From contig MNXJ01000050.1 in assembly GCA_001872455.1 (NCBI GenBank), positions 1-55,033 on the forward strand: 55,033 nucleotides of DNA, written 5' to 3'. This DNA comes from Anaerolineae bacterium CG2_30_57_67 (GTDB taxonomy: Bacteria; Chloroflexota; Anaerolineae; Anaerolineales; Villigracilaceae). The notes under the pieces are model-generated. The model did no database searches. It was not told the DNA's origin and saw only the letters and a program-made list of their open reading frames with translations. The position numbers and the translations under genes were made by a program. Positions within the stretch are counted from its first letter, which is position 1. Every line of letters begins with the position of its first letter. Of the stretch, positions 1 through 55,033 are shown piece by piece.

Positions 1-1118
1 TTGCGCAGCGCGCTTGCCATGCGCAGTTTTTGCGCGGCGAAGACCATCAGCAGGGATTTGCCCGAGCCTTGAAAATGCCAGATGAGTCCCTTTTTGGTTA
101 CGCCATCGAGCACGCGCTGGACGATTTTGTTTGCGCCTTCGTACTGCTGGTAGCGGCAGATGATTTTGAGGCGGCGTTTCTTTTTATCAGTGGCGAATAA
201 TGTGAAGTTGGCGAGAATGTCGAGGAGGAGATTGGGGCGCAAAAGATTGGGGATGGATTCTGCCAGTTGTTTGATATCAGGCTTGGGCGGAGTCGCGACG
301 CGCGGCTCTTCATCTACCGATGCTTGATTCTGTTTACTGGCAGTTAATCTCGCTTTGAGTGAGTCGACAATCCACGGGCTCCAGAGTTCGAGGGGCGTGT
401 GGATGGCTCCGTAGCGCAGGTCTTTGCCTTCGGTGGCGACGTTGAGGACGTTGCAGGCGAAGAGTTCGGGGATGAATTTTTCGTAGTCGTCGTGGTCGTC
501 GTGGAGTTGTTTGGCGCCGTCGACCCAACTGACGGCGTTGCGGACGGGGGTTTTGGCTTCGAGCAGGGCGAGCGGGATGCCGTTGACGTAGAGGACGAGG
601 TCGGGGCGGCGTTCGGCTGCGCCCGTGCGGAAGGTGACCTGGGTGGAGGCGATGTATTGGTTGTTGTCAGAGGCTTGCCCTGAGTGTAACGAAGGGTCTC
701 CAAAATCAATCAGGTGGATGGTGACGTGCTGGTTGTTTTCGCCAAAAGGCATGGAGCGCTCGCCGCGTAACCAGGCGGTGAATTCTTCGTTGGCGCGGAT
801 GAGTCCATCGGAGCGCACCGAGAGGACGATGGCGCGCAGTTTGTAGAGCACTTCGTCGGCGCGTTCGGGCTGGGCGGCGATTTCGGGGTTGAGGCGGATG
901 AGGGCTTCGCGCAGGTAGGCTTCAATGAACACATCGTTGACGCGGCGCGGCAAACTGGCGGCAGGGACGTAATGCCAGCCTGCGCCTTTGTGATTGCGTC
1001 CGAGCGGGATGTAGGGCGCGGCGTCTTCGTGACTCTCTCTGCCTGTTACGGGCGGCGGTGTAACTCCCGTGAGCAGGCTGACGACGTAGTTTTCGACGGT
1101 GTTCTGTTCATTGAACAT
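1..1118 (-). CDS. hsdR: Type I restriction enzyme R subunit (HsdR), N-terminal part; gene runs off the window
   Basis: HsdR is the motor and nuclease subunit of type I restriction enzymes: it translocates DNA using ATP and cuts it far from the recognition site. Reading from the ATG at 1118 the frame stays open to the window edge (about 372 residues). It shows the N-terminal PD-(D/E)XK nuclease signature RPDLVLYVNGIPLALLEAK and, close to the truncated end, the first helicase motif FQGSGKSLLM (Walker A). The start lies 5 bp after the hsdS stop, so it is the last gene of the hsd operon. The helicase and C-terminal regions are not visible, so intactness cannot be judged. Confidence 0.93.
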   Translation of the reverse strand, partial: MFNEQNTVENYVVSLLTGVTPPPVTGRESHEDAAPYIPLGRNHKGAGWHYVPAASLPRRVNDVFIEAYLREALIRLNPEIAAQPERADEVLYKLRAIVLSVRSDGLIRANEEFTAWLRGERSMPFGENNQHVTIHLIDFGDPSLHSGQASDNNQYIASTQVTFRTGAAERRPDLVLYVNGIPLALLEAKTPVRNAVSWVDGAKQLHDDHDDYEKFIPELFACNVLNVATEGKDLRYGAIHTPLELWSPWIVDSLKARLTASKQNQASVDEEPRVATPPKPDIKQLAESIPNLLRPNLLLDILANFTLFATDKKKRRLKIICRYQQYEGANKIVQRVLDGVTKKGLIWHFQGSGKSLLMVFAAQKLRMASALR

Positions 1119-1123
1119 AGGCT

Positions 1124-2278
1124 TCACCCTGTTAAGTTTTTTTCGAGTAACTTCTTCTTCAATTCAATAAGATTGGTAAGATGAGTTTTTGACTGATCAA
1201 TTGCAGTAGCAAAAGATTTGAATTGTTCTGATAAAGCCTTTTGCTCATCTTTTGTTCGTAAAGGAATGGTTACACCTTCAATATCAAACTTGCTAATATG
1301 AGGCAGTTGAGTTCCTTGTTGATTCTTTTGAAGATGGTTTTGGTAAACCTTTGACTGTAAAAAAGCCCATAAATAATCAACACTCAATTCAGTTGAAGGT
1401 CTAAGTCGGGCAACACGTTGTAAAAGCAAAGAAGGCAAGTCGTCATCTATGATTTTTGAAACCTTGAAACCATCACCAACAAAAGGTCTATCCATTGCAA
1501 TGACGATGTCGTCTTTTTGCATTTGGAAAATCTTGAAATCTTCGTATTGACTTTCATCCCAATATTTTGTTTCTTCTTTTGCCCATTCACATCCATGAAT
1601 TCCTACGTTTGAACACCGAAGCAAACGGACTCCACTTTCTTGATACAACTTGCTTTTGAACGGAAATCCGACAAGAACATCACATACTTTACTCAAAACG
1701 GTAGGATTTTCTTCTTCGCTATATTGCCCAGAAAATTCTTGATGAACTAAAGAGTTGTATGCTGTTGATAAACTTTCCAGCAATTCTTTATGTCTTTCAA
1801 TTGTGTCATCCGCCGCCCAGAGCAGGTCAGCAATACGGCGCTGTTCGTCCACGGGCGGGAGGGGGAATTCGTAATTGGCAAGATGAGACCAATTTGTCCG
1901 CGGCGAAAGCGAGCCTGCCGAAGTCTTCACGGCATAGTCGTAAAATCCTTCCGATTGGCAAATGAACGGCACAAGTTCGGGCAATAACACATTCGGGTCT
2001 TTGCTCTCGAAGACATAAATGTCGCTGGAACACACGCCGTCAAAGTCCGCAACCGCCACCTTGCGCTGATAGGCACGGCGCTTGCCGAAAAGTACCTGTC
2101 CGCGCTTGAAGGTGTTGGTGAAGGTTATCCCGTCCGCCACGAGTCCCCAACTGCGAATGTGCAGGTTCTCTGGCTCGATGTGCTCGAGTCCCACAAAGCG
2201 GTCAATGCCTGCGGAGGCAGGGTCCGCTGTGCGGGAGGCGGAGAGGCGGATGACGGAGGAGAATTTGACGAGGGTCAT
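1124..2278 (-). CDS. hsdS: Type I restriction-modification specificity subunit (HsdS)
   Basis: HsdS chooses the bipartite DNA target for both methylation and cleavage. The 384-residue product has the usual layout of two target-recognition domains, each followed by a helical spacer. The first ends near residue 145 with FPLPPVDEQRRIADLLWAAD and the second near residue 335 with IPLRTKDEQKALSEQF, the typical conserved-region boundary. Length is within the family range. The gene starts 3 bp after the stop of the STAND ATPase and ends 5 bp before hsdR. The recognition sequence cannot be predicted from this alone. Confidence 0.92.
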   Translation of the reverse strand: MTLVKFSSVIRLSASRTADPASAGIDRFVGLEHIEPENLHIRSWGLVADGITFTNTFKRGQVLFGKRRAYQRKVAVADFDGVCSSDIYVFESKDPNVLLPELVPFICQSEGFYDYAVKTSAGSLSPRTNWSHLANYEFPLPPVDEQRRIADLLWAADDTIERHKELLESLSTAYNSLVHQEFSGQYSEEENPTVLSKVCDVLVGFPFKSKLYQESGVRLLRCSNVGIHGCEWAKEETKYWDESQYEDFKIFQMQKDDIVIAMDRPFVGDGFKVSKIIDDDLPSLLLQRVARLRPSTELSVDYLWAFLQSKVYQNHLQKNQQGTQLPHISKFDIEGVTIPLRTKDEQKALSEQFKSFATAIDQSKTHLTNLIELKKKLLEKNLTG

Positions 2279-2281
2279 GGG

Positions 2282-5008
2282 CTATTGATTCAGGCTCTCG
2301 ATGAATTGGTTAACCTCTGATAATTTTGGCGACTTTATCGATTCGAAAATTGTGCGGGCTTCTTGGGCATGTTGTAATGAAGATTCCTTATTGTTCTCCA
2401 ATTGAGATAACTTTGCGAAATTGAATAAAATATTTGCTTCTAACTCACGAAAACTCAATTCCCTTGAAATCATCAGTGAGCGATCAAGATTCTCTTTTGC
2501 TTGGATGGTATCGTTCAGTTTTATGTTTAGCTCACCAACCTGGTTGAGCCATTCGCATTCATGTTGTCGATCCCCAATTTCGCGAGCAATCACTTGTGCT
2601 TGTTTGTAATATTCTAATGCCTTATGCTGATTGCCCAATTTGTCATAAACCTCTGCAATATTGCCTAGCCATACGCCTTCGTGTTGTCGGCTGCCAATTT
2701 CGCGGGCAATCCCTAATGCCTGCTCGAAATACTCAATTCCTTTACTCCACTCGCTTCGATCCACATAATTTGCACCAATAGATCCCAGCCATACACCTTC
2801 CCGCCGCTTATCGCCAATTTCACGGGCAATCCCCAGCGCCTGTTCGAAATACTCAACTGCTTTATGCACCTCGCCAAGATTGCTGTAAGCTGTTCCTATA
2901 TTGCCCAATGAGCTACCCTCTATCTCGCGATCGCCAATTTCGCGGGTAATCTCCAGCGCCTGCTCGAAATATTCTATCCCTTTATGTTGCTCACCTAGTA
3001 GGCCATTAGCTACTCCTATACTTTCCAGCCATTTGCCCTCTCTTTGTCGGTCACCAATTTCGCGAGCAATCTTTAGTGCATCCAAAAAATATTGAATGCC
3101 TTTGTTATATTCCCCCAGAAAGACATAGGCTTGTCCTATATTACCAAGAGAGGAACCATACTGCTGTCGGTCCCCAATTTTTCGGGCAATCTCCCTCGCC
3201 ATCTCGTAGTATTCTACACCCTTATGCTGGTCACCAAGTAGTCCATAAGCTGCTCCTATATTGCTCAGCCAAAAACCCTCTCTCCGTTGATCACTAATTT
3301 CGCGGGCGATCTTCAATGCCTTCTCTAAATACTCAATCCCCTTACGTAACTCGCCCAAACTGTTATACACTGTTCCTATATTGCCCAGCCAGATACCCTC
3401 TCTCTGTTGGTCGCCAATTTCATGGGCAATCACTAGTGCTTGTTCGTAATATTCAATTCCTTTACGCCACTCGCCCAGACTGTCATAAGCTACTCCTAAA
3501 TTCCCCAGCAGTTTATTTTGATTTTTGCGGTCTCCAAGCATCTGCGCAGCTTCTAATGCAGCATCAAACCATTTTAATTGTTGGTTAAAGTGTAAGCGCG
3601 TACGTGCCAAATACACAAAATCCGGGATTTCTTTGAGAACGCTCGGAACATCCTGGTTGGTGTTTTTATTTTTGATTGCCCACTCATAAGCAGTTTCGAG
3701 ATGAATATATTCGGTGTCGAATAGCGACAATCCGTGCGACAACTCATTGCCGCCTTTGGTATATAGGTCTTCAGCAGTATTCCAAACTCTCTGATAATGT
3801 CGAAGATAATTTAGTAAAGCTATTGTTTTGTCACCTTCTGTGAGTTTTGTACTGGCAAATTCCGCTAGAAGGTCATGTAAGCGATATCTATTTGTAGCTG
3901 AATCATACTGCAACAAGCTATACTGATGCAACTTACCTGCAAGTTTTCGAGCAACATCCTCATCCAGACTCCATATCGCGGCAAGCGCATCCCGTTTGAA
4001 GGAAACTGGGAATATTGACAACATACTCCAGTATTGTTTTTCATCCTCGGATAATTGCTGATAACTCTGCTCGAATGATGCTTCTACGCTAGCACCAGCG
4101 CCTTCCATATGAAGCGCCTGCAACCTTTTTGTTTTATCGGTGAGTTCGTTAATGTACTCTTCTGCTGACCAATCGGCATGGATATATAAGTAGCTGCCTG
4201 CCAGACGCAATGCGATTGGCAAGTTTCCGCAAAGTTCAGCGATACGCTGGAAGTCATTCCTCGTTAGGCGTGGACAAATCTCTTTTAATAAGCGGGCGGA
4301 CTCGCTTTTATTCAAAACATCCAATTCAACTGAATGCAATCCAGGTATGGTGAAATGTAAACGAGACGTAACTAACATCAGAGAGTTTGAAGGCGGGCGC
4401 AATGGCATGATCTGTGATGCGTCATGTGCATTATCTAGAAATATGATTGTTTTTTTCTCGGCCAGACTGCTCTGATAAGCCCCAGATAACTCCTCTTCGG
4501 TTGCGTTGCGCAAATCGGCAGTCGGGTAAAAACTTTGAACAACTTGTCTCATCACGTCAATTGGTTTGAGTGGATTGTTGCTTGTGCCACGAAGGTCAAT
4601 GAAAAACTGGGCGTCAGAATACTTATTTACCAAACTGTGCGTGACAACCAAACCAAGGGCAGTCTTGCCAATTCCCGCCATGCCGATAAGACCACTAATT
4701 GCTACTCCACCTTTTTTCTCAATATTTGCAAGAACCTTTTTTAGTTCTTTGCTACGCCCAACAAAGTCCGCTGGCGGTTGTGGAAGTTCATGCAAGGCAG
4801 ATAAATAATTCACTGCTGCAAGACGCTCTATTGCTTCGGGGTTTAGTTGAACGGTATTTCCACTTCCGACAATGATCACCGAGTTTTGAACATTCCCACC
4901 AATGAAAATCTGCCCGCTTGTGAAAGCTTGACGAAGCAGTTCAAGATCGTCGGAAGTTACTTTGTTTTCAATTAATTTTTTCAGTACATTTTGAAGAGAG
5001 TTATCCAT
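2282..5008 (-). CDS. STAND-class NTPase: NB-ARC domain plus C-terminal TPR array, embedded in the hsd operon
   Basis: A 908-residue NLR-like signalling ATPase. Residues 1-60 hold a short helical segment and a Gly-rich beta motif (IGGNVQNSVIIVGSGNTV). Residues 80-350 are an NB-ARC module with Walker A GMAGIGKTA (109-117), Walker B TIIFLDNAHD (187-196), the sensor-like MLVTSR (211-216) and GNLPIALRL (261-269). From about residue 490 to 890 there are about ten TPR-like repeats of exactly 40 residues, most ending in a variant of ALxIAREIGDR. Such proteins usually sense a ligand through the repeats and oligomerise on ATP binding. No enzymatic effector domain is visible. It starts 13 bp after hsdM and ends 3 bp before hsdS, so it is almost certainly co-transcribed with the restriction system. 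A guard or abortive-infection role is inference. Confidence 0.88.
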   Translation of the reverse strand: MDNSLQNVLKKLIENKVTSDDLELLRQAFTSGQIFIGGNVQNSVIIVGSGNTVQLNPEAIERLAAVNYLSALHELPQPPADFVGRSKELKKVLANIEKKGGVAISGLIGMAGIGKTALGLVVTHSLVNKYSDAQFFIDLRGTSNNPLKPIDVMRQVVQSFYPTADLRNATEEELSGAYQSSLAEKKTIIFLDNAHDASQIMPLRPPSNSLMLVTSRLHFTIPGLHSVELDVLNKSESARLLKEICPRLTRNDFQRIAELCGNLPIALRLAGSYLYIHADWSAEEYINELTDKTKRLQALHMEGAGASVEASFEQSYQQLSEDEKQYWSMLSIFPVSFKRDALAAIWSLDEDVARKLAGKLHQYSLLQYDSATNRYRLHDLLAEFASTKLTEGDKTIALLNYLRHYQRVWNTAEDLYTKGGNELSHGLSLFDTEYIHLETAYEWAIKNKNTNQDVPSVLKEIPDFVYLARTRLHFNQQLKWFDAALEAAQMLGDRKNQNKLLGNLGVAYDSLGEWRKGIEYYEQALVIAHEIGDQQREGIWLGNIGTVYNSLGELRKGIEYLEKALKIAREISDQRREGFWLSNIGAAYGLLGDQHKGVEYYEMAREIARKIGDRQQYGSSLGNIGQAYVFLGEYNKGIQYFLDALKIAREIGDRQREGKWLESIGVANGLLGEQHKGIEYFEQALEITREIGDREIEGSSLGNIGTAYSNLGEVHKAVEYFEQALGIAREIGDKRREGVWLGSIGANYVDRSEWSKGIEYFEQALGIAREIGSRQHEGVWLGNIAEVYDKLGNQHKALEYYKQAQVIAREIGDRQHECEWLNQVGELNIKLNDTIQAKENLDRSLMISRELSFRELEANILFNFAKLSQLENNKESSLQHAQEARTIFESIKSPKLSEVNQFIESLNQ
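2340..3540 (-). repeat. 120-bp tandem repeats coding for the TPR array
   Basis: The phrase ccaatttcgcgggcaatc and close variants recur every 120 bp from about 2572 to 3412, giving about ten units with the outer ones diverged. Each unit encodes one 40-residue TPR-like helix pair. The strict period at DNA level suggests recent expansion or ongoing homogenisation of the sensor repeats. Confidence 0.85.
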
Positions 5009-5021
5009 TGTTACCTCGCTT

Positions 5022-6503
5022 TCATTTCAAATCATTCAACAAAGAGGTTACTGTTTCTTGAAGTTGCTTTGAACTTTCGTCCCATGCTTGGATTGCCGTT
5101 TTCAAACCATTAACAGCATAATCACCTTTGCCTTCACTCACAGCCTTTCCGCGCACATACAGCGGGATACTCAAATTGCCGTCGTTGGCGCGAATGTCCG
5201 CCAGTGAAGCCACCTTCGCAAAACCTTCCACATCCTTGAAAGCGTGATACGCGTCCGCAACCCGTTGCTGATGTTCAGGCTTGAGATAACTCATACTGCG
5301 CTCGCGGGTCACTTCGTTCACCGCGTCAATGAAGATCACATGCCCGCGCCGTTTGGCGGGCTTGTTATTTCGGCAAATGACAACACAAGCTTCCATCGGC
5401 GAGTTGTAGAACAGGTTGGCTCCCAGCCCAAGCACGCAATCCACCAGGTCAGCGTCCACCAGTTTCTGGCGCATGTCCGCTTCTTCCTTGCGGAATAAGA
5501 CTCCATGTGGAAAGAGGATGGCGCACCTGCCGCCCTTATCCAAACTTTTCAAGATGTGCTGAAAGAAAGCATAGTCCGCGCGTCCCTGCGGCGGCGTGCC
5601 GAGGAAGTTGCGTCCCCACGAGTCACTTGTCCATGCTTCGCGGTTCCATTGCTTGATGGAATAGGGCGGGTTCGCCAGCACCACGTCAAAGGTGGCGAGG
5701 CGGTCTTTCTCGGTGAAAGCGGGACGTTCGAGCGTGTCTCCGCGGGCGATGGCGAAATCGTCCACGCCATGCAGCGCTAAATTCATGCGCGCGATGGAGG
5801 CGGTCATGTGGTTGCGTTCCTGCCCGTAGAGTTTCAACGTGCGGTATTCGCCGCCTTTGCGCTTCACCTCATCCAATGCCGAGATCAACATGCCGCCCGT
5901 GCCGCAGGTTGGGTCGTAGATTTTTTCACCTGGCTTGGGTTCGAGCATTTGCACCATCAAATGCACCACGGTGCGGTTGGTGTAAAACTCCTGTGCGGTA
6001 TGTCCGCTGTCATCGGCAAATTTCTTGATCAGGAACTCGTAGCCATTGCCCAACTCATCTTCGGGCACGTTGGCAAGCGAAAGCGATTGCTTTGCAAAAT
6101 GCTCCAGCAGATTCTTGAGCGTGTGGTCGGGCAGTCGTTCCTTGTTTGTCCACGGTGCATCACCAAAGATTCCATCCAGCCGATCAGGGTTAGCGGTTTC
6201 GATGGAGCGAAAAGCATTTTGGATGGCTTTACCGACATCCTTGGCTTTCTCTCGTACATTCTTCCAATGCGCCTTCGCGGGAATGACAAAACGTTCATTC
6301 GCCATCTGCTCGGCATATTCTTTATCATGAGTCTCAGCGAACGCATCCGCATACTCCGCGTCCCACACATCCGAGAGTCGCTTGTAGAACAGCAGCGGAA
6401 AGATGTACTGCTTGTAATCGCCCGCGTCCACCAGTCCGCGCAGGATGATCGCCGCGCCCCACAGGTAGGATTCGAGTTCGGGTTGGGTCATGCGGTCAGC
6501 CAT
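5022..6503 (-). CDS. hsdM: Type I DNA adenine methyltransferase subunit (HsdM), second copy
   Basis: N6-adenine methyltransferase subunit, 493 residues. It has the N-terminal HsdM helical domain (YKQYIFPLLFYKRLSDVWD), the S-adenosylmethionine motif YDPTCGTGGML (around 196-206) and the catalytic NPPY (278-281). In place of the usual EFYTPR it has EFYTNR. The start overlaps the upstream hsdM by 8 bp and is preceded by an AAGGGG-type ribosome site. It is clearly a paralogue of the upstream methyltransferase but strongly diverged, so this is not a recent duplication. Both copies keep their catalytic motifs. Confidence 0.93.
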   Translation of the reverse strand: MADRMTQPELESYLWGAAIILRGLVDAGDYKQYIFPLLFYKRLSDVWDAEYADAFAETHDKEYAEQMANERFVIPAKAHWKNVREKAKDVGKAIQNAFRSIETANPDRLDGIFGDAPWTNKERLPDHTLKNLLEHFAKQSLSLANVPEDELGNGYEFLIKKFADDSGHTAQEFYTNRTVVHLMVQMLEPKPGEKIYDPTCGTGGMLISALDEVKRKGGEYRTLKLYGQERNHMTASIARMNLALHGVDDFAIARGDTLERPAFTEKDRLATFDVVLANPPYSIKQWNREAWTSDSWGRNFLGTPPQGRADYAFFQHILKSLDKGGRCAILFPHGVLFRKEEADMRQKLVDADLVDCVLGLGANLFYNSPMEACVVICRNNKPAKRRGHVIFIDAVNEVTRERSMSYLKPEHQQRVADAYHAFKDVEGFAKVASLADIRANDGNLSIPLYVRGKAVSEGKGDYAVNGLKTAIQAWDESSKQLQETVTSLLNDLK

Positions 6504-8022
6504 GGTTTTCCCCTTCCTGCCAGGAGGGGGCTAGGGGGAGGTCATTCAACAAAGTCCGCAATTTATTCTCGGCTTCCTGCGCCCGTCCCCATGCAGATTT
6601 GAAATCTTCAATCGCCACATTCAAAGGCGGGACGCTCTTCGAGCGTTCGCCAATGGGCGGCAGTACATAACGGGAAATGTTCAACGTCCAATCTTCTTCT
6701 TGAATCTGACTCAGCGCCACAACCCGCGCCCGATCCTGAATCTCTTCGAATTGATTTACCCACGCTGAAATCTGGTCCGCGTGTTCAGGGTCAAGATAGT
6801 TCTGTGCGCGTCCCTTGCGCATGAGCGACGACGCGTCCACGATCAGTACTTTGTTTTTGCGTTCTTTGGACTTCTTCTTTTTGAGGATGAGAACACACGC
6901 GGCGAGTCCCGTGCCGTAGAACAGATTCGGCGCCAGCCCGATCACAGTCTCGACCCAATCCTGCTCCAGCAAATACTTGCGGATCTGCCCTTCGACCCCG
7001 CCGCGGAACAACGTCCCCTGCGGCAGGACGACAGCCATGCGTCCACTTTTTTCCGCCATCGATTTGACCATGTGCTGCACCCAGGCGAAGTCCGCGTTTG
7101 AGTCAGTGGGCAAGCCCGCAAACGAACGTCCCCACGGATCGCTTTCCCAGATATCACGTCCCCACTGTTCCAATGAAAACGGCGGATTGGCAATCACACA
7201 ATCGAAGGTGGCAAGTCCGCCCGTGCTGGGATCCGTGAAAACAGGGTTGCGTAAGGTATCTCCGCGCTCAACGACAAAATCTTCCATGCCATGCAAAAGA
7301 AGATTCATGCGTGCCACCGAGGCGGTGGTTAGATTCTTTTCCTGTCCATATAGTTTTCCGTAAAACGTGCGCGGGTCACCGCCTTTTGCGCGCACATGCT
7401 CCACCGCGCCGAGCAGCATACCACCTGCCCCACAAGCAGGGTCATATACCGTCTCGCCTTCTTTGGGGTCGAGAATGTCCACCATCAAACGCACCACACT
7501 GCGCGGCGTATAAAACTCGCCTGCTTTCTTGTTGGTCGCGTCTGCAAACTTCTTGATCAGATATTCATAGCCGTCGCCGATGATGTCGCTGTCCACGCGG
7601 CTATTGCCCAAATTCAACGCAGAGAAATGCTCAAGCAAATCCTTGAGTAATGCGTCTGGCAGGCGGTCTTTGTTGCTCCACTGGGAATCACCGAAGACAC
7701 CGTAAAGGTGCTTCTGATTCGCGGATTCAATTCCGCGCATGGCATTCTGCAACGCAGTCCCTACATTGGATGGTTTCTCGCGCACATCGTTCCAATGACA
7801 TCCCTCTGGAACTTGAAAACGATGCTCGTCATCAAAATCTTCCCCGTATGTTTTCACCGCTTCTTCAAACTCTTCATCCCACACGTCACAGATGCGCTTG
7901 AAGAACATCAATGGCAGGATGTAACTTTTCCAGTCCGAACGGTCCACGGGGCTGCCGCGTAAAATATTGGCGGCTTCCCAGAGATGGCTTTCGAGGGTGG
8001 AGAGGGTGGTGGTAGGCGACAT
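6496..8022 (-). CDS. hsdM: Type I DNA adenine methyltransferase subunit (HsdM), first copy
   Basis: First gene of the hsd operon, 508 residues. It shows the N-terminal HsdM domain (WKSYILPLMFFKRICDVWD), GEFYTPRSVVRLMVDIL (168-184), the cofactor motif YDPACGAGGML (193-203) and catalytic NPPF (279-282). HsdM methylates adenine in the target chosen by HsdS, as M2S alone or within R2M2S. Its 3' end overlaps the second hsdM by 8 bp, pointing to translational coupling. Presence of two different M subunits and one visible S subunit is unusual. Confidence 0.94.
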   Translation of the reverse strand: MSPTTTLSTLESHLWEAANILRGSPVDRSDWKSYILPLMFFKRICDVWDEEFEEAVKTYGEDFDDEHRFQVPEGCHWNDVREKPSNVGTALQNAMRGIESANQKHLYGVFGDSQWSNKDRLPDALLKDLLEHFSALNLGNSRVDSDIIGDGYEYLIKKFADATNKKAGEFYTPRSVVRLMVDILDPKEGETVYDPACGAGGMLLGAVEHVRAKGGDPRTFYGKLYGQEKNLTTASVARMNLLLHGMEDFVVERGDTLRNPVFTDPSTGGLATFDCVIANPPFSLEQWGRDIWESDPWGRSFAGLPTDSNADFAWVQHMVKSMAEKSGRMAVVLPQGTLFRGGVEGQIRKYLLEQDWVETVIGLAPNLFYGTGLAACVLILKKKKSKERKNKVLIVDASSLMRKGRAQNYLDPEHADQISAWVNQFEEIQDRARVVALSQIQEEDWTLNISRYVLPPIGERSKSVPPLNVAIEDFKSAWGRAQEAENKLRTLLNDLPLAPSWQEGENHG

Positions 8023-8057
8023 GATAGGTCTAGCGGCGATTACCCCGTTTCCGCTTC

Positions 8058-8088
8058 ATTATACGACAGGTTTTTTCTTGGATAGCAA
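8058..8088 (-). promoter_or_regulatory. Possible sigma70-type promoter of the hsd operon
   Basis: On the minus strand a perfect TATAAT (8058-8063) is preceded by TTGCTA (8083-8088) at a long 19-bp spacing, about 36 bp upstream of the first hsdM start. The -10 box is strong; the spacing is suboptimal. The rest of the 8023-8267 spacer shows nothing else recognisable. Confidence 0.42.
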
Positions 8089-8267
8089 CTGGATAGGGAT
8101 GGGTTTTGGGATGGGAATGCTGACATATCATCACACAAGTGTAGTTGTGCTCATGTTTCTTTTCACTGCTTTCCCCTGATTATCCCAATTGCATCCCAGC
8201 TCCAGGAGCAAAGGCAGGGCGGTGATTCGTAAAATGCGTTTCGCGGGAGGATGGAGTGCACGTCAGG

Positions 8268-9422
8268 TTATAACGTCGGGATGCGGTTTAGTTCCCGCCA
8301 ACTGATGAACGAGCCTGCACTGGTTTGCAGGGACTGTTCGCCGCCATAAACAACGTAGCCATGCTGTTCTGGCACAGCGGCAAGTTGACGCCAGTATTCG
8401 AGATTGTCAAAATAGCTATTGGATATCGTTTTGCCTGATTTGATCTCGACTGGTACGGTTTTCTCCCCTTCCACCAACAGGCAGTCGATCTCTTTACCAT
8501 GACTATCCTGCCAAAAATATGGCTGACGATGCACACCGCGATTGAAATCGCGCTTGATAAACTCATTGAGGATCAAATTCTCAAAGAGCGCGCCTTTCAT
8601 GTAATGCAAGTTGACCTGGTTTTCATCACGGATGCCGAGCAGGGAACAGGCAACGCCTGTATCGTAAAAGTAGAGTTTGGAAGATTTGACCAGCCGCTTG
8701 TTGAAATTGCGGTGGAAGGGCTGTAAACGATACACAATGTAGGAACTTTCCAAAATGGAGAGCCAGGCTTTGGCTGTGTTCGGGCTGATTCCCGAGTCAC
8801 TTGCCAGCCCCGTATAGTTGAGCAGTTGCCCGGTGCGCCCGGCGCACAGTTGGGTGAATTGGATGAAGGCGTTGATATCCCCAATATTTTTCATCAGGCG
8901 CACATCTTTCTCGATGTAGGTCTGGATGTAGACTGGATAAAAATCGGTGGGCGCAATGGCACGATCGTAAATGCGTGGATATTGACCCTTGAAAATCAGG
9001 TTTTCGTACGGCTCTGCGCCAGGCTCCAGTTCTTCAAAAGAAAATGGAAGCAGGTGCAGAATCGCGGTGCGTCCTGCCAGGGTCTGGCTGATTTTTTCCA
9101 TCAACAGAAAGTTGGATGAACCCGTCAGGATGAATTGAGTCTGACGTTTCTCATCCACAATTTTTTGGATGTAGGAAAACAGGTCAGGCGTGTTTTGAAT
9201 TTCATCCAATATGGCGCCTGCCGGGTAATTGGAGAGGAAACCGCGCGGATCGGTGAGCGCGATCTGGCGGATATCCGGCTCTTCCAACGAGACATAAGGC
9301 AGAGCGGGAAAGGCGGCTTTGACCAAGGTGGTCTTGCCGGATTGGCGGGGACCGGTGAGAGTGATGACTTGAAATTTCTGCGCCAGGGCAAGGATTTTTG
9401 GGGTGAGAGTTCTTTCGATCAT
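8268..9422 (-). CDS. AAA_14/DUF4143 family ATPase
   Basis: A 384-residue ATPase of the common bacterial/archaeal AAA_14-DUF4143 type. It has Walker A GPRQSGKT (24-31), Walker B ILDEIQ (71-76) and LTGSSNF further on. The C-terminal DUF4143 part carries a PD-(D/E)XK-like core, with EIDCLLVEG followed by PVEIKSGK. The chosen ATG is preceded by TAGGAG at 8 bp; a longer frame upstream lacks such a site. The biological role of the family is poorly known; these genes occur often in mobile and defence regions. It is separated from hsdM by about 245 bp and has its own promoter. Confidence 0.87.
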   Translation of the reverse strand: MIERTLTPKILALAQKFQVITLTGPRQSGKTTLVKAAFPALPYVSLEEPDIRQIALTDPRGFLSNYPAGAILDEIQNTPDLFSYIQKIVDEKRQTQFILTGSSNFLLMEKISQTLAGRTAILHLLPFSFEELEPGAEPYENLIFKGQYPRIYDRAIAPTDFYPVYIQTYIEKDVRLMKNIGDINAFIQFTQLCAGRTGQLLNYTGLASDSGISPNTAKAWLSILESSYIVYRLQPFHRNFNKRLVKSSKLYFYDTGVACSLLGIRDENQVNLHYMKGALFENLILNEFIKRDFNRGVHRQPYFWQDSHGKEIDCLLVEGEKTVPVEIKSGKTISNSYFDNLEYWRQLAAVPEQHGYVVYGGEQSLQTSAGSFISWRELNRIPTL

Positions 9423-9461
9423 AAAAGCGCTCCTATTGAAAAGAACGACACGAACGCTGTT

Positions 9462-9490
9462 ATCATAGCACGCATTGTACAAATCCGCAA
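9462..9490 (-). promoter_or_regulatory. Promoter of the AAA_14 ATPase gene
   Basis: On the minus strand TTGCGG (9485-9490) and TATGAT (9462-9467) are separated by exactly 17 bp and lie about 40 bp upstream of the start codon. The -35 box lies inside the left arm of a perfect inverted repeat (9479-9507), which suggests repression by a dimeric binder. Confidence 0.6.
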
Positions 9491-9507
9491 TCGTGTTGCG
9501 GATTTGT
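9479..9507. repeat. 12-bp perfect inverted repeat over the AAA_14 promoter (candidate operator)
   Basis: ACAAATCCGCAA (9479-9490) and its exact reverse complement (9496-9507) are separated by 5 bp. The repeat covers the -35 element of the ATPase promoter. No run of T follows, so an operator is more likely than a terminator. Confidence 0.6.
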
Positions 9508-9555
9508 CGTCCATTCTTGACGGCGGACGCGAGGATGTGTGCACAGTTCCCCTTT

Positions 9556-9597
9556 TTGGTAAATCGTTATTTTTTCGATAAAGTGACGATTTACCAA
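9556..9597. repeat. 12-bp inverted repeat with 18-bp spacer
   Basis: TTGGTAAATCGT (9556-9567) and its exact complement (9586-9597) flank an 18-bp AT-rich centre, between the 169-residue gene and the ATPase promoter. The arms are AT-rich and there is no T tract in a useful position, so it is a weak terminator candidate and could be a binding site. Confidence 0.45.
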
Positions 9598-9625
9598 GCC
9601 AAGTTAAGATGCTTCACAACTTGCC

Positions 9626-10135
9626 TTATCCTTCCGCCTTCACTTTCTCTGCCACCTTCTTCGCCACCGCGCTGACCACCGCGCCGGGACCGTTGAGGGC
9701 GGCCAGCAGGACTTCGAAGATATCGGACCCCATGCGTTTGACAGCCCGCAGGCGGCGGGCCAGGAAACTTTCATCCAGCTCTTCCGCTTTAACGATCTGA
9801 CCTTCGATCTCTTCCACTTCGGCGGAGAGGTCTTCTTTTTGCTGGGCGGGCAGGCTGGCGGACTGGATGGCCTGGTAGACAGGCGCAAAGATATTTTGCG
9901 TGCTTCCCCCCACTGTATTGCCACTGCCGGTGAGGATGGTGGAACCGGTGATGCTCCCGCCCGCCACCACACTGCCCGTGCCGCCGGTGATATTTTTATC
10001 GCGCCCGACGAAGTCGCCGCCGCCGGTTTTTACATCCCCGGCGACGAATGCGCCGACCTGGGTTTGGATGAGCAGGGCTTCTTTTTCAGCCAGATCCTTC
10101 TTCAAGACCTCGCTTTGTTCCTGGATGGTGGACAT
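9626..10135 (-). CDS. Hypothetical protein with Gly-rich GD/GSGN beta motif
   Basis: A 169-residue protein. Residues 1-25 are a short charged helix; residues 28-85 are a Gly/Thr/Val-rich stretch of short repeats (AGDVKTGGGDFVGRDKNITG, later GSGNTVGGSTQNIF); residues 86-169 are helical and charged, ending in a Val/Ala/Lys-rich helix. The start is supported by GGGAGG 5 bp upstream. The GSGNTV motif is shared with the N-terminus of the STAND ATPase about 5 kb away. Similar Gly-rich leaders occur in front of STAND proteins, where they are thought to mediate association. The function is unknown; a role as adaptor or partner is inference. Confidence 0.72.
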   Translation of the reverse strand: MSTIQEQSEVLKKDLAEKEALLIQTQVGAFVAGDVKTGGGDFVGRDKNITGGTGSVVAGGSITGSTILTGSGNTVGGSTQNIFAPVYQAIQSASLPAQQKEDLSAEVEEIEGQIVKAEELDESFLARRLRAVKRMGSDIFEVLLAALNGPGAVVSAVAKKVAEKVKAEG

Positions 10136-10331
10136 GAGAACCTCCCCGCGAGATGACGTTGCTATCAGGTTACAACAAGTCCCCCATCCACAAGGCGAGC
10201 ACCCTTTGCCACTTCGGCGCTAGGCTCAAGATGACCTGCTCGACGTCATACAAAAAATTCGCAGACCGAGTACCACATTCGGGCTTGCGAGATTTTTTTT
10301 TGCACATTTTCCAGCAGAAAAGTTTGACTTG

Positions 10332-10404
10332 TGGGCCCGGCTGGAGTCGAACCAGCGACCAAGAGATTATGAGTCCCCTGCGCTAACCACTGCGCCACGG
10401 GCCC
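10332..10404 (-). tRNA. tRNA-Met (CAT)
   Basis: The minus strand folds into a full cloverleaf: acceptor GGGCCCG/CGGGCCC, a 7-nt anticodon loop CTCATAA with anticodon CAT, and T-loop TTCGACT, with discriminator A. Elongator Met is most likely; tRNA-Ile2 (lysidine-modified CAT) cannot be excluded. Confidence 0.93.
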
Positions 10405-10475
10405 TTGTTCGGTAAAACAATAATCAGTTATCAGATCTGTTCACTGATTACTGACAACTGATTACTGAACCGAGA

Positions 10476-10546
10476 GCGGGAGACGGGATTCGAACCCGCG
10501 AATATCAGCTTGGAAGGCTGATGCCTTACCACTTGGCGACTCCCGC
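10476..10546 (-). tRNA. tRNA-Gly (TCC)
   Basis: The minus strand gives a full cloverleaf with acceptor GCGGGAG/CTCCCGC, anticodon loop CTTCCAA (anticodon TCC), T-loop TTCGAAT and discriminator T, typical of tRNA-Gly. The 71-bp spacer to tRNA-Met holds short repeats of CTGATTACTG. Confidence 0.95.
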
Positions 10547-10631
10547 AACCCTGCTATTCTACCAGCGGGAAATGAAGATGGTCAAGTGTTTTTTTATGGC
10601 GTTACAGGGGTTTTTCAATCTGGGAGAAAAA

Positions 10632-10720
10632 ATGCCATCGCCAAAGGCTACTGAAATAGTTTTGACCGAAACAGAGCAAAAAGGTTTGGAAAAATTAGGC
10701 ACGGTTCAGAAAAGCCCAAT
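10632..10720 (+). pseudogene. Remnant of an IS630-type transposase N-terminus
   Basis: The frame starting at 10632 reads MPSPKATEIVLTETEQKGLE and then LEKLGTVQKS. This resembles the beginning of IS630-family transposases (EIVLTxxExxxLExL). Resemblance stops after about 30 residues and the rest of the transposase is missing. Recognition is from memory of the family, so this is moderate evidence. Confidence 0.45.
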
Positions 10721-10878
10721 TTGTGGCAAAAACACCTTTACAATTTACTCCGGATTCGCACCCCCATATGCGGAGATTAAGCGGCTTTTGCGCTGAAATG
10801 TTCCGTATTTAAGGCCTCGCACAATAAATACTTGTCATGAAATTGTAGAGCAGATTTTTATGCAATGTGAACCGTGCC

Positions 10879-10922
10879 AAAAAATGCTTGCGGAGACATT
10901 GAAGCCCCGCAAGCATTTTTTT
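10879..10922 (-). terminator. Rho-independent terminator after the Rrf2 gene
   Basis: A perfect 15-bp stem (10879-10893 with 10907-10921) has a run of A on one side and a run of T on the other. It lies 22 bp beyond the stop of the Rrf2 gene and could work in both directions. Confidence 0.8.
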
Positions 10923-10943
10923 GGCGGTCTTTTTTGCGATGTG

Positions 10944-11351
10944 CTAATGAGTTGTGGTAGCAAATTGGGCAAAATTTGTGCCACCCAAGCGCGTAACCAA
11001 ATCTTCTTGAGCATTGCACCAAATGGAGCGCAACGGGCACTCATCGCCAAAACCGCAGGCGTCTTTGTCGTTGACACACTCGTTGAGGGTGATGGGTCCG
11101 TCAATTGACTCAACTACATCCAGCAACGTGATTTCTTCGGGGGGTTTTGCCAGCGTCACGCCGCCCCGTGCTCCGCGCGAAGTTTGCAACAACCCGGCAA
11201 TTGAGAGTTGAGAAATTATTTTTGCCAGAAACGAGGGCGGAATATGTTGCTCTTGCGCAATCTGGCTGGTGGCCGCGCGCTGATTTGCGCCCAACTGGGT
11301 AATGTATAGAACGGCGCGGATGGCGTAATCGGCCTGACGGGTAATTTGCAT
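10944..11351 (-). CDS. Rrf2-family transcriptional regulator, probably Fe-S dependent
   Basis: A 135-residue winged-helix regulator of the Rrf2/IscR/NsrR family. The N-terminus MQITRQADYAIRAVLYI and the wing region SRGARGGVTLAKPPEEITLL are typical. Three cysteines of the ligand loop are present in CVNDKDACGFGDEC, with a fourth shortly after, consistent with a [2Fe-2S] or [4Fe-4S] cluster. The start at 11351 is preceded by GGAGAGG; an ATG 15 bp upstream overlaps this site and is less likely. It stands alone, so the targets are not evident. Whether it senses iron, Fe-S status or NO cannot be decided from sequence. Confidence 0.9.
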   Translation of the reverse strand: MQITRQADYAIRAVLYITQLGANQRAATSQIAQEQHIPPSFLAKIISQLSIAGLLQTSRGARGGVTLAKPPEEITLLDVVESIDGPITLNECVNDKDACGFGDECPLRSIWCNAQEDLVTRLGGTNFAQFATTTH

Positions 11352-11370
11352 GAAAAGCCTCTCCAATAAG

Positions 11371-11383
11371 GGTATTTTTTACC
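11371..11383. promoter_or_regulatory. Small AT-centred palindrome upstream of the Rrf2 gene
   Basis: GGTATTTTTTACC lies 19 bp upstream of the Rrf2 start. Its arms (GGTA/TACC) and AT-rich centre resemble an autoregulatory site of Rrf2 proteins, but the arms are only 4 bp. Confidence 0.25.
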
Positions 11384-11496
11384 TGAATAGATGAATTTTA
11401 TCGGAGAGTGTAGACCGGCGCAAGTGATGGAGGTCATGGAGAAAGTATGACCTTTTACTCCGAATTTTCGGAAAGGAATGCATCTTGGCCGTTGTG

Positions 11497-14400
11497 TCAA
11501 GGCGCGGGTAACGGCGTATTGCTCGGCATTGGCAGCGGCGTATCGCTCGGCGCGGGCAGCGGCGTATCGCTCGGCGCGGGCAATGGCGTATCGCTCGGCG
11601 CGGGCAGCGGCGTATCGCTCGGCGCGGGTAACGGCGTATCGCTCGGCGCGGGTAATGGCGTATCGCTCGGTGATGGTGTCGCGGTCGGTGTTTCGCTGGG
11701 CGGGAGCGGGGTGGGGCTGGGCGGAATGATGCGCAGATGCGCCAGCAGTTCGGCGTAGCCGCCGTTTTTGTTTTCCATGCGCAGACGCAGAGTCACTTTG
11801 TCGTTGGTCAGGGAGGTCAAATCCCAGTTGTAGATTTTTTCAGATTGGCGCAGGGGGTTGCCGCTTTCAAGCAGCGTTTCCCAGGTTTTAGGGTCGTCGC
11901 CGTAGCCGAATTCCAGACGGAAGAGGCTGAAATTGGGCGCGAAAGCGGCGGCGTTGATGGAAAGTTCGTTCTCGTGCAGGACGTCGCCCTCGCGCAAATT
12001 CCATTGAAGTGTGGGGCGGTCGTCGCCGTTGCAGTCGCCGTCGGGGACGAAGAAGATGGGGCGCTCGAAGCCCTGCTCTTCGGCCCAGTTGCGGCCTTGG
12101 TCGTCCTGACGCAGCCAGCGGCGGGCAAAACTGTCGGTGACGTTGAGCGTCATTTTTTCGGCGACAAATTCGCTGCACAAAGCGTTGGCACGCAAACCGG
12201 TCCAGGTGTCGAGATTTTCCTGTTTCCACAGGTCTTCGCTGGCGGGCAGCGGCGGCTGGTCGCCAGCGAAAATTTCCAGGCGCTGCTGCGGGCATTTCTC
12301 TGAAGGCTCGGCGCCGGACAGGGCGCAGATGACTTTTTCCATGATGCCGGGCGGGCGGTCAAACCCGCGCGGGTTTTGGGGCACGGCGGCCTGCATGAAG
12401 TCGGCCCAGATGGGCGCGGCGCCGCTCAGCCCGGTGGTGTTGACCATGGGGGTGTAGTCGGCGTTGCCCACCCAGACGCCGACGGCCAGGTCGGGCGTGA
12501 AGCCCATCGTCCAGTTATCGCGGAAGTCGTTGGTGGTGCCGGTTTTGGCGGCGGCGGGGAAGGGCAGGTTGATGACCGAGTTGCGCCCAAACATCGGCGC
12601 GCGCGCTTCGTTGTCGGAGAGAATGTTCGCCATCAGATAGGCGTGTTCGGCGCGGATGACTTGCTCGCCTTGCGGCGGCTGATATTCGTAGATGACGTTT
12701 CCGGCGTAGTCGCTGATTTTGAGAATGGCGACCGGCGGAATCTTTTGCCCGTTGTTGGCGATGACGGCGTAGGCGGCGGTCATTTCCAGCACCGAAACAT
12801 CTCCGCCGCCGAGAGTCAGCGCCAGGCCGTAGTCATCGCGCGTCAGGCTGGTGATTCCCAGGCGGCGCGCCATGCCAATCAGCCCTTCGCTTTGCGGGGT
12901 GGCGGGGTCATCGTAAATGCCCGCAAATTGCAGGGTTTTGACCGCTGGAATGTTGAAGGAGTTTGCCAGCGCGGTGCGCACGGTGACCGGGCCGTGAAAT
13001 TTGCCGTCATAGTTGACCGGCACATACGGCTCGCGTGGGTCATTCGGGTCGCCGGAGGGCGGAAAATAGGAAGGCACATCCCAAATCAACGTGGCGGGCG
13101 TCCAGCCTTTTTCAAAGGCGGCCAGGTAGGTGAAGGGTTTGATGGACGACCCCGGCTGACGGGTTTGGGTGGTCGCCATGTTGACCTGGCCGGAAATGGC
13201 CTCGTTGTAAAAATCTACCGAGCCGACCATCGCCAAAATTTCGCCGGTTTGCGGGCGGATGGCGACCAGTGCGCCGTTGCTGGCATTTTTATCCACCAGA
13301 TTGGCAACCTGCTGGCTGACGATTTGCTGGGCGGCGTCTTGCAGGGCCGGGTCGAGGCTGGTGGTGACGACGAAGCCAGAGCGGTAGATGGTCTGCGCGT
13401 CGAAGCGGGCTTCCAACTGTTCGCGCACGAACTGCACCCAGTGCGGGTAGCGCGTCTGAATGTTGGGCGTGGGAAAATTGTAGGCGATGATCGCCTGTTT
13501 GGCGGCCAGTCCATCTTGAATGGCAACGCAAATGGGGGCGGGCGCATTGCTGACGGCAATGCAGTTTTCCTCCTGGCTCAGCAGGAACATCAAATCCAGC
13601 ACGTCGCTGTTGCGCTGCAGGGTCGCCTCGCGGTTGGTGTGGATATCGTAGACCGAGGGCGCCTGCGGCAGACCGGCCAGAAAAGCGGCCTGCGCCAGGT
13701 TCAAATCATCGGCCAGGCGGCCATTTTTGACGCCGGTCAATTGGCCGTCAATCGCCGCGCCAAAATAGGTTTCGGCGGCGGCTTCGATGCCGTAGGCCAG
13801 GTTGCCGTAGTAGATTTCGTTCAGGTACAGTTCCAAAATTTCATCTTTGGAATAACGCCGGGTGATTTCTGCCGCCAGAATGATTTCGCGCAGTTTACGC
13901 TGATAGGTGCGCTGGACGCGTTCTTCGGGCGAGAGCAGCAGGGCGCGCGCCAGCTGCTGGGTGATGGTCGAAGCGCCGGGGCCGTTTCCGCCGCTGGTGG
14001 CGTTTTCCCACACGGCGCGCGCGATGGCGACCGGGTCGAAGCCGGGATGGGTGTAAAAACCCTTGTCTTCGGTGGCGATGGTGGCGGCGATGACATAGGG
14101 CGAAATTTGATTAATCACAACGTAGGTGCGCCGCCCGGCATTTGGGTCGAGAATTTCGTACAGCGGGCCGCCGTTGCGGTCGAGCAGGCGCGTGGTTTCA
14201 AACTGCGCCGAGCGGGCGCGCAAATCGTCCACGCCGGGCAGCGAGGAGGCCACCGAAGCGTAGGCCAGCGCCGCGCCAATGGCCCCTGCCAGAATCAAAA
14301 TTACCAGGACGAACAGCCCAAAAATCATGCCGCGCGCCAGGCACCCGGCACTGTTGCGCCAACTGATCGGCGGTTGGGCGGGCGGGCGCGGCGCGGTCTG

Positions 14401-14598
14401 CGTGCGCAGCGCCACCGGAGCCACGCGAGTTCCATTTAGGTCGGTTTCGTCCACTCGTTCGGGCAGGGGCAGGTAGGGGTCCGGGTAGAGCGGCGCGGGC
14501 CGGTTGGAGCGGCCCCCTTCCGGCAGAAGCGTTCCGCTTTCGCTGGGAGTCTGATTCGAGCGGCGGGTGGTGCTAAATTCGGGCGGTTGATTGTTCAT
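11497..14598 (-). CDS. Class A penicillin-binding protein (transglycosylase/transpeptidase)
   Basis: A bifunctional peptidoglycan synthase of 1033 residues. It has a cytoplasmic N-terminus of about 85 residues and one membrane anchor (about 88-112). The GT51 domain carries EDKGFY (177-182) and [11 protein letters not shown]. The transpeptidase domain has SSIK (about 483), SFN (about 546) and KTGTT (about 686). After the transpeptidase there is a beta-rich extension and a proline-rich tail of repeated APSDTPLP (about 960-1033), longer than in most PBP1 proteins. The upstream gene (maoC) ends 39 bp away. Catalytic residues are all present, so it should be active. The tail may span or contact the cell wall. 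Confidence 0.95.
11503..11672 (-). repeat. 24-bp tandem repeat encoding the APSDTPLP tail
   Basis: The unit tatcgctcggcgcgggcagc plus ggcg is repeated about seven times with small changes at the 3' end of the penicillin-binding protein gene. It encodes 8-residue APSDTPLP units. Such arrays vary in copy number by slippage. Confidence 0.85.
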
Positions 14599-14618
14599 AA
14601 GGTTTTTAGGCTGGAGTC

Positions 14619-14636
14619 CAACGTCTCCTGACGTTG
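14619..14636. repeat. Small palindrome between maoC and the PBP gene
   Basis: CAACGTC and GACGTTG flank a 4-nt loop in the 39-bp spacer. There is no T tract, so transcription may read through; it may be a dispersed intergenic palindrome. Confidence 0.35.
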
Positions 14637-14637
14637 T

Positions 14638-15099
14638 TTACTTGTTTTTGACGAGTACCGTCCAATTACCCTTCATTACAATTTCATCTTTTTGATTGTG
14701 GACAGTCACCGTCAGCGTCACCGCTCCGCCGCCCAGACGCGGAAAGGCCTTGGCTTCGGCCACTTCCATCACCACGTGAATCGTGTCGCCGAAGAAAACC
14801 GGCTTGACAAATTTCCACTCGCCGATTTCACGGAAAGCGATGACGTTGGCGCCGAGGATGCCGGTCTGCACCGCCAGCCCCGAGGCGACTGCCAGCCCGA
14901 GCAGGCCGTGCGCGATGCGCTGACCGAAGGGCGTGGCGCGCGCGAATTCGGCGTCGGTATGAATCTGGTTGAAATCGCCGGAGAGCCCGGCAAAGGCGAT
15001 GACATCGTGCTCGCTGATGGTGCGCCCAACCGAGGTCATGCGCTGACCGGGGGCAAAATCTTCAAAATACAGGCCGTGATTTAAGTTGAGTTCGCTCAT
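14638..15099 (-). CDS. MaoC-like (R)-hydratase / hot-dog dehydratase
   Basis: A 153-residue single hot-dog-fold protein of the MaoC dehydratase type, acting on acyl-CoA enoyl/hydroxy substrates. The family signature is clear: the motif FAGLSGDFNQIHTD holds the catalytic Asp and His, followed by GQRIAHGLL. The start at 15099 has AGGAG about 8 bp upstream and lies 21 bp after the rhodanese stop; a longer in-frame extension would overlap the rhodanese gene. No fatty acid or polyhydroxyalkanoate genes are near, so the substrate is unknown. Confidence 0.9.
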   Translation of the reverse strand: MSELNLNHGLYFEDFAPGQRMTSVGRTISEHDVIAFAGLSGDFNQIHTDAEFARATPFGQRIAHGLLGLAVASGLAVQTGILGANVIAFREIGEWKFVKPVFFGDTIHVVMEVAEAKAFPRLGGGAVTLTVTVHNQKDEIVMKGNWTVLVKNK

Positions 15100-15119
15100 G
15101 GAAATCTCCTTCTGGCGTT

Positions 15120-15599
15120 TTATTGGCCGTAGACAACCGGATAGCCCAGTTGCATCCAGTCGCCCAGACCGCCGCTGACGCTGGTGATGTTGCTGAACCC
15201 GGCTTGCCGCAAAATATCGCGTCCGCGTGGGGAGCGGCTGCCCGATTGGCAAATGACGACGATTGGTTTGTCGCGTGGAACTTCGTTGACGCGTGCGGCG
15301 AGTTCATCTATCGGTATCAACAGGGCGTCCTGCAGGTGAAAATTGTTCCACTCGCCCTGAGTGCGGACATCTACGAAGACGGCCCCGCCTTGCTGGTAGA
15401 GTGTGTAGGCCTGGTCGGCGTTGATATCGTTGGGTAAATTGCTAGCCGAAATTTTCTTGCCGTTGTTGCCCGCAAGCACAATCAGCGTGATGATGATGGC
15501 GGCCAGCGCCAGAATACCAATTTGTACTGCCGGGCGGCGGAAAAACCCTGAAACAGGGCTTTGATTGCGCGTAGCGCGGCGTGTGGATTTTTTTGACAT
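15120..15599 (-). CDS. Membrane-anchored rhodanese-like protein
   Basis: A 159-residue protein with a basic N-terminus, one membrane segment (about 26-44, GILALAAIIITLIVLAG) and one rhodanese domain outside the membrane. The active-site loop CQSGSRS, with the cysteine in place, indicates sulfur transfer activity; VDVRTQGEW is the usual upstream rhodanese motif. It is followed at 21 bp by maoC, so the two may form an operon. The sulfur acceptor is unknown. Confidence 0.9.
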   Translation of the reverse strand: MSKKSTRRATRNQSPVSGFFRRPAVQIGILALAAIIITLIVLAGNNGKKISASNLPNDINADQAYTLYQQGGAVFVDVRTQGEWNNFHLQDALLIPIDELAARVNEVPRDKPIVVICQSGSRSPRGRDILRQAGFSNITSVSGGLGDWMQLGYPVVYGQ

Positions 15600-15683
15600 G
15601 CAAATTTCTCCTAAAGTGGCGTTACTTTGTGAATGCGGGGCGAGGTGAATCTTAAACGCTGTAGTGGGCTAAAAAGTTGCGGA

Positions 15684-17582
15684 TTAGCGTCCTCCGGCGC
15701 TGGTTTCCTCACGCGGGTCGGCGCCAGCGTAGAGAGAACCATCTGCGCCGCGCAAAATGGCTCCGACAGCGCCGAAATCTTTATCCCAGGCGGGGGCTTC
15801 TTCGGGCAAATAGCCGAGCGCTTTCAGCCCGTCGGCGGCAGTGGCGAACAGGTCAGCCTCCAGGCGCAGACCGCCGGGGGTAAATTCGTGCGGCGCAAAT
15901 GATGATGGCGCTGAAATGCTGTAAAAACGTGGCGCGCTAATCGCTTGTTGGATGTCCATGTCAAAAATGACCAGGTTGAGAAAGACCTGTACCAGCGTTT
16001 GGGCTTGGGTGTCGCCGCCGGGTGTGTTGTAAGCCATGAAAAACTTGTCGTTTTTGAAGACAATCACCGCGTGTGGTGTAATGCGCGGGCGTTTTCCCGG
16101 CTGAAGCGCGTTGACGTTCGCCGGGTTGAGACGAAACTGATTCATACGATTGCCCAAATTTAGCCCGGTACCAGGCAGCATGGGCGTTTTTGGAAAATCG
16201 GAGGGAGTGATGACAACGGCATTGCCCTGCGCATCAACAATTGCCACCTGGGACGTATCCTGCCCGATGGTGAAATCGCTCAGGCTGGCGAGGGTTTCCG
16301 TTAAATTGAATCCGGCTGCCGGTTGGGGAAAATCTGTCTCGGCAGAACCGGCTTGGAAACCGGCAATTTCTCCTGGCGCGGGCAAATTTCCAAAGGCAGA
16401 AGCGGTCATTTTTTCCCGCCGTTGAGTAGCATAGGGCTTGCTCAACAAGGTTTCAAGCGGCACGTTGACGAAAGCGGGGTCAGCCACATAGGCGTCGCGG
16501 TCGGCCATGGCGATCTCGATGGCCTGGGCGACGGTATGAATGTATTGCGGGCTGTTGTGTCCCATGCTTTTCAGGTCTACGCCTTCGAGAATTTGTAGAA
16601 TGAGCGGTTCCATTATGCCTTGCGACCAGGTTCCGTTGCCATAAAAAGTGTACTCGCCATAATTACCGGTCACGGGTGTTTCCCAGCCGCCGCTGTAGGT
16701 TGCCAGGTCGTTGTAGGTCATCAGCCCGTGTTGGTCTTTGTGCATTGTGTCAATTTCTTGGGCAATCACGCCTTGGTAAAAGTAGTCGCGCACGGCCTGA
16801 ATGCCGTCGGAGCGGGTGCCGCCACTTTGCAGTGCGCTCTGTTCGGCATCAGCCAGGGCTTGCAGGGTGTTCGCCAGGTCAGGAAAAGTCATGCGGTCGT
16901 GAAGATGAATGGGACGCCACCATTCGCCGCGCAGGAAGACGCGCGTGTTTTCGGGTAGGAGGATGGCAAAGCCGAAACGCTCCAGCGTGGAAAGGTCGAG
17001 ATTGCGTTGGAAGATGGCGTGCGCCGGGAAGCCTTCGCGGGCAATCTGAATGGCGGGGGCGGCTAATTCGCTGAAACTCAGCGTGCCGCAGTCGTTTAAC
17101 AAAGCGGTAAGCACATCTGGCGAGGCGGGGACGAGCTGTGCCCAAATATCCAGCTCTGGCACAGTTTTGAAGCCGCGCGCGGCAAATCTTTCGATGGTTG
17201 CCGCTTCGGGCGCTTTGCCCGCACCGATGTAGGAGCGCACCTGGCCGGTTTGAGCATTGTAGACAAGGGCAGGCGCGACGCCGGGGAAGGAGGTTGCTTC
17301 GCCGTGTGTGATATTAAGAACCAGCAATGCCGAGACTGCTGCATCGCATGCGGATCCTCCGCGTTCCAGCACACTGAGAGCGGCAGCGGTTGCCCAGGGC
17401 GTGCCGGTGACGGCGGCGTATTGCTTTCCGCTGAAGAGCTGGCGCGGTTGACGAGTGCGGTCATTGTAGTCCATCAGGTCGCGTGGCCCTTTGGGTAACA
17501 GAGCGTAAATGCCCGCCATCAAAACGATAAGGGCGAGAATGGAAATTCCCGCCCATTTTAAAAATTTTACAAAGTGTTTCAC
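15684..17582 (-). CDS. Gamma-glutamyltransferase family protein
   Basis: A 632-residue Ntn-hydrolase of the gamma-glutamyltranspeptidase family, with an N-terminal membrane segment (about 9-29) that should place it outside the membrane. The early motif ATAAALSVLERGGSACDAAV fits the large subunit. The autoprocessing site lies near residue 441 in QDTSQVAIVDAQGNAV, where the Thr would become the new N-terminus of the small subunit. PGTGLNLGNRMNQF and PGKRPRITPHAVIV follow as expected. The residues before the nucleophile differ from the classic TTHFS form, so it may act as an acylase or hydrolase of another gamma-glutamyl compound. It is a single gene with no clear operon partners. Confidence 0.88.
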   Translation of the reverse strand: MKHFVKFLKWAGISILALIVLMAGIYALLPKGPRDLMDYNDRTRQPRQLFSGKQYAAVTGTPWATAAALSVLERGGSACDAAVSALLVLNITHGEATSFPGVAPALVYNAQTGQVRSYIGAGKAPEAATIERFAARGFKTVPELDIWAQLVPASPDVLTALLNDCGTLSFSELAAPAIQIAREGFPAHAIFQRNLDLSTLERFGFAILLPENTRVFLRGEWWRPIHLHDRMTFPDLANTLQALADAEQSALQSGGTRSDGIQAVRDYFYQGVIAQEIDTMHKDQHGLMTYNDLATYSGGWETPVTGNYGEYTFYGNGTWSQGIMEPLILQILEGVDLKSMGHNSPQYIHTVAQAIEIAMADRDAYVADPAFVNVPLETLLSKPYATQRREKMTASAFGNLPAPGEIAGFQAGSAETDFPQPAAGFNLTETLASLSDFTIGQDTSQVAIVDAQGNAVVITPSDFPKTPMLPGTGLNLGNRMNQFRLNPANVNALQPGKRPRITPHAVIVFKNDKFFMAYNTPGGDTQAQTLVQVFLNLVIFDMDIQQAISAPRFYSISAPSSFAPHEFTPGGLRLEADLFATAADGLKALGYLPEEAPAWDKDFGAVGAILRGADGSLYAGADPREETSAGGR

Positions 17583-17686
17583 GGCTGCTCCCAGAACGAT
17601 GAGATTTTTGTAATGGACCTCTTGCGAAAGTCGTAACTGCCTGCCAGTGGTGATTTGCGCTGTTTTCGGCGGGCCTCAGGAAAAAC

Positions 17687-17706
17687 AAGTCCGCTTAAGC
17701 GGACTT
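17687..17706. repeat. 20-bp perfect palindrome in the 17583-17965 spacer
   Basis: The spacer of 383 bp between gamma-glutamyltransferase and the membrane PAS protein has no convincing gene. It contains the perfect palindrome AAGTCCGCTTAAGCGGACTT and, 20 bp further, a smaller GGCAGGGCTTCAGCCCGCC hairpin. This looks like a dispersed intergenic repeat. Confidence 0.6.
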
Positions 17707-17965
17707 CCGCAACAAAATAAGGCAGGGCTTCAGCCCGCCGCCACCTCACGGGCAGACAATTACCGAAAGTCTTTTTTGTCATAATGAAACTAGGCCTCGA
17801 AGATTTTCTTGAGAGATTTCGGCCGTTTTTTACCTTCAGAACAGTGGTTTCACATTTAGTTACGCGGAGAAATAAATTTTCGGATTATGTGGCGAAGCCG
17901 TCGTTTGTATCTGGGGCGGCGCGGTGGGTCCATGGGCTATGCCTGAATAGAAATGGATACTGGGC

Positions 17966-19588
17966 TTACTCGGGGAAGTTTGGTAGTAGTTTTTCCTGTT
18001 TGGCGGCATCCAGAATGTTGGCGCTGATGCGTGTTTGTAAGTTGCGCAGAGCGTCTTTGACGATATCTGGGCCGACGGCTTTGTTGGCGTAATCGCGCAG
18101 GGCATCGAGTAGAAACAGCAGGTCGCCTGCCCCCAGGTCTTGCTTTCCACGCGGCAACACCAGCGTGTTTCCTGAAATGATTATCGGCCAATTGTGTTGA
18201 ATGGCTGTGATGTTGAGAATTCCCATGAAGTTATTTGCAAATTGTGGCCCGTTGGCAGTCAGCAACAAGCTGTGCAGGGTTTTTACTTCGGCGTAAAAAT
18301 AAGCCTTTAATTCTTGTTGCGCAATGGACTTTTCCAGCCCCAGGGTAGAGAGCATGGCGTAGGCCAACTCTTTTTGTTCCGGTTCCAGGTCGAGTGTCTG
18401 AATGTCGTCCTCGGCCACATGCACGCGCAAAATCAGGTTGATGCCGGTAAATTCGCGGCGATCGTTGCGTGTTGCCTGGCCTGAAAGAGTAGCCTTTTGA
18501 CTGATGCCTTCCTGGTGCGAGAGCGTCAGCGGCCATTCAACCACCTGGTCTTGTTTGAGCAAAGTCTGTTTGAATTCATCAAAGGTTTCATCCGAGAGTT
18601 CCAACGCTACGGCGACGGGTTGTCCGCGCAAAGACGTGTTTTCGGGCTGGCCGGTGAGTTTGAAAAAATTGTGACTGACTGAGATGATGTTATTGTTTTC
18701 ATCGGTAAAAAGTAAAATGTTGACGTAGTAGGCGCGTTCAATTTGTACTTCGCCGATTGCTTCCAGATTTTGCTGGGCTTCAGTGGTCAGGTCTTGTTGC
18801 AAGTACAGCCCCAGAAAAGTGAAAAGATAGGTAAGGTTGTAGGTGAAATCTACGAAAATGCTGATGTTGGTCAGCGCACCGTTGGGATAGTATGTATTCG
18901 TCCAAGTGCCATAGGCGAATCCAATATCGCTGAGCGTGTGCAGTAGAAAACTAATCGCCAGCCAGCCCCAAGGCGCGGTAAAGCGCCCACCGGCCAGCGC
19001 CAGCGCAATCAGCGTGGCGAGTGTTACTAGTGGCAAGTCAAGCAGGGGGTAGGCGCTGGCTAAAATTCCTTCGGCAAAATAATCGGAAGTCAGGCTTTGA
19101 AGAATTGGGTAAAACAGTAGAAAAAAAAGAAACAAGGCCGACGCGATGGTAAATAATCCGACCAGAAAAATCTGAATCCGGGTGGCGCGCACGCGTAAGC
19201 CCCGGTAGCGCGCCAGCAAAGCAAAGAAAAGTAGCGGGTAGCCTAAAATCCACAGTACGTCTGCCGCCGACGGGTAAGGGATTTCCTGTTGGACAAAAGA
19301 ATACAGCGCCCAGACAATTTCTGCCAATGTCCATAGCGCCATTCCTAAGCTGAAACTACCCCACACCAAATTGGAAGTTTTGTCCCAACTGGTTGCATTC
19401 CACAGTGCGAGCGAAAACAGGGCAGCAAAAATTGCCAGCAGAGGCGAAACGTAGTCATTGACGGCGATGACGGCTTCCTCACCGCCCCACAGAAAGACAT
19501 TTTGCGCCAGATAAAGCACGCTGACAGCCATGCTAATGAGAAATACCAGGCGGAAGTGGGGCGTTGGCCAGAGACGATTGAGATTCAT
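17966..19588 (-). CDS. Polytopic membrane protein with PAS-like domain (sensor)
   Basis: 540 residues from the ATG at 19588, which has AAAGGA upstream; a longer frame lacks a ribosome site. The N-terminal 280 residues contain about eight or nine hydrophobic segments. A PAS-like region follows (about 290-390; LFTDENNNIISVSHNFFKLT). The C-terminal 150 residues form a helical region (LAYAMLSTLGLEKS, later GDLLFLLDALRDY) without kinase or cyclase motifs. It may sense a membrane or cytosolic signal, but its output partner is not visible. No close neighbour in the same direction supports a two-component assignment. Confidence 0.7.
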   Translation of the reverse strand: MNLNRLWPTPHFRLVFLISMAVSVLYLAQNVFLWGGEEAVIAVNDYVSPLLAIFAALFSLALWNATSWDKTSNLVWGSFSLGMALWTLAEIVWALYSFVQQEIPYPSAADVLWILGYPLLFFALLARYRGLRVRATRIQIFLVGLFTIASALFLFFLLFYPILQSLTSDYFAEGILASAYPLLDLPLVTLATLIALALAGGRFTAPWGWLAISFLLHTLSDIGFAYGTWTNTYYPNGALTNISIFVDFTYNLTYLFTFLGLYLQQDLTTEAQQNLEAIGEVQIERAYYVNILLFTDENNNIISVSHNFFKLTGQPENTSLRGQPVAVALELSDETFDEFKQTLLKQDQVVEWPLTLSHQEGISQKATLSGQATRNDRREFTGINLILRVHVAEDDIQTLDLEPEQKELAYAMLSTLGLEKSIAQQELKAYFYAEVKTLHSLLLTANGPQFANNFMGILNITAIQHNWPIIISGNTLVLPRGKQDLGAGDLLFLLDALRDYANKAVGPDIVKDALRNLQTRISANILDAAKQEKLLPNFPE

Positions 19589-19693
19589 ACAAATCCTTTC
19601 GGGAGGATGACAAGCCTGTTCAATTTTATAACGTTTTGTGTGATGTAGCGACAGCAAAAAACGAACTTTTTTTAAACTGGGGCGCTTTTAACC

Positions 19694-19721
19694 TTTACAT
19701 TCCGGCTATTTATTGTAAACT
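19694..19721 (+). promoter_or_regulatory. Possible promoter of the SET-domain gene
   Basis: TTTACA (19694-19699) and TAAACT (19716-19721) are spaced 16 bp apart, about 80 bp upstream of the start codon at 19801. An ATG at 19797 opens a three-codon frame only (ATG AAT GTC TGA) and is not the start. Confidence 0.42.
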
Positions 19722-19800
19722 ACATCCCGTTGGCGTTTTTCCTGGTGCCACCCGGGGGGACGCCGTCGATCTTTAATTCCAACGAAAGGGAATTTTATGA

Positions 19801-20385
19801 ATGTCTGAACAACTCAGTTTCTATCTGTCGCCTAAACTACAAGGCCGCCTGAGAGCCGATGGCAACGGAAACGGTATTTTTGCCAAAGCGCCTTTGAAAA
19901 AAGGTGAACTTCTCGCCGCTTTCGGGGGTGTCGTGTACGAATGGGACACCTTTGTTACCCTTCCTGAACTTGAGCGCAGCCTATGCATTCAGGTCGAAGA
20001 CCGGCACTTTCTGGTGCCAGAAAAAATCGGGGAAGGTGATTATGTCAACCACTCCTGCAATCCCAATGCCGGGCTTTCGGGGCAGATAGCACTGGTTGCA
20101 ATGCGAGATATTCATCCCGGCGAAGAGGTTTGTTTCGATTACACCATGAGCGATACCATGCCATATGACGAGTTTCCTTGTGGCTGTGGCGCACATACCT
20201 GTCGCGGACGCGTCACCGGCAACGACTGGAAACTGCCCGAGCTGCAAAGACGTTATGCTGGCTTCTTTGCCCCGCATGTTCAACGCCACATTGACGACTA
20301 CCGCGCCGAACAACGCGCCGTGCGCCGTCAGAAAGCATATCCCTACGCTGGAGCGGCAGCTCTCCCCGCCACCCTGCACGAATAA
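19801..20385 (+). CDS. SET-domain protein (putative protein lysine methyltransferase)
   Basis: A 194-residue stand-alone SET protein. Visible motifs are GNGIFAKAPLKKGELL at the N-terminus, the cofactor/substrate motif NHSCNPNAGL (about 84-93), EEVCFDYTMSD with the catalytic-type Tyr, and a post-SET-like cysteine cluster FPCGCGAHTCRG that would bind zinc. Family members methylate lysines in proteins using S-adenosylmethionine; bacterial copies are known but their targets mostly are not. It is monocistronic, with its own terminator. GAAAGGG precedes the start. Confidence 0.9.
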   Translation: MSEQLSFYLSPKLQGRLRADGNGNGIFAKAPLKKGELLAAFGGVVYEWDTFVTLPELERSLCIQVEDRHFLVPEKIGEGDYVNHSCNPNAGLSGQIALVAMRDIHPGEEVCFDYTMSDTMPYDEFPCGCGAHTCRGRVTGNDWKLPELQRRYAGFFAPHVQRHIDDYRAEQRAVRRQKAYPYAGAAALPATLHE

Positions 20386-20396
20386 GCAGGATACAG

Positions 20397-20432
20397 AAAA
20401 GTCTGAAGCGTGTAGGCCGCTTCAGACTTTTT
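20397..20432 (+). terminator. Rho-independent terminator after the SET gene
   Basis: A perfect 14-bp stem (20397-20410 with 20418-20431), a 7-nt loop, and a closing TTTTT run, 12 bp after the stop codon. Confidence 0.88.
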
Positions 20433-20604
20433 GTTTAAAGCGCAGCCCCCGATGGGGGGAGGACCCAGCGGGGGCGTACGCCAAAGGAGGAGACAGCGAG
20501 GAGACTTACTCTTACCCTATCTCTGCCTTTCATGATACAACATCTGGCGCGCGCGGTCAACGGAGAATGTCACGCTTCGGTAGTGACAAAATTCACAATA
20601 TGGA

Positions 20605-21255
20605 TTATTTTAAATTGTTCAGTAAACTGGATGTCACTTTTGGTTTGGGCTTGGGACGCGCAATTTTACCGGAAGTGCGTGCGCTCTCCAGAGCGGTACT
20701 CAGCTCCATCCAATCGTCCACCAGAAAAATAAAGTGTGGGGTTTTGTCGTAAAAAAAGAATGGCGAAAGGAACAGGTCGAAGAACATTCGCGCCAGTGGA
20801 TAGGCTGTCAGATGCACGACAATGGCTGTATGGCTGGCAAGCGGGGCGAGGATGTCACGCCGCCAGCTGGAAATACTGCGCGGCGGGAAAAGTGCGGCCA
20901 TCTCTGCCGGGTGTACGCGCTGAATGCGTTTATAGGCGATGTTTAAGCGTAGAAATGGTGTTACCAGGCGAAGATGGTCGCCAAACAGTTGTACATAGGC
21001 AAATGAGCGAATGGTGATGAGAAAAAGTGTAAATAAAAACGAGAATCCACCTGCGGCCAACAGCACGATAGCGTTTGTGTTTGAGAGCCGTGGCAACGGG
21101 TTTTGCGTTGGGTCTGCAAAATAGTATTCTGTGCCCCACAACAGGGCGGCATAGCCCCACAAGACCAGCGCCAGGGTCAGCGTTACTGTCCACCAACGGT
21201 TGATCATACGCTGATACATTAGCAGACGGAATTTCCTGCTTCCCGGTTGCGCCAT
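20605..21255 (-). CDS. Membrane protein with PH-like domain, function unknown
   Basis: 216 residues with two strong membrane segments (about 22-42 and 61-85) followed by a beta-rich stretch (YVQLFGDHLRLVTPFLRLNI, then a helix near SPFFFYDKTPHFIF). This resembles bacterial PH-like membrane proteins. The C-terminus is basic and Pro-rich (KPKPK). The start overlaps the stop of the translin-like gene by 1 bp, so it is the last gene of a three-gene operon. The function is unknown. Confidence 0.72.
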   Translation of the reverse strand: MAQPGSRKFRLLMYQRMINRWWTVTLTLALVLWGYAALLWGTEYYFADPTQNPLPRLSNTNAIVLLAAGGFSFLFTLFLITIRSFAYVQLFGDHLRLVTPFLRLNIAYKRIQRVHPAEMAALFPPRSISSWRRDILAPLASHTAIVVHLTAYPLARMFFDLFLSPFFFYDKTPHFIFLVDDWMELSTALESARTSGKIARPKPKPKVTSSLLNNLK

Positions 21256-21941
21256 CAGTCCCCGTCTTCTGTGCTGGGGCGGGGGAGTGGCGCAACGAAG
21301 GCAGATGTTTCGCCGCTGACTTGCTGCTCCAGGCGCGACAGGGCGCGTTCCAGATGTTCACCGCGCAGGCTGAAGGTGATATCGCCGCGTGTTTTTTCGA
21401 TAATGCTACGAGCAATGTCGGTTTGGCGGCGCAGGCCGTTGGTGATAGCGTCCGGGTAGTCCATGGTCACCAGCACGGCGTAAATGTCGTCCATGCAAGT
21501 CAGCAGGCGCTCGGCCTCGGCAGAGTAGCCATGCCGCAGGATATCGAGACAGCGGCGGCGTAGCTCTCCGACCACTTCTGATAGGCCGTTTAGATAGGTG
21601 TTGGCTTCCACCTGCAGAGATTCTGGCGCGGGCAGGGGCTGATTTTGAATCAGGGCGCAGGTGGCGTTGGCTTCGACATATTCTTTCAGCGCGTCTTGGG
21701 TGTAACCGGCGTAGTATAAATCGGGGAAATTTTTAAGTCCCTGACGCAAATCGTCAGCCAGTTCGCCCGCTGAGGTTAGTTCGGCCTGCATGGTGGGTTC
21801 GTCGTCACGGTGCACGGCGCGGATGGCTTGGGAGCAGTGCCGGGTGAGGGTTCGCGCCTGAGTGAGCGCCTGGTCACGGGCGGCGGTACGCGCGTCAAAA
21901 TTTTGTCGAATTTGTTCGGAAAATTGTTCGAGGTGTTCCAT
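21255..21941 (-). CDS. Translin-family protein
   Basis: 228 residues, all helical, from the ATG at 21941, placed 1 bp after the stop of the DUF3467 gene. The segment YYAGYTQDALKEYVEANAT together with DILRHGYSAEAERLL and MDYPDAITNGLRRQTDIARS matches the translin fold, which binds single-stranded nucleic acids and, with TRAX, forms a ribonuclease in eukaryotes. Bacterial members are less studied. The acidic residues seen do not allow a clear decision between a translin-like binder and a TRAX-like nuclease. The neighbours (DUF3467 upstream, membrane protein downstream) do not reveal its role. Confidence 0.78.
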   Translation of the reverse strand: MEHLEQFSEQIRQNFDARTAARDQALTQARTLTRHCSQAIRAVHRDDEPTMQAELTSAGELADDLRQGLKNFPDLYYAGYTQDALKEYVEANATCALIQNQPLPAPESLQVEANTYLNGLSEVVGELRRRCLDILRHGYSAEAERLLTCMDDIYAVLVTMDYPDAITNGLRRQTDIARSIIEKTRGDITFSLRGEHLERALSRLEQQVSGETSAFVAPLPRPSTEDGD

Positions 21942-21942
21942 T

Positions 21943-22296
21943 TCAGGCCTGGCCTTCTTCAGATGGGTTGTCCGGGTCGGGAGGTTGCTGTGCCGGTTTG
22001 AAAAGTTGGTCAGCCAAATGGGATGAAGCTGGCAGGGTAATTTCTCCGAAGGCGGCCTCGTAACGCGCAATATTTTCGGCCAGTGCGCGCAGGAGTAATT
22101 TGGCGCTCAACGGTGACATGAGCACGCGGGCTGCGATCCGGGCGCGGGTTTCGCCGGGCATCAAATGGGCAAAATCCAGCACAACATCGGCTGGAGAATG
22201 AGCAATTCGGACCAGATTGGAGTAGACTGGTTTCAGGTCGGCGGGAGCTTCAATGGTGGTGCTTGGGCGGTTTTGATTGGGGGAAACAGGAATCAT
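21943..22296 (-). CDS. DUF3467 family protein
   Basis: 117 residues. The region YSNLVRIAHSPADVVLDFA followed by PGETRARIAARVLMSPLSAK and LRALAENIARYEAAFG is the DUF3467 signature. The structure and function of the family are not well known. It is the first gene of the operon with translin and the PH-like membrane protein. The upstream ssb gene has its own terminator, so this operon should have a separate promoter, though none was obvious. Confidence 0.85.
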   Translation of the reverse strand: MIPVSPNQNRPSTTIEAPADLKPVYSNLVRIAHSPADVVLDFAHLMPGETRARIAARVLMSPLSAKLLLRALAENIARYEAAFGEITLPASSHLADQLFKPAQQPPDPDNPSEEGQA

Positions 22297-22311
22297 TTTT
22301 CCTCACAGAAA

Positions 22312-22347
22312 CAAAAGGCCCTAAAGGTGTCACAACCTTTAGGGCCT
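22312..22347 (-). terminator. Rho-independent terminator after ssb
   Basis: A 13-bp stem (22316-22328 with 22335-22347) is followed on the minus strand by TTTTGTTTCTG. It lies 12 bp beyond the ssb stop. Confidence 0.8.
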
Positions 22348-22358
22348 GAGCATCAATT

Positions 22359-22787
22359 TTAGAAGGGAATATCGTCTTCAGGCGCGCCGACAAAACTGTC
22401 GCCGCTGGCCTCGCCACCCGCCTGGGGCTGTCCCCCCTCGCCCTTGCTGGAGAGGAAACGTACAGTGTTGGCGGTTACTTCAAAAGATGCGCCGGGCGTG
22501 CCGTCCTGCTTCGTCCAAATGCGCGGGCTGCCAGTGTTAGGGTCGCCTTTCAGCGAGCCTTCCACCAATACTTTGGAACCCTTTTTAAGATACTGATTGC
22601 AAACTTCGGCTTGTTTTCCCCAAGTTGTTACTTTGAACCAAATGGTTTCTTCGATTTGTTGTCCGGCATTGTTAGTATATTTTCGGCTGGTGGCTACCGA
22701 AAACGACGTTACCGGCTGACCGCTGGGAATGTAGCGCATTTCCGGGTCGCGGCCAAGGTTTCCAGCGATGATAATGGTATGGAACAT
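22359..22787 (-). CDS. ssb: Single-stranded DNA-binding protein
   Basis: 142 residues. The OB fold begins MFHTIIIAGNLGRDPEMRY with GQPVTSFSVATSRKY and WFKVTTWGKQAEV, and the acidic tail ends in EDDIPF, the partner-binding tip of bacterial SSB. The start at 22787 has AAGGAG 8 bp upstream; a longer frame without such a site is rejected. This is the housekeeping copy, and it differs clearly from the three SSB-like proteins on the mobile element further on. Confidence 0.96.
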   Translation of the reverse strand: MFHTIIIAGNLGRDPEMRYIPSGQPVTSFSVATSRKYTNNAGQQIEETIWFKVTTWGKQAEVCNQYLKKGSKVLVEGSLKGDPNTGSPRIWTKQDGTPGASFEVTANTVRFLSSKGEGGQPQAGGEASGDSFVGAPEDDIPF

Positions 22788-23150
22788 GAGGTTTCTCCTT
22801 TTGGTTGAGGTCCCGCCACGTTTGCGGCGGTGCAAAGTTAGAACAAATGTATTTTACACTGAATTCGTAAAAATGGAAGACGCCCTCTTGTTTCAGATTC
22901 AAAAGCGCCGTATATTGAATAAAATAGATATTTTTATCCAATTTTATTTGCTGTACATTTTTGTAACACAAATAGTTTGCCCCCGTTTGACGCACGAAAC
23001 GGGCGGACGGCAGATGAAAAAGCATTGTTTTTGCGGCCCATCTGTCAATGCGAGTAGGTATTCTCAAAAACCAGGTTTCACAGGTGGCGTACCCAATTGC
23101 TTCGCCCGCCGAATTTTTTAACATGACTTTGCAAAAATGTCAGGAAAAAT

Positions 23151-23182
23151 GAAGTGACCCCCCAGATGTGGGGGGTCACTTC
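23151..23182. repeat. 13-bp perfect GC-rich hairpin in the ssb-dnaA spacer
   Basis: GAAGTGACCCCCC and its exact complement flank a 6-nt loop. The spacer 22788-23486 separates divergent ssb and dnaA and contains no convincing gene. No typical DnaA boxes (TTATCCACA) are seen in it. A second smaller palindrome TTTAAGGT/ACCTTAAA lies at 23258-23279. The hairpin may be a leftover terminator or a dispersed repeat. Confidence 0.55.
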
Positions 23183-23336
23183 ACATCTAAATCTCCTTTG
23201 TGGCTAAAACAAATGTTCCAATAATAACAAATCCAGCAAGCCCCGCGCCGGGCTTTCTTTAAGGTTTCACCACCTTAAAAAAGGGAAAGTTTTTAAGGTA
23301 GCGTAGGTTTCGCGTGTGGCGCAAGCGGCATTTCTC

Positions 23337-23345
23337 TGCTAGAAT
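23337..23345 (+). promoter_or_regulatory. Possible extended -10 promoter of dnaA
   Basis: TGCTAGAAT (23337-23345) has the TGn extension and a good -10 hexamer; no convincing -35 is present. The start codon is about 140 bp further. Confidence 0.35.
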
Positions 23346-23486
23346 TCTGCCATCACCCATACCGAACGCGCTCCCACCGCGTTCTCTCCTGAAAAAATAC
23401 AAGTCAATATCAGGCATCTCAATTCACCCTCTGCATTTTTGGGCAGAGGGTTGTCTTCCCCTTTTCTTCCCGCCTGGAGCGCCAGC

Positions 23487-24836
23487 ATGAATGCAGACCA
23501 AGCATGGCAAGCCGTCCTCGGACAATTACAAATGGAAATGCCCCGCTCTTCTTTTGAGACCTGGGTGAGAGATACCACCCTGCTTCGCGCCAGGGACGGT
23601 GTTTTTACCATTGGCGTGCGCAATGCCTACGCTCGTGATTGGCTTGAGAACCGTTTGCAAGAGTCTGCCACGCGCCTGATGAGCGAAGCCGTCAACGCCC
23701 CGGCAGAGATAAAATTTATCGTCGCCAGCGCGGAGGATGCGGCGGAAGGGGCTGAATCTGCTCCCCAAGCCGAACCCGTCAGTGACGCGCTGGAAACTGC
23801 TCCCGTTACGCCGCGCAACGCCACGCTGAATCCGCGCTACACCTTCGATAATTTCGTCGTCGGCGCCAACAGCCGTCTGGCACACGCCGCTGCCCTGGCC
23901 GTAGCCGAAAAACCTGCCCGCGCCTACAACCCGCTTTTTCTGTATGGCGGCGTCGGGTTGGGAAAAACCCATCTGCTGCACGCCATCGGCAACGCCTGCA
24001 CCACTCGCGGTCTGAGCATACTGTACGTCTCCAGCGAAGAATTCACCAATGATCTGATTAACGCCATCCGCGCGCACACCACCCCCGCCTTCCGCGAAAA
24101 ATACCGCTCCATTGACGTTTTGCTGGTGGATGACATCCAATTTATCGCTGGCAAAGAATCCACTCAGGAAGAATTTTTTCACACTTTCAACACCCTGCAC
24201 GGGCAGGATAAACAAATCATTGTCTCCTCTGACCGCCCTCCCAAGGCCATGGTGACGCTGGAAGAACGCCTGCGCTCGCGCTTTGAGTGGGGACTGGCGG
24301 CAGATGTTCAACCGCCCGACTTGGAAACGCGCCAGGCCATCTTGCGCTATAAGGCTGAAAAAATGGGGCGGCAAGTTCCAGATGGAATTTTGGATCTGAT
24401 TGCCCGCCGCGTCCAATCCAACATCCGTGAGTTGGAAGGCGCGCTCAACCGCATCCTTGCTTTTTCAGACTTAAGCGGCGCGCCGCTTGACGCGCGCTTG
24501 GTTGAAACTGCCCTGGCCGACTTGCTCCCGCAGCACCAGAACATCTCTCCTGAAAAAGTGGTCGAATTGGTGGCGCGTGAATGGCAAATTACCGTAGATG
24601 CTTTGCTGGGGCGCGACCGTTCGCAAAAAGTAGCCGAACCGCGTCAGGTTGCCATGTATCTGCTGCGCAAACAGACGGATGCCTCCCTGCCCCAAATCGG
24701 CGATGTCCTTGGCGGGCGCGACCACACCACCGTCATGTACGCCATTGAAAAAATCTCTGATTCAATGGAACGTAACCCAACCTTAAAGCGCCGCATCAAC
24801 AACGTGCAAAATCTACTGCAATGCGCTGCGGCGTAA
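23487..24836 (+). CDS. dnaA: Chromosomal replication initiator DnaA
   Basis: 449 residues with all four domains: the N-terminal DnaB/DiaA-contact domain (QMEMPRSSFETWV), a short linker, the AAA+ domain with Walker A GGVGLGKTHLL and Walker B VLLVDDIQFI, and the C-terminal DNA-binding helix-turn-helix with the signature GGRDHTTVMYAIEKI. The start at 23487 has GGAG at 8 bp. It is not followed by dnaN, recF or gyrB, but by an acyltransferase, so gene order does not mark an origin here. Confidence 0.97.
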   Translation: MNADQAWQAVLGQLQMEMPRSSFETWVRDTTLLRARDGVFTIGVRNAYARDWLENRLQESATRLMSEAVNAPAEIKFIVASAEDAAEGAESAPQAEPVSDALETAPVTPRNATLNPRYTFDNFVVGANSRLAHAAALAVAEKPARAYNPLFLYGGVGLGKTHLLHAIGNACTTRGLSILYVSSEEFTNDLINAIRAHTTPAFREKYRSIDVLLVDDIQFIAGKESTQEEFFHTFNTLHGQDKQIIVSSDRPPKAMVTLEERLRSRFEWGLAADVQPPDLETRQAILRYKAEKMGRQVPDGILDLIARRVQSNIRELEGALNRILAFSDLSGAPLDARLVETALADLLPQHQNISPEKVVELVAREWQITVDALLGRDRSQKVAEPRQVAMYLLRKQTDASLPQIGDVLGGRDHTTVMYAIEKISDSMERNPTLKRRINNVQNLLQCAAA

Positions 24837-24869
24837 CGTTTACCCGCTGACGTTTGTTGTGGAGATTTG

Positions 24870-25985
24870 ATGATTCCCGGTCTGGATGGCATTCGCGCGC
24901 TAGCCTTTTTACTGGTTTTTGCCATGCACACCGATTACCTGATGGTTGGCTGGACGGGCGTTTTACTTTTTTTTGTGCTTTCCGGTTTCTTGATTACTGA
25001 TATTTTGATTCGCATGAAGGAAAGCCTGCCAGCCCGCGCCTACTTTATTAAGTTTTACGGGCGGCGCCTTTTACGTATCTTTCCACTCTATTATTTTTAC
25101 CTGCTGGCGATGCTGGTGCTTTCGGCGTTTCTTCTGGCGGTGCAATTTCGGCCAGCCTACATGCTCATGTTTCAGGATCATGCCCGCTACGCTTTTTTCT
25201 ATGTCTATGACTTTTTCAGCGCAGGCGCTGGGTTTGTCGAACATCGCTTTCTGGGGCATTTCTGGTCGCTTTCGGTGGAAGAACAGTTTTACATCGTCTG
25301 GCCGTTGGCAATTTTGCTAACCCCCAAAAAATATTATTGGCATCTTTTTCTTGGCGCAATTATTTTGGGGCCGCTGGCGCGCATGGGACTGGCCTATGCC
25401 TATAATCATGCGCTCTTCAGCTTGCCGTATGGCACAACTCCGCAGGGGATTTATGTTTTGCCTTTCTCACATATTGACGCCTTTGGTTTTGGCGCATACA
25501 TCAGCCGTTTTTCCATTCCGCGCCCGCGCCAACAGTTGGCAGCTTTTGCCGTGATACTGCCGCTGGCAGGATACGCTTCCCAGTTCTTGATTACGGGTGA
25601 CATAGGCAATCTCACTGCGCTGGGGTTTGGTCATCCGCTGGCAAATGGCCTTAAGCATATCTGGGGGTATTCTCTGCTCAACTACACTTTTGCCTTGTTT
25701 ATTTACAATGTGGCGCGTGAAAAACACTTCGTGCGTTGGCTAGAAGCCCCCTTTCTGCGCTATCTCGGAAAAATTTCCTACGGACTTTACGTTTATCACT
25801 ACGTTATCATCTGGTTCGTGGCGCGCGTGCGTGAAGTTGGCATGTCCGAAACCATCAACAAGCCGCTAATTGCCCTGCTGGCCTTTGCACTGACTCTGTT
25901 GATTGCTTCGGCCAGTTACCGCTGGCTTGAAGCGCCTCTGCTACAATTGAAAGACCGCTATTTTACCAACACTTCGGTTGTATAG
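24870..25985 (+). CDS. Acyltransferase 3 family membrane protein (OafA/YrhL-like)
   Basis: 371 residues with about ten membrane segments. The N-terminus IPGLDGIRALAFLLVFAMH contains the conserved His of acyltransferase-3 enzymes, and RRLLRIFPLYY and FWSLSVEEQFYIVWP are family hallmarks. Such enzymes acetylate or succinylate cell-surface sugars. The ATG at 24870 follows GGAG at 5 bp. A sulfotransferase starts 8 bp after it, so the two may modify the same surface polymer. Confidence 0.92.
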   Translation: MIPGLDGIRALAFLLVFAMHTDYLMVGWTGVLLFFVLSGFLITDILIRMKESLPARAYFIKFYGRRLLRIFPLYYFYLLAMLVLSAFLLAVQFRPAYMLMFQDHARYAFFYVYDFFSAGAGFVEHRFLGHFWSLSVEEQFYIVWPLAILLTPKKYYWHLFLGAIILGPLARMGLAYAYNHALFSLPYGTTPQGIYVLPFSHIDAFGFGAYISRFSIPRPRQQLAAFAVILPLAGYASQFLITGDIGNLTALGFGHPLANGLKHIWGYSLLNYTFALFIYNVAREKHFVRWLEAPFLRYLGKISYGLYVYHYVIIWFVARVREVGMSETINKPLIALLAFALTLLIASASYRWLEAPLLQLKDRYFTNTSVV

Positions 25986-25993
25986 CGCGTTCC

Positions 25994-27043
25994 GTGTTAT
26001 TTTCAAAGTGGAGTCGTAAATTGATCAATCGTCTCAAGCGTGCCGCCCGAATTTTGCTCAAGGGCGAAGCCCCAACTCGCGCCCGTGCCGCAATCCCCGC
26101 CATTACAGCGGATGAAGTGGCCGAAATTAAGCAATTTTTCCCGCGTGAAAAATTTTTCATCCTCGGCCACGCTCGCTCTGGCACAACACTGCTCATGCGC
26201 CTGACGCGCCTGCACCCTGAAGTGCATTGCAACTATCAGGCGCACTTCTTCACCCGCGCGCCAATGCTCAAATCGCTGGTCAACTCGCCCGAAGCCGAAG
26301 ACTGGCTCAGCCGCAAATCCAACCGTTGGAATCACGGGCGCGACCTTTCGCCGCTGGTCATGCGCGCCGCCGCTGATTTTATTTTGGAGCGCGACGCCGC
26401 CCGCGCCGGCAAGCGCATCGTTGGCGACAAAAGCCCCTCTTCCACCCTTCACGGCCAGGTGGTGCGCGACACTCATGCGCTTTATCCCGACGCTCGAATT
26501 ATCTACATTGTCCGCGATGGACGCGATGTCTTGATTTCCGAACGGTTTCGCAACTTTGTCGAAGATTCAAAATTTCTCACCACCGCCGACCGACTCATTC
26601 TTTCAGACCTACAAAAAAATCAGGCACCCTTCACGGATGGCCGCTGTTCCATTTTTACTGACGAATTTATTCGGCGCGTGGGCCAACGCTGGGCAGATGA
26701 TTTGAACGAAATAGATGCCGAGGCCAAACGGCTTTACCCAGGCGCATACTTTTCTCTGCGCTACGAGGATTTGCTGACCGATCCGTTTGCCGAGATGCAA
26801 AAACTATGGGCTTTTTTCGGTCTGACGGCTACACCCGCTCTGGAAGCGGATGTGCAAGCCGAAATGGGCAATAATCTCGACGAGGAGTGGCAGGCAAAAC
26901 GCAACGACGCGCTTGCCAGCTTTTTACCCAAAGGCAAGGCCGGCAATTGGCGTAACATGTTTACTGTTCATGACCAGCAGATTTTTGAAGAAGTCGCTGG
27001 CGACGTGCTGGTAAAATGGGGCTATGAAAAAAGTGACGGATAG
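25994..27043 (+). CDS. Sulfotransferase family protein
   Basis: 349 residues starting with GTG, 8 bp after the acyltransferase stop. The PAPS-binding motifs are clear: the 5'-phosphosulfate loop FILGHARSGTTLLMRL (about 55-70) and the 3'-phosphate motif YIVRDGRDVLIS (about 168-179). The protein should move a sulfuryl group from PAPS to a hydroxyl of a sugar, lipid or peptide. The coupling with a membrane acyltransferase suggests modification of an envelope glycan; the acceptor is unknown. Confidence 0.88.
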   Translation: MLFSKWSRKLINRLKRAARILLKGEAPTRARAAIPAITADEVAEIKQFFPREKFFILGHARSGTTLLMRLTRLHPEVHCNYQAHFFTRAPMLKSLVNSPEAEDWLSRKSNRWNHGRDLSPLVMRAAADFILERDAARAGKRIVGDKSPSSTLHGQVVRDTHALYPDARIIYIVRDGRDVLISERFRNFVEDSKFLTTADRLILSDLQKNQAPFTDGRCSIFTDEFIRRVGQRWADDLNEIDAEAKRLYPGAYFSLRYEDLLTDPFAEMQKLWAFFGLTATPALEADVQAEMGNNLDEEWQAKRNDALASFLPKGKAGNWRNMFTVHDQQIFEEVAGDVLVKWGYEKSDG

Positions 27044-27155
27044 GTCAATGGCATTGGCTGACAGCCAGCAACATTAATTGATGCAATTCGGTGCTGTACC
27101 TGACCTTTCGCTGAAAAATCTGGTGAAATCGCGAATTTCCTGATACCCTCAGGGC

Positions 27156-27360
27156 ATGAACCCTGAGATCACTATAACCATAGAACGGATTGACGACTTT
27201 CCACTTTTGCTCGAAGTCACGCTAACCATCGTACATTTGCCAGACCAAACCATTCGTCACATCACGCCCTTGACGCCCTTGCAGACCCGCATCCTGGAGC
27301 TGCTTGGACTATCCGCCGCCGTTTATACTCGGCTGGCCGAAAATTGCGAAAAGTCAAAAC
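27156..27360 (+). pseudogene. Internally deleted transposase remnant (IS1634/DUF4277-like)
   Basis: The frame begins MNPEITITIERIDDFPLLLE, like the N-terminus of IS1634-type transposases, and continues directly into VHLPDQTIRHITPL and LQTRILELLGLSAAVYTRLA, which resembles their C-terminus. The middle of the protein, including the catalytic core, is absent. It therefore looks like the scar of an insertion sequence after internal deletion. The identification rests on memory of the family. Confidence 0.5.
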
Positions 27361-27389
27361 CATTTCAGCGAATGGACAGTAATAAAGGC

Positions 27390-27433
27390 TTCGTAAATCT
27401 CCGTTCTGATGACGCGGTGTTGGCCTGCTTTTG
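27390..27433. repeat. 44-bp direct repeat, copy A (3' of higA)
   Basis: This segment matches 28322-28365 at 40 of 44 positions (core gatgacgcggtgttggc). It ends 3 bp before the stop of the antitoxin gene read from the other strand. Confidence 0.85.
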
Positions 27434-27435
27434 GG

Positions 27436-27762
27436 TTAAGCGCGAACGGCTGGTTGGTGTAGAACTTTTACTTCACGGTTGATACGTTCACTTAAATCTC
27501 TTTCTGCAACTTCGAGTTCGTAGCGAACCTGTAAACGAAGCCAAACCGCTGCACTTGTGCCAAAATAACGCGCAAGACGCATAGCAGTATCAACCGTAAT
27601 TGCCCGCTGACCATTGACAATTTGGCTGATACGAATAGGCGTAACCCCAATATCATGCGCCAAGCGATACTGGCTTAAACCGAGCGGTTTCATGAAGTCC
27701 TCGAGCAAGACTTCACCTGGGTGAATAGGAGATAAAGTGTCATCCATCATACTTACTCTCAT
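27436..27762 (-). CDS. higA: HigA-family antitoxin
   Basis: 108 residues with an XRE-type helix-turn-helix (IHPGEVLLEDFMKPLGLSQY, then GVTPIRISQIVNGQRAIT). It belongs to the HigA addiction-module group, which neutralises HigB and represses its own operon. The ATG at 27762 overlaps the toxin stop as ATGA; an internal ATG (27750 or 27747) is also possible. Gene order is toxin first, as is typical of higBA. The C-terminus ends next to a 44-bp repeat. Confidence 0.9.
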   Translation of the reverse strand: MRVSMMDDTLSPIHPGEVLLEDFMKPLGLSQYRLAHDIGVTPIRISQIVNGQRAITVDTAMRLARYFGTSAAVWLRLQVRYELEVAERDLSERINREVKVLHQPAVRA

Positions 27763-28043
27763 CCGTGATAATCCACGATTTCGATATTTTGGGCTTTATT
27801 GCCAATCCAATCGAAACAAATTCGCCATTGATCGTTAATTCGGATACTATGCTGCCCCGCTCTATCACCTTTAAGTTTTTCAAGCCTGTTACCGGGCGGA
27901 GCAAGTAAATCTTGTAAATCGTCTGCGTCATCCAAATAGAGTAATTTACGGCGAGCAGTGCGCTGAATATCTTTCGGCAGTTTTGTGGAAGTTTTACCGA
28001 GAAAGATTTTCTGTGTTTCGTCGGATGCGAAGGATTCAATCAC
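27759..28043 (-). CDS. higB: HigB-family mRNA-interferase toxin
   Basis: 94 residues of the RelE/HigB fold. The family core LEKLKGDRAGQHSIRINDQW with ICFDW and EIVDYH is present; the conserved basic residues needed for ribosome-dependent mRNA cutting can be seen. It starts with GTG about 7 bp from the predicted -10 box, so the messenger may be leaderless. It overlaps higA by 4 bp. Confidence 0.9.
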   Translation of the reverse strand: MIESFASDETQKIFLGKTSTKLPKDIQRTARRKLLYLDDADDLQDLLAPPGNRLEKLKGDRAGQHSIRINDQWRICFDWIGNKAQNIEIVDYHG

Positions 28044-28049
28044 AAGGCG

Positions 28050-28078
28050 ATAGTATCACGAAGCGATAATACTTTCAA
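28050..28078 (-). promoter_or_regulatory. Promoter of higBA
   Basis: On the minus strand TTGAAA (28073-28078) and TACTAT (28050-28055) are spaced exactly 17 bp. The expected start of transcription falls at or near the GTG start codon of higB. The rest of the 28079-28321 spacer shows only a small CCCCGA/TCGGGG hairpin at 28184-28198. Confidence 0.6.
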
Positions 28079-28321
28079 TACCCAAATTTCTACAAGGGGC
28101 AGGGCAACGGCAGGCGTTACCGGCAATGGCGGAGTTGGCGCGAAAAGCTACCAGATGCCGAGTCCACCGTTGGGGCAGAATCCCCGAAAGTCGGGGCGAA
28201 TGCCCACACTTGTCCGGTGCACTCCATCAAGAGTTGCACTCATTTCACAACCAAGAACGGAGTTTGCGTCAGTAAGGGCGTTGAAGGGCTTGGGGCGGCC
28301 CAAAACCACGTTAATACGGGT

Positions 28322-28365
28322 TTCGTAAAGCTCCGTTTTGATGACGCGGTGTTGGCACGCTTTTG
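28322..28365. repeat. 44-bp direct repeat, copy B (3' of the PIN toxin gene)
   Basis: 40 of 44 positions match copy A at 27390-27433. It ends 4 bp before the stop of the PIN-domain gene read on the minus strand, in the same relation as copy A has to higA. Confidence 0.85.
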
Positions 28366-28368
28366 ACT

Positions 28369-28854
28369 TTAAGACTCGCCCGCCAAAATAAGAATACGCT
28401 GCTTTACTTCAGCAGAAATCCACATACCCGCTTCACTTAATCTTGATATATACGGTTCAATCTTGTCAACCAGGCCTTGAGATTTTGCTTCCAATAAAAC
28501 CTTCAAAGTTCCCCAAACTTGCAAGCCAGCAGATTGAGCGGTTCGACGTGCAAGCATGTCGTCAAGTAAAACAATGCGGCCTGGATTTTCCAATGCCAAA
28601 GCCATTGTTCCAAGTTCACCTGCGCCTAAATCCAAAGCAAGCCATTCGGAAGGCATAGACTTTGGATTGACAATGTTCAGCCAAGAATAATCTGCGGGAT
28701 TTGGCACGTCGTAGCCTTTACTGCGCCCCGCCAATAATTCATTTTTGACTGATTCCGCTGTCCAAACTTCATCGAACATTTTTGGAAGCAAGTTTATCGC
28801 TCCAATTCGATAAAGGTAAAGTAGCGGAGAAGTGTTGCTGATGGCTTTAGGCAT
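28369..28854 (-). CDS. PIN-like toxin, DUF3368 family
   Basis: 161 residues. ISNTSPLLYLYRIGAINLLP at the N-terminus and DLGAGELGTMALAL and VLLDDMLARRTAQSAGL further on are typical of DUF3368 PIN-like ribonucleases, with acidic residues (E, DD) for metal binding. It overlaps the UPF0175 gene upstream by 8 bp, which is the standard toxin-antitoxin arrangement. The RNA target is unknown. Confidence 0.87.
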   Translation of the reverse strand: MPKAISNTSPLLYLYRIGAINLLPKMFDEVWTAESVKNELLAGRSKGYDVPNPADYSWLNIVNPKSMPSEWLALDLGAGELGTMALALENPGRIVLLDDMLARRTAQSAGLQVWGTLKVLLEAKSQGLVDKIEPYISRLSEAGMWISAEVKQRILILAGES

Positions 28855-29098
28855 GTGCGTTTTCTAAATCGTCAAGTTCAGCGGCAAAGGGAAATACCTT
28901 ATAGCGATTCAAGTTAAGCAAAAACTCGACTCTGGACATTCCCGCAAGTTCAGCGGCACGCCCAGATGAAAGCCTGCCCATTTCAAATAACTTAACAGCC
29001 GCCAACATGCGGATTTCATTTCCAAACGCCACTGCATCTGTCTTTTCAGCGAGCAAAACCTTTTCTGGGATTTCAATAGTAATTTGTTGAAGAGTCAT
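28847..29098 (-). CDS. UPF0175-family antitoxin
   Basis: 83 residues from the ATG at 29098, preceded by GGAG. VAFGNEIRMLAAVKLFEMG and GRLSSGRAAELAGMSRVEFL are the UPF0175 signature with its helix-turn-helix. It is the predicted antitoxin of the downstream DUF3368 PIN protein. The stretch 29099-29403 further upstream holds no recognisable gene. Confidence 0.87.
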   Translation of the reverse strand: MTLQQITIEIPEKVLLAEKTDAVAFGNEIRMLAAVKLFEMGRLSSGRAAELAGMSRVEFLLNLNRYKVFPFAAELDDLENAHA

Positions 29099-29403
29099 TT
29101 TTACTCCTTCCACGCTAATTTTACTCGCTTCAACTTCAATTTTTATTGCAGGTTTATTTTGCAAGGGGCGTGCCGACGAGTTGCATTACTTGCGTGTGGG
29201 CGGGCGTGGATTCTGTTTGGGAGCAGGAAAAACTCGAAGCCAGAAAAATGCCTGCTACCTATGACGCGGCTAGTGCCGGAACTCCCCGGACACACCCGCA
29301 ACCCCGACGATTTGTTAAGGTTCCTACCATTCAACGCAATGTTAAAAAATCTAGAAAGGAGTCCAACCACCTTCAAACTACCCTTTTCCCTGTCGAAAAA
29401 CCT

Positions 29404-29553
29404 TTACCACTTCAGATACTTTTGCCACTGCTGCAACTGGCGCTGATAAGTATCTACTGTGCGCGCCGATAGTCCCTCAGCGGATTTGAAATTGATAAAA
29501 CCGACAATAGCCTTGCCAATGGGTAATGACGAGCCCGACGTTCTATGGTTCAT
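29404..29553 (-). pseudogene. Fragment of a tyrosine-recombinase N-terminus
   Basis: From the ATG at 29553, with GGAGG upstream, 49 residues read like the SAM-like core-binding domain of phage integrases (IVGFINFKSAEGLSARTVDT, then YQRQLQQWQKYL), and then a stop follows. The catalytic domain is missing. It lies just outside the attachment site of the present element and suggests an earlier integration in the same place. Confidence 0.7.
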
Positions 29554-29604
29554 AACAAGAACCTCCATGGTGAGAAAACGAATCAACCAATCAGCGCTGG
29601 GCCA

Positions 29605-29635
29605 ATAAAAAACCGCAACCCTAAGGGCTGCGGTT
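29605..29635 (-). terminator. Rho-independent terminator of the host initiator tRNA gene
   Basis: An 11-bp stem (29611-29621 with 29625-29635, one G-U pair), a 3-nt loop and a T run on the minus strand, just downstream of the tRNA 3' end. Confidence 0.75.
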
Positions 29636-29644
29636 CACAAAAGT

Positions 29645-29687
29645 TGCGGGGGCAGGACTCGAACCTGCGACCTCCGGGTTATGAGCC
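29645..29687 (-). other. attL-like site: 3' half of initiator tRNA-fMet
   Basis: The minus strand carries the 3' part of a tRNA from the anticodon stem (GGCTCATAACCC) through variable loop, T-arm (TTCGAGT) and acceptor end (CCCCCGC). The 5' half is absent and is replaced by the end of an integrase gene only 4 bp away. Anticodon CAT and the stretch GGCTCATAACCCGGAGG match initiator tRNA-Met. This is the classic footprint of a tyrosine-integrase element that enters at an anticodon loop and restores the gene at the opposite end. Confidence 0.85.
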
Positions 29688-29691
29688 TCGA

Positions 29692-30606
29692 TTAAAGCCC
29701 CCAATTTGTTACCGGAGATGCTTTGACGTGCGCCCGCTGAATATCCGTTTTTGCTATCGCCAAATACCGCTTGACCATTTCCAACGTTTCATGCCCTAAA
29801 ATCATTTGCAGCGCAAAAGCATCGCCGCCGTTTCGTAGAAAATTTATCGCAAATGTGTGCCGAAACCGATGAGGGTGTACCTGCAAAATTCCGGCGCGCC
29901 GGGCAATGCGCTCTACCAATTGGTAGAGCGCATCCCGCGTCATGGGTGTCTTGCGAGATGTTACAAAAACATAATCACTCAAGTTTGTTTTGCGTGTTTT
30001 GAGATAAAGGTCAATTGCTTTTCTGGATGGCTCAGAGAGCGGCACAATTCGTTCCTTCGCTCCTTTACCCTGCAAGTACACACCCTGAATACCAATGTCT
30101 TTTACCTTCACTTTGCAAAGTTCGGTGGCTCTTGCGCCTGTATCCAGTAGAAAAAGCAAAATGGCGCGGTCTCGCAAAGAGCTGGATGTGGGCAGAATAT
30201 TTTGACAGATAGACTGGCCTGGTCGTTGATAAGCCAGAGATTGTTCGGTGGACGCAAGTAATGCTTCCATATCTTGTTGCTCCAAAGGGGCAATCACCCG
30301 CTTTTCCGGGCGCGGCGACTTGATGGTGTGCAAGATATGTATTTGACAAATGCCATCTGCTACTGCCCATGTCCATAAAGAAGACAGCGTAATGTGAACA
30401 TTCTTGACTCTTTTTTTGGATACTTTTAACGATGCCAAATATCTAACGATTTCTTTCGCCGTTATCTGGTCAATCTCCTGCGTCTCGCCAATAGATGCGA
30501 TAAATTTTTTCAGAATTCCATCGTAGTCGAGCAGGGTATTCTCGCTCAAACGCTGGGCGCGTTTGGCATCGAAAAAATCATTGACGGCTTGCTGTAATGT
30601 TGGCAT
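29692..30606 (-). CDS. int: Tyrosine recombinase / integrase of the element
   Basis: 304 residues. An N-terminal SAM-like DNA-binding domain (LLDYDGILKKFIASIGE) precedes the catalytic domain with LLDTGARATELCKVKVKDI (first Arg), the HPHRFRHTF box, LGHETLEMVKRYLAIA (His and nucleophile Tyr). All catalytic residues are present. The stop codon lies 4 bp from the tRNA fragment, the usual place for an element integrase. It is transcribed towards the attachment site. Confidence 0.95.
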   Translation of the reverse strand: MPTLQQAVNDFFDAKRAQRLSENTLLDYDGILKKFIASIGETQEIDQITAKEIVRYLASLKVSKKRVKNVHITLSSLWTWAVADGICQIHILHTIKSPRPEKRVIAPLEQQDMEALLASTEQSLAYQRPGQSICQNILPTSSSLRDRAILLFLLDTGARATELCKVKVKDIGIQGVYLQGKGAKERIVPLSEPSRKAIDLYLKTRKTNLSDYVFVTSRKTPMTRDALYQLVERIARRAGILQVHPHRFRHTFAINFLRNGGDAFALQMILGHETLEMVKRYLAIAKTDIQRAHVKASPVTNWGL

Positions 30607-30672
30607 GAAAAATCTCCTTGTATGAGTTGAATAAGGGTGCGATTATCAACTCGCGCAGAAAATTTTTCAAGA

Positions 30673-30698
30673 AAGGCGCGGTTTTGTGACCGCGCCTT
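30673..30698 (-). terminator. Terminator-like hairpin between the zinc-protein gene and integrase
   Basis: A perfect 10-bp stem (30673-30682 with 30689-30698) and a 6-nt loop, followed on the minus strand by TTTCTTG. It lies 5 bp beyond the stop of the small zinc protein. Confidence 0.65.
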
Positions 30699-30703
30699 CA
30701 TGG

Positions 30704-30934
30704 TTAGAAATCGCATTCGGCGGCCAGGTGTTCCAGCCGCTTCATACGCGCCCGTAGGGAAACGTATTTGCGAGTTAATTCTCTGCCGCACACCTCGCAG
30801 ACGAGCATCGTTACGATGTTGTCGTCGGGGTATCCGGCAGCAGAAAAGAACATGCTCCCTATTACCGTCACGCGCACCTTACGGTGAGCGCAGCGGCGAT
30901 AGAAGAGAGGGGGGCGTGCGGGCATGGGGGTCAT
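30704..30934 (-). CDS. Small zinc-ribbon-like protein
   Basis: 76 residues from the ATG at 30934, preceded by GGAGG and overlapping the VWA gene stop as ATGA. Cysteines and a histidine in RRCAHRKV and CEVCGRE suggest a zinc ribbon; the C-terminus is basic and helical. The family was not recognised. Coupling to the VWA and MoxR genes suggests a shared task. Confidence 0.65.
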   Translation of the reverse strand: MTPMPARPPLFYRRCAHRKVRVTVIGSMFFSAAGYPDDNIVTMLVCEVCGRELTRKYVSLRARMKRLEHLAAECDF

Positions 30935-32364
30935 TGGTGCCTCCGAGGAATGAGCAGCGCCATTGCTGACGCTAACTCGTTCAGGTCGTTGATGGGCAAG
31001 TTGCGGGCTGCCCAGGGTACTTCGTGGGGCGACTGCACGAGTATTACGCTCGTGCGCTCGCGCAAGCCGCGAGTTGCTAGACACGGTGGGGCTCCGTCGC
31101 CATCCGTCACCACCAAGACGCGGTGGTTGGGGAACTCAGCCTGGACAGCGTTTAGCCAGACAAACGACGTGCATAGTTCGCAAGGCCCGATGTTCATGAA
31201 GAATATATCCGAGGAAAACTCGCGCGCATACTCTGCGTTGTCTCCGAAGATAACCCCTCGAACATCGCCGCCCGCTGCTTTCAGCGCTATGGTTAGCGCC
31301 TGTGCAGCGGGCAGGGCAACTTCCCACCGCTCCCCGTTCATCGATATTGATGCGTCCAGGCAGATTACCACCTGCGGCGGCGTTTCCATGTGGCCGCCTT
31401 TTTCGATGACCGAGAAGGGGACTGGCTCCTGGCGGAGCGCAGCCTGACGGTCAAGGCGGCCAGGCGCTACCTGTCGCATTCCGTTCCGGGCGTTTGCCCA
31501 ACGCGGCGCGATTCTCCGCGCCGTGCTCATCACCTCGGCGGATGGTTTCGCCGGTTTTGACGGTGAGAAGAGATGCTTTAGCGGTTGGGCGCCAACTGTT
31601 CCACGCGCGCACAGGTTAGCCTGCTGAAGCATTTCGCCCAGCAGCAAGGCGCCAACGCTGGTTACAGCGTTGTTCATGGGGTTTTCCGCACCATCTTCGC
31701 CAGGCTGACCTTCGCCAGGCTTACTGCACAGTTCCGGGTGTTGTTTGGCAAAGCGCAGAAGCCATTGAGGTAGGTCGTCAACGCGCTGCACGAACTGCGC
31801 ATCTTCTGCGCAGTTAGCCACTTCGTGCGCTCCCAGCGTCATCGCCAGTTTTGTGGCGAATGCTGGTTTGTTGTCGCCCTCGAATCGGGCAATCAGCAGC
31901 GCGTACTGAAATCGCTCCAAAACACCTAGAGAGCGATTCTCGACCCCGGCGCGGAATTTTGCGCCAAGTTGGTCAAACAGCATCTTGCGCAGCCGCGCGA
32001 GCGGCTCTTTAAAGAGCGGCGCTACGGCGGCCACCATTGACTCGCCGTGAAAATCTAGGAGCAGATTTATCACGGCATTATCCAGCCCGGTCTTCGCCTC
32101 AACCGCATCAATTTCCTTCAGCGGTTGCAGCCAGTGGCCGAACTCGTGCGCCAGCAGCGCCACGCCAAGCCACGGTTCATCGTGGACGCTATGCCCCTCG
32201 AACACTTTGGGCATTTTGATGACTGTTCCGTTTGTGGATGCAGTCTCATCGTCGCCGATGGTGACGGTCAGACGGGCGTAGGCACTGGCCTTGCCGAACA
32301 GCAGCGCTCCGATGAGCGCTGCTGTTCGGCTTAGTTCCTGCGAGGTGGAGGTGTTGGTACTCAT
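30931..32364 (-). CDS. VWA-domain protein with N-terminal HEFGH metallopeptidase-like motif
   Basis: 477 residues. The N-terminal half carries LLAHEFGHWLQ (72-82), a zinc-peptidase-like HExGH motif, as in the VWA-like DUF2201 group. The C-terminal half is a von Willebrand A domain with the MIDAS motif CLDASISMNG (DxSxS, about 336) and VVTDGDGAP. It overlaps the MoxR-type ATPase gene by 4 bp, so the two form a MoxR-VWA chaperone-like pair. MoxR-VWA pairs remodel or activate partner proteins; here the partner may be the conjugation or DNA-processing machinery, which is inference. Confidence 0.82.
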   Translation of the reverse strand: MSTNTSTSQELSRTAALIGALLFGKASAYARLTVTIGDDETASTNGTVIKMPKVFEGHSVHDEPWLGVALLAHEFGHWLQPLKEIDAVEAKTGLDNAVINLLLDFHGESMVAAVAPLFKEPLARLRKMLFDQLGAKFRAGVENRSLGVLERFQYALLIARFEGDNKPAFATKLAMTLGAHEVANCAEDAQFVQRVDDLPQWLLRFAKQHPELCSKPGEGQPGEDGAENPMNNAVTSVGALLLGEMLQQANLCARGTVGAQPLKHLFSPSKPAKPSAEVMSTARRIAPRWANARNGMRQVAPGRLDRQAALRQEPVPFSVIEKGGHMETPPQVVICLDASISMNGERWEVALPAAQALTIALKAAGGDVRGVIFGDNAEYAREFSSDIFFMNIGPCELCTSFVWLNAVQAEFPNHRVLVVTDGDGAPPCLATRGLRERTSVILVQSPHEVPWAARNLPINDLNELASAMALLIPRRHQ

Positions 32365-33524
32365 TTCGCACCTGTGATGGCGCGGAATGCGTCTTCCGCT
32401 GCGCTGTCAAGCACGCGCAGTCGGGTCATGTATCGAGCAACTACCGATGGGTCGTCGGGGCTACTGGCTCTGGAGATTTCGCCGTACTCGATGGGTAGGG
32501 GCAATTCACCTGCCCGCGTCCCTTTCCAGGACGCTTCAATGGCCTGCTTGACTTTTTCGCCAAACAAGTTTGCCACGCGCGGGTCGAAATCCACGAAAAT
32601 CGGCACGGTTCGGCGCACCAGAGCCGGGTCAAGCGCGTTCCCCCAGGGATTGCACGCGAGGACGATGGGAACGTCATCGGCGGGCATCCAGACGTTGCCC
32701 CAGAACGGGGCGGACGTTCCCCGCACATCCCCTTTGTGCGCGATACCCATGCGGTGAGCGTCCTGCTGTCCGATGGGCAGCAGAAGCCGCAGCAGGCTTT
32801 CGGCGGCACGCGGGGAGAAGCGTGTAAACTCGTCCAAGAACAGCAGGGTTTTGCCCATGTTTTGGGCGTACTCTGCTGCCTCGGCGATGGGGCCGGGGAA
32901 GCGCAATCCAGTAGGCATGACAACGCCCACCATGTCAGAGTCGGTGTAGGACTCCGACCCAGCCACCTCGACCATGCGGGCGTTGAGCGCCGCTGCGACT
33001 AGCCGGACGGCGCTCGTCTTGCCCGTTCCAGTCGTTCCAACGAGCAGCGGGACGTATCCGGCCTGAAGTACGGCCAGGGTCTCCTCGGCTACTTGCTGGA
33101 TGGCCGCGCCGATGGCCGCTTTCAGCCGATTTGTGAAATCGGCTGATGCTTCGGGCGCTGCCGAAACAGGTTGTTTTTCCTGCTCTGGCAGAGCGTCCTC
33201 GGCGGGAAAGTTCGTGGACGCTGGCATGGCATTTTGCGCAGCCGCTTGGAGGTGGGCTTGTGCGTCAACTTTCATAGCCAGCGCCATCACGTGCTTACAT
33301 GGCGCTGCGTGCGTTTTGAAGTCTACGCATTCACATGTGTAGCGCACATACTTGCCGTTGTCCTCCACCAACTTCACCTGGTACTTGTGGACGTTTGCTG
33401 TGTACGTATTACCACTTTGTCCGATGGTGATGGACGTAGTGGCCATCAATTGCAGCGCCCGCTTGAAGCGTGCAACGTCAATTGCTGTGCCAAATAAAGT
33501 GGACATTCCGGTCATGGTTAGCAT
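32361..33524 (-). CDS. MoxR-type AAA+ ATPase with N-terminal SWIM zinc finger
   Basis: 387 residues. A SWIM finger (YTCECVDFKTHAAPCKHVM; C64, C66, C76, H78) is joined to a MoxR/dynein-like AAA+ domain with Walker A LLVGTTGTGKTSA (about 160-172), Walker B KTLLFLDEFTRF and sensor VLACNPWG. SWIM fingers bind DNA or proteins. In some bacterial MoxR-VWA operons the SWIM domain is a separate protein; here it is fused to the ATPase. The start has AGGAG upstream. Confidence 0.87.
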   Translation of the reverse strand: MLTMTGMSTLFGTAIDVARFKRALQLMATTSITIGQSGNTYTANVHKYQVKLVEDNGKYVRYTCECVDFKTHAAPCKHVMALAMKVDAQAHLQAAAQNAMPASTNFPAEDALPEQEKQPVSAAPEASADFTNRLKAAIGAAIQQVAEETLAVLQAGYVPLLVGTTGTGKTSAVRLVAAALNARMVEVAGSESYTDSDMVGVVMPTGLRFPGPIAEAAEYAQNMGKTLLFLDEFTRFSPRAAESLLRLLLPIGQQDAHRMGIAHKGDVRGTSAPFWGNVWMPADDVPIVLACNPWGNALDPALVRRTVPIFVDFDPRVANLFGEKVKQAIEASWKGTRAGELPLPIEYGEISRASSPDDPSVVARYMTRLRVLDSAAEDAFRAITGAK

Positions 33525-33556
33525 GGTTTTTTCTCCTGGGGTGTCATGGGTGTGAT

Positions 33557-33574
33557 GAGAGCCAACAGGCTCTC
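33557..33574 (-). other. Hairpin upstream of the SWIM-MoxR gene
   Basis: GAGAGCC and GGCTCTC flank a 4-nt loop, between the tRNA-like element and the ribosome site of the next gene. Confidence 0.5.
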
Positions 33575-33579
33575 TATTT

Positions 33580-33623
33580 ACCCGTGTCGGAGTCGAACCG
33601 GCGGACGCGCCTGGCGCGAGGGT
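33580..33623 (-). ncRNA. tRNA-like element 1 (weak)
   Basis: Starting 1 bp after a stop codon, the minus strand shows a short acceptor-like pairing (ACCC with GGGT), a D-arm-like hairpin CGCG-loop-CGCG, and a T-arm-like hairpin with the canonical T-loop TTCGACT and one C-A mismatch. There is no anticodon arm. It is the weakest of the set and its call depends on the others. Confidence 0.35.
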
Positions 33624-33624
33624 C

Positions 33625-33813
33625 TTATTCTTCCTTTCTTGCTATCCTTTCACCTTTTACCGCATAGATGTTCGTGGGCGCATCTCCTCGGACGATAATT
33701 GCGTAGTGATTGTCGGGGAGCGTATCAATCACTACGGCCTGGACGACACTGCCATCGTCTCGTGTCAAAAGTATTATTTGGCCGGGGGCGGGTCTGGTTG
33801 AATCATTTGCCAT
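33625..33813 (-). CDS. Small hypothetical protein
   Basis: 62 residues (begins MANDSTRPAPGQIILLTRDD), beta-rich, with no recognised family. It overlaps the end of the upstream OB-like gene by 40 bp in another frame. The ribosome site is weak, so expression may depend on coupling. Confidence 0.5.
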   Translation of the reverse strand: MANDSTRPAPGQIILLTRDDGSVVQAVVIDTLPDNHYAIIVRGDAPTNIYAVKGERIARKEE

Positions 33814-34139
33814 TGCAGAGCAACTACCTCGGTAACGATTTGGGGAACGCGCGTTTTTTCAAGTCCCGCTGGACATTTTTTCAGCAGGCTCGATAGGGTT
33901 GTCTCGCGCTCCGCGTTGCGGACGTATCCGCTCACATGGATTTCCGCCCCGCCCTCGATGACAATCCCATGCGATGCCGCATCTGGCAGGAGGACTGTTA
34001 CCAGGTCGTTTGGGCCTCCGTCACGCGGCGGGAGGAACATCGGACGTTTTATGGACAAGCGCACCAGGCGGTCAGCGCCGAAAGTCCAGGACTGAAGGAC
34101 GCGGCCAATCAGAAAAACGTGGTTTGCGTGGTGGGTCAT
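33774..34139 (-). CDS. SSB/OB-fold-like protein
   Basis: 121 residues. The start NHVFLIGRVLQSWTFGADRL, with strands at VTVLLP and AEIHVSGYVRN, resembles a single OB fold of the SSB/PriB type, but without an acidic tail. The ribosome site AAAGGAG is good. It is one of three such proteins on the element. A role in protecting transferred or replicating single strands is likely but inferred. Confidence 0.6.
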   Translation of the reverse strand: MTHHANHVFLIGRVLQSWTFGADRLVRLSIKRPMFLPPRDGGPNDLVTVLLPDAASHGIVIEGGAEIHVSGYVRNAERETTLSSLLKKCPAGLEKTRVPQIVTEVVALQWQMIQPDPPPAK

Positions 34140-34172
34140 TTTGTTGCTCCTTTTTGTAGAAAGAAGAAGAAA

Positions 34173-34196
34173 AGACGCGCTCTGGTGAGCGTGTCT
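34173..34196 (-). terminator. Terminator-like hairpin
   Basis: A 10-bp stem (34173-34182 with 34187-34196, one G-T pair) and a 4-nt loop, followed on the minus strand by TTTCTTCTTC. It follows the small membrane gene. A weaker fold (34217-34257) lies between this hairpin and that stop codon. Confidence 0.6.
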
Positions 34197-34261
34197 TCAT
34201 GGTGGTGGAAGCAGTTAATTGGGTTGAAAGGTGCGCGGACAGGAAAGCCGCGCAATTCTCC

Positions 34262-34390
34262 CTACATCATCATTCGGCGGTCAATCTCGGCTTGACCGCT
34301 TACTGCGTACCATATGGTACGGGCAGCGCTAATCATCGAGAACAGAATTACAGCGCCAAGAATGATGATAATTACGGTAGTTGAAGTCAT
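34262..34390 (-). CDS. Small single-span membrane protein (42 residues)
   Basis: From the ATG at 34390, preceded by GGGAG: MTSTTVIIIILGAVILFSMI begins a protein with one membrane helix and a short basic and acidic tail. The length is too small for family recognition. It lies between structured spacers on both sides. Confidence 0.6.
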   Translation of the reverse strand: MTSTTVIIIILGAVILFSMISAARTIWYAVSGQAEIDRRMMM

Positions 34391-34442
34391 GATAGTCTCC
34401 CTCGGTTGTGTGTGGTTTTGTCCCAGACGAGTAGCCTGGGGG

Positions 34443-34492
34443 AAGGTTGAAGCCTCCGAAAGATGGCTACATCTTTCGGAGGCTTCAACCTT
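34443..34492. repeat. 23-bp perfect hairpin with 4-nt loop
   Basis: 34443-34465 is the exact reverse complement of 34470-34492. It sits between tRNA-like element 2 and the next gene's ribosome site. In RNA this would be a very stable rod. No T tract follows. Confidence 0.85.
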
Positions 34493-34545
34493 GACACACA
34501 CAAAAAAGGGGACTACCAAGACCAGAACGGCTTTCCTGTCCGCAG

Positions 34546-34617
34546 TCATCCAACCAGGAGTCGAACCTGGCTTCCTGCTTGTCCGGGGAAACAAGCGGCG
34601 AAGTGCCGACTGGATGA
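34546..34617 (-). ncRNA. tRNA-like element 2: near-complete cloverleaf with odd anticodon loop
   Basis: The minus strand gives 7-bp acceptor TCATCCA/TGGATGA, linker GT, a D-arm-like stem CGGC/GCCG with a 5-nt loop lacking the conserved GG, a stem CTTGT/ACAAG with an 8-nt loop TTCCCCGG, and a perfect T-arm CCAGG/CCTGG with loop TTCGACT. Length 72. A normal tRNA has a 7-nt anticodon loop. It could be a divergent tRNA-Gly (CCC), a frameshift-type tRNA, or a non-translating tRNA mimic. No CCA is encoded. Confidence 0.6.
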
Positions 34618-34621
34618 AGTT

Positions 34622-34647
34622 CCCTGGTGTGTCGGTACACACCAGGG
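34622..34647. repeat. 11-bp perfect hairpin after the SSB-like gene
   Basis: CCCTGGTGTGT and its exact complement flank a 4-nt loop, 29 bp after the stop of the SSB-like gene and 4 bp before tRNA-like element 2. Confidence 0.7.
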
Positions 34648-34676
34648 GGAGCAGCGCGTAACGCGCAGCCACTCGT

Positions 34677-35081
34677 TTACAGTTCGCCTTCGAGTTCGGT
34701 AGGAGCGGGAGCGTCGTCATTGATGCGCTCGACCTTGTAGGCATACAAGGTCATGGACTGACGGACGTTTTCGTTTTTGTCAGTCCATTCGTCCAGTCCG
34801 ATGTGGCCGTAGGCCACAAATTTGTCGCCTTTCTTGATGGCGTCAAGTGCCACGACTTCCGCGCCTGGCTCCGTGTTAGGCGAGAACGCCTTCACCGTGA
34901 ACCAGATAGATGGAAGAAATTCTCCCGAGGCCTTGTCTTTGCCCTGGGAGAAAAAACCACGGACGCTCGCCCAGGGTTTTCCGGCAGAGCCGTACTTCAT
35001 TTCGCCGTCACTGGCGGCCTGAAGTTGAATTTTGAGCGCGTTTTCGCGGCGAACAGTTGCACTTGCAGTATTGGTAGACAT
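34677..35081 (-). CDS. SSB-like OB-fold protein of the element
   Basis: 134 residues. The layout, with AGKPWASVRGFFSQGKDKAS, SIWFTVKAFSPNTEPG, KKGDKFVAYGHIGLDEWTDK and MTLYAYKVERI, follows an SSB-type OB fold. The acidic C-terminus (TELEGEL) lacks the DDIPF tip. The start has GGAGG at 5 bp. It probably binds single-stranded DNA during transfer or recombination. Confidence 0.72.
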   Translation of the reverse strand: MSTNTASATVRRENALKIQLQAASDGEMKYGSAGKPWASVRGFFSQGKDKASGEFLPSIWFTVKAFSPNTEPGAEVVALDAIKKGDKFVAYGHIGLDEWTDKNENVRQSMTLYAYKVERINDDAPAPTELEGEL

Positions 35082-35132
35082 TGATACCTCCGTAGGTTAG
35101 AAAATTAGAGAGCAACCAGGTAGGTCGCTTGC

Positions 35133-36011
35133 TCACGATTTGGGGGGCGCTTGCTTGCATACCTCGGCCAGCGGGCAGTAGTCACATGCCCAGGCGTCAT
35201 CGCTGCCATCCGCCAGGGCGGGGGGCATTTCGTCAGCGAACAACAGGTCGAGCTGCGCCTTGATGCGAGCCACCGTAGCGGCTTCATCAAGTGTTACGGG
35301 AACGCGCACTATCTCCTTGGGGCCGAGATAGATTACCTCCCCAGCCTTGACGGGCGTGCCAGCCTTCGCCAGCAGTAGCGCATACATGCGCAATTGCCAG
35401 GTGTGCGAGGTGCGCGGCGCTGGGGCGTCGTAGGTGGAGAATATGGCCTGCTGGCCGACTTCCCCACAGTTCGGGCAGGTGTACTTTCTCGCTCTGCCCA
35501 ACTTTATGACCTCTGCCCCACATTGGCAGGCGTAGTGGCGTCTACCCCGAGGTGGATTCTCGGTGACTTTGTAGTCGTAGACTACGCCGTCGCGCACCAA
35601 GTCCGGCTTTCCTGTCAGCCTGACTACGCGCCCATTTCGGCGGAACACCCATTCCAGCCGCTTTTCGGCCTCGCCAGTGGCGAGACGTTCTAGCACGCCG
35701 TGAATCCAGGTGCCTCTTTGCATTCGGTACAGGCCGCCGAGTAGTTCGTAGTACCCGTGTATGGCTTCAAGCCTCGTCCGGCGGGCGCACTTGATGAGTT
35801 CCGTGACGGAAATCACCAAGTCCTCCCCTGGCGCTTTTTGGAAAGCTGGGCGGCGTTGAACGACAGCCGCCAGCACTTCGGGCGGGAATGGACATGGTTT
35901 TCCGCCTCTGGCAGCGCAGGCTGCGCAATCGGCAAAAGCGACGCTCGCGTCATCCACTGGGCAGATGATGCCCAGTAAGCCCGTTGTGTTCGTTGTGTTC
36001 GTTGTGTTCAT
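35133..36011 (-). CDS. Cas4/RecB-like PD-(D/E)XK nuclease with Fe-S and zinc cysteines
   Basis: 292 residues from the ATG at 36011, with GGAGG upstream. The nuclease core has H104 (WIHG), D137 (GKPDLV) and D146-K148 (YDYK). One N-terminal cysteine (C75, IKCARR) plus three near the end (C276, C279, C285 in WACDYCPLAEVC) match the Cas4/AddB iron-sulfur pattern. A CQCG...CPNC ribbon is inserted in the middle, and four more cysteines lie before residue 45. It probably trims DNA ends for the Rad52-like protein. No cas genes are present, so a CRISPR link is not supported. Confidence 0.82.
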   Translation of the reverse strand: MNTTNTTNTTGLLGIICPVDDASVAFADCAACAARGGKPCPFPPEVLAAVVQRRPAFQKAPGEDLVISVTELIKCARRTRLEAIHGYYELLGGLYRMQRGTWIHGVLERLATGEAEKRLEWVFRRNGRVVRLTGKPDLVRDGVVYDYKVTENPPRGRRHYACQCGAEVIKLGRARKYTCPNCGEVGQQAIFSTYDAPAPRTSHTWQLRMYALLLAKAGTPVKAGEVIYLGPKEIVRVPVTLDEAATVARIKAQLDLLFADEMPPALADGSDDAWACDYCPLAEVCKQAPPKS

Positions 36012-36047
36012 AGGTAGATGCCTCCGTTTGTGTTGTTTGGCGAGCGG

Positions 36048-36103
36048 CGAATGCCACTCTTCCAGGCTGCCGATGGGGCGGCAGCCTGGAAGAGTGGCAT
36101 TCG
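36048..36103. repeat. 25-bp perfect hairpin with 6-nt loop
   Basis: 36048-36072 pairs exactly with 36079-36103, just upstream of the ribosome site of the nuclease gene. It is the longest perfect stem in the window. No T tract follows on either side. Confidence 0.88.
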
Positions 36104-36120
36104 GAAGTTTCAAAAAGAAT

Positions 36121-36144
36121 GGAGCAGGTAGGGTGGCCTGCTCC
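36121..36144. repeat. 8-bp hairpin in the same spacer
   Basis: GGAGCAGG and CCTGCTCC flank an 8-nt loop. The remaining part of the spacer (36145-36290) has smaller pairings, such as GGATGC/GCATCC at 36170-36192, and no gene. Confidence 0.55.
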
Positions 36145-36293
36145 ATCGCTCTCTCAATCCCCTAGACTCGGATGCTGCCTTGTGAGGCATCCTGTCGCCG
36201 TAGGACTACACCGGAGAGCGGATGCCGGAGATGTGTACGGCGGGAGGGGGTGATTCACAAGGCTTACGCAGGAGTAGGAGAAGAAAAAGCAAG

Positions 36294-36340
36294 TTCCCTG
36301 GTTGGTCACGAACCAACTGGGCGCTTTACGCACCAGGGAA
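36294..36340 (-). ncRNA. tRNA-like element 3: acceptor plus D-like and T-like hairpins
   Basis: Four bp after a stop codon the minus strand folds into a 7-bp acceptor (36334-36340 with 36294-36300), linker GT, hairpin GCG/CGC with a 5-nt loop (36321-36331), CCA, and a T-arm GTTGG/CCAAC with T-loop TTCGTGA (36301-36317). The spacing copies tRNA topology, but the anticodon arm is absent. Length 47. Confidence 0.55.
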
Positions 36341-36344
36341 AACG

Positions 36345-37103
36345 TCAAGAAAAAACAACCAGGCGAGAAACGACCACATGCACGGACTCTTGCGTTGCTA
36401 CAATGTCGTGCGTTGCGCCTGGTTCTGGCAGGCGCTCAATCATGGCGGTAGTTTCCGGGTCGCCCCGCCGCGCGAGCGCAGCGAATAGCGACTGTTGGTA
36501 GGTCAGCGATTGCAGTGTGCCGGTAATGCGTACACGGGATTTGGAACGCAATTGGATTTCGCGCCCGCCGACCTGCCCGTCTTTGATAACCACCGTCACA
36601 TAGTGCGGTTGGCGTCTCATCTGGCCGCGATTGCCTTTCTGGTTTGACGCGATTGTAAATGCGTCATAGGCGGCAATACGCAGGTAGGTGTTGTCGGCGT
36701 GCTGCCATTGCTTTGCGATGATGCCATCCAGATTCGATTCGCTGGTTGCGCCGTCATCGGTGCAGGTCGTTGCGCCGTTGGCGTACATCATCGTGTTGAT
36801 GCGCTTGAATGTGATGGCCTGCCATGCGGGGCGGTCAGCCTCAGGCACATTGTCGAGGAACGATTTTGCGCCTGCGTTCTCCAGAAATCGGAAAACGGTC
36901 TCCTCAAATTGATGATGGAAAAGATAGCCAGATAGGGTGAGATTATCCCCTGCCTGGAGAGTTTGAGGCGGAGCGGCAAGCAGCGCGTTGGCGTAGTTAC
37001 GTTCACCAATCAGGAGCCGCGCAAAAACATCGGTGCGGCCCCAGACGCGGCGAACCTTACCACGCAAGACGGTAGTATTTGTGTCGAACTGTTCGGTTCT
37101 CAT
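36345..37103 (-). CDS. Hypothetical protein with OB-fold-like segments
   Basis: 252 residues from the ATG at 37103, preceded by AAGGA. The N-terminal part (TVLRGKVRRVWGRTDVFARL, then GDNLTLSGYLF) and the C-terminal part (YVTVVIKDG, then SRVRITGTLQSL) each resemble OB-fold strands, so this may be a two-OB single-strand binder. No catalytic motif is seen. It lies between the Rad52-like and nuclease genes, which fits a DNA-recombination role. Confidence 0.55.
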   Translation of the reverse strand: MRTEQFDTNTTVLRGKVRRVWGRTDVFARLLIGERNYANALLAAPPQTLQAGDNLTLSGYLFHHQFEETVFRFLENAGAKSFLDNVPEADRPAWQAITFKRINTMMYANGATTCTDDGATSESNLDGIIAKQWQHADNTYLRIAAYDAFTIASNQKGNRGQMRRQPHYVTVVIKDGQVGGREIQLRSKSRVRITGTLQSLTYQQSLFAALARRGDPETTAMIERLPEPGATHDIVATQESVHVVVSRLVVFS

Positions 37104-37173
37104 GTGTCCTTTTTCCTTTTCGGAATAACTCGTTTGATAAAGCACTCGTTTCTCGGTTGTCAAGGTGCTATCG

Positions 37174-37198
37174 GCATTGTCCTCAGAGGACAATGCCA
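37174..37198. repeat. 11-bp perfect hairpin
   Basis: GGCATTGTCCT and its exact complement flank a 3-nt loop in the spacer between the Rad52-like gene and the OB-like gene. Confidence 0.65.
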
Positions 37199-37212
37199 GG
37201 AAGTTGTCAGGA

Positions 37213-37237
37213 GCAGGGAGACGGTGAGTCTCCCTGC
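37213..37237. repeat. 10-bp perfect hairpin
   Basis: GCAGGGAGAC and its exact complement flank a 5-nt loop, 14 bp after the stop of the Rad52-like gene. Confidence 0.65.
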
Positions 37238-37251
37238 CGAGCCGGAGATGA

Positions 37252-38046
37252 CTAGATTTCCTCGATGGCTTCCTTTCCGGCGGGTGCCGCGGCTTTGGGA
37301 GCGGCGGCGGGATGGCGTCGAGCCAGAAGCGCCGTTGCGTTTGCCCGCAGGACTTCCGTTCCCTTGTCGGTCAGGTTCTTGGCGTACCAATCCAGAACTT
37401 TGTCATCCTGGTCGCCGAGCGCCTGCCCAGCCCGTTTGCCGAGCGGTATGATGTAGCCTTCCAAGTCAGCAGCGGCGGGAGCAGATTTTGGAGTGGTCGG
37501 AATCGGAGGAGTCCTGGAGGTCGTCGCGGCCCCGGCTTTGACGGTCTTGTGAGACCGTTTACCCAGGTACACGCTCTCCTGAAACCCTAGGTTCGAGACA
37601 GCCTTGCCTAGCGCGTTTGTTACCGAGCCAGACATGGCAAAGCCTGCATTTGAATTCTCGCTCGCCCCAGTGGATGGGACGAGGCACCTGACTATCTCCC
37701 CATCCACTGCGAGCGTGTACCAGAAGGTCAATCGCGTTAGAGTAGCCGTAACCACCTCGCGCGTCCCAGTCGATGTCTTTTGCGTCCGCTGGGAGAGAAG
37801 GATGTCCTCGGGGTTATAGTCAACCCCCCATCCAAAGCCACACAGACCGAACAGTTTGTTCAGCACCCGGCGCATATGCGCCGGGTCAATATCTGTCAGG
37901 TCTGCTCCGCCGGGAATGGCGGAATAAGCATCTGCTGGGAGCAGCGCGTCCAGTTCGGTAATCACCTGGGGCATGAGGTAACCCGTGCGGGTGGTGATGG
38001 CCGCATACGCGGCGGAAGCGGAAGGTGAAGCATTTTCAGTAGTCAT
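37252..38046 (-). CDS. Rad52-like single-strand annealing protein
   Basis: 264 residues. The segment HMRRVLNKLFGLCGFGWGVD, followed by a strand region ATLTRLTFWYTLAVDG and the helix SGSVTNALGKAVSNLGF, has the pattern of Rad52/Rad22-type annealing proteins of phages and mobile elements. The C-terminal third is Ala/Pro-rich and ends in an acidic tip, as in many such proteins that contact SSB. With a Cas4-like nuclease and SSB-like proteins in the same operon it would make a complete strand-annealing recombination set. The start has AGGAG upstream. Confidence 0.75.
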   Translation of the reverse strand: MTTENASPSASAAYAAITTRTGYLMPQVITELDALLPADAYSAIPGGADLTDIDPAHMRRVLNKLFGLCGFGWGVDYNPEDILLSQRTQKTSTGTREVVTATLTRLTFWYTLAVDGEIVRCLVPSTGASENSNAGFAMSGSVTNALGKAVSNLGFQESVYLGKRSHKTVKAGAATTSRTPPIPTTPKSAPAAADLEGYIIPLGKRAGQALGDQDDKVLDWYAKNLTDKGTEVLRANATALLARRHPAAAPKAAAPAGKEAIEEI

Positions 38047-38057
38047 TTTTTCTCCTG

Positions 38058-38080
38058 TGCGTCCAGGCCAACTGGACGCA
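38058..38080. repeat. 9-bp hairpin upstream of the Rad52-like gene
   Basis: TGCGTCCAG and its exact complement flank a 5-nt loop, close to the ribosome site. Confidence 0.6.
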
Positions 38081-38161
38081 GATTGAACATACGTCAGTTG
38101 GTGGGTGGGCGCCGGAGATTCCGGCTGTTAAGGTGCAAGAGGGGCGGAAAGCCTCTCAAAT

Positions 38162-38205
38162 CATCCGGCTGGACTTGCACCAGCCTGGCCGCGTAACGGC
38201 GGATG
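38162..38205 (-). ncRNA. tRNA-like element 4 (T-loop TGCAAGT)
   Basis: On the minus strand: acceptor-like CATCC/GGATG, extendable by AAAT/ATTT with a 2-nt bulge; hairpin GCCG/CGGC with a 5-nt loop; and a 6-bp arm GGCTGG/CCAGCC with loop TGCAAGT, which keeps C56, A58 and T60 of a T-loop. There is no anticodon arm. Confidence 0.45.
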
Positions 38206-38217
38206 TGATTTTTAAGG

Positions 38218-38244
38218 TAGAGATGATTTTGTGAATCATCTCTA
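38218..38244. repeat. 11-bp hairpin after the small membrane gene
   Basis: TAGAGATGATT and its exact complement flank a 5-nt loop, 32 bp beyond the stop of the gene at 38277-38486. Confidence 0.6.
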
Positions 38245-38276
38245 GAACAATTGCAAAAACAGGAAACCCGGACGGG

Positions 38277-38486
38277 TTAGATTGAGTAATTCCTGTCGTC
38301 GAACTCCACATCTGGCTGCGAAGTGCGGTCAGATGATGTATCAGACGACTTAGATTTACCCGATGATAACCGCTTGACAGTTAGCACGATGTTCAGCACT
38401 ATTGTCAAAACGAAGGTGATGGGCAGCAGGATGGTTACGATACCCTGGATGTGCATGACCTTTGGTAACAACTCGGCGAATGGCAT
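38277..38486 (-). CDS. Small membrane protein (69 residues)
   Basis: From the ATG at 38486, preceded by AAGGAG: one long membrane helix (GIVTILLPITFVLTIVLNIV) and a Ser/Asp-rich cytosolic tail. The family is not recognised. It could belong to the transfer apparatus or to entry exclusion; nothing decides this. Confidence 0.62.
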   Translation of the reverse strand: MPFAELLPKVMHIQGIVTILLPITFVLTIVLNIVLTVKRLSSGKSKSSDTSSDRTSQPDVEFDDRNYSI

Positions 38487-38512
38487 TGACTTCTCCTTGT
38501 GAATGAGTGGAA

Positions 38513-38568
38513 GATTATGAGTTTCGGAGCGCAAACAAGTCATTGCCTGCGCTATGAAACTCATAATC
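38513..38568. repeat. 13-bp inverted repeat with nested 6-bp pair
   Basis: GATTATGAGTTTC (38513-38525) pairs exactly with 38556-38568, and AGCGCA/TGCGCT (38528-38533, 38548-38553) pairs inside, giving an extended rod upstream of the small membrane gene. Confidence 0.65.
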
Positions 38569-38644
38569 AAACTCATCGAGTGTTACGAGGGGCTTCCTTT
38601 TTTGTTAATGTTCGCTCGGACAGGGGTCGTGTCCACCGCCGAAA

Positions 38645-38688
38645 TCGCCTGCGCGGACTTGCACCGCGCTTCGCACTATGCCAGGCGA
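38645..38688 (-). ncRNA. tRNA-like element 5 (T-loop TGCAAGT)
   Basis: Four bp after a stop codon the minus strand shows a 6-7 bp acceptor (TCGCCTG with CAGGCGA), a short GCA/TGC hairpin, and a 6-bp arm GCGCGG/CCGCGC with loop TGCAAGT, the same loop as in element 4. Length 44. Confidence 0.45.
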
Positions 38689-38692
38689 ATGA

Positions 38693-38926
38693 TTAGAAAA
38701 CTATTGTTTCTTTTGGGTTGCGTACCGGTGCAGGATTATCCAGCGCCACAGGGCGGACTTTCCACTTGCCGAAAACCATCAGCAGCGCAGTCGTCAGACC
38801 AATTAAGCCCATGAACAGGTAAGCGGCGTAGGGAAGGCCCTCTACGCTGCCGCCTGGGTCTACGAGAGCCAGGGCAGCGTAGAAAAGGACATTGAATGCC
38901 GAGAGTGTCATCAGGATGTATTTCAT
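38693..38926 (-). CDS. Small membrane protein with two helices (77 residues)
   Basis: Begins MKYILMTLSAFNVLFYAALA and has a second helix AYLFMGLIGLTTALLMVFG, with a short Pro-rich tail. The start at 38926 lies 4 bp after the stop of the replication-relaxation-like gene, so the two are probably coupled. The family is not recognised. Confidence 0.65.
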   Translation of the reverse strand: MKYILMTLSAFNVLFYAALALVDPGGSVEGLPYAAYLFMGLIGLTTALLMVFGKWKVRPVALDNPAPVRNPKETIVF

Positions 38927-38930
38927 CTCT

Positions 38931-40109
38931 CTACCAAGTTTCTGCCCAAAGGGGCGTAGATGGAGGTATTTCTGTAAATTTTGTTGCAATCAGTGTTTCG
39001 ACATCGGTGGCTTGCCCAGAACCAATATTGCGGCAGTCGGAAATCAATTGTTTGCGCTCTGCGACATTGCGGGCAACCAGGGCAATTGTTCCGCCGTTCA
39101 GAGCGGCGTTCATGCGCCACTTGGCATTCTCCTCGTGCAGGCGCGTGCCGGTCTCGACCTCAACGTATTTTGCGCCATCTGGCTCGGTGAGCAGCATATC
39201 TGGCCTGGCGTTGCCCTCGACCTCGGGCAGAATGTTCACGGACATTCCTCGCGTCCTTGCGCTGGTTGCCGTCAGCAAAATAGCCAGGGTGTGTTCTTCC
39301 TGCTTCTCGCCTTCGTGCAGGCGCAGCAGGCGCTCCCACTCGCTTTCGACAACAGGCCAGTCCCAGATACCGCACAAAGTCGCGCCTTCGGCGGAGAGCC
39401 TGGCAACCACTAATCTCGTGGGTGCGTTGCCGCTGATGTTCATGGCTAATGTTTGACGCACAATCAAGCCGGATGTATCCAGCGCATCCAGCACGCGCCG
39501 GATGGAGCCAGAGCGACCTTGCACGCCGCTTTCTGCGCCCAGCAGGTTGCCAATCTCCACCTGCACAGACAGACCGCCTGCCAGCAATTTCAAGGCGCTG
39601 ACACGGCGATACAGGTTCAGGTCAGCATCCGCCTTGCTTACACCCACAGGAATTTTGAAGCGCCCAGCATAGGCCGCTGGGATGCGCGGGATGTCGTAGT
39701 GCGGCGTTTCGACAATCACCCTGTGTTGCGTCGCGGCGGGAGAAGGCGGCGTTGCAACTTCTCGCGGAAGAAGCGCCACCGCTTTGGCAGTTGCAGCGCG
39801 TTCCTGTTTCAGCAACGCCACTTCCCGTTCCAGCCGCGCCGTGACAGTGTAGTGCGCATCTCCCCAGCCGGACGCCTGTTGCGCCGCGCCGGAGAAGAAG
39901 GTGCGCCAATCGTCTGGCTTCCAGCCGCCGGGGGCGGTGGGGTCTTTTTGGCGCATGGCCTCCAGTTTCGCTCCGTCCGTGCGATAGGCAACCTCGGTCA
40001 GAATCGCGGTCAATGCCCGCGCCTTTTTTTCGGCCATTTCGCGGAACGTCTGCTCTGCCGTGAGCATGTCGGCGAGCATATTGTTTTGGACGCCGCTAGT
40101 TGCCGCCAT
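38931..40109 (-). CDS. Replication-relaxation-like protein (winged helix plus nuclease-like domain)
   Basis: 392 residues from the ATG at 40109; AGGAG precedes it, and a TTG 6 bp earlier is a less likely start. The middle contains a winged-helix segment (ALKLLAGGLSVQVEIGNLLG, then IRRVLDALDTSGLIVRQ). The C-terminal domain has RPDMLLTEPDGAKYVEVETG, a PD-(D/E)XK-like pattern seen in proteins annotated as replication-relaxation (Replic_Relax), which occur on conjugative plasmids and elements. No HUH or MOB relaxase motif is visible. It is the best candidate in the window for a protein acting on the transfer or replication origin. Confidence 0.62.
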   Translation of the reverse strand: MAATSGVQNNMLADMLTAEQTFREMAEKKARALTAILTEVAYRTDGAKLEAMRQKDPTAPGGWKPDDWRTFFSGAAQQASGWGDAHYTVTARLEREVALLKQERAATAKAVALLPREVATPPSPAATQHRVIVETPHYDIPRIPAAYAGRFKIPVGVSKADADLNLYRRVSALKLLAGGLSVQVEIGNLLGAESGVQGRSGSIRRVLDALDTSGLIVRQTLAMNISGNAPTRLVVARLSAEGATLCGIWDWPVVESEWERLLRLHEGEKQEEHTLAILLTATSARTRGMSVNILPEVEGNARPDMLLTEPDGAKYVEVETGTRLHEENAKWRMNAALNGGTIALVARNVAERKQLISDCRNIGSGQATDVETLIATKFTEIPPSTPLWAETW

Positions 40110-40566
40110 TGGCAATATGCTCCTGTGCCTGCAAGGTTGCCGCGACAGCGGCGTTGTACGACTGGTTGCCGATGCTCCAGCCCCAGGTGGCGTCTAGAGC
40201 GGCCTGGAGCGCAGCGCGTTCATCCGCCAGGCTTTCGGCGCTCCCGATGTCAATATCGCGCTGGATGGATTGCCCTACAATCTGGACGCGGGCTGGATTC
40301 TCGCTTGCGCCTGCGTTGAGGATGTCAGCCAGTTGATTTACATCAGCGGCCAGCACGCGCCGCTCGGAAGATTCCTGCCGGGTAACCTTGCGAACTTGCC
40401 ATTCCTGCCAGGACAGCACCCTCACTGGGTCAGGTGTGAAAACTTTTCCCAGACCGACAACTGCCGCAAAGCACAGCACGATGATAGCAATCGCCAGTTC
40501 GTTTCTCTTCAGAATGGACAAGTCAATTTCCACAGGCAGAAAATCCTTTCCTTCATATCTTCGCAT
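40096..40566 (-). CDS. Single-span membrane protein, unknown family
   Basis: 156 residues. A short cytosolic N-terminus, one helix (ELAIAIIVLCFAAVVGLGKV, about 28-47), then a helical, charged extracellular part. It overlaps the next gene by 14 bp. Such a topology is common for assembly factors of secretion systems, but the family was not recognised. Confidence 0.65.
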   Translation of the reverse strand: MRRYEGKDFLPVEIDLSILKRNELAIAIIVLCFAAVVGLGKVFTPDPVRVLSWQEWQVRKVTRQESSERRVLAADVNQLADILNAGASENPARVQIVGQSIQRDIDIGSAESLADERAALQAALDATWGWSIGNQSYNAAVAATLQAQEHIANGGN

Positions 40567-40627
40567 CTTCGCCTACGGCGTGGTTGATGACATGCTCATA
40601 GTGGGCGCATCATCTCTTTCCGGTTGT

Positions 40628-40765
40628 TTATCGCAGGTACGAACCGACCACGCGGGCGAGACGCCCATAGTACGCAGTCAGCGTACCCGCCAGTAGCCGT
40701 CCCACGATAGCCGTAAGCGCCATTCGCGCGAGCATCGCCCACATCAAACCGGCCATTGATTTCAT
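40628..40765 (-). CDS. Very small membrane protein (45 residues)
   Basis: A strong GGAGG sequence lies 5 bp before an ATG at 40765. The frame reads MKSMAGLMWAMLARMALTAI and continues as a hydrophobic helix with Arg residues to a stop at 40628. It is short but well supported by its ribosome site. The segment 40567-40627 holds nothing else. Confidence 0.55.
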   Translation of the reverse strand: MKSMAGLMWAMLARMALTAIVGRLLAGTLTAYYGRLARVVGSYLR

Positions 40766-40818
40766 GTCCACCTCCATCCAGACGAAAAGGGTTAGGGTGG
40801 ACGGCTGGCGTCACAGTG

Positions 40819-40853
40819 CCGTCAGGCCGCCCCGGGGGAACGGTCTGACGGCG
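40819..40853. repeat. Imperfect hairpin after the TadG-like gene
   Basis: CCGTCAGGCCG and CGGTCTGACGG pair with one mismatch around a GC-rich centre, just after the stop of the TadG-like gene. Confidence 0.5.
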
Positions 40854-40855
40854 CA

Positions 40856-41299
40856 CTAACGGGCGAATCTTAAGCGGGCGGATGCCTGCGAGGTGATGGT
40901 AATGCGGCGTTGAGACGCATTGACTGACAGCGGCACAGTGGCAACGCCGGTGCAGTTGAGTCGCGCGTTGGCGTTATCAACCACTACCGAGATTGATGCA
41001 GAGTAGGGGACTTTGGCGCGGTCAGGTTGCATCTGGTAAAACGTATTGACAGCCAGGGAAAATAGCTCCAAATTATTGCTGAATGACGTAGCGCCTTGCT
41101 GTTGCCAGCCTATGCGTCCGCCCGCGCTCCAGGCGGCAGACTCGCACGCCGCCTGCGTAGCGGTGTCCAGGCGATTTCGGACGTAGTAGAGCCGCGCACC
41201 ATCGCCTACCAGCCCCATTAGGGGCAGCAGGACGAATCCCATAAAAACCGCAGCCCAGGCCAGGCTGGAGCCGCGCTGACTACGCCAGGGCGCTTTCAC
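40856..41299 (-). CDS. TadG/TadE-like pseudopilin
   Basis: 147 residues from a GTG at 41299 that overlaps the preceding stop (GTGA). The N-terminus RGSSLAWAAVFMGFVLLPLM with the following helix and DGARLYYVRNRLDTATQAAC is typical of TadE/TadG minor pilins. The rest is beta-rich and extracellular. It should be a minor subunit of the Tad-type pilus together with the Flp-like and TadE-like genes upstream. Confidence 0.78.
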   Translation of the reverse strand: MKAPWRSQRGSSLAWAAVFMGFVLLPLMGLVGDGARLYYVRNRLDTATQAACESAAWSAGGRIGWQQQGATSFSNNLELFSLAVNTFYQMQPDRAKVPYSASISVVVDNANARLNCTGVATVPLSVNASQRRITITSQASARLRFAR

Positions 41300-41709
41300 C
41301 AGCCCTCTTTCCGAAACCACGCCTGCGCCACACCTTGAAACGTATTGGGCATGGACACGCCGAACATGGAAATCAGGCCGCCGAAATAATTGGGAACAGT
41401 GTATGCCACCGAAATGGTCATCAATGACCCTGGGGTATCGCTGCCAGAAACGCTATAAGCGTATGAGCCAACCTTTGCCGTCTCTGCCTTTGTTTTGGCT
41501 GCGGCGAGCGCAAGGCCGGGCGCGTTGGTTGCAGCCACGCTGCCCATGCGAGCGCCATAGTTCGCGGCGTTGTTGGCGTTCATCGCCGCGAAGCCCAGCA
41601 TCGCCAGGTTTACCAGGGCGATGCTGACCAGTAACAGGACGGGCAGGACGAATGAGGCTTCGTCCAGTTCGGCACGGCAGGAGCGCAGGCGAGACCAGAA
41701 TCGGGTCAT
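41296..41709 (-). CDS. TadE-like pseudopilin
   Basis: 137 residues from the ATG at 41709. DEASFVLPVLLLVSIALVNL with MNANNAANYGARMGSVAA is the TadE-type membrane helix and following region. It is 4 bp from the Flp-like gene and overlaps the TadG-like gene. A processing site for the prepilin peptidase is plausible before the helix. Confidence 0.78.
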   Translation of the reverse strand: MTRFWSRLRSCRAELDEASFVLPVLLLVSIALVNLAMLGFAAMNANNAANYGARMGSVAATNAPGLALAAAKTKAETAKVGSYAYSVSGSDTPGSLMTISVAYTVPNYFGGLISMFGVSMPNTFQGVAQAWFRKEGW

Positions 41710-41713
41710 GGCA

Positions 41714-41899
41714 TTATCCGATGGATGTAGCCATTTGCTGAAACTTCTTGGCAATCGCGGAGCCGAGGGGCGACAGTCCCACGATGGCCGCGATGACGAA
41801 CAGCGCAATCAGCAACGCTTTTTCATCCAGCTCACCAACATCGTTGCGTAAGCGCAGGGCGGCCAGGGTAACAGAATCACGAAGAGTTTTGATGTGCAT
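41714..41899 (-). CDS. flp: Flp-type major pilin
   Basis: 61 residues, preceded by GGAGG. A charged leader (about 25 residues, ending GELDEKALL) is followed by one helix ALLIALFVIAAIVGLSPLGS and a short polar end, matching Flp/Fap pilins (D-E-x-A-x-x-x-A pattern). It is the first gene after the strong promoter at 42.05 kb, which suits the most abundant structural subunit. Cleavage by the A24 peptidase encoded nearby is expected. Confidence 0.78.
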   Translation of the reverse strand: MHIKTLRDSVTLAALRLRNDVGELDEKALLIALFVIAAIVGLSPLGSAIAKKFQQMATSIG

Positions 41900-41949
41900 T
41901 AGTTCCTCCAAACGAATGAAAATGCCAGCGCAAACCGGCAAAAGAAAAC

Positions 41950-41970
41950 ACCGCCCTGCTGGACAGGGCG
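41950..41970 (-). other. Hairpin in the flp leader
   Basis: CCGCCCTG and CAGGGCGG flank a 5-nt loop in the 5' leader of the flp transcript. It may stabilise the messenger. Confidence 0.5.
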
Positions 41971-42041
41971 GCGTAATCATCACTTGGGCGATAATTAAAA
42001 AACGCCCACCCCGCACAAGGGGCAGCGTTACGTCTGGTTGA

Positions 42042-42069
42042 ATAATATCACGGTATTTCTTTTTTACAA
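42042..42069 (-). promoter_or_regulatory. Promoter in front of flp
   Basis: On the minus strand TTGTAA (42064-42069) and TATTAT (42042-42047) are 16 bp apart. The -35 box overlaps the first operator-like repeat. Confidence 0.6.
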
Positions 42070-42179
42070 GGTATATTGTACTGCGTGGATTTTGGCCGTT
42101 ATTTGCCCAAAACGCCCTGTTTTCGTGCGACTATCTCAATTCTACGCAGTACAATATACCTTGTACTGCGTAGAATTGA
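42066..42179. repeat. Three palindromic operator-like repeats (candidate regulatory site or oriT)
   Basis: A 21-bp sequence at 42066-42086 returns as its exact reverse complement at 42144-42164. Part of it forms a second exact inverted pair, 42136-42152 with 42163-42179 (17 bp, 10-bp spacer). The shared core is GTACTGCGT. Copy 1 overlaps the flp promoter. This is the only such array in the element part seen. Confidence 0.8.
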
Positions 42180-42209
42180 CCCGTCTCTTCTTTTTGGCGG
42201 TTGTTTTAT

Positions 42210-43472
42210 TTATCCGCCAAAGTAAAAATCGTCCAGAAAAAGATTGCTATTATAGATGTCATCCGTAGTCACGGTGACGCGCAGGGTAGCATATTGCCCG
42301 GCATATGCCGACAGGTTTATGGTGCGCTTGGCCCAGCCACCGGTGTTTGTACTCATGCACAAGCCGGTGGCTTCGACTGTTGCGCCGTTGATAGCAACCA
42401 GGGCGGCATCCCCTCCGCAAGTGCTGTCCTCGGACGCAATCCAGCGGTAGTAACTCAACTGCGGATTTGTTTCGGGGACATAAATGCGCTGTTCCAACCA
42501 GCCCGTTTCATTTGCGCCGCCACCCAGCCAGGCCAGCCAGTAGCCGCTGCGTGGCAGGATACTGCCAGGAAAATACGCATTGGTAACAATCGGCCAGCCA
42601 TGACTTGAATACTCCGTCCAGGCTACGTCAGCGCCCTGCTCGAAGTCCCCGTTGGTGATGCTGACCGGCAGCGGATAGTTATTCAGCACCAGAGGCAGGA
42701 AGACTTTGTAGACAGCAGGAGCCGGTATGCTGCGCCGTTCTCGCGCAACAGGCGTCCGGTTGGAGCCGCTTTCGTAGCCGGTGGCTGTCAATTCCTGCTC
42801 AATCAGGCGCTTGAATTCGCTGAATGGCTGTGAGCCAACCAGGGGGATGCCATTGATAAAAAAGGTCGGGGTAGAGGTAATCCCCAAGCCCCCCGCGCTT
42901 TGCAGGTCGGATTCCACCTCGGCGGCATAACGCCCAGACAGCATACAGGCGTTGAATGCGGCACTGTCAAGCCCAGCCTTGAACGCCAGCCGCGAGAGAA
43001 TGCCATCGTCCGAGTTGTCCAGGTTGTCCGTTGCCGCCGAGGACAGCCCGAGGTTATTCGCATACAGCAGGTCGTGGTACTCCCAGTACTTTTGCTGCTC
43101 TCCAGCGCAATCAGCGGCGATGGCAGCAGGCACGGCCATGTAGTGAATGTCCTTGATGGGCAGGTCACGGTAAACAAAGCGGATTTTGTCGCCATACTCC
43201 GCCATCAATTTCGGAAAGGTCTGCTCGTTGAACTCCGCGCAATAGGGGCATTGATAATCGGCGTACTCAATGATGGTCACGGGCGCATCGGCGGCGCCGA
43301 GGAACGGGTCATCGTCCGCCGAAACATCGTAGCGCGTGGGCGCCGCCGATGCAGCAGCAGCGTTGTAATAGTGACTAACCAGAAACCCGCCGATGAACGC
43401 CAGTAATACGGCGCCCCAAAAGAGCAGCAGCGTTTCAATCGAATTTCTGGTACTCGTTTTTGCAATGGTCAT
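42210..43472 (-). CDS. DsbA-like thiol oxidoreductase fused to a beta-sandwich domain
   Basis: 420 residues: a membrane anchor (about 14-34), a thioredoxin-fold DsbA/Thioredoxin_4 domain with active site CPYC in EYADYQCPYCAEF and the cis-Pro loop TSTPTFFING, then a linker with LPLVLNNYPLP and a C-terminal jelly-roll-like domain (NGDFEQGADVAW onward). The oxidoreductase probably forms disulfides in extracellular parts of the transfer machinery, such as the Cys-rich protein at the window end. The LPLVLNN linker is common in Chloroflexota exported proteins. AAGGAG precedes the start. Confidence 0.87.
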   Translation of the reverse strand: MTIAKTSTRNSIETLLLFWGAVLLAFIGGFLVSHYYNAAAASAAPTRYDVSADDDPFLGAADAPVTIIEYADYQCPYCAEFNEQTFPKLMAEYGDKIRFVYRDLPIKDIHYMAVPAAIAADCAGEQQKYWEYHDLLYANNLGLSSAATDNLDNSDDGILSRLAFKAGLDSAAFNACMLSGRYAAEVESDLQSAGGLGITSTPTFFINGIPLVGSQPFSEFKRLIEQELTATGYESGSNRTPVARERRSIPAPAVYKVFLPLVLNNYPLPVSITNGDFEQGADVAWTEYSSHGWPIVTNAYFPGSILPRSGYWLAWLGGGANETGWLEQRIYVPETNPQLSYYRWIASEDSTCGGDAALVAINGATVEATGLCMSTNTGGWAKRTINLSAYAGQYATLRVTVTTDDIYNSNLFLDDFYFGG

Positions 43473-43490
43473 TGTAATCTTCTCCTTATC

Positions 43491-43883
43491 TTATCCCAGG
43501 CGAAGCGCCTGGTACATTTGCCATCCTCCGAGCGCAAGCACGCCCAGAAAAAATCCAACAAAGCCAGGGATTTTCCGCCTGGTGACAATCTGCAAAACAG
43601 CCGCGCCCGTGCAGGCGGCGGCCAGGACGGACGGCGACACAATCGCCAGCGCCATCAGCCCTTTGCCGTCTCCGCCAGGCAGCCAGCCAAATAGCACTGC
43701 GGCCAACATCAGCAGCGCCAGGCTCCAGGGCAGCCACTCATTGGAGCCAGTCACCAGGCGGGCGCTGGCCGCTGCGACGATTGCACTAACGGTCAGCCAG
43801 TTTGGCACAAGCCGCAAGCGGTAGTCCCACCAGGCGCAGAGCGCCAGCCAGCCCGTCACGGCAATCGTCGCAGCGAGTTCCAT
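43491..43883 (-). CDS. Prepilin peptidase, A24 family (TadV/CpaA-like)
   Basis: 130 residues with about four membrane segments. The catalytic aspartates are in WWDYRLRLVPNW and LPGGDGKGLM (GxGD). Short single-domain form, as in Tad systems. It should cleave the leaders of the Flp-, TadE- and TadG-like proteins. It overlaps the M23 gene by 28 bp. Confidence 0.87.
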   Translation of the reverse strand: MELAATIAVTGWLALCAWWDYRLRLVPNWLTVSAIVAAASARLVTGSNEWLPWSLALLMLAAVLFGWLPGGDGKGLMALAIVSPSVLAAACTGAAVLQIVTRRKIPGFVGFFLGVLALGGWQMYQALRLG

Positions 43884-44536
43884 GCGCAGCCCTCCGCGCC
43901 AGGCAGATTCTCCGGCGGCACGGTCAGCCAGCCAAAGCCAGGTGTCAGGCGCTGAATCTCCATGTGGGTGTGCGCCCCGTTGGATTCTCCGGTGCTGCCA
44001 CAAACAGCCACCGGTTCGCCAGCCGCAACAAGGTCGCCCGGCTGTACTCGCCAGTACGAGACGTGCGCAAGAATAACGCGCCACTCCCCGTCCCCGCTCT
44101 CAACGATAACCGCGTCACCCAGGGCGCTCCCATAGACACCCAGGTCATCTGGAACGCCGACATGCGCGATTCTTCCGGTCAGCGGAGAGAGAACAGCAGT
44201 CAGCGGACGGTCTACCAGGCAACCGTAATCAACGCCGCGATGCACCAGGTTCTCCCCGCGCCGCTCACCATAAATGCCAGTCACCACGCCATACTCTACG
44301 GGAAGAATGCAGGCAAAGCCAAAGCCCGGCTGCGCCGTTGTTGGCGCGGGCGTAGCGGTCATGGTTGCCGTTGGCGCAGGCGTGGCGGGCATAACCATTG
44401 TTGGCGTGAGCGTGGCGGGGATAGCAGGCGCGGGCGTGGCCTGGGCGTGTGGGAACGCGCCCAGCGAGAGTGCCAGAGCAATCACCAGACCAACGATGGA
44501 GAGCGCGAGCTTACGCGGTGACACAATCTCAATCAT
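43856..44536 (-). CDS. M23-family peptidoglycan endopeptidase
   Basis: 226 residues: a signal peptide or anchor (about 9-30), a Pro/Ala/Thr linker (about 32-68), and a LytM/M23 domain with HRGVDYG and GAHTHMEI, which carry the zinc ligands. It would open peptidoglycan for the pilus or transfer channel. The position between tadC and the prepilin peptidase supports that. Confidence 0.87.
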   Translation of the reverse strand: MIEIVSPRKLALSIVGLVIALALSLGAFPHAQATPAPAIPATLTPTMVMPATPAPTATMTATPAPTTAQPGFGFACILPVEYGVVTGIYGERRGENLVHRGVDYGCLVDRPLTAVLSPLTGRIAHVGVPDDLGVYGSALGDAVIVESGDGEWRVILAHVSYWRVQPGDLVAAGEPVAVCGSTGESNGAHTHMEIQRLTPGFGWLTVPPENLPGAEGCAWNSLRRLP

Positions 44537-44544
44537 GTCTCGTC

Positions 44545-45417
44545 CTACGAAGTGAAAATCTGAAGAACAGGCGCGAGTGCGGCATACAGCAGGATTGCCA
44601 CAAACGGCAGGAAAAAGAAAAACGTCACGGTCAGCGTTAGCCGCGAATCAAGTTTCTCGACATCCGAGAGCAGCCGGGCGCGATACTCCTGTCCCAACGC
44701 GCGGGCAATCTCGCTCATCAATTCGGCTCCGGCCACGCCCTTGCTGGAAACCATATCCAACTGGGACGCGAAGGCGTGCAGAGCGGGAATGCCGGAAATC
44801 CGCATTGTTTCGACGAGCGACCCCTTCAGCGGCTTGCGGCTGAACAATGCACGACCACTCTGCCGGGCGTCTTCCATCGCATCGCGCAAAAGCGCCGAGA
44901 GAGGCCCAGGAAGCGTGGCAGCCCTGGATAGCGCGAGTTCGGGAGGCGAACCCGCTGCCAATTCAGCAGCAATCAGGCTGGCCGCTTCGGGTAGCGTGCG
45001 AACAACTTTTTTCCGCACGGTATTGCCCTTCGCGCGCACCCGCACCAGCGGATACGCAAAGGCCATCACCGGCACGAGCAAAGACACCGGGGCGGGATTG
45101 ACAATCAACAATCCCGCCCCGGTGCCTGCAAAAACCAAGCATTGAAAAAAAACGAAGCCCAGAGACTGACCGAGATAGAACCCGCCGCGCTGCGCCCAGC
45201 GCAAATGCGCTTCCCAGGCATCAAGCGAGAGCGGCATTTTTCGCGCCACCGCATAGCCAATTTCTTCCTGCCGGGTTTGGTCTCGCTCACCGCTGCGGGA
45301 GCCGTAATAATCGGAGAGCGCCCGCCTCGCAGAATTGCCGATGCGAATATCCTTGACGAGATACCAGACGATGAACGCCAGGCTGACGGCCATCAGTGCC
45401 ACAAAAATCATAGTCAT
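44545..45417 (-). CDS. tadC: TadC-like inner-membrane platform protein
   Basis: 290 residues of the T2SF/GspF fold, with membrane segments near the N-terminus, the middle (about 95-130) and the C-terminus (LTVTFFFFLPFVAILLYAAL). The family stretch LIAAELAAGSPPELALSRAA is clear. It overlaps tadB by 4 bp. With TadB it forms the platform that couples TadA to pilin assembly. Confidence 0.88.
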   Translation of the reverse strand: MTMIFVALMAVSLAFIVWYLVKDIRIGNSARRALSDYYGSRSGERDQTRQEEIGYAVARKMPLSLDAWEAHLRWAQRGGFYLGQSLGFVFFQCLVFAGTGAGLLIVNPAPVSLLVPVMAFAYPLVRVRAKGNTVRKKVVRTLPEAASLIAAELAAGSPPELALSRAATLPGPLSALLRDAMEDARQSGRALFSRKPLKGSLVETMRISGIPALHAFASQLDMVSSKGVAGAELMSEIARALGQEYRARLLSDVEKLDSRLTLTVTFFFFLPFVAILLYAALAPVLQIFTS

Positions 45418-46361
45418 TCCATGACCTCCCGAATCGTATCGCCGAGAACATTCCAGCCAACGATTGCCCAGGCAACCGCCGCGAGCATGGCAATCTGTAC
45501 GGCGGAGGTGCTGAATAGCCCACCTCCGCCGGAACTGGACATCGCCAGCATCAACGAACCACCCAGGGCAAGCAAAATGACGCGGATGGTTCCCCAGGCG
45601 CCGTCCGCTTTGGCCGCCGCCTGCGCCCGCCCCTCCAGAATGTTAGCCATACTTTGAGACGCCATCTGAAAGGATGATATGTAGCCTACGCCACCGGTTT
45701 CCCAGAGCCGCGCGATTTGCAGCACAGCCATCGCCAGAGAAGGCGATATGGATGCGGCCTCATCCTGTATGTTCTCAAGTCCTTTGCGCCCGGAAAGTTG
45801 CACTTCGATTTGAAGGCGCTTCATCCATGCCTGCAACGGCGCGTTGGGGTCGAGCGATTCGGTTACATCCGCCAGGGCTTCCGGGACGTTGGGAGTCGCC
45901 TGGACAGTCGCGCTCATGCGCAGCAGGAATGTTGGCAGTTCCTTCTCCAGCGCCATGCGCATTTTCTGCCAGGCGCCATTGACCTGCCCATTGACGAAAA
46001 CCCAGCCGACCATCGGCGCGAGCAGGTAAAGCGCCGCGGGTACGCCCAGGTAGAGCAGCCCCAGAAATAATGCCAGGCTGACGACAACCACCGCGCCCCA
46101 GAAGACGGCCTGTTCGTTGCCGCGCACATCCATTTTGTACTGGAGCGCAGCCAGGCGCATTTTATGTTCAAATGAGCCAGTCGGGACTGGTTTTTCAGCC
46201 CCAGTCTCCGTACTTGTGACAGACTTGTAGTAATCCGCCAACGAACTGGCTGCGCGGTTACTTTTCAGAAGTTTCAATAGCGCGACAAAGGCGATATACG
46301 CCACCGCCGCTATCGAGAGCGCCATCAGGGTTGGCGCAATAAATCTTAAGATTGCTGCCAT
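45414..46361 (-). CDS. tadB: TadB-like inner-membrane platform protein
   Basis: 315 residues of the GspF fold with membrane segments at 10-31, about 90-120, and near the end. LPTFLLRMSATVQATPNVPE and the later SQSMANILEGRAQAAAKADG are typical of TadB. The gene follows tadA at 6 bp. Confidence 0.88.
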   Translation of the reverse strand: MAAILRFIAPTLMALSIAAVAYIAFVALLKLLKSNRAASSLADYYKSVTSTETGAEKPVPTGSFEHKMRLAALQYKMDVRGNEQAVFWGAVVVVSLALFLGLLYLGVPAALYLLAPMVGWVFVNGQVNGAWQKMRMALEKELPTFLLRMSATVQATPNVPEALADVTESLDPNAPLQAWMKRLQIEVQLSGRKGLENIQDEAASISPSLAMAVLQIARLWETGGVGYISSFQMASQSMANILEGRAQAAAKADGAWGTIRVILLALGGSLMLAMSSSGGGGLFSTSAVQIAMLAAVAWAIVGWNVLGDTIREVME

Positions 46362-46367
46362 TAATTA

Positions 46368-47609
46368 TCAGCCTCCGTGCGTGCGCAGAATCTCGTTGAT
46401 GTTGTCGTGTCCAATCGAGTAGATTTCACGGAAAGCAACATCACCCGCCTTTAGCTTTTGGGCAACTTCCCACACGCCCAACACGCGGCGCTTGCCGCCC
46501 ATCCAGCCCAGTTGCACCAACAAGTCCACAGACATTGCAAACTGTTCCTTCGCAGCTTCCACGCGCACCTGCTTATCTGCCCAGAGTAGAACGCTGATAC
46601 GGTGAACGGCCACCTCGGGCGATTCGGCGTGCAGCGTGGAAAGTCCCGGGTGGTCGCTCATCTGGGCGCGGAACAACGAGAGCGCAGCCCCGCCGGTACG
46701 CACCTCACCCACAATCAACCAGTTGGGCGACATACGCATCGCGCTGTCTACTCCGTCCGACAGACTGTGTTCGGGAATCTCGCTGCCAATAACATGAGGC
46801 CGCGCCTCGATGGTGGTGACGTTCTTGTGCGGCAGCCAGATTTCCTCCGGGTCTTCGATTTTGACGATGCGAGCGTCGAGCGGTATCCCGTGCGTGAGCG
46901 CCGACAGAAAGGTGGTTTTGCCGGTTGCCGTGCCGCCCACAATTAGTACGCGGGCTTTGTTGGTCACGGCGGACAGCAGCGTGTCCATCACCGCCTGGGG
47001 GCAGACTTCCCATTGGACAATTTTCTCCGGCGCAACTGGCGTGGGTTCAAACAACCGGATGGAAATGCTGGGATAGCCCAGCCCTGGAGCGATTACGGGA
47101 TGCAGAATTTTGATACGCGCCCCGCCCATGCCCTCGCTACGAGGTAGGCGGGCATCCACGTCCGGCTGCGCCTCGGAAAGCGTGCGCCCCAGCGGAGCGA
47201 GCAGCGCCTCTACCGAGCGCCAAACCTCGTCCAGGGATGTTTGATGGTCGTATTCCCGGAAAAACTCATCCCCCTTGACGCGCAGCCACAGTTTTCCGTC
47301 TGGATTTAGCACAATTTCAGATAAATCGGTTCTGCTTGGCGGGAGAAGTTCGTCAAAGACGCCCAGCCCGCCAACGCGGGCAACCAGAGCGCGGGCGATG
47401 GCCGCTGCCAGCTGGGGAATTACGACAATCCCCAGCCGACCCGCCATAGTTGTTACCGCTGATTGTGCCTTCGATTGCAACTGTGCGCGGTCTCGCAGTA
47501 CCTGGCGGGGCAGGTTTTTAAGTTCGAGCAACGCGGCTTCCATAATCTGCGTCTCTTGTGCCGGGGTCACGTTTTGCGTAAGCCCAGCCCATCCACTTGC
47601 CCCGCTCAT
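46368..47609 (-). CDS. tadA: TadA/CpaF-type secretion ATPase
   Basis: 413 residues. The N-terminal helical domain is followed by the RecA-like core: Walker A VGGTATGKTTFLSALTHG, the Asp box KIEDPEEIWLP, Walker B-type NWLIVGEVRTGGA and the His box ALSLFRAQMSDHPGLSTLHA. This is the pattern of CpaF-type ATPases. It powers pilin extrusion and possibly retraction. It overlaps the CpaE gene by 4 bp. Confidence 0.93.
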   Translation of the reverse strand: MSGASGWAGLTQNVTPAQETQIMEAALLELKNLPRQVLRDRAQLQSKAQSAVTTMAGRLGIVVIPQLAAAIARALVARVGGLGVFDELLPPSRTDLSEIVLNPDGKLWLRVKGDEFFREYDHQTSLDEVWRSVEALLAPLGRTLSEAQPDVDARLPRSEGMGGARIKILHPVIAPGLGYPSISIRLFEPTPVAPEKIVQWEVCPQAVMDTLLSAVTNKARVLIVGGTATGKTTFLSALTHGIPLDARIVKIEDPEEIWLPHKNVTTIEARPHVIGSEIPEHSLSDGVDSAMRMSPNWLIVGEVRTGGAALSLFRAQMSDHPGLSTLHAESPEVAVHRISVLLWADKQVRVEAAKEQFAMSVDLLVQLGWMGGKRRVLGVWEVAQKLKAGDVAFREIYSIGHDNINEILRTHGG

Positions 47610-48919
47610 AGTTTCACCTTTACCCCAAAGACTTCAAATGATTTATCTCTTTTGGGCTTCTGTGTTTCAGCAACGGCGGGGCGGCTGCCATTGTTGGCGG
47701 AAAACAGCGCGTCGGCCAGTGGTTTAAGGCCGCGGCTGAAATCATCCACCACGTTGAGCGGCATTCGGCGATTATCCTGGGCCTCACCCACACGGCCATC
47801 GTCCGGGATTTGGGCGATGATGGGCGGGAATGCACGCCCCAATAGGGCGCTGGCCGCTTTGTGCCATTCGTCTACGCCCATGCGTCCGCCCATGCGATTC
47901 AGCACGACATAGACGCCGCTCTGGGGAATGTGATGTTCTCCGGCCAGGCGTTCAACGACCGTGCGGTAGGCCTCAACCGAGCGCATGACGCCCTCCAGTG
48001 ATGGCCTGCCAACCAGCACCAGCGTATTCGCGGCGGAGATGGCCGATGATGCCATAGCAGTAGGCGGCGCATCCAGGATAATCACGGCGTAGCCCATGTA
48101 GGCCGCCGTCAGAACAAGTTTTGGGACGCTGGTGGGGTCGTCCAGCGGAGTATTCATTGCCTGGGCCTCAGACAGAACGTCCGGGAAACCCGCCAGCACA
48201 TCGAGCGTGTCTACTTTTTGAAGCGCAGTTTTTAGGCCATCCGCAGTTGGATTTGCCCGCCAGTTCGTGATATTCGGCTCCGGTTTCAGCCCCAAAACAA
48301 GGGGCATATCATCCGGCGCTCCCAGGCCAATCAGGAGCGTTGGCAGCCCGCGCCGAGCGGCCTCGTAGGCCAGATTGGTTGAGACGGTAGTCTTTCCCAC
48401 CCCGCCCGCCTGATTCCAGACCGCAATCAAGCGCAAGCCGGATGGCTGACCGCCACCGCCGCCAGCGCCTGGTGTCCAGATGGTTTCCGCGCCGCCATTT
48501 GCTCGTGCGCCGCGCTTGGCGGTGGCTGCGGCATAAATCTCGCCGAGCATCGTCCCCAGGTTAATGTCGCTTTTGTAGACGCCATTGACCGAAGCCAGGC
48601 TGCCAATGGTGGTCGCCGTATCCTGCCCGGCCTCAAGCGGCAGCAGCACATACGCAGAGCCATGATAACGGGTTAGCGCATCAATTAACGGTTGAGGCCC
48701 ATTGAAGATGGATGCATCGAGCAGCAGTACGTCAGGATTCGTTATTAATTTATTTGCAAGGTCGGCCGCTTCAGACGCCTGCATGGAAACGCGGAATCGC
48801 GCATCGGCAGCGAGCAGGTTGTACCAGGCTTGCAGGCGAGGAATACCGCCTGCAAGAAGTACCGTAATCGTGTCAAGGGTCGCGCCATTCGAGGGGTTTC
48901 CCCAGAGAGCTTGATTCAT
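47606..48919 (-). CDS. cpaE: CpaE/TadZ-like MinD-type ATPase
   Basis: 437 residues from the ATG at 48919 (GGAGG lies within the end of cpaB). An N-terminal receiver-like domain (ITVLLAGG, then DVLLLDASIF) precedes a MinD/ParA ATPase with deviant Walker A NQAGGVGKTTVSTNL and AVIILDAPPTAM. CpaE/TadZ places the Tad machine in the cell. The start chosen avoids a long overlap with cpaB. Confidence 0.88.
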   Translation of the reverse strand: MNQALWGNPSNGATLDTITVLLAGGIPRLQAWYNLLAADARFRVSMQASEAADLANKLITNPDVLLLDASIFNGPQPLIDALTRYHGSAYVLLPLEAGQDTATTIGSLASVNGVYKSDINLGTMLGEIYAAATAKRGARANGGAETIWTPGAGGGGGQPSGLRLIAVWNQAGGVGKTTVSTNLAYEAARRGLPTLLIGLGAPDDMPLVLGLKPEPNITNWRANPTADGLKTALQKVDTLDVLAGFPDVLSEAQAMNTPLDDPTSVPKLVLTAAYMGYAVIILDAPPTAMASSAISAANTLVLVGRPSLEGVMRSVEAYRTVVERLAGEHHIPQSGVYVVLNRMGGRMGVDEWHKAASALLGRAFPPIIAQIPDDGRVGEAQDNRRMPLNVVDDFSRGLKPLADALFSANNGSRPAVAETQKPKRDKSFEVFGVKVKL

Positions 48920-48920
48920 G

Positions 48921-49775
48921 CTAGCCTCCGAAAGCCCAGGTGGGAGTGGGCGCAAGGGTTGGTGTCGGGGACGGGGTGGGCGTCAAGGTCGCGCCTGGTG
49001 TCCGCATAAGATTCGGGATATACAGGCCGGATGTTTGCGGGAAGTTCGGCTCTTTGGGTTCGAGCATCAGCCCAAAGGAAACGCCATTGGCCGAGAGCGC
49101 AGGAATCAGGTCTATCAAATAAACCGGCTGGCTTTCAATCCCGGCGTTTTCTTCGGAGAAATCAAATGAAATGATTTGTCGATTTGTTGGCACGGCCAGC
49201 ACAATCAGTCCCTTTAGCCCGCTCGCGCCACCAGTCCCACCGGTGGACGTATCCCCAGCGGCGAAACTCATTCCGCCGCTGGCTTCAGCGGTTGGTTGAA
49301 CAGGCGCTTGCGCCTGCTGGAATGCCGGGTCTACCCACAGCACGCGCAGACCTCCGGTGATGTACTTCGAATAAACAGCCTGGCCGCTCGTCAAAACAGC
49401 CGTCAAGCCAACGTGGTCGCCAGGCATCAGCATTCCAGCGATGCCGGTGGCCGCAGAAACCTGAATGGCAATCGCGCGCTCGTTGGACGCCAATTCAATC
49501 ACCTGCCCGCCAATCATGGAGAGCAAAATCGGATCACCCTGGGCGCGAGAAACGCGCAGGGGCTGGCCGACAATCTGCGCCGGGTCATCTGCGGCGCCCT
49601 CGGGCGCTAGGCTCGCGGGCATCGCTTTGACCAGTACGTCGGCAGAAACAATTACCTGGTTGGCAGGAATCTCGTGCGCGGCGGAAACAACGTTTACCGT
49701 TTTTTCCGGCATGTTCATTATCAGGGCGACAACGAACACTAGGGCGGCGAGAATGATGGGGATAACTTTCTTCAT
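48921..49775 (-). CDS. cpaB: CpaB/RcpC-like pilus assembly protein (SAF domain)
   Basis: 284 residues: signal anchor (4-22), SAF domain (AHEIPANQVIVSADVLVKAM), the RcpC-type region AIAIQVSAATGIAGMLMPGD, a Gly-rich loop, and a Pro/Thr-rich tail. CpaB binds peptidoglycan or secretin in diderm Tad systems. No secretin gene is seen here, which fits a cell envelope without a classic outer membrane. AAGGAG precedes the start. Confidence 0.9.
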   Translation of the reverse strand: MKKVIPIILAALVFVVALIMNMPEKTVNVVSAAHEIPANQVIVSADVLVKAMPASLAPEGAADDPAQIVGQPLRVSRAQGDPILLSMIGGQVIELASNERAIAIQVSAATGIAGMLMPGDHVGLTAVLTSGQAVYSKYITGGLRVLWVDPAFQQAQAPVQPTAEASGGMSFAAGDTSTGGTGGASGLKGLIVLAVPTNRQIISFDFSEENAGIESQPVYLIDLIPALSANGVSFGLMLEPKEPNFPQTSGLYIPNLMRTPGATLTPTPSPTPTLAPTPTWAFGG

Positions 49776-49801
49776 GGGTAGAACTCCTTACGGTGTTTGT
49801 C

Positions 49802-50005
49802 TTATTTTTCTGATTTGACGGCAAGCCAAGCCGCTGCACGGCTGAGTGGCGTGATGCCATTCTCGATTAGGTGATAATTTCCGTCTGGCGTCCGCTCAAC
49901 AATCGCCATCAGGATTTCAGATTCAGTATCTATTGGGCGGAACTGCCGGGAAAGAGCAGCCTGAATATCTGTCAGGAACTGCCGGTCTTCGTCGTCTGCT
50001 GTCAT
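49802..50005 (-). CDS. Small hypothetical protein (67 residues)
   Basis: An acidic, helical protein beginning MTADDEDRQFLTDIQAALSR; no motif is recognised. It overlaps the upstream gene by 4 bp (ATGA), with GAGG before the start. It is probably part of the pilus/transfer operon. Confidence 0.6.
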   Translation of the reverse strand: MTADDEDRQFLTDIQAALSRQFRPIDTESEILMAIVERTPDGNYHLIENGITPLSRAAAWLAVKSEK

Positions 50006-50208
50006 GGAAGCCTCGTTGAAATTATTTTGGGTGTTGGGGTAGCCCACCAGCCTGCGGTAACGGTGGGCGAGGAAGTGAGTACAACGATTTGCACCGTTGT
50101 TGGCTGTGGGTCAGCCGAGATGGACAGGCCGCCTGCTGCCAGAAAAGATGCCAGCAGGAGTATCGCTACCAGGGAAGATAACCAGAGTAAGAGTATTGGT
50201 TTTTTCAT
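50002..50208 (-). CDS. Small exported or membrane-anchored protein (68 residues)
   Basis: An N-terminal signal anchor (KPILLLWLSSLVAILLLASF) is followed by a short Thr/Pro-rich extracellular part. No lipobox cysteine is present. It is 4 bp from the large ATPase gene and overlaps the following gene. Function unknown. Confidence 0.62.
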   Translation of the reverse strand: MKKPILLLWLSSLVAILLLASFLAAGGLSISADPQPTTVQIVVLTSSPTVTAGWWATPTPKIISTRLP

Positions 50209-50212
50209 TACG

Positions 50213-53200
50213 TTACTCGCGGGTTGAACCGAGTTTGGCTTCGATTTCGCGGTCACTGGGTTCTGGCGCAATGACCGCCATCGGACGAAACAGGAACGGC
50301 TGCCCCATCTCGCGCTCCATCGAATACGAGAAGCGGCCAATGAACATACCGATTTGCATATCCGTCATAAACCGCCGCCAGGGTTCGTCTACGAAGCCTT
50401 TTTCGGAACGGGCGATAGCCGCCAGAACAATGTCTTTATCCTTCGGGCTTTTTAGCATCCCGATAACGACATTGTTGCAAGACGAAACGATGTCGGGCGG
50501 AATCAGACTGGGCGCCTGGGTAATAACGTGCATCCGCGCCAGGTATTTGCGGGCGTCACGAAACATATCGCCAAAACGCTGCGAGAGCGAAACGCCGCCG
50601 CTATCATCGTCCCCGCCCCCACCGTCCACCCCACCGAAGATTTTGTTTGCCTCCTCAAAAAAAATTTGCAAGATAGGTTCTCCGGTATTGACCTCATGCA
50701 CGCGCCGGGCAACCATATCGGTATAAAGATGCCAGCCTGTCCATCCCAGCAGGAAGGCTTTGCCGAAGTCGTCCAGGAAAGAACCGCCTTCGATAATTGC
50801 CACGCCCCAGGGCTTTGCCAGGTCTTCCATCGGGACGCAATCTGCGCCAGCGGCGAACATGGAAGCCGCCGCGCCTTGCACCAGGCCATTCATGCGATAG
50901 ATGATGCCTTCCAGCACGCCGTTCAGCATCGTGTCACGGGGATTGACCCGCGATAACTTATCTTCCACCTCTCGGTAGAGCGTCATCAGGTCGGTTACGC
51001 GCGAGCGGTAGACAGCCAATTTTTGCAACTGGATAATGTCAAGATTGGCAAGCGGCGTGCCTGCCAACTCATTGGTGATGTCCACCTCGTCCGGTTGCAC
51101 TTTTCCCCAGATGGGGTCAGTCCGCACCTCGCGGTCATCCACCAGCACGCCTGCCTTAATGTAGACCGTCCGCAGAGCGTCGAGCAGTTCCTGTTTCTGC
51201 CGCTTGACGCCCAGGTGCGCCACCGAACCGAAGATGTCCGCGAATGCCCGCCACTGGGTTTCTGGGTTGATGTTGCGTCCAATCTGGATGGGATTCCAGC
51301 GCAGGCTGCGCGGCGCAGACGGCCACAGTTGGCGAATGTCCACATGCCCTTCCAGGCCAGGCGCATTGAGCAACGAGCGCCAACCCGCGCCAAAATCCAG
51401 CACCACCGTCCGCAAGTGCCACTTTGTAGTCGTCTCGTAGGCCATGCGCATCGCTGCAACTGATTTACCGAAGCCGGTATCAGCCGCGAACATCGTATGA
51501 AACAACCTGGCCTCGTCCAAACGCACTGGCGCAGATGTCAGGTCGCGCGTTAGCGGGCTGTATTGATGCCCAAGAATGACATCCCCTGGCATGGTTGGAT
51601 AAAACGTCAATCCGCGCGGCGTGGGCGCAATCGTCACAACCGCCGTGGACTCTTCCACGATGCCGGGAGATGTATAAGCAGCGACCTGGCCTGCGGTCAG
51701 CAACGTGCCATAGGTCGTCCATAGATGCCGAGTGATGGCGTCATCTCCCGCATTGATTTCATCGTTAGGGTAGAACGCCAGGATGTTTTCGCGGTTGGCA
51801 TCGGGAACGGGAACAGTGACAACCGGCGCGGGAACATTCGTTCCATGAAACGCCTGCGCCGCCAGGGTTTGCGCGGCCTGAACACCAGGCTCCTCAACCA
51901 GCAGGTTCACATCCGTCATAAAACCGCCTTCCTGGGCGGCCTGGTTTGCAACAGCCTCGAACTGACGCATCATTTCCGTCAGACGAATTGCTACATCGTC
52001 CTCGGTTTGCCATGAGCGCCCAATATTGACGCCAGGCGCGAGACCCGTGGAAAAGCCGCTGTTCCAGGACTGGCCCAACATGCGGCTGTCGGCATTCCCC
52101 GTACTCTGCCCCACCATATGCGATTGGCCGTCCGAGTGTGAGACGCTATCGGCTGTTCCCCACGCCTCCGAAATTCCGTTGGCGTGCGATTTGCTGGTGC
52201 TGGTAGACCATGTTTCGGACATGCCCGCAGAAACGGCGTGCGACTTGCCAGCCGAAATTCCGTCCGAACTGCCCGACCCGGACGAACTTGATTTTGCCAC
52301 CGAGTCGGACTTACCGGACGACCACGACGAACCGCCGTTTGTGCCGTAGGAATGAACCTGGGTATAGCCGGTGGTCGTGTTGTAACTATTGCCATGACTT
52401 GTAGAATTGCCGTCAGATGCGCCGCTCTGAACGCCCTGCTGCACTCCGCCGCTATACGTTCCTGTCGTGCTGACGCCTGTTCCCAGCAGCCCAGCACTTG
52501 CGCCCGCAGAAACGGATGCACTCTCTGTCGCGCCGCTGGATTCCCCCTGGGATTCGCTGTGCGTTGCACCTGTTCCAAACGACTGCCCTACGGACGTGCC
52601 GTGAGAGACAATCGTACTGCCTGCCTGACTCCAGCCGCTAGAACCGCCAGCAGATGTGGATGTGCCATGCGAGACGGTTTTGCCGCTGGACGACATGCTG
52701 GAATCAGAATGGGACGTGCCGGAACTCACGCCGTCCGATGTACCGGTGGTCTTGCCGACACTGTGCGTTTGCCCTTCGCTAGTTCCCCACGACTCGGAAA
52801 TACCCTTTGAATGGCTGTCAGTGTGAGATGTGCCGTCAGTCTGGGCAACGCCGTCCGATGTCGTTTGACCGTGCGAGTGGGTTGCTCCCTGACTACCAGA
52901 AACGCCCTGCCCAAGCGCAGCCATGATGGGAACGCCCAGGCTGAAGCCGATGGACTTCACCCCGCGCTGACGGCTGGCAAAGTTGCTGGTAAAACGTGCA
53001 ATATCCATAAACGCGCGCGCCAGGTCGCCGCGTCTGACATGGTTGGCCGTGACCTGGAAAACAAAATCCTGACGGATTTTTGCCAACCCACGAAATAAAA
53101 TTTCGTTCTGCTCTGTGGCAAGGTCATCTGACCCGTAATCTGGCAGGTCGCCCTCGCGCCCAAGACCCCGCTTCTGACTGCGCGGGTCTGGATAGCCCAG

Positions 53201-53641
53201 CAATGCCAGGGGACGCGCCCGATTGACGAAATCGAGGTACCAGCGCAGCCATTCCAGCCGAGGCGAATTGGTTTGACTTTGGCGAAAATTCGCCAAAGCC
53301 GCGCGTACAGCGGTTAGCCCGCTGACGGCTCTTTCTGCGGCTGCATCCATTGTTTCGGCGGTGGCAGCAGAACCATAGAGTTGCACGACGCCAATATGGT
53401 CGGGATGAAAAATGCCCATCGCGGTATAGATATAATCCACACGCGCGTCATAAATACCCTTCAACGCCGCCCATTGCAGGCCGAGCGTGTCGGTTTCGTT
53501 GTTCACATCGAAGGGGATGGATGTTAACTCGTGCAGCGCGACACAGCGAAAAAAATCCCCGGACTGAGTGGAGAGTTTAAACCAGGCAAATTGCAGATTG
53601 CCGTTGGAGATTTCGAGGCCATTATCCAGGACATGAATCAT
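50213..53641 (-). CDS. VirB4/HerA-like conjugation ATPase with a large Ser/Gly/Thr/His insertion
   Basis: 1142 residues from the ATG at 53641 (ATGA overlap with the gene before). Residues 1-240 form a VirB4-type N-terminal domain. Residues about 242-537 are a low-complexity tract rich in Ser, Gly, Thr and His. The ATPase core follows: Walker A FAADTGFGKSVAAM (about 720), Walker B-like LQIFFEEANKIF (about 990) and HVITQAPSLIPPDIVSS. VirB4-like ATPases energise type IV transfer channels. The inserted tract sits between the N-terminal domain and the ATPase and is not a frameshift, since the frame is open throughout. Confidence 0.85.
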   Translation of the reverse strand: MIHVLDNGLEISNGNLQFAWFKLSTQSGDFFRCVALHELTSIPFDVNNETDTLGLQWAALKGIYDARVDYIYTAMGIFHPDHIGVVQLYGSAATAETMDAAAERAVSGLTAVRAALANFRQSQTNSPRLEWLRWYLDFVNRARPLALLGYPDPRSQKRGLGREGDLPDYGSDDLATEQNEILFRGLAKIRQDFVFQVTANHVRRGDLARAFMDIARFTSNFASRQRGVKSIGFSLGVPIMAALGQGVSGSQGATHSHGQTTSDGVAQTDGTSHTDSHSKGISESWGTSEGQTHSVGKTTGTSDGVSSGTSHSDSSMSSSGKTVSHGTSTSAGGSSGWSQAGSTIVSHGTSVGQSFGTGATHSESQGESSGATESASVSAGASAGLLGTGVSTTGTYSGGVQQGVQSGASDGNSTSHGNSYNTTTGYTQVHSYGTNGGSSWSSGKSDSVAKSSSSGSGSSDGISAGKSHAVSAGMSETWSTSTSKSHANGISEAWGTADSVSHSDGQSHMVGQSTGNADSRMLGQSWNSGFSTGLAPGVNIGRSWQTEDDVAIRLTEMMRQFEAVANQAAQEGGFMTDVNLLVEEPGVQAAQTLAAQAFHGTNVPAPVVTVPVPDANRENILAFYPNDEINAGDDAITRHLWTTYGTLLTAGQVAAYTSPGIVEESTAVVTIAPTPRGLTFYPTMPGDVILGHQYSPLTRDLTSAPVRLDEARLFHTMFAADTGFGKSVAAMRMAYETTTKWHLRTVVLDFGAGWRSLLNAPGLEGHVDIRQLWPSAPRSLRWNPIQIGRNINPETQWRAFADIFGSVAHLGVKRQKQELLDALRTVYIKAGVLVDDREVRTDPIWGKVQPDEVDITNELAGTPLANLDIIQLQKLAVYRSRVTDLMTLYREVEDKLSRVNPRDTMLNGVLEGIIYRMNGLVQGAAASMFAAGADCVPMEDLAKPWGVAIIEGGSFLDDFGKAFLLGWTGWHLYTDMVARRVHEVNTGEPILQIFFEEANKIFGGVDGGGGDDDSGGVSLSQRFGDMFRDARKYLARMHVITQAPSLIPPDIVSSCNNVVIGMLKSPKDKDIVLAAIARSEKGFVDEPWRRFMTDMQIGMFIGRFSYSMEREMGQPFLFRPMAVIAPEPSDREIEAKLGSTRE
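52030..52915 (-). repeat. Region encoding about 295 residues of Ser/Gly/Thr/His-rich sequence
   Basis: Short, irregular units such as GTSHSDSS, SHGTS and SESWGTS recur through the whole stretch, with almost no hydrophobic residues apart from scattered Trp and Val. The DNA units are degenerate, so the composition is kept by selection more than by simple slippage. Confidence 0.85.
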
Positions 53642-54177
53642 TGTTTGCCTCGTGAGCGATATTTGAAAATCATGTCTTCCGGCGACATGCCCGTGGGTGG
53701 ATGCGCGAAAATTCCCTGAGCCAACAAAGCCAGGTAGCCCACCGGCAGCAGATAGAGCGCGACGCTGGTGATGGCGGCCAGGTATACCTGGCCGGAGTTC
53801 AATAGCGGGTCGGTCATGGATGGCAGCAGCGTCTTGTAAAGCGCCACCCCGAACCCTACCAGGGCGTACAGCGCCAGGCCGCGTACCATAGTCCAATAGG
53901 TTGCCTCGGGACTGAACTTGTCCAGATATGCGGCGGTTAGCCCGCTGGCCGCCATAACAATCAGCATCAGCGCCACCGGGAATGGTGCAAACACACCGGC
54001 GAACAGGGCTAACCCGCCCACGCCTAATAACCAGTTGCGCTGGGTAGGCGGGCTGAAATAGATGGCAACCACAAGCACGGCCACCAGCGCCAACGGAAGC
54101 AGGTTATCCACCAGCAACCAAAGCGCACCCAGCAAACCGTTCACCAACCAGTAGCCAAATAAGATAATAGGGTTCAT
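53638..54177 (-). CDS. Polytopic membrane protein of the transfer locus
   Basis: 179 residues from the ATG at 54177, overlapping the upstream stop as ATGA. About six hydrophobic segments (ILFGYWLVNGLLGALWLLVD, LLPLALVAVLVVAIYF, and later ones) and a short basic cytosolic tail. It may be the channel or VirB6-like part paired with the VirB4-like ATPase, based on position only. Confidence 0.62.
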   Translation of the reverse strand: MNPIILFGYWLVNGLLGALWLLVDNLLPLALVAVLVVAIYFSPPTQRNWLLGVGGLALFAGVFAPFPVALMLIVMAASGLTAAYLDKFSPEATYWTMVRGLALYALVGFGVALYKTLLPSMTDPLLNSGQVYLAAITSVALYLLPVGYLALLAQGIFAHPPTGMSPEDMIFKYRSRGKQ

Positions 54178-55033
54178 GGCTGCACAAGGGTCGTATCGAG
54201 CAGCGAAACCGTCAGCGGCGTGGGTAGTGTCACTTCCCGACATTGAGCATCGCCCTGACAGACTTTGACGATAATGTCATACCTTCCGGGGTCGAGGGGC
54301 TTGAACCACTGACAATCCAATTCGGCCTGGGGCGTGCCAAAACCAATCTGCTGCACTCCCTGGCAGGCGCTGGATGGATGGTCAATCGCGGGCTGCTCCG
54401 AGAATTGTGGATAAGAGCCGTAGACATGCGCCCCGTAGTAGCGTTTTGACAATTCGTTTTCAATCCAGGCTGCCGATGCGGGCTGCAAGGAAATCTTGAC
54501 GGTCATGGACGTAATCGGCTGTCTTGCGCCAGAGTTACAGGACACATCTACCCCGCCGGTGGCAAGGAAGCGCGAAAGCGTCACGCCCAGGGCGGAGCCA
54601 TACGGAGGCTGCTCCTGACCCCAGGGCAGCGGATTTGGCGGGTCGCTGGTGAACGTCTCCCCGACGGATGGCGGGGCAAAAGTTGGTACACATCCCCCGC
54701 TACTATCGTCAGAGCCTCCGCAGCAGGTCGCGCGCGACCCATTGGTATTTTCAAACGGCTTTTCACATAGGCCGCCCGATATGCTCGGACAACTGCCAAC
54801 ATACCAGTAGCCCTTTTTAAGTCGATCGGGGCTTCCGAGGACTTCGGTCACCTCGCAATCGCCGTTATTTTGGCAGCGTACAGGTACTTGGGTGGTGTCT
54901 TCTGCACAGTAAGATGCGCCAGCTGGATTTTTTGCAGGATGGCAGCCAATAACAGCAGTGAACCCCGCTGACGCGGCACAACATTTTGGATTTGTGGCAG
55001 TGCCGCCGCACCACTGGTCTCGCGGCTCGTTAC
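54174..55033 (-). CDS. Cys-rich exported protein, 5' end outside the window
   Basis: The minus-strand frame is open from the window edge to the stop at 54174 (about 285 residues seen). Many cysteines occur in short modules (DQWCGG, PKCCAAS, VIGCHP, RCQNNGDCE, GGLCEKP, ATCCGG, GGCVP), followed by a beta-rich C-terminal part (ITSMTVKISLQPA, YDIIVKVCQGD). This indicates an extracellular, disulfide-bonded surface protein. The GTG at 54851 is not needed as a start, because the frame continues upstream. It is possibly a substrate of the DsbA-like protein. Confidence 0.68.
   Translation of the reverse strand, partial: NEPRDQWCGGTATNPKCCAASAGFTAVIGCHPAKNPAGASYCAEDTTQVPVRCQNNGDCEVTEVLGSPDRLKKGYWYVGSCPSISGGLCEKPFENTNGSRATCCGGSDDSSGGCVPTFAPPSVGETFTSDPPNPLPWGQEQPPYGSALGVTLSRFLATGGVDVSCNSGARQPITSMTVKISLQPASAAWIENELSKRYYGAHVYGSYPQFSEQPAIDHPSSACQGVQQIGFGTPQAELDCQWFKPLDPGRYDIIVKVCQGDAQCREVTLPTPLTVSLLDTTLVQP

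Follow-up and report, generated by a model that had tools for sequence, protein, structure and literature searches.

tRNA-like folds in the gene spacers of an Anaerolineae element as candidate cut sites of a long messenger

The tRNA-like folds in the gene spacers of the mobile element analyzed here are real, with item 1 of the five being doubtful. In these folds, which we term mimics, acceptor and T-arm form a helix spanning some 12 bp, with a T-loop and, in most instances, a small D-like hairpin, and the folds run in the sense of the genes. Because related elements keep the places of the mimics while the sequences differ, the mimics probably mark points at which one long message is cut into separate ones. 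We consider it moderately probable that they constitute an RNA punctuation, i.e., minimal tRNA mimics in a long messenger that would be cut by the host RNase P and RNase Z.

Mimics in the window and their frequency relative to chance

All five items lie in spacers between minus-strand genes of the window (the whole stretch of DNA analyzed, 55,033 b) and have the minus strand as their sense, as the first-pass annotation had claimed in aligning them with the gene direction. Mimic 5 (38645..38688, minus strand; GCAUAGUGC), which was recovered by both folding and the descriptor, is a mini form with a UGCAAGU loop and a D-like hairpin. Mimic 4 (38162..38205, minus strand), a further mini form with a UGCAAGU loop, is backed by its fold, the looser descriptor, and a score of 26.7 bits with model R1, whose training set excludes mimic 4 but includes mimic 5; it is followed by a second hairpin (38137..38157, minus strand) and precedes the marker gene of the element (37252..38046, minus strand), which is Rad52-like by our own reading and has its best match in PHROG 7838, labelled exonuclease. 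Mimic 3 (36294..36340, minus strand), a mini form with a UUCGUGA loop detected by the descriptor, lies behind a gene coding for a 282-aa protein without a library match (36345..37193, minus strand), for which the label OB-like is a guess; it has counterparts in G086, L059, G012, and G020. Mimic 2 (34546..34617, minus strand), found by fold and descriptor behind the gene for an SSB-like protein (34677..35081, minus strand), has a UUCGACU loop and is cloverleaf-like with D-like and anticodon-like hairpins; hence, the earlier description of the folds as devoid of an anticodon arm applies to the mini forms and not to this one. Item 1 (33580..33623, minus strand) is a weak mimic followed by a 7-bp second hairpin (33557..33574, minus strand) ahead of an AAA ATPase gene. 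The measured distances of items 1, 3, and 5 from the preceding stop codon (2, 4, and 4 nt, respectively) bear out the earlier remark that three of the folds begin no more than 4 bp from a stop.

The element further encodes a tyrosine integrase (29692..30606, minus strand) and adjoins the 3' half of a tRNA-Met-like gene. Three inverted repeats also occur in this region. A perfect one of 23 bp sits between mimic 2 and the small ORF that follows (34443..34492); along the gene direction, a second, perfect over 25 bp, comes after mimic 3 (36048..36103), and a third, of 26 nt (85%), after mimic 5 (38513..38568).

For items 2, 4, and 5, the best fold of the isolated stretch is the described fold; for item 3 the described fold is nearly the best, with pairs arising within its T-loop. 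Of the five folds originally listed, items 2–5 stand by folding and descriptor, whereas item 1 is weak: it is absent from both descriptor lists, has a C-A mismatch in the T-stem, and its hand-drawn tRNA-like fold reaches −9.9 kcal/mol against −16.3 kcal/mol for the best fold. We retain it weakly and solely on its position, i.e., a stop followed after 2 nt by the item, then a 7-bp hairpin, and then a start.

The descriptor, comprised of a T-stem, a 7-nt loop T[TG]C[AG]NNN, and an adjoining acceptor stem with a score of at least 28, recovered six places on both strands of the window (two real tRNAs and items 2–5), all on the gene strand, against a chance level with a mean of 0.4 in ten first-order resampled windows; for item 4 its best-scoring acceptor was a longer alternative (38158–38229). 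An earlier, looser descriptor separated the folds from chance less clearly, giving seven matches (the two tRNAs, four items, and one within the integrase gene), a number to be read against a mean of 3.4 and a maximum of 9 in resampled windows. Across a set of 19 element sequences (401,596 b, nearly all titled Anaerolineae), the score threshold of 28 yielded 32 matches on the gene strand and 0 antisense, as opposed to 1.2 and 0.9 upon resampling; ARAGORN calls three of the 32 as full tRNA-like genes, and seven antisense matches appear at scores between 25 and 28. None of the five items is called by ARAGORN, listed by Rfam at family cut-offs, or found by the tRNA model in the whole genome at E ≤ 10, and at loose limits Rfam returned no known family for the mimics apart from a twister-sister score.

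Conserved places, interchangeable types, and distribution

The measurements of the folds started from 61 hand-curated places. Three had no parse (L067:10808, L094:9991, L094:9904), two were set aside because they were doubtful (L095:4822, L044:759), and another three (L049:11698, L067:10869, L072:537) because they represent full tRNA-like genes, with 53 remaining; the MAFFT alignment A2, which misaligned the 5' halves, was excluded from the analysis. Of the 53, 19 have a T-stem and acceptor that together span 12 bp, 11 have 11 bp, and 12 have 13 bp (i.e., 11–13 bp in 42). Thus, the mimics display the T-arm, 7-nt T-loop, and acceptor helix of a tRNA, together of 12 bp, while the minis are devoid of the anticodon arm and item 2 has an anticodon-like hairpin; all five items fall outside the tRNA (RF00005) cut-off and the calls of the tRNA finder. 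N−1 is U in 30/53 mimics and in 17/30 host tRNA genes, and N73 is A in 28/53 and 18/30, respectively; CCA is encoded in 2 of 30 inspected host tRNA genes. Two positions count against the cutting model: position 1 is mostly C in mimics (29/53) versus G in host tRNAs (24/30), and position 74 is C in 20/53 mimics versus all 30 host tRNAs.

The fold appears to be kept rather than the sequence, as the first-pass annotation had suggested: related elements have such folds at matching spacers, and the covariation score among 28 members of one subclass is 0.534 versus 0.149 in shuffles, with 0 of 500 reaching it. Compensatory change, the absence of which had been named as a ground for abandoning the idea, was therefore found in this subclass. 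Five counterparts behind one gene, registered by hand, are paired at 12, 12, 12, 12, and 11 of 12 positions with differing bases. The spacer ahead of the Rad52-like marker gene holds a mimic in 9 of the 15 sequences with that spacer and none in the other 6, and many spacers are without one, which weighs against the cutting model. The type at this spacer varies between a mini with a UGCAAGU loop, a mini with a UUC loop, and a full cloverleaf; such exchange of types at a kept place suggests that whatever reads the mimics recognizes the generic acceptor/T half. A core of its own (GCANAGUGC) characterizes the mini class, and at three loci mimics adjoin full tRNAs in tandem, 12 nt apart.

In the spacers, a stop codon is recurrently followed by a mimic, in many cases a further hairpin, a ribosome site, and a start. 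This order was assessed in a layout set of 61 places, made up of the above 53 and eight of the nine matches in pMP1046B (the excluded ninth, at 53743, has minus-strand genes on either side and shares their strand). The mimic lies at or within 16 nt past the stop in 21/61, a raw count without a control. A second hairpin follows within 5 nt in 27/61, versus 6/61 fifteen bases further on and a resampled mean of 5.9 (highest 11 among 40 runs), leaving 34/61 without one by the same test; the control count climbs far downstream (16/61 at +60 and 17/61 at +75). The folding energy of the flanks is similar, with a mean z of −1.37 upstream and −1.47 downstream. The places lacking a second hairpin, the climbing control count, and the similar flanks weigh against the cutting model, as do the antisense matches at scores between 25 and 28.

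Beyond these elements, unrelated phage-plasmids of Bacillota present the same layout, with mimics occupying five spacers within one operon of pMP1046B. No relative of the marker protein turned up in viral_contigs; the SSB-like protein matches two viral contigs, in which the descriptor finds two tRNAs and no mimic. In IMG/VR, the pattern GCATAGTGC N2-12 GGTGCAANTCC matched eight contigs, with the fold being present in L096, L098, L101, L102, and L103 and missing from L097, L099, and L100, though L097 scores 25.7 bits with R1. The pattern GCAGAGTGC had no match there; a further pattern retrieved three contigs, all already known, and another nine, including the known L103, the other eight of which lack a convincing fold, with L111 (21 bits) being a borderline case. 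Among 396 genomes belonging to the class, with 15 candidates scored per listed genome, R1 matched 5; a 28-bit match in G287 was dropped as it appears to pair differently. At E ≤ 1 the model matched neither T5 1–50000 nor LP65 1–50000, and at E ≤ 0.01 eight of nine plasmid and phage records were free of matches; the descriptor likewise finds no mini form in T5 1–50000.

Competing readings and known systems

One could envisage that the mimics are freed as stable small RNAs acting in trans, e.g., as decoys for tRNA-acting host or defence enzymes, with the messenger being a mere carrier. The presence of some mimics within noncoding tRNA clusters of phage-plasmids or next to a tRNA, and the annotated stable tRNA-like RNAs of unknown function in T5, would agree with this, but we deem it unlikely: such RNAs need neither a stop-proximal place (at most 16 nt in 21/61) with a second hairpin and a start behind it nor recurrence in given spacers, and yet the mimics recur. 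It is also quite improbable that the mimic persists within the messenger in a fixed structural role, either as an exonuclease block at its end or as an operon-controlling site for an element protein. Firm folds do stand at gene ends, and a 5' or 3' block works uncut; however, an element-specific protein should preserve one fold, whereas the T-loop type and the middle part are exchangeable at one place, and a block has no need of a tRNA-length helix, U−1, or A73.

We reject the proposal that the mimics are worn tRNA genes, such as remnants of repeated integration into tRNA genes, as having very little likelihood despite the location of the element beside a tRNA-Met-like 3' half and the cloverleaf-like form of item 2, because decay would not preserve stems through the paired, compensatory changes observed, would not occupy given spacers in gene sense, and does not account for the mini class having its own core. 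Equally remote is the idea that they represent chance or another known element, such as a twister-sister ribozyme or an intrinsic terminator. The twister-sister score of mimic 4 is weak (19.7 bits against a cut-off of 34) and involves the same T-loop hairpin, but the alignment has both single-stranded core loops (GCAAG and GCUCAU in the model consensus) deleted. None of the seven terminator-like sites in 33500–39000 falls on a mimic, and chance is made unlikely by both the window (0.4 expected vs 6) and the strand split in the 19 sequences (32 vs 0). Among the roles initially suggested for the folds, cutting by RNase P/RNase Z would fit best, because the variable parts are those dispensable to both enzymes and because the second hairpin often sits where a cut would create a new 5' end; there is less support for messenger 3' protection or for a binding site of a protein from the element.

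The mascRNA of MALAT1 is a tRNA-like fold that sets an RNA end via RNase P and RNase Z; being eukaryotic and of one locus, it differs from the bacterial mimic series. The twister-sister ribozyme (RF02681) shares a stem-closed arrangement of a hairpin with a UGCAAGU/C loop beside a short hairpin, with the mimics lacking its core loops. Functionally, the nearest known system would be the plant mitochondrial t-elements, described as tRNA-like structures at messenger ends without an encoded CCA, whose cleavage by RNase P and RNase Z defines those ends and which are not aminoacylated (PMC11658184). The likeness lies in a tRNA-like fold at what would be messenger ends, judged here from the distance to the stop and the place in the spacer. 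However, t-elements are described as organellar and related to tRNA genes (PMC11658184), whereas the minis possess a distinct core and no anticodon arm, belong to bacterial mobile elements, and fall below the reporting limit of the tRNA model; moreover, unlike t-elements, the mimics are often coupled to a second hairpin, and their cutting is only inferred. M3 RNA, C4 RNA, and polycistronic messengers have tRNA-like or simpler folds recognized by RNase P (PMC11143913), as is proposed here, but the phage and messenger targets described there are single RNAs or sites, in contrast to a repeated modular series in gene spacers. RNA1, RNA2, and RNA3 of T5 (annotation AY543070) are likewise tRNA-like RNAs of a mobile element with unknown function, though of 73 to 144 nt and within a tRNA cluster, unlike the mini forms. 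A Bacillus cereus pseudo-tRNA is comparably tRNA-like, island-borne, and unused in translation, and is described as a predicted one at an island flank (PMC3399842), as opposed to the spacer series of mimics. No such elements in bacteria are described in the titles and abstract openings among the matches listed in open-licence literature.

A predicted punctuation of the messenger

Bacterial RNase P is reported to cleave model hairpins of acceptor and T-arm, with the anticodon arm being dispensable (PMC4975455), and to cleave some phage RNAs and messengers (PMC11143913). The host has an RNase P RNA and a relative of RNase Z (281 bits, slightly below the curated cut-off of 293). We propose that RNase P would cut the mimic at its 5' side and RNase Z at its 3' side; the upstream messenger would then terminate shortly beyond its stop codon, and the downstream messenger would start with a 5' stem-loop, the second hairpin, that may slow its decay. 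With the stop within a few nt, a terminating ribosome would keep the mimic unfolded and thereby delay cutting until the upstream gene is no longer being read.

More tentatively, and with somewhat less than even confidence, the comparison of these sequences raises the possibility that unrelated elements (Anaerolineae integrative elements, Lactobacillales phage-plasmids, and some phages) share one modular device: an anticodon-less tRNA mimic and a 5'-cap hairpin, cut by the tRNA-trimming enzymes of the host, punctuating polycistronic messengers and gated by the ribosome ending at the adjoining stop, as a bacterial counterpart of organelle tRNA punctuation. If true, bacteria would repeatedly have used tRNA mimicry, uncalled by Rfam 15 or the tRNA finder, to cut and cap messengers, which would explain a separate messenger life for each gene in elements with long operons. 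The mimics would then provide RNase P and RNase Z with natural minimal substrates, and the messenger ends of phage-plasmids would be predictable from sequence; the finding may also bear on the tRNA-like phage RNAs of unknown function.

A mobile element with tRNA-like folds in its gene spacers

The window, one entire 55,033-b contig of a 2.99-Mb genome, carries a mobile element in its right part. A tyrosine integrase (29692-30606) adjoins a tRNA-Met-like 3′ half (29647-29701; 17.4 bits with a tRNA model), which probably marks the element's left attachment site, and from the integrase to the contig end most of the likely genes lie on the minus strand. The element genes include those for an AAA ATPase, SSB-like and Cas4-like proteins, and a protein matching PHROG 7838 that we read as Rad52-like (37252-38046, minus strand), together with TadE-, CpaB-, and T2SSE-type proteins. 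A 1227-aa serine-rich protein of NCBIfam family NF033849 (50213-53896), whose C-terminal end weakly matches DNA-translocating ATPases, is perhaps part of a transfer apparatus with the nearby TadE-, CpaB-, and T2SSE-type genes.

The first-pass annotation had described five minus-strand spacer folds in this element, in which an acceptor-like stem closes a T-arm-like hairpin without an anticodon arm. On the gene strand this fold is present in mimics 2 (34546-34617), 4 (38162-38205), and 5 (38645-38688), and nearly so in mimic 3 (36294-36340), but is weak in mimic 1 (33580-33623); mimic 2, moreover, has an anticodon-like hairpin. A scored descriptor (T-stem, 7-nt T-loop, and adjoining acceptor stem), tuned on this window, matched only two true tRNAs and mimics 2-5 over its entire length at a score of at least 28 (0.4 expected), and none at score 28 fell in the pilus genes or elsewhere in the chromosomal part; the outcome with a looser descriptor was less clear-cut (7 matches vs 3.4 expected, highest 9). 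The fairer tests are other elements, the plasmids pLM1 and pMP1046B, T5, and LP65. In the negative controls, positions 1-50000 of both T5 and LP65, the matches scoring at least 25 were tRNA genes, bar one full-length tRNA-like place in T5 RNAX.

Strand bias, covariation, and distribution

Among 150 relatives searched, seven genomes besides the window's own (8 in all) carry relatives of the Rad52-like gene, as do 16 loci of genome contigs, five of which are the same records as five of the seven genomes; gene calls in the unannotated loci were mechanical. The carriers are titled Anaerolineae or Chloroflexi, with a sole exception titled Herpetosiphon, and include the isolates Anaerolinea thermolimosa IMO-1 and Bellilinea caldifistulae GOMI-1. 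Across 19 element sequences (401,596 b), the descriptor at a score of at least 28 found 32 matches on the gene strand, three of them tRNA-like genes called by ARAGORN, and 0 on the other, against resampled expectations of 1.2 and 0.9, respectively; scores of 25 to 28 occurred on both strands, with seven antisense.

The earlier suggestion that the fold and not the sequence is kept is supported by covariation: a model-fitted alignment of 28 members, itself tilted in the model's favour, scores 0.534 vs 0.149 when shuffled and has 62 doubly changed cells vs 18.2, and sliding the partners lowers the score to at most 0.109. Hand-registered counterparts after one gene (n=5) pair at 12/12 positions in four and 11/12 in the fifth, with differing bases. 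R1, a covariance model built from 13 members of the UGCAA subclass, recovered outside its training set L067:10808 (51.6 bits), L047:11022 (27.3), and mimic 4 (26.7), the next-best match being a UUC mimic (18.0 bits); in the window's own genome only mimics 5 and 4 had E < 0.1. Around a different integrase gene, on contig C23 of Bellilinea GOMI-1 (L092), lie more mimics in either orientation, and R1 also matches at C31 and C20, which suggests that this genome holds additional carrier elements.

Pattern scans of IMG/VR found five contigs with the UGCAA subclass in the right fold, one being pLM1, a 108-kb plasmid of Limosilactobacillus mucosae encoding terminase, tail, and holin. At a score of at least 25, pLM1 has eight spacer matches in gene sense, including one tRNA-Arg, and one further match within a gene on the opposite strand, against 0.7 expected. 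One operon (8498-12737) of the related Ligilactobacillus salivarius plasmid pMP1046B has 55-57 nt mimics in five spacers, occupying 5/7 of the spacers above 100 nt between the annotated genes of 7916-13399; each mimic is followed, from 2 nt past position 73, by a 6- or 8-bp hairpin and then a ribosome site and start codon. Two more plasmid records of this kind have one and two mini forms (lacking the anticodon arm) in or near tRNA clusters. On a viral contig encoding a relative of the SSB-like protein, a tRNA called a TAA suppressor by ARAGORN (L041:1016-1090) adjoins a tRNA-Met.

Kept places with exchanged mimic types

Places were mapped by local tblastn and descriptor matches of at least 26. 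A mimic precedes the Rad52-like gene in 9/15 sequences holding that spacer (the window, G148, G101, G092, L060, L064, L065, L066, and L067), with none at this score in G031, G020, G012, L057, L059, and L069; G086, L062, L071, and L072, where the sequence begins in or near the gene, fall outside the 15. Among 11 sequences in which the OB-like gene (36345-37193, minus strand) was found, a mimic follows it in the window, G086, G020, G012, and L059, and lies 249 b behind it in G031. In the window and in G086 a mimic comes after the SSB gene; in G020 there is none behind this gene, but one lies ahead of it. The types at these places are mini with UGCAAGU, mini with UUC, or cloverleaf; what stays constant at a given place is the acceptor/T half, and neither the sequence nor the middle part.

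Surroundings of the mimics and their candidate processing

Layout was surveyed at automatically found, hand-curated places (53, or 61 with eight from pMP1046B), which include related elements and are not independent. A stop, counted only if it closes an open frame of 60 codons or more, is no further than 16 nt from the mimic at 21/61 places and no further than 80 nt at 38/61 (uncontrolled raw counts), and in L064, L065, and L066 the acceptor stem opens with the stop codon itself. At 27/61 places another hairpin, with a minimum of 5 bp, begins no more than 5 nt past the discriminator, vs 6, 9, 13, 16, and 17 at downstream offsets of +15, +30, +45, +60, and +75, between 7 and 12 at four positions upstream, and a mean of 5.9 (highest 11) on resampling; the upstream flank, too, is stable when judged by folding energy. 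The mimics have U at N-1 in 30/53 and A at N73 in 28/53, and 19/53 have a 12-bp helix; the host tRNA genes inspected (30 of 43 above the cut-off) have U-1 in 17/30, A73 in 18/30, and an encoded CCA in 2/30. Position 1 is C in 29/53 mimics vs 3/30 tRNAs, and position 74 is C in 20/53 vs 30/30.

In the window, 11-bp perfect hairpins lie immediately upstream of mimics 2 and 4 (34622-34647 and 38218-38244), and would end up close to the upstream messenger's end if the mimic were cut on its 5′ side. Downstream in gene direction, before or at the next gene's start, are three long inverted repeats: 23 bp perfect after mimic 2 (34443-34492), 25 bp perfect after mimic 3 (36048-36103), and 26 nt at 85% after mimic 5 (38513-38568), which may serve as messenger caps or as targets of RNase III. 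Many mimics are followed, at a distance of some 10-45 nt, by a single-stranded motif resembling ACYTTAACAA, frequently preceded by a CCCGCAAGGG hairpin (seen in L046, L049, and L067). At three loci a mini mimic is followed, 12 nt on, by a full tRNA-like gene whose acceptor stem is long (L049:11698-11773, L067:10869-10944, and L072:537-611); the anticodons of these genes are CAC, GTC, and CAC, and the remainder is alike.

A 5′-terminal stem-loop is reported to stabilise bacterial messengers (works cited in PMC3997798). From the observed structure, conservation, strand, position, and layout of the mimics, we infer that host RNase P and RNase Z would cut them. Bacterial RNase P is reported to cut model hairpins of acceptor and T-arm, a reaction in which N-1, the discriminator, and the T-loop play a part and the anticodon arm is not needed (PMC4975455), and its described substrates include phage M3 and C4 RNAs and some messengers (PMC11143913). 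Comparable are the plant t-elements, which lie at the ends of messengers and are described as substrates of both RNase P and RNase Z (PMC11658184). We further propose, as an idea of our own, that ribosomes might gate the cutting of the mimics.
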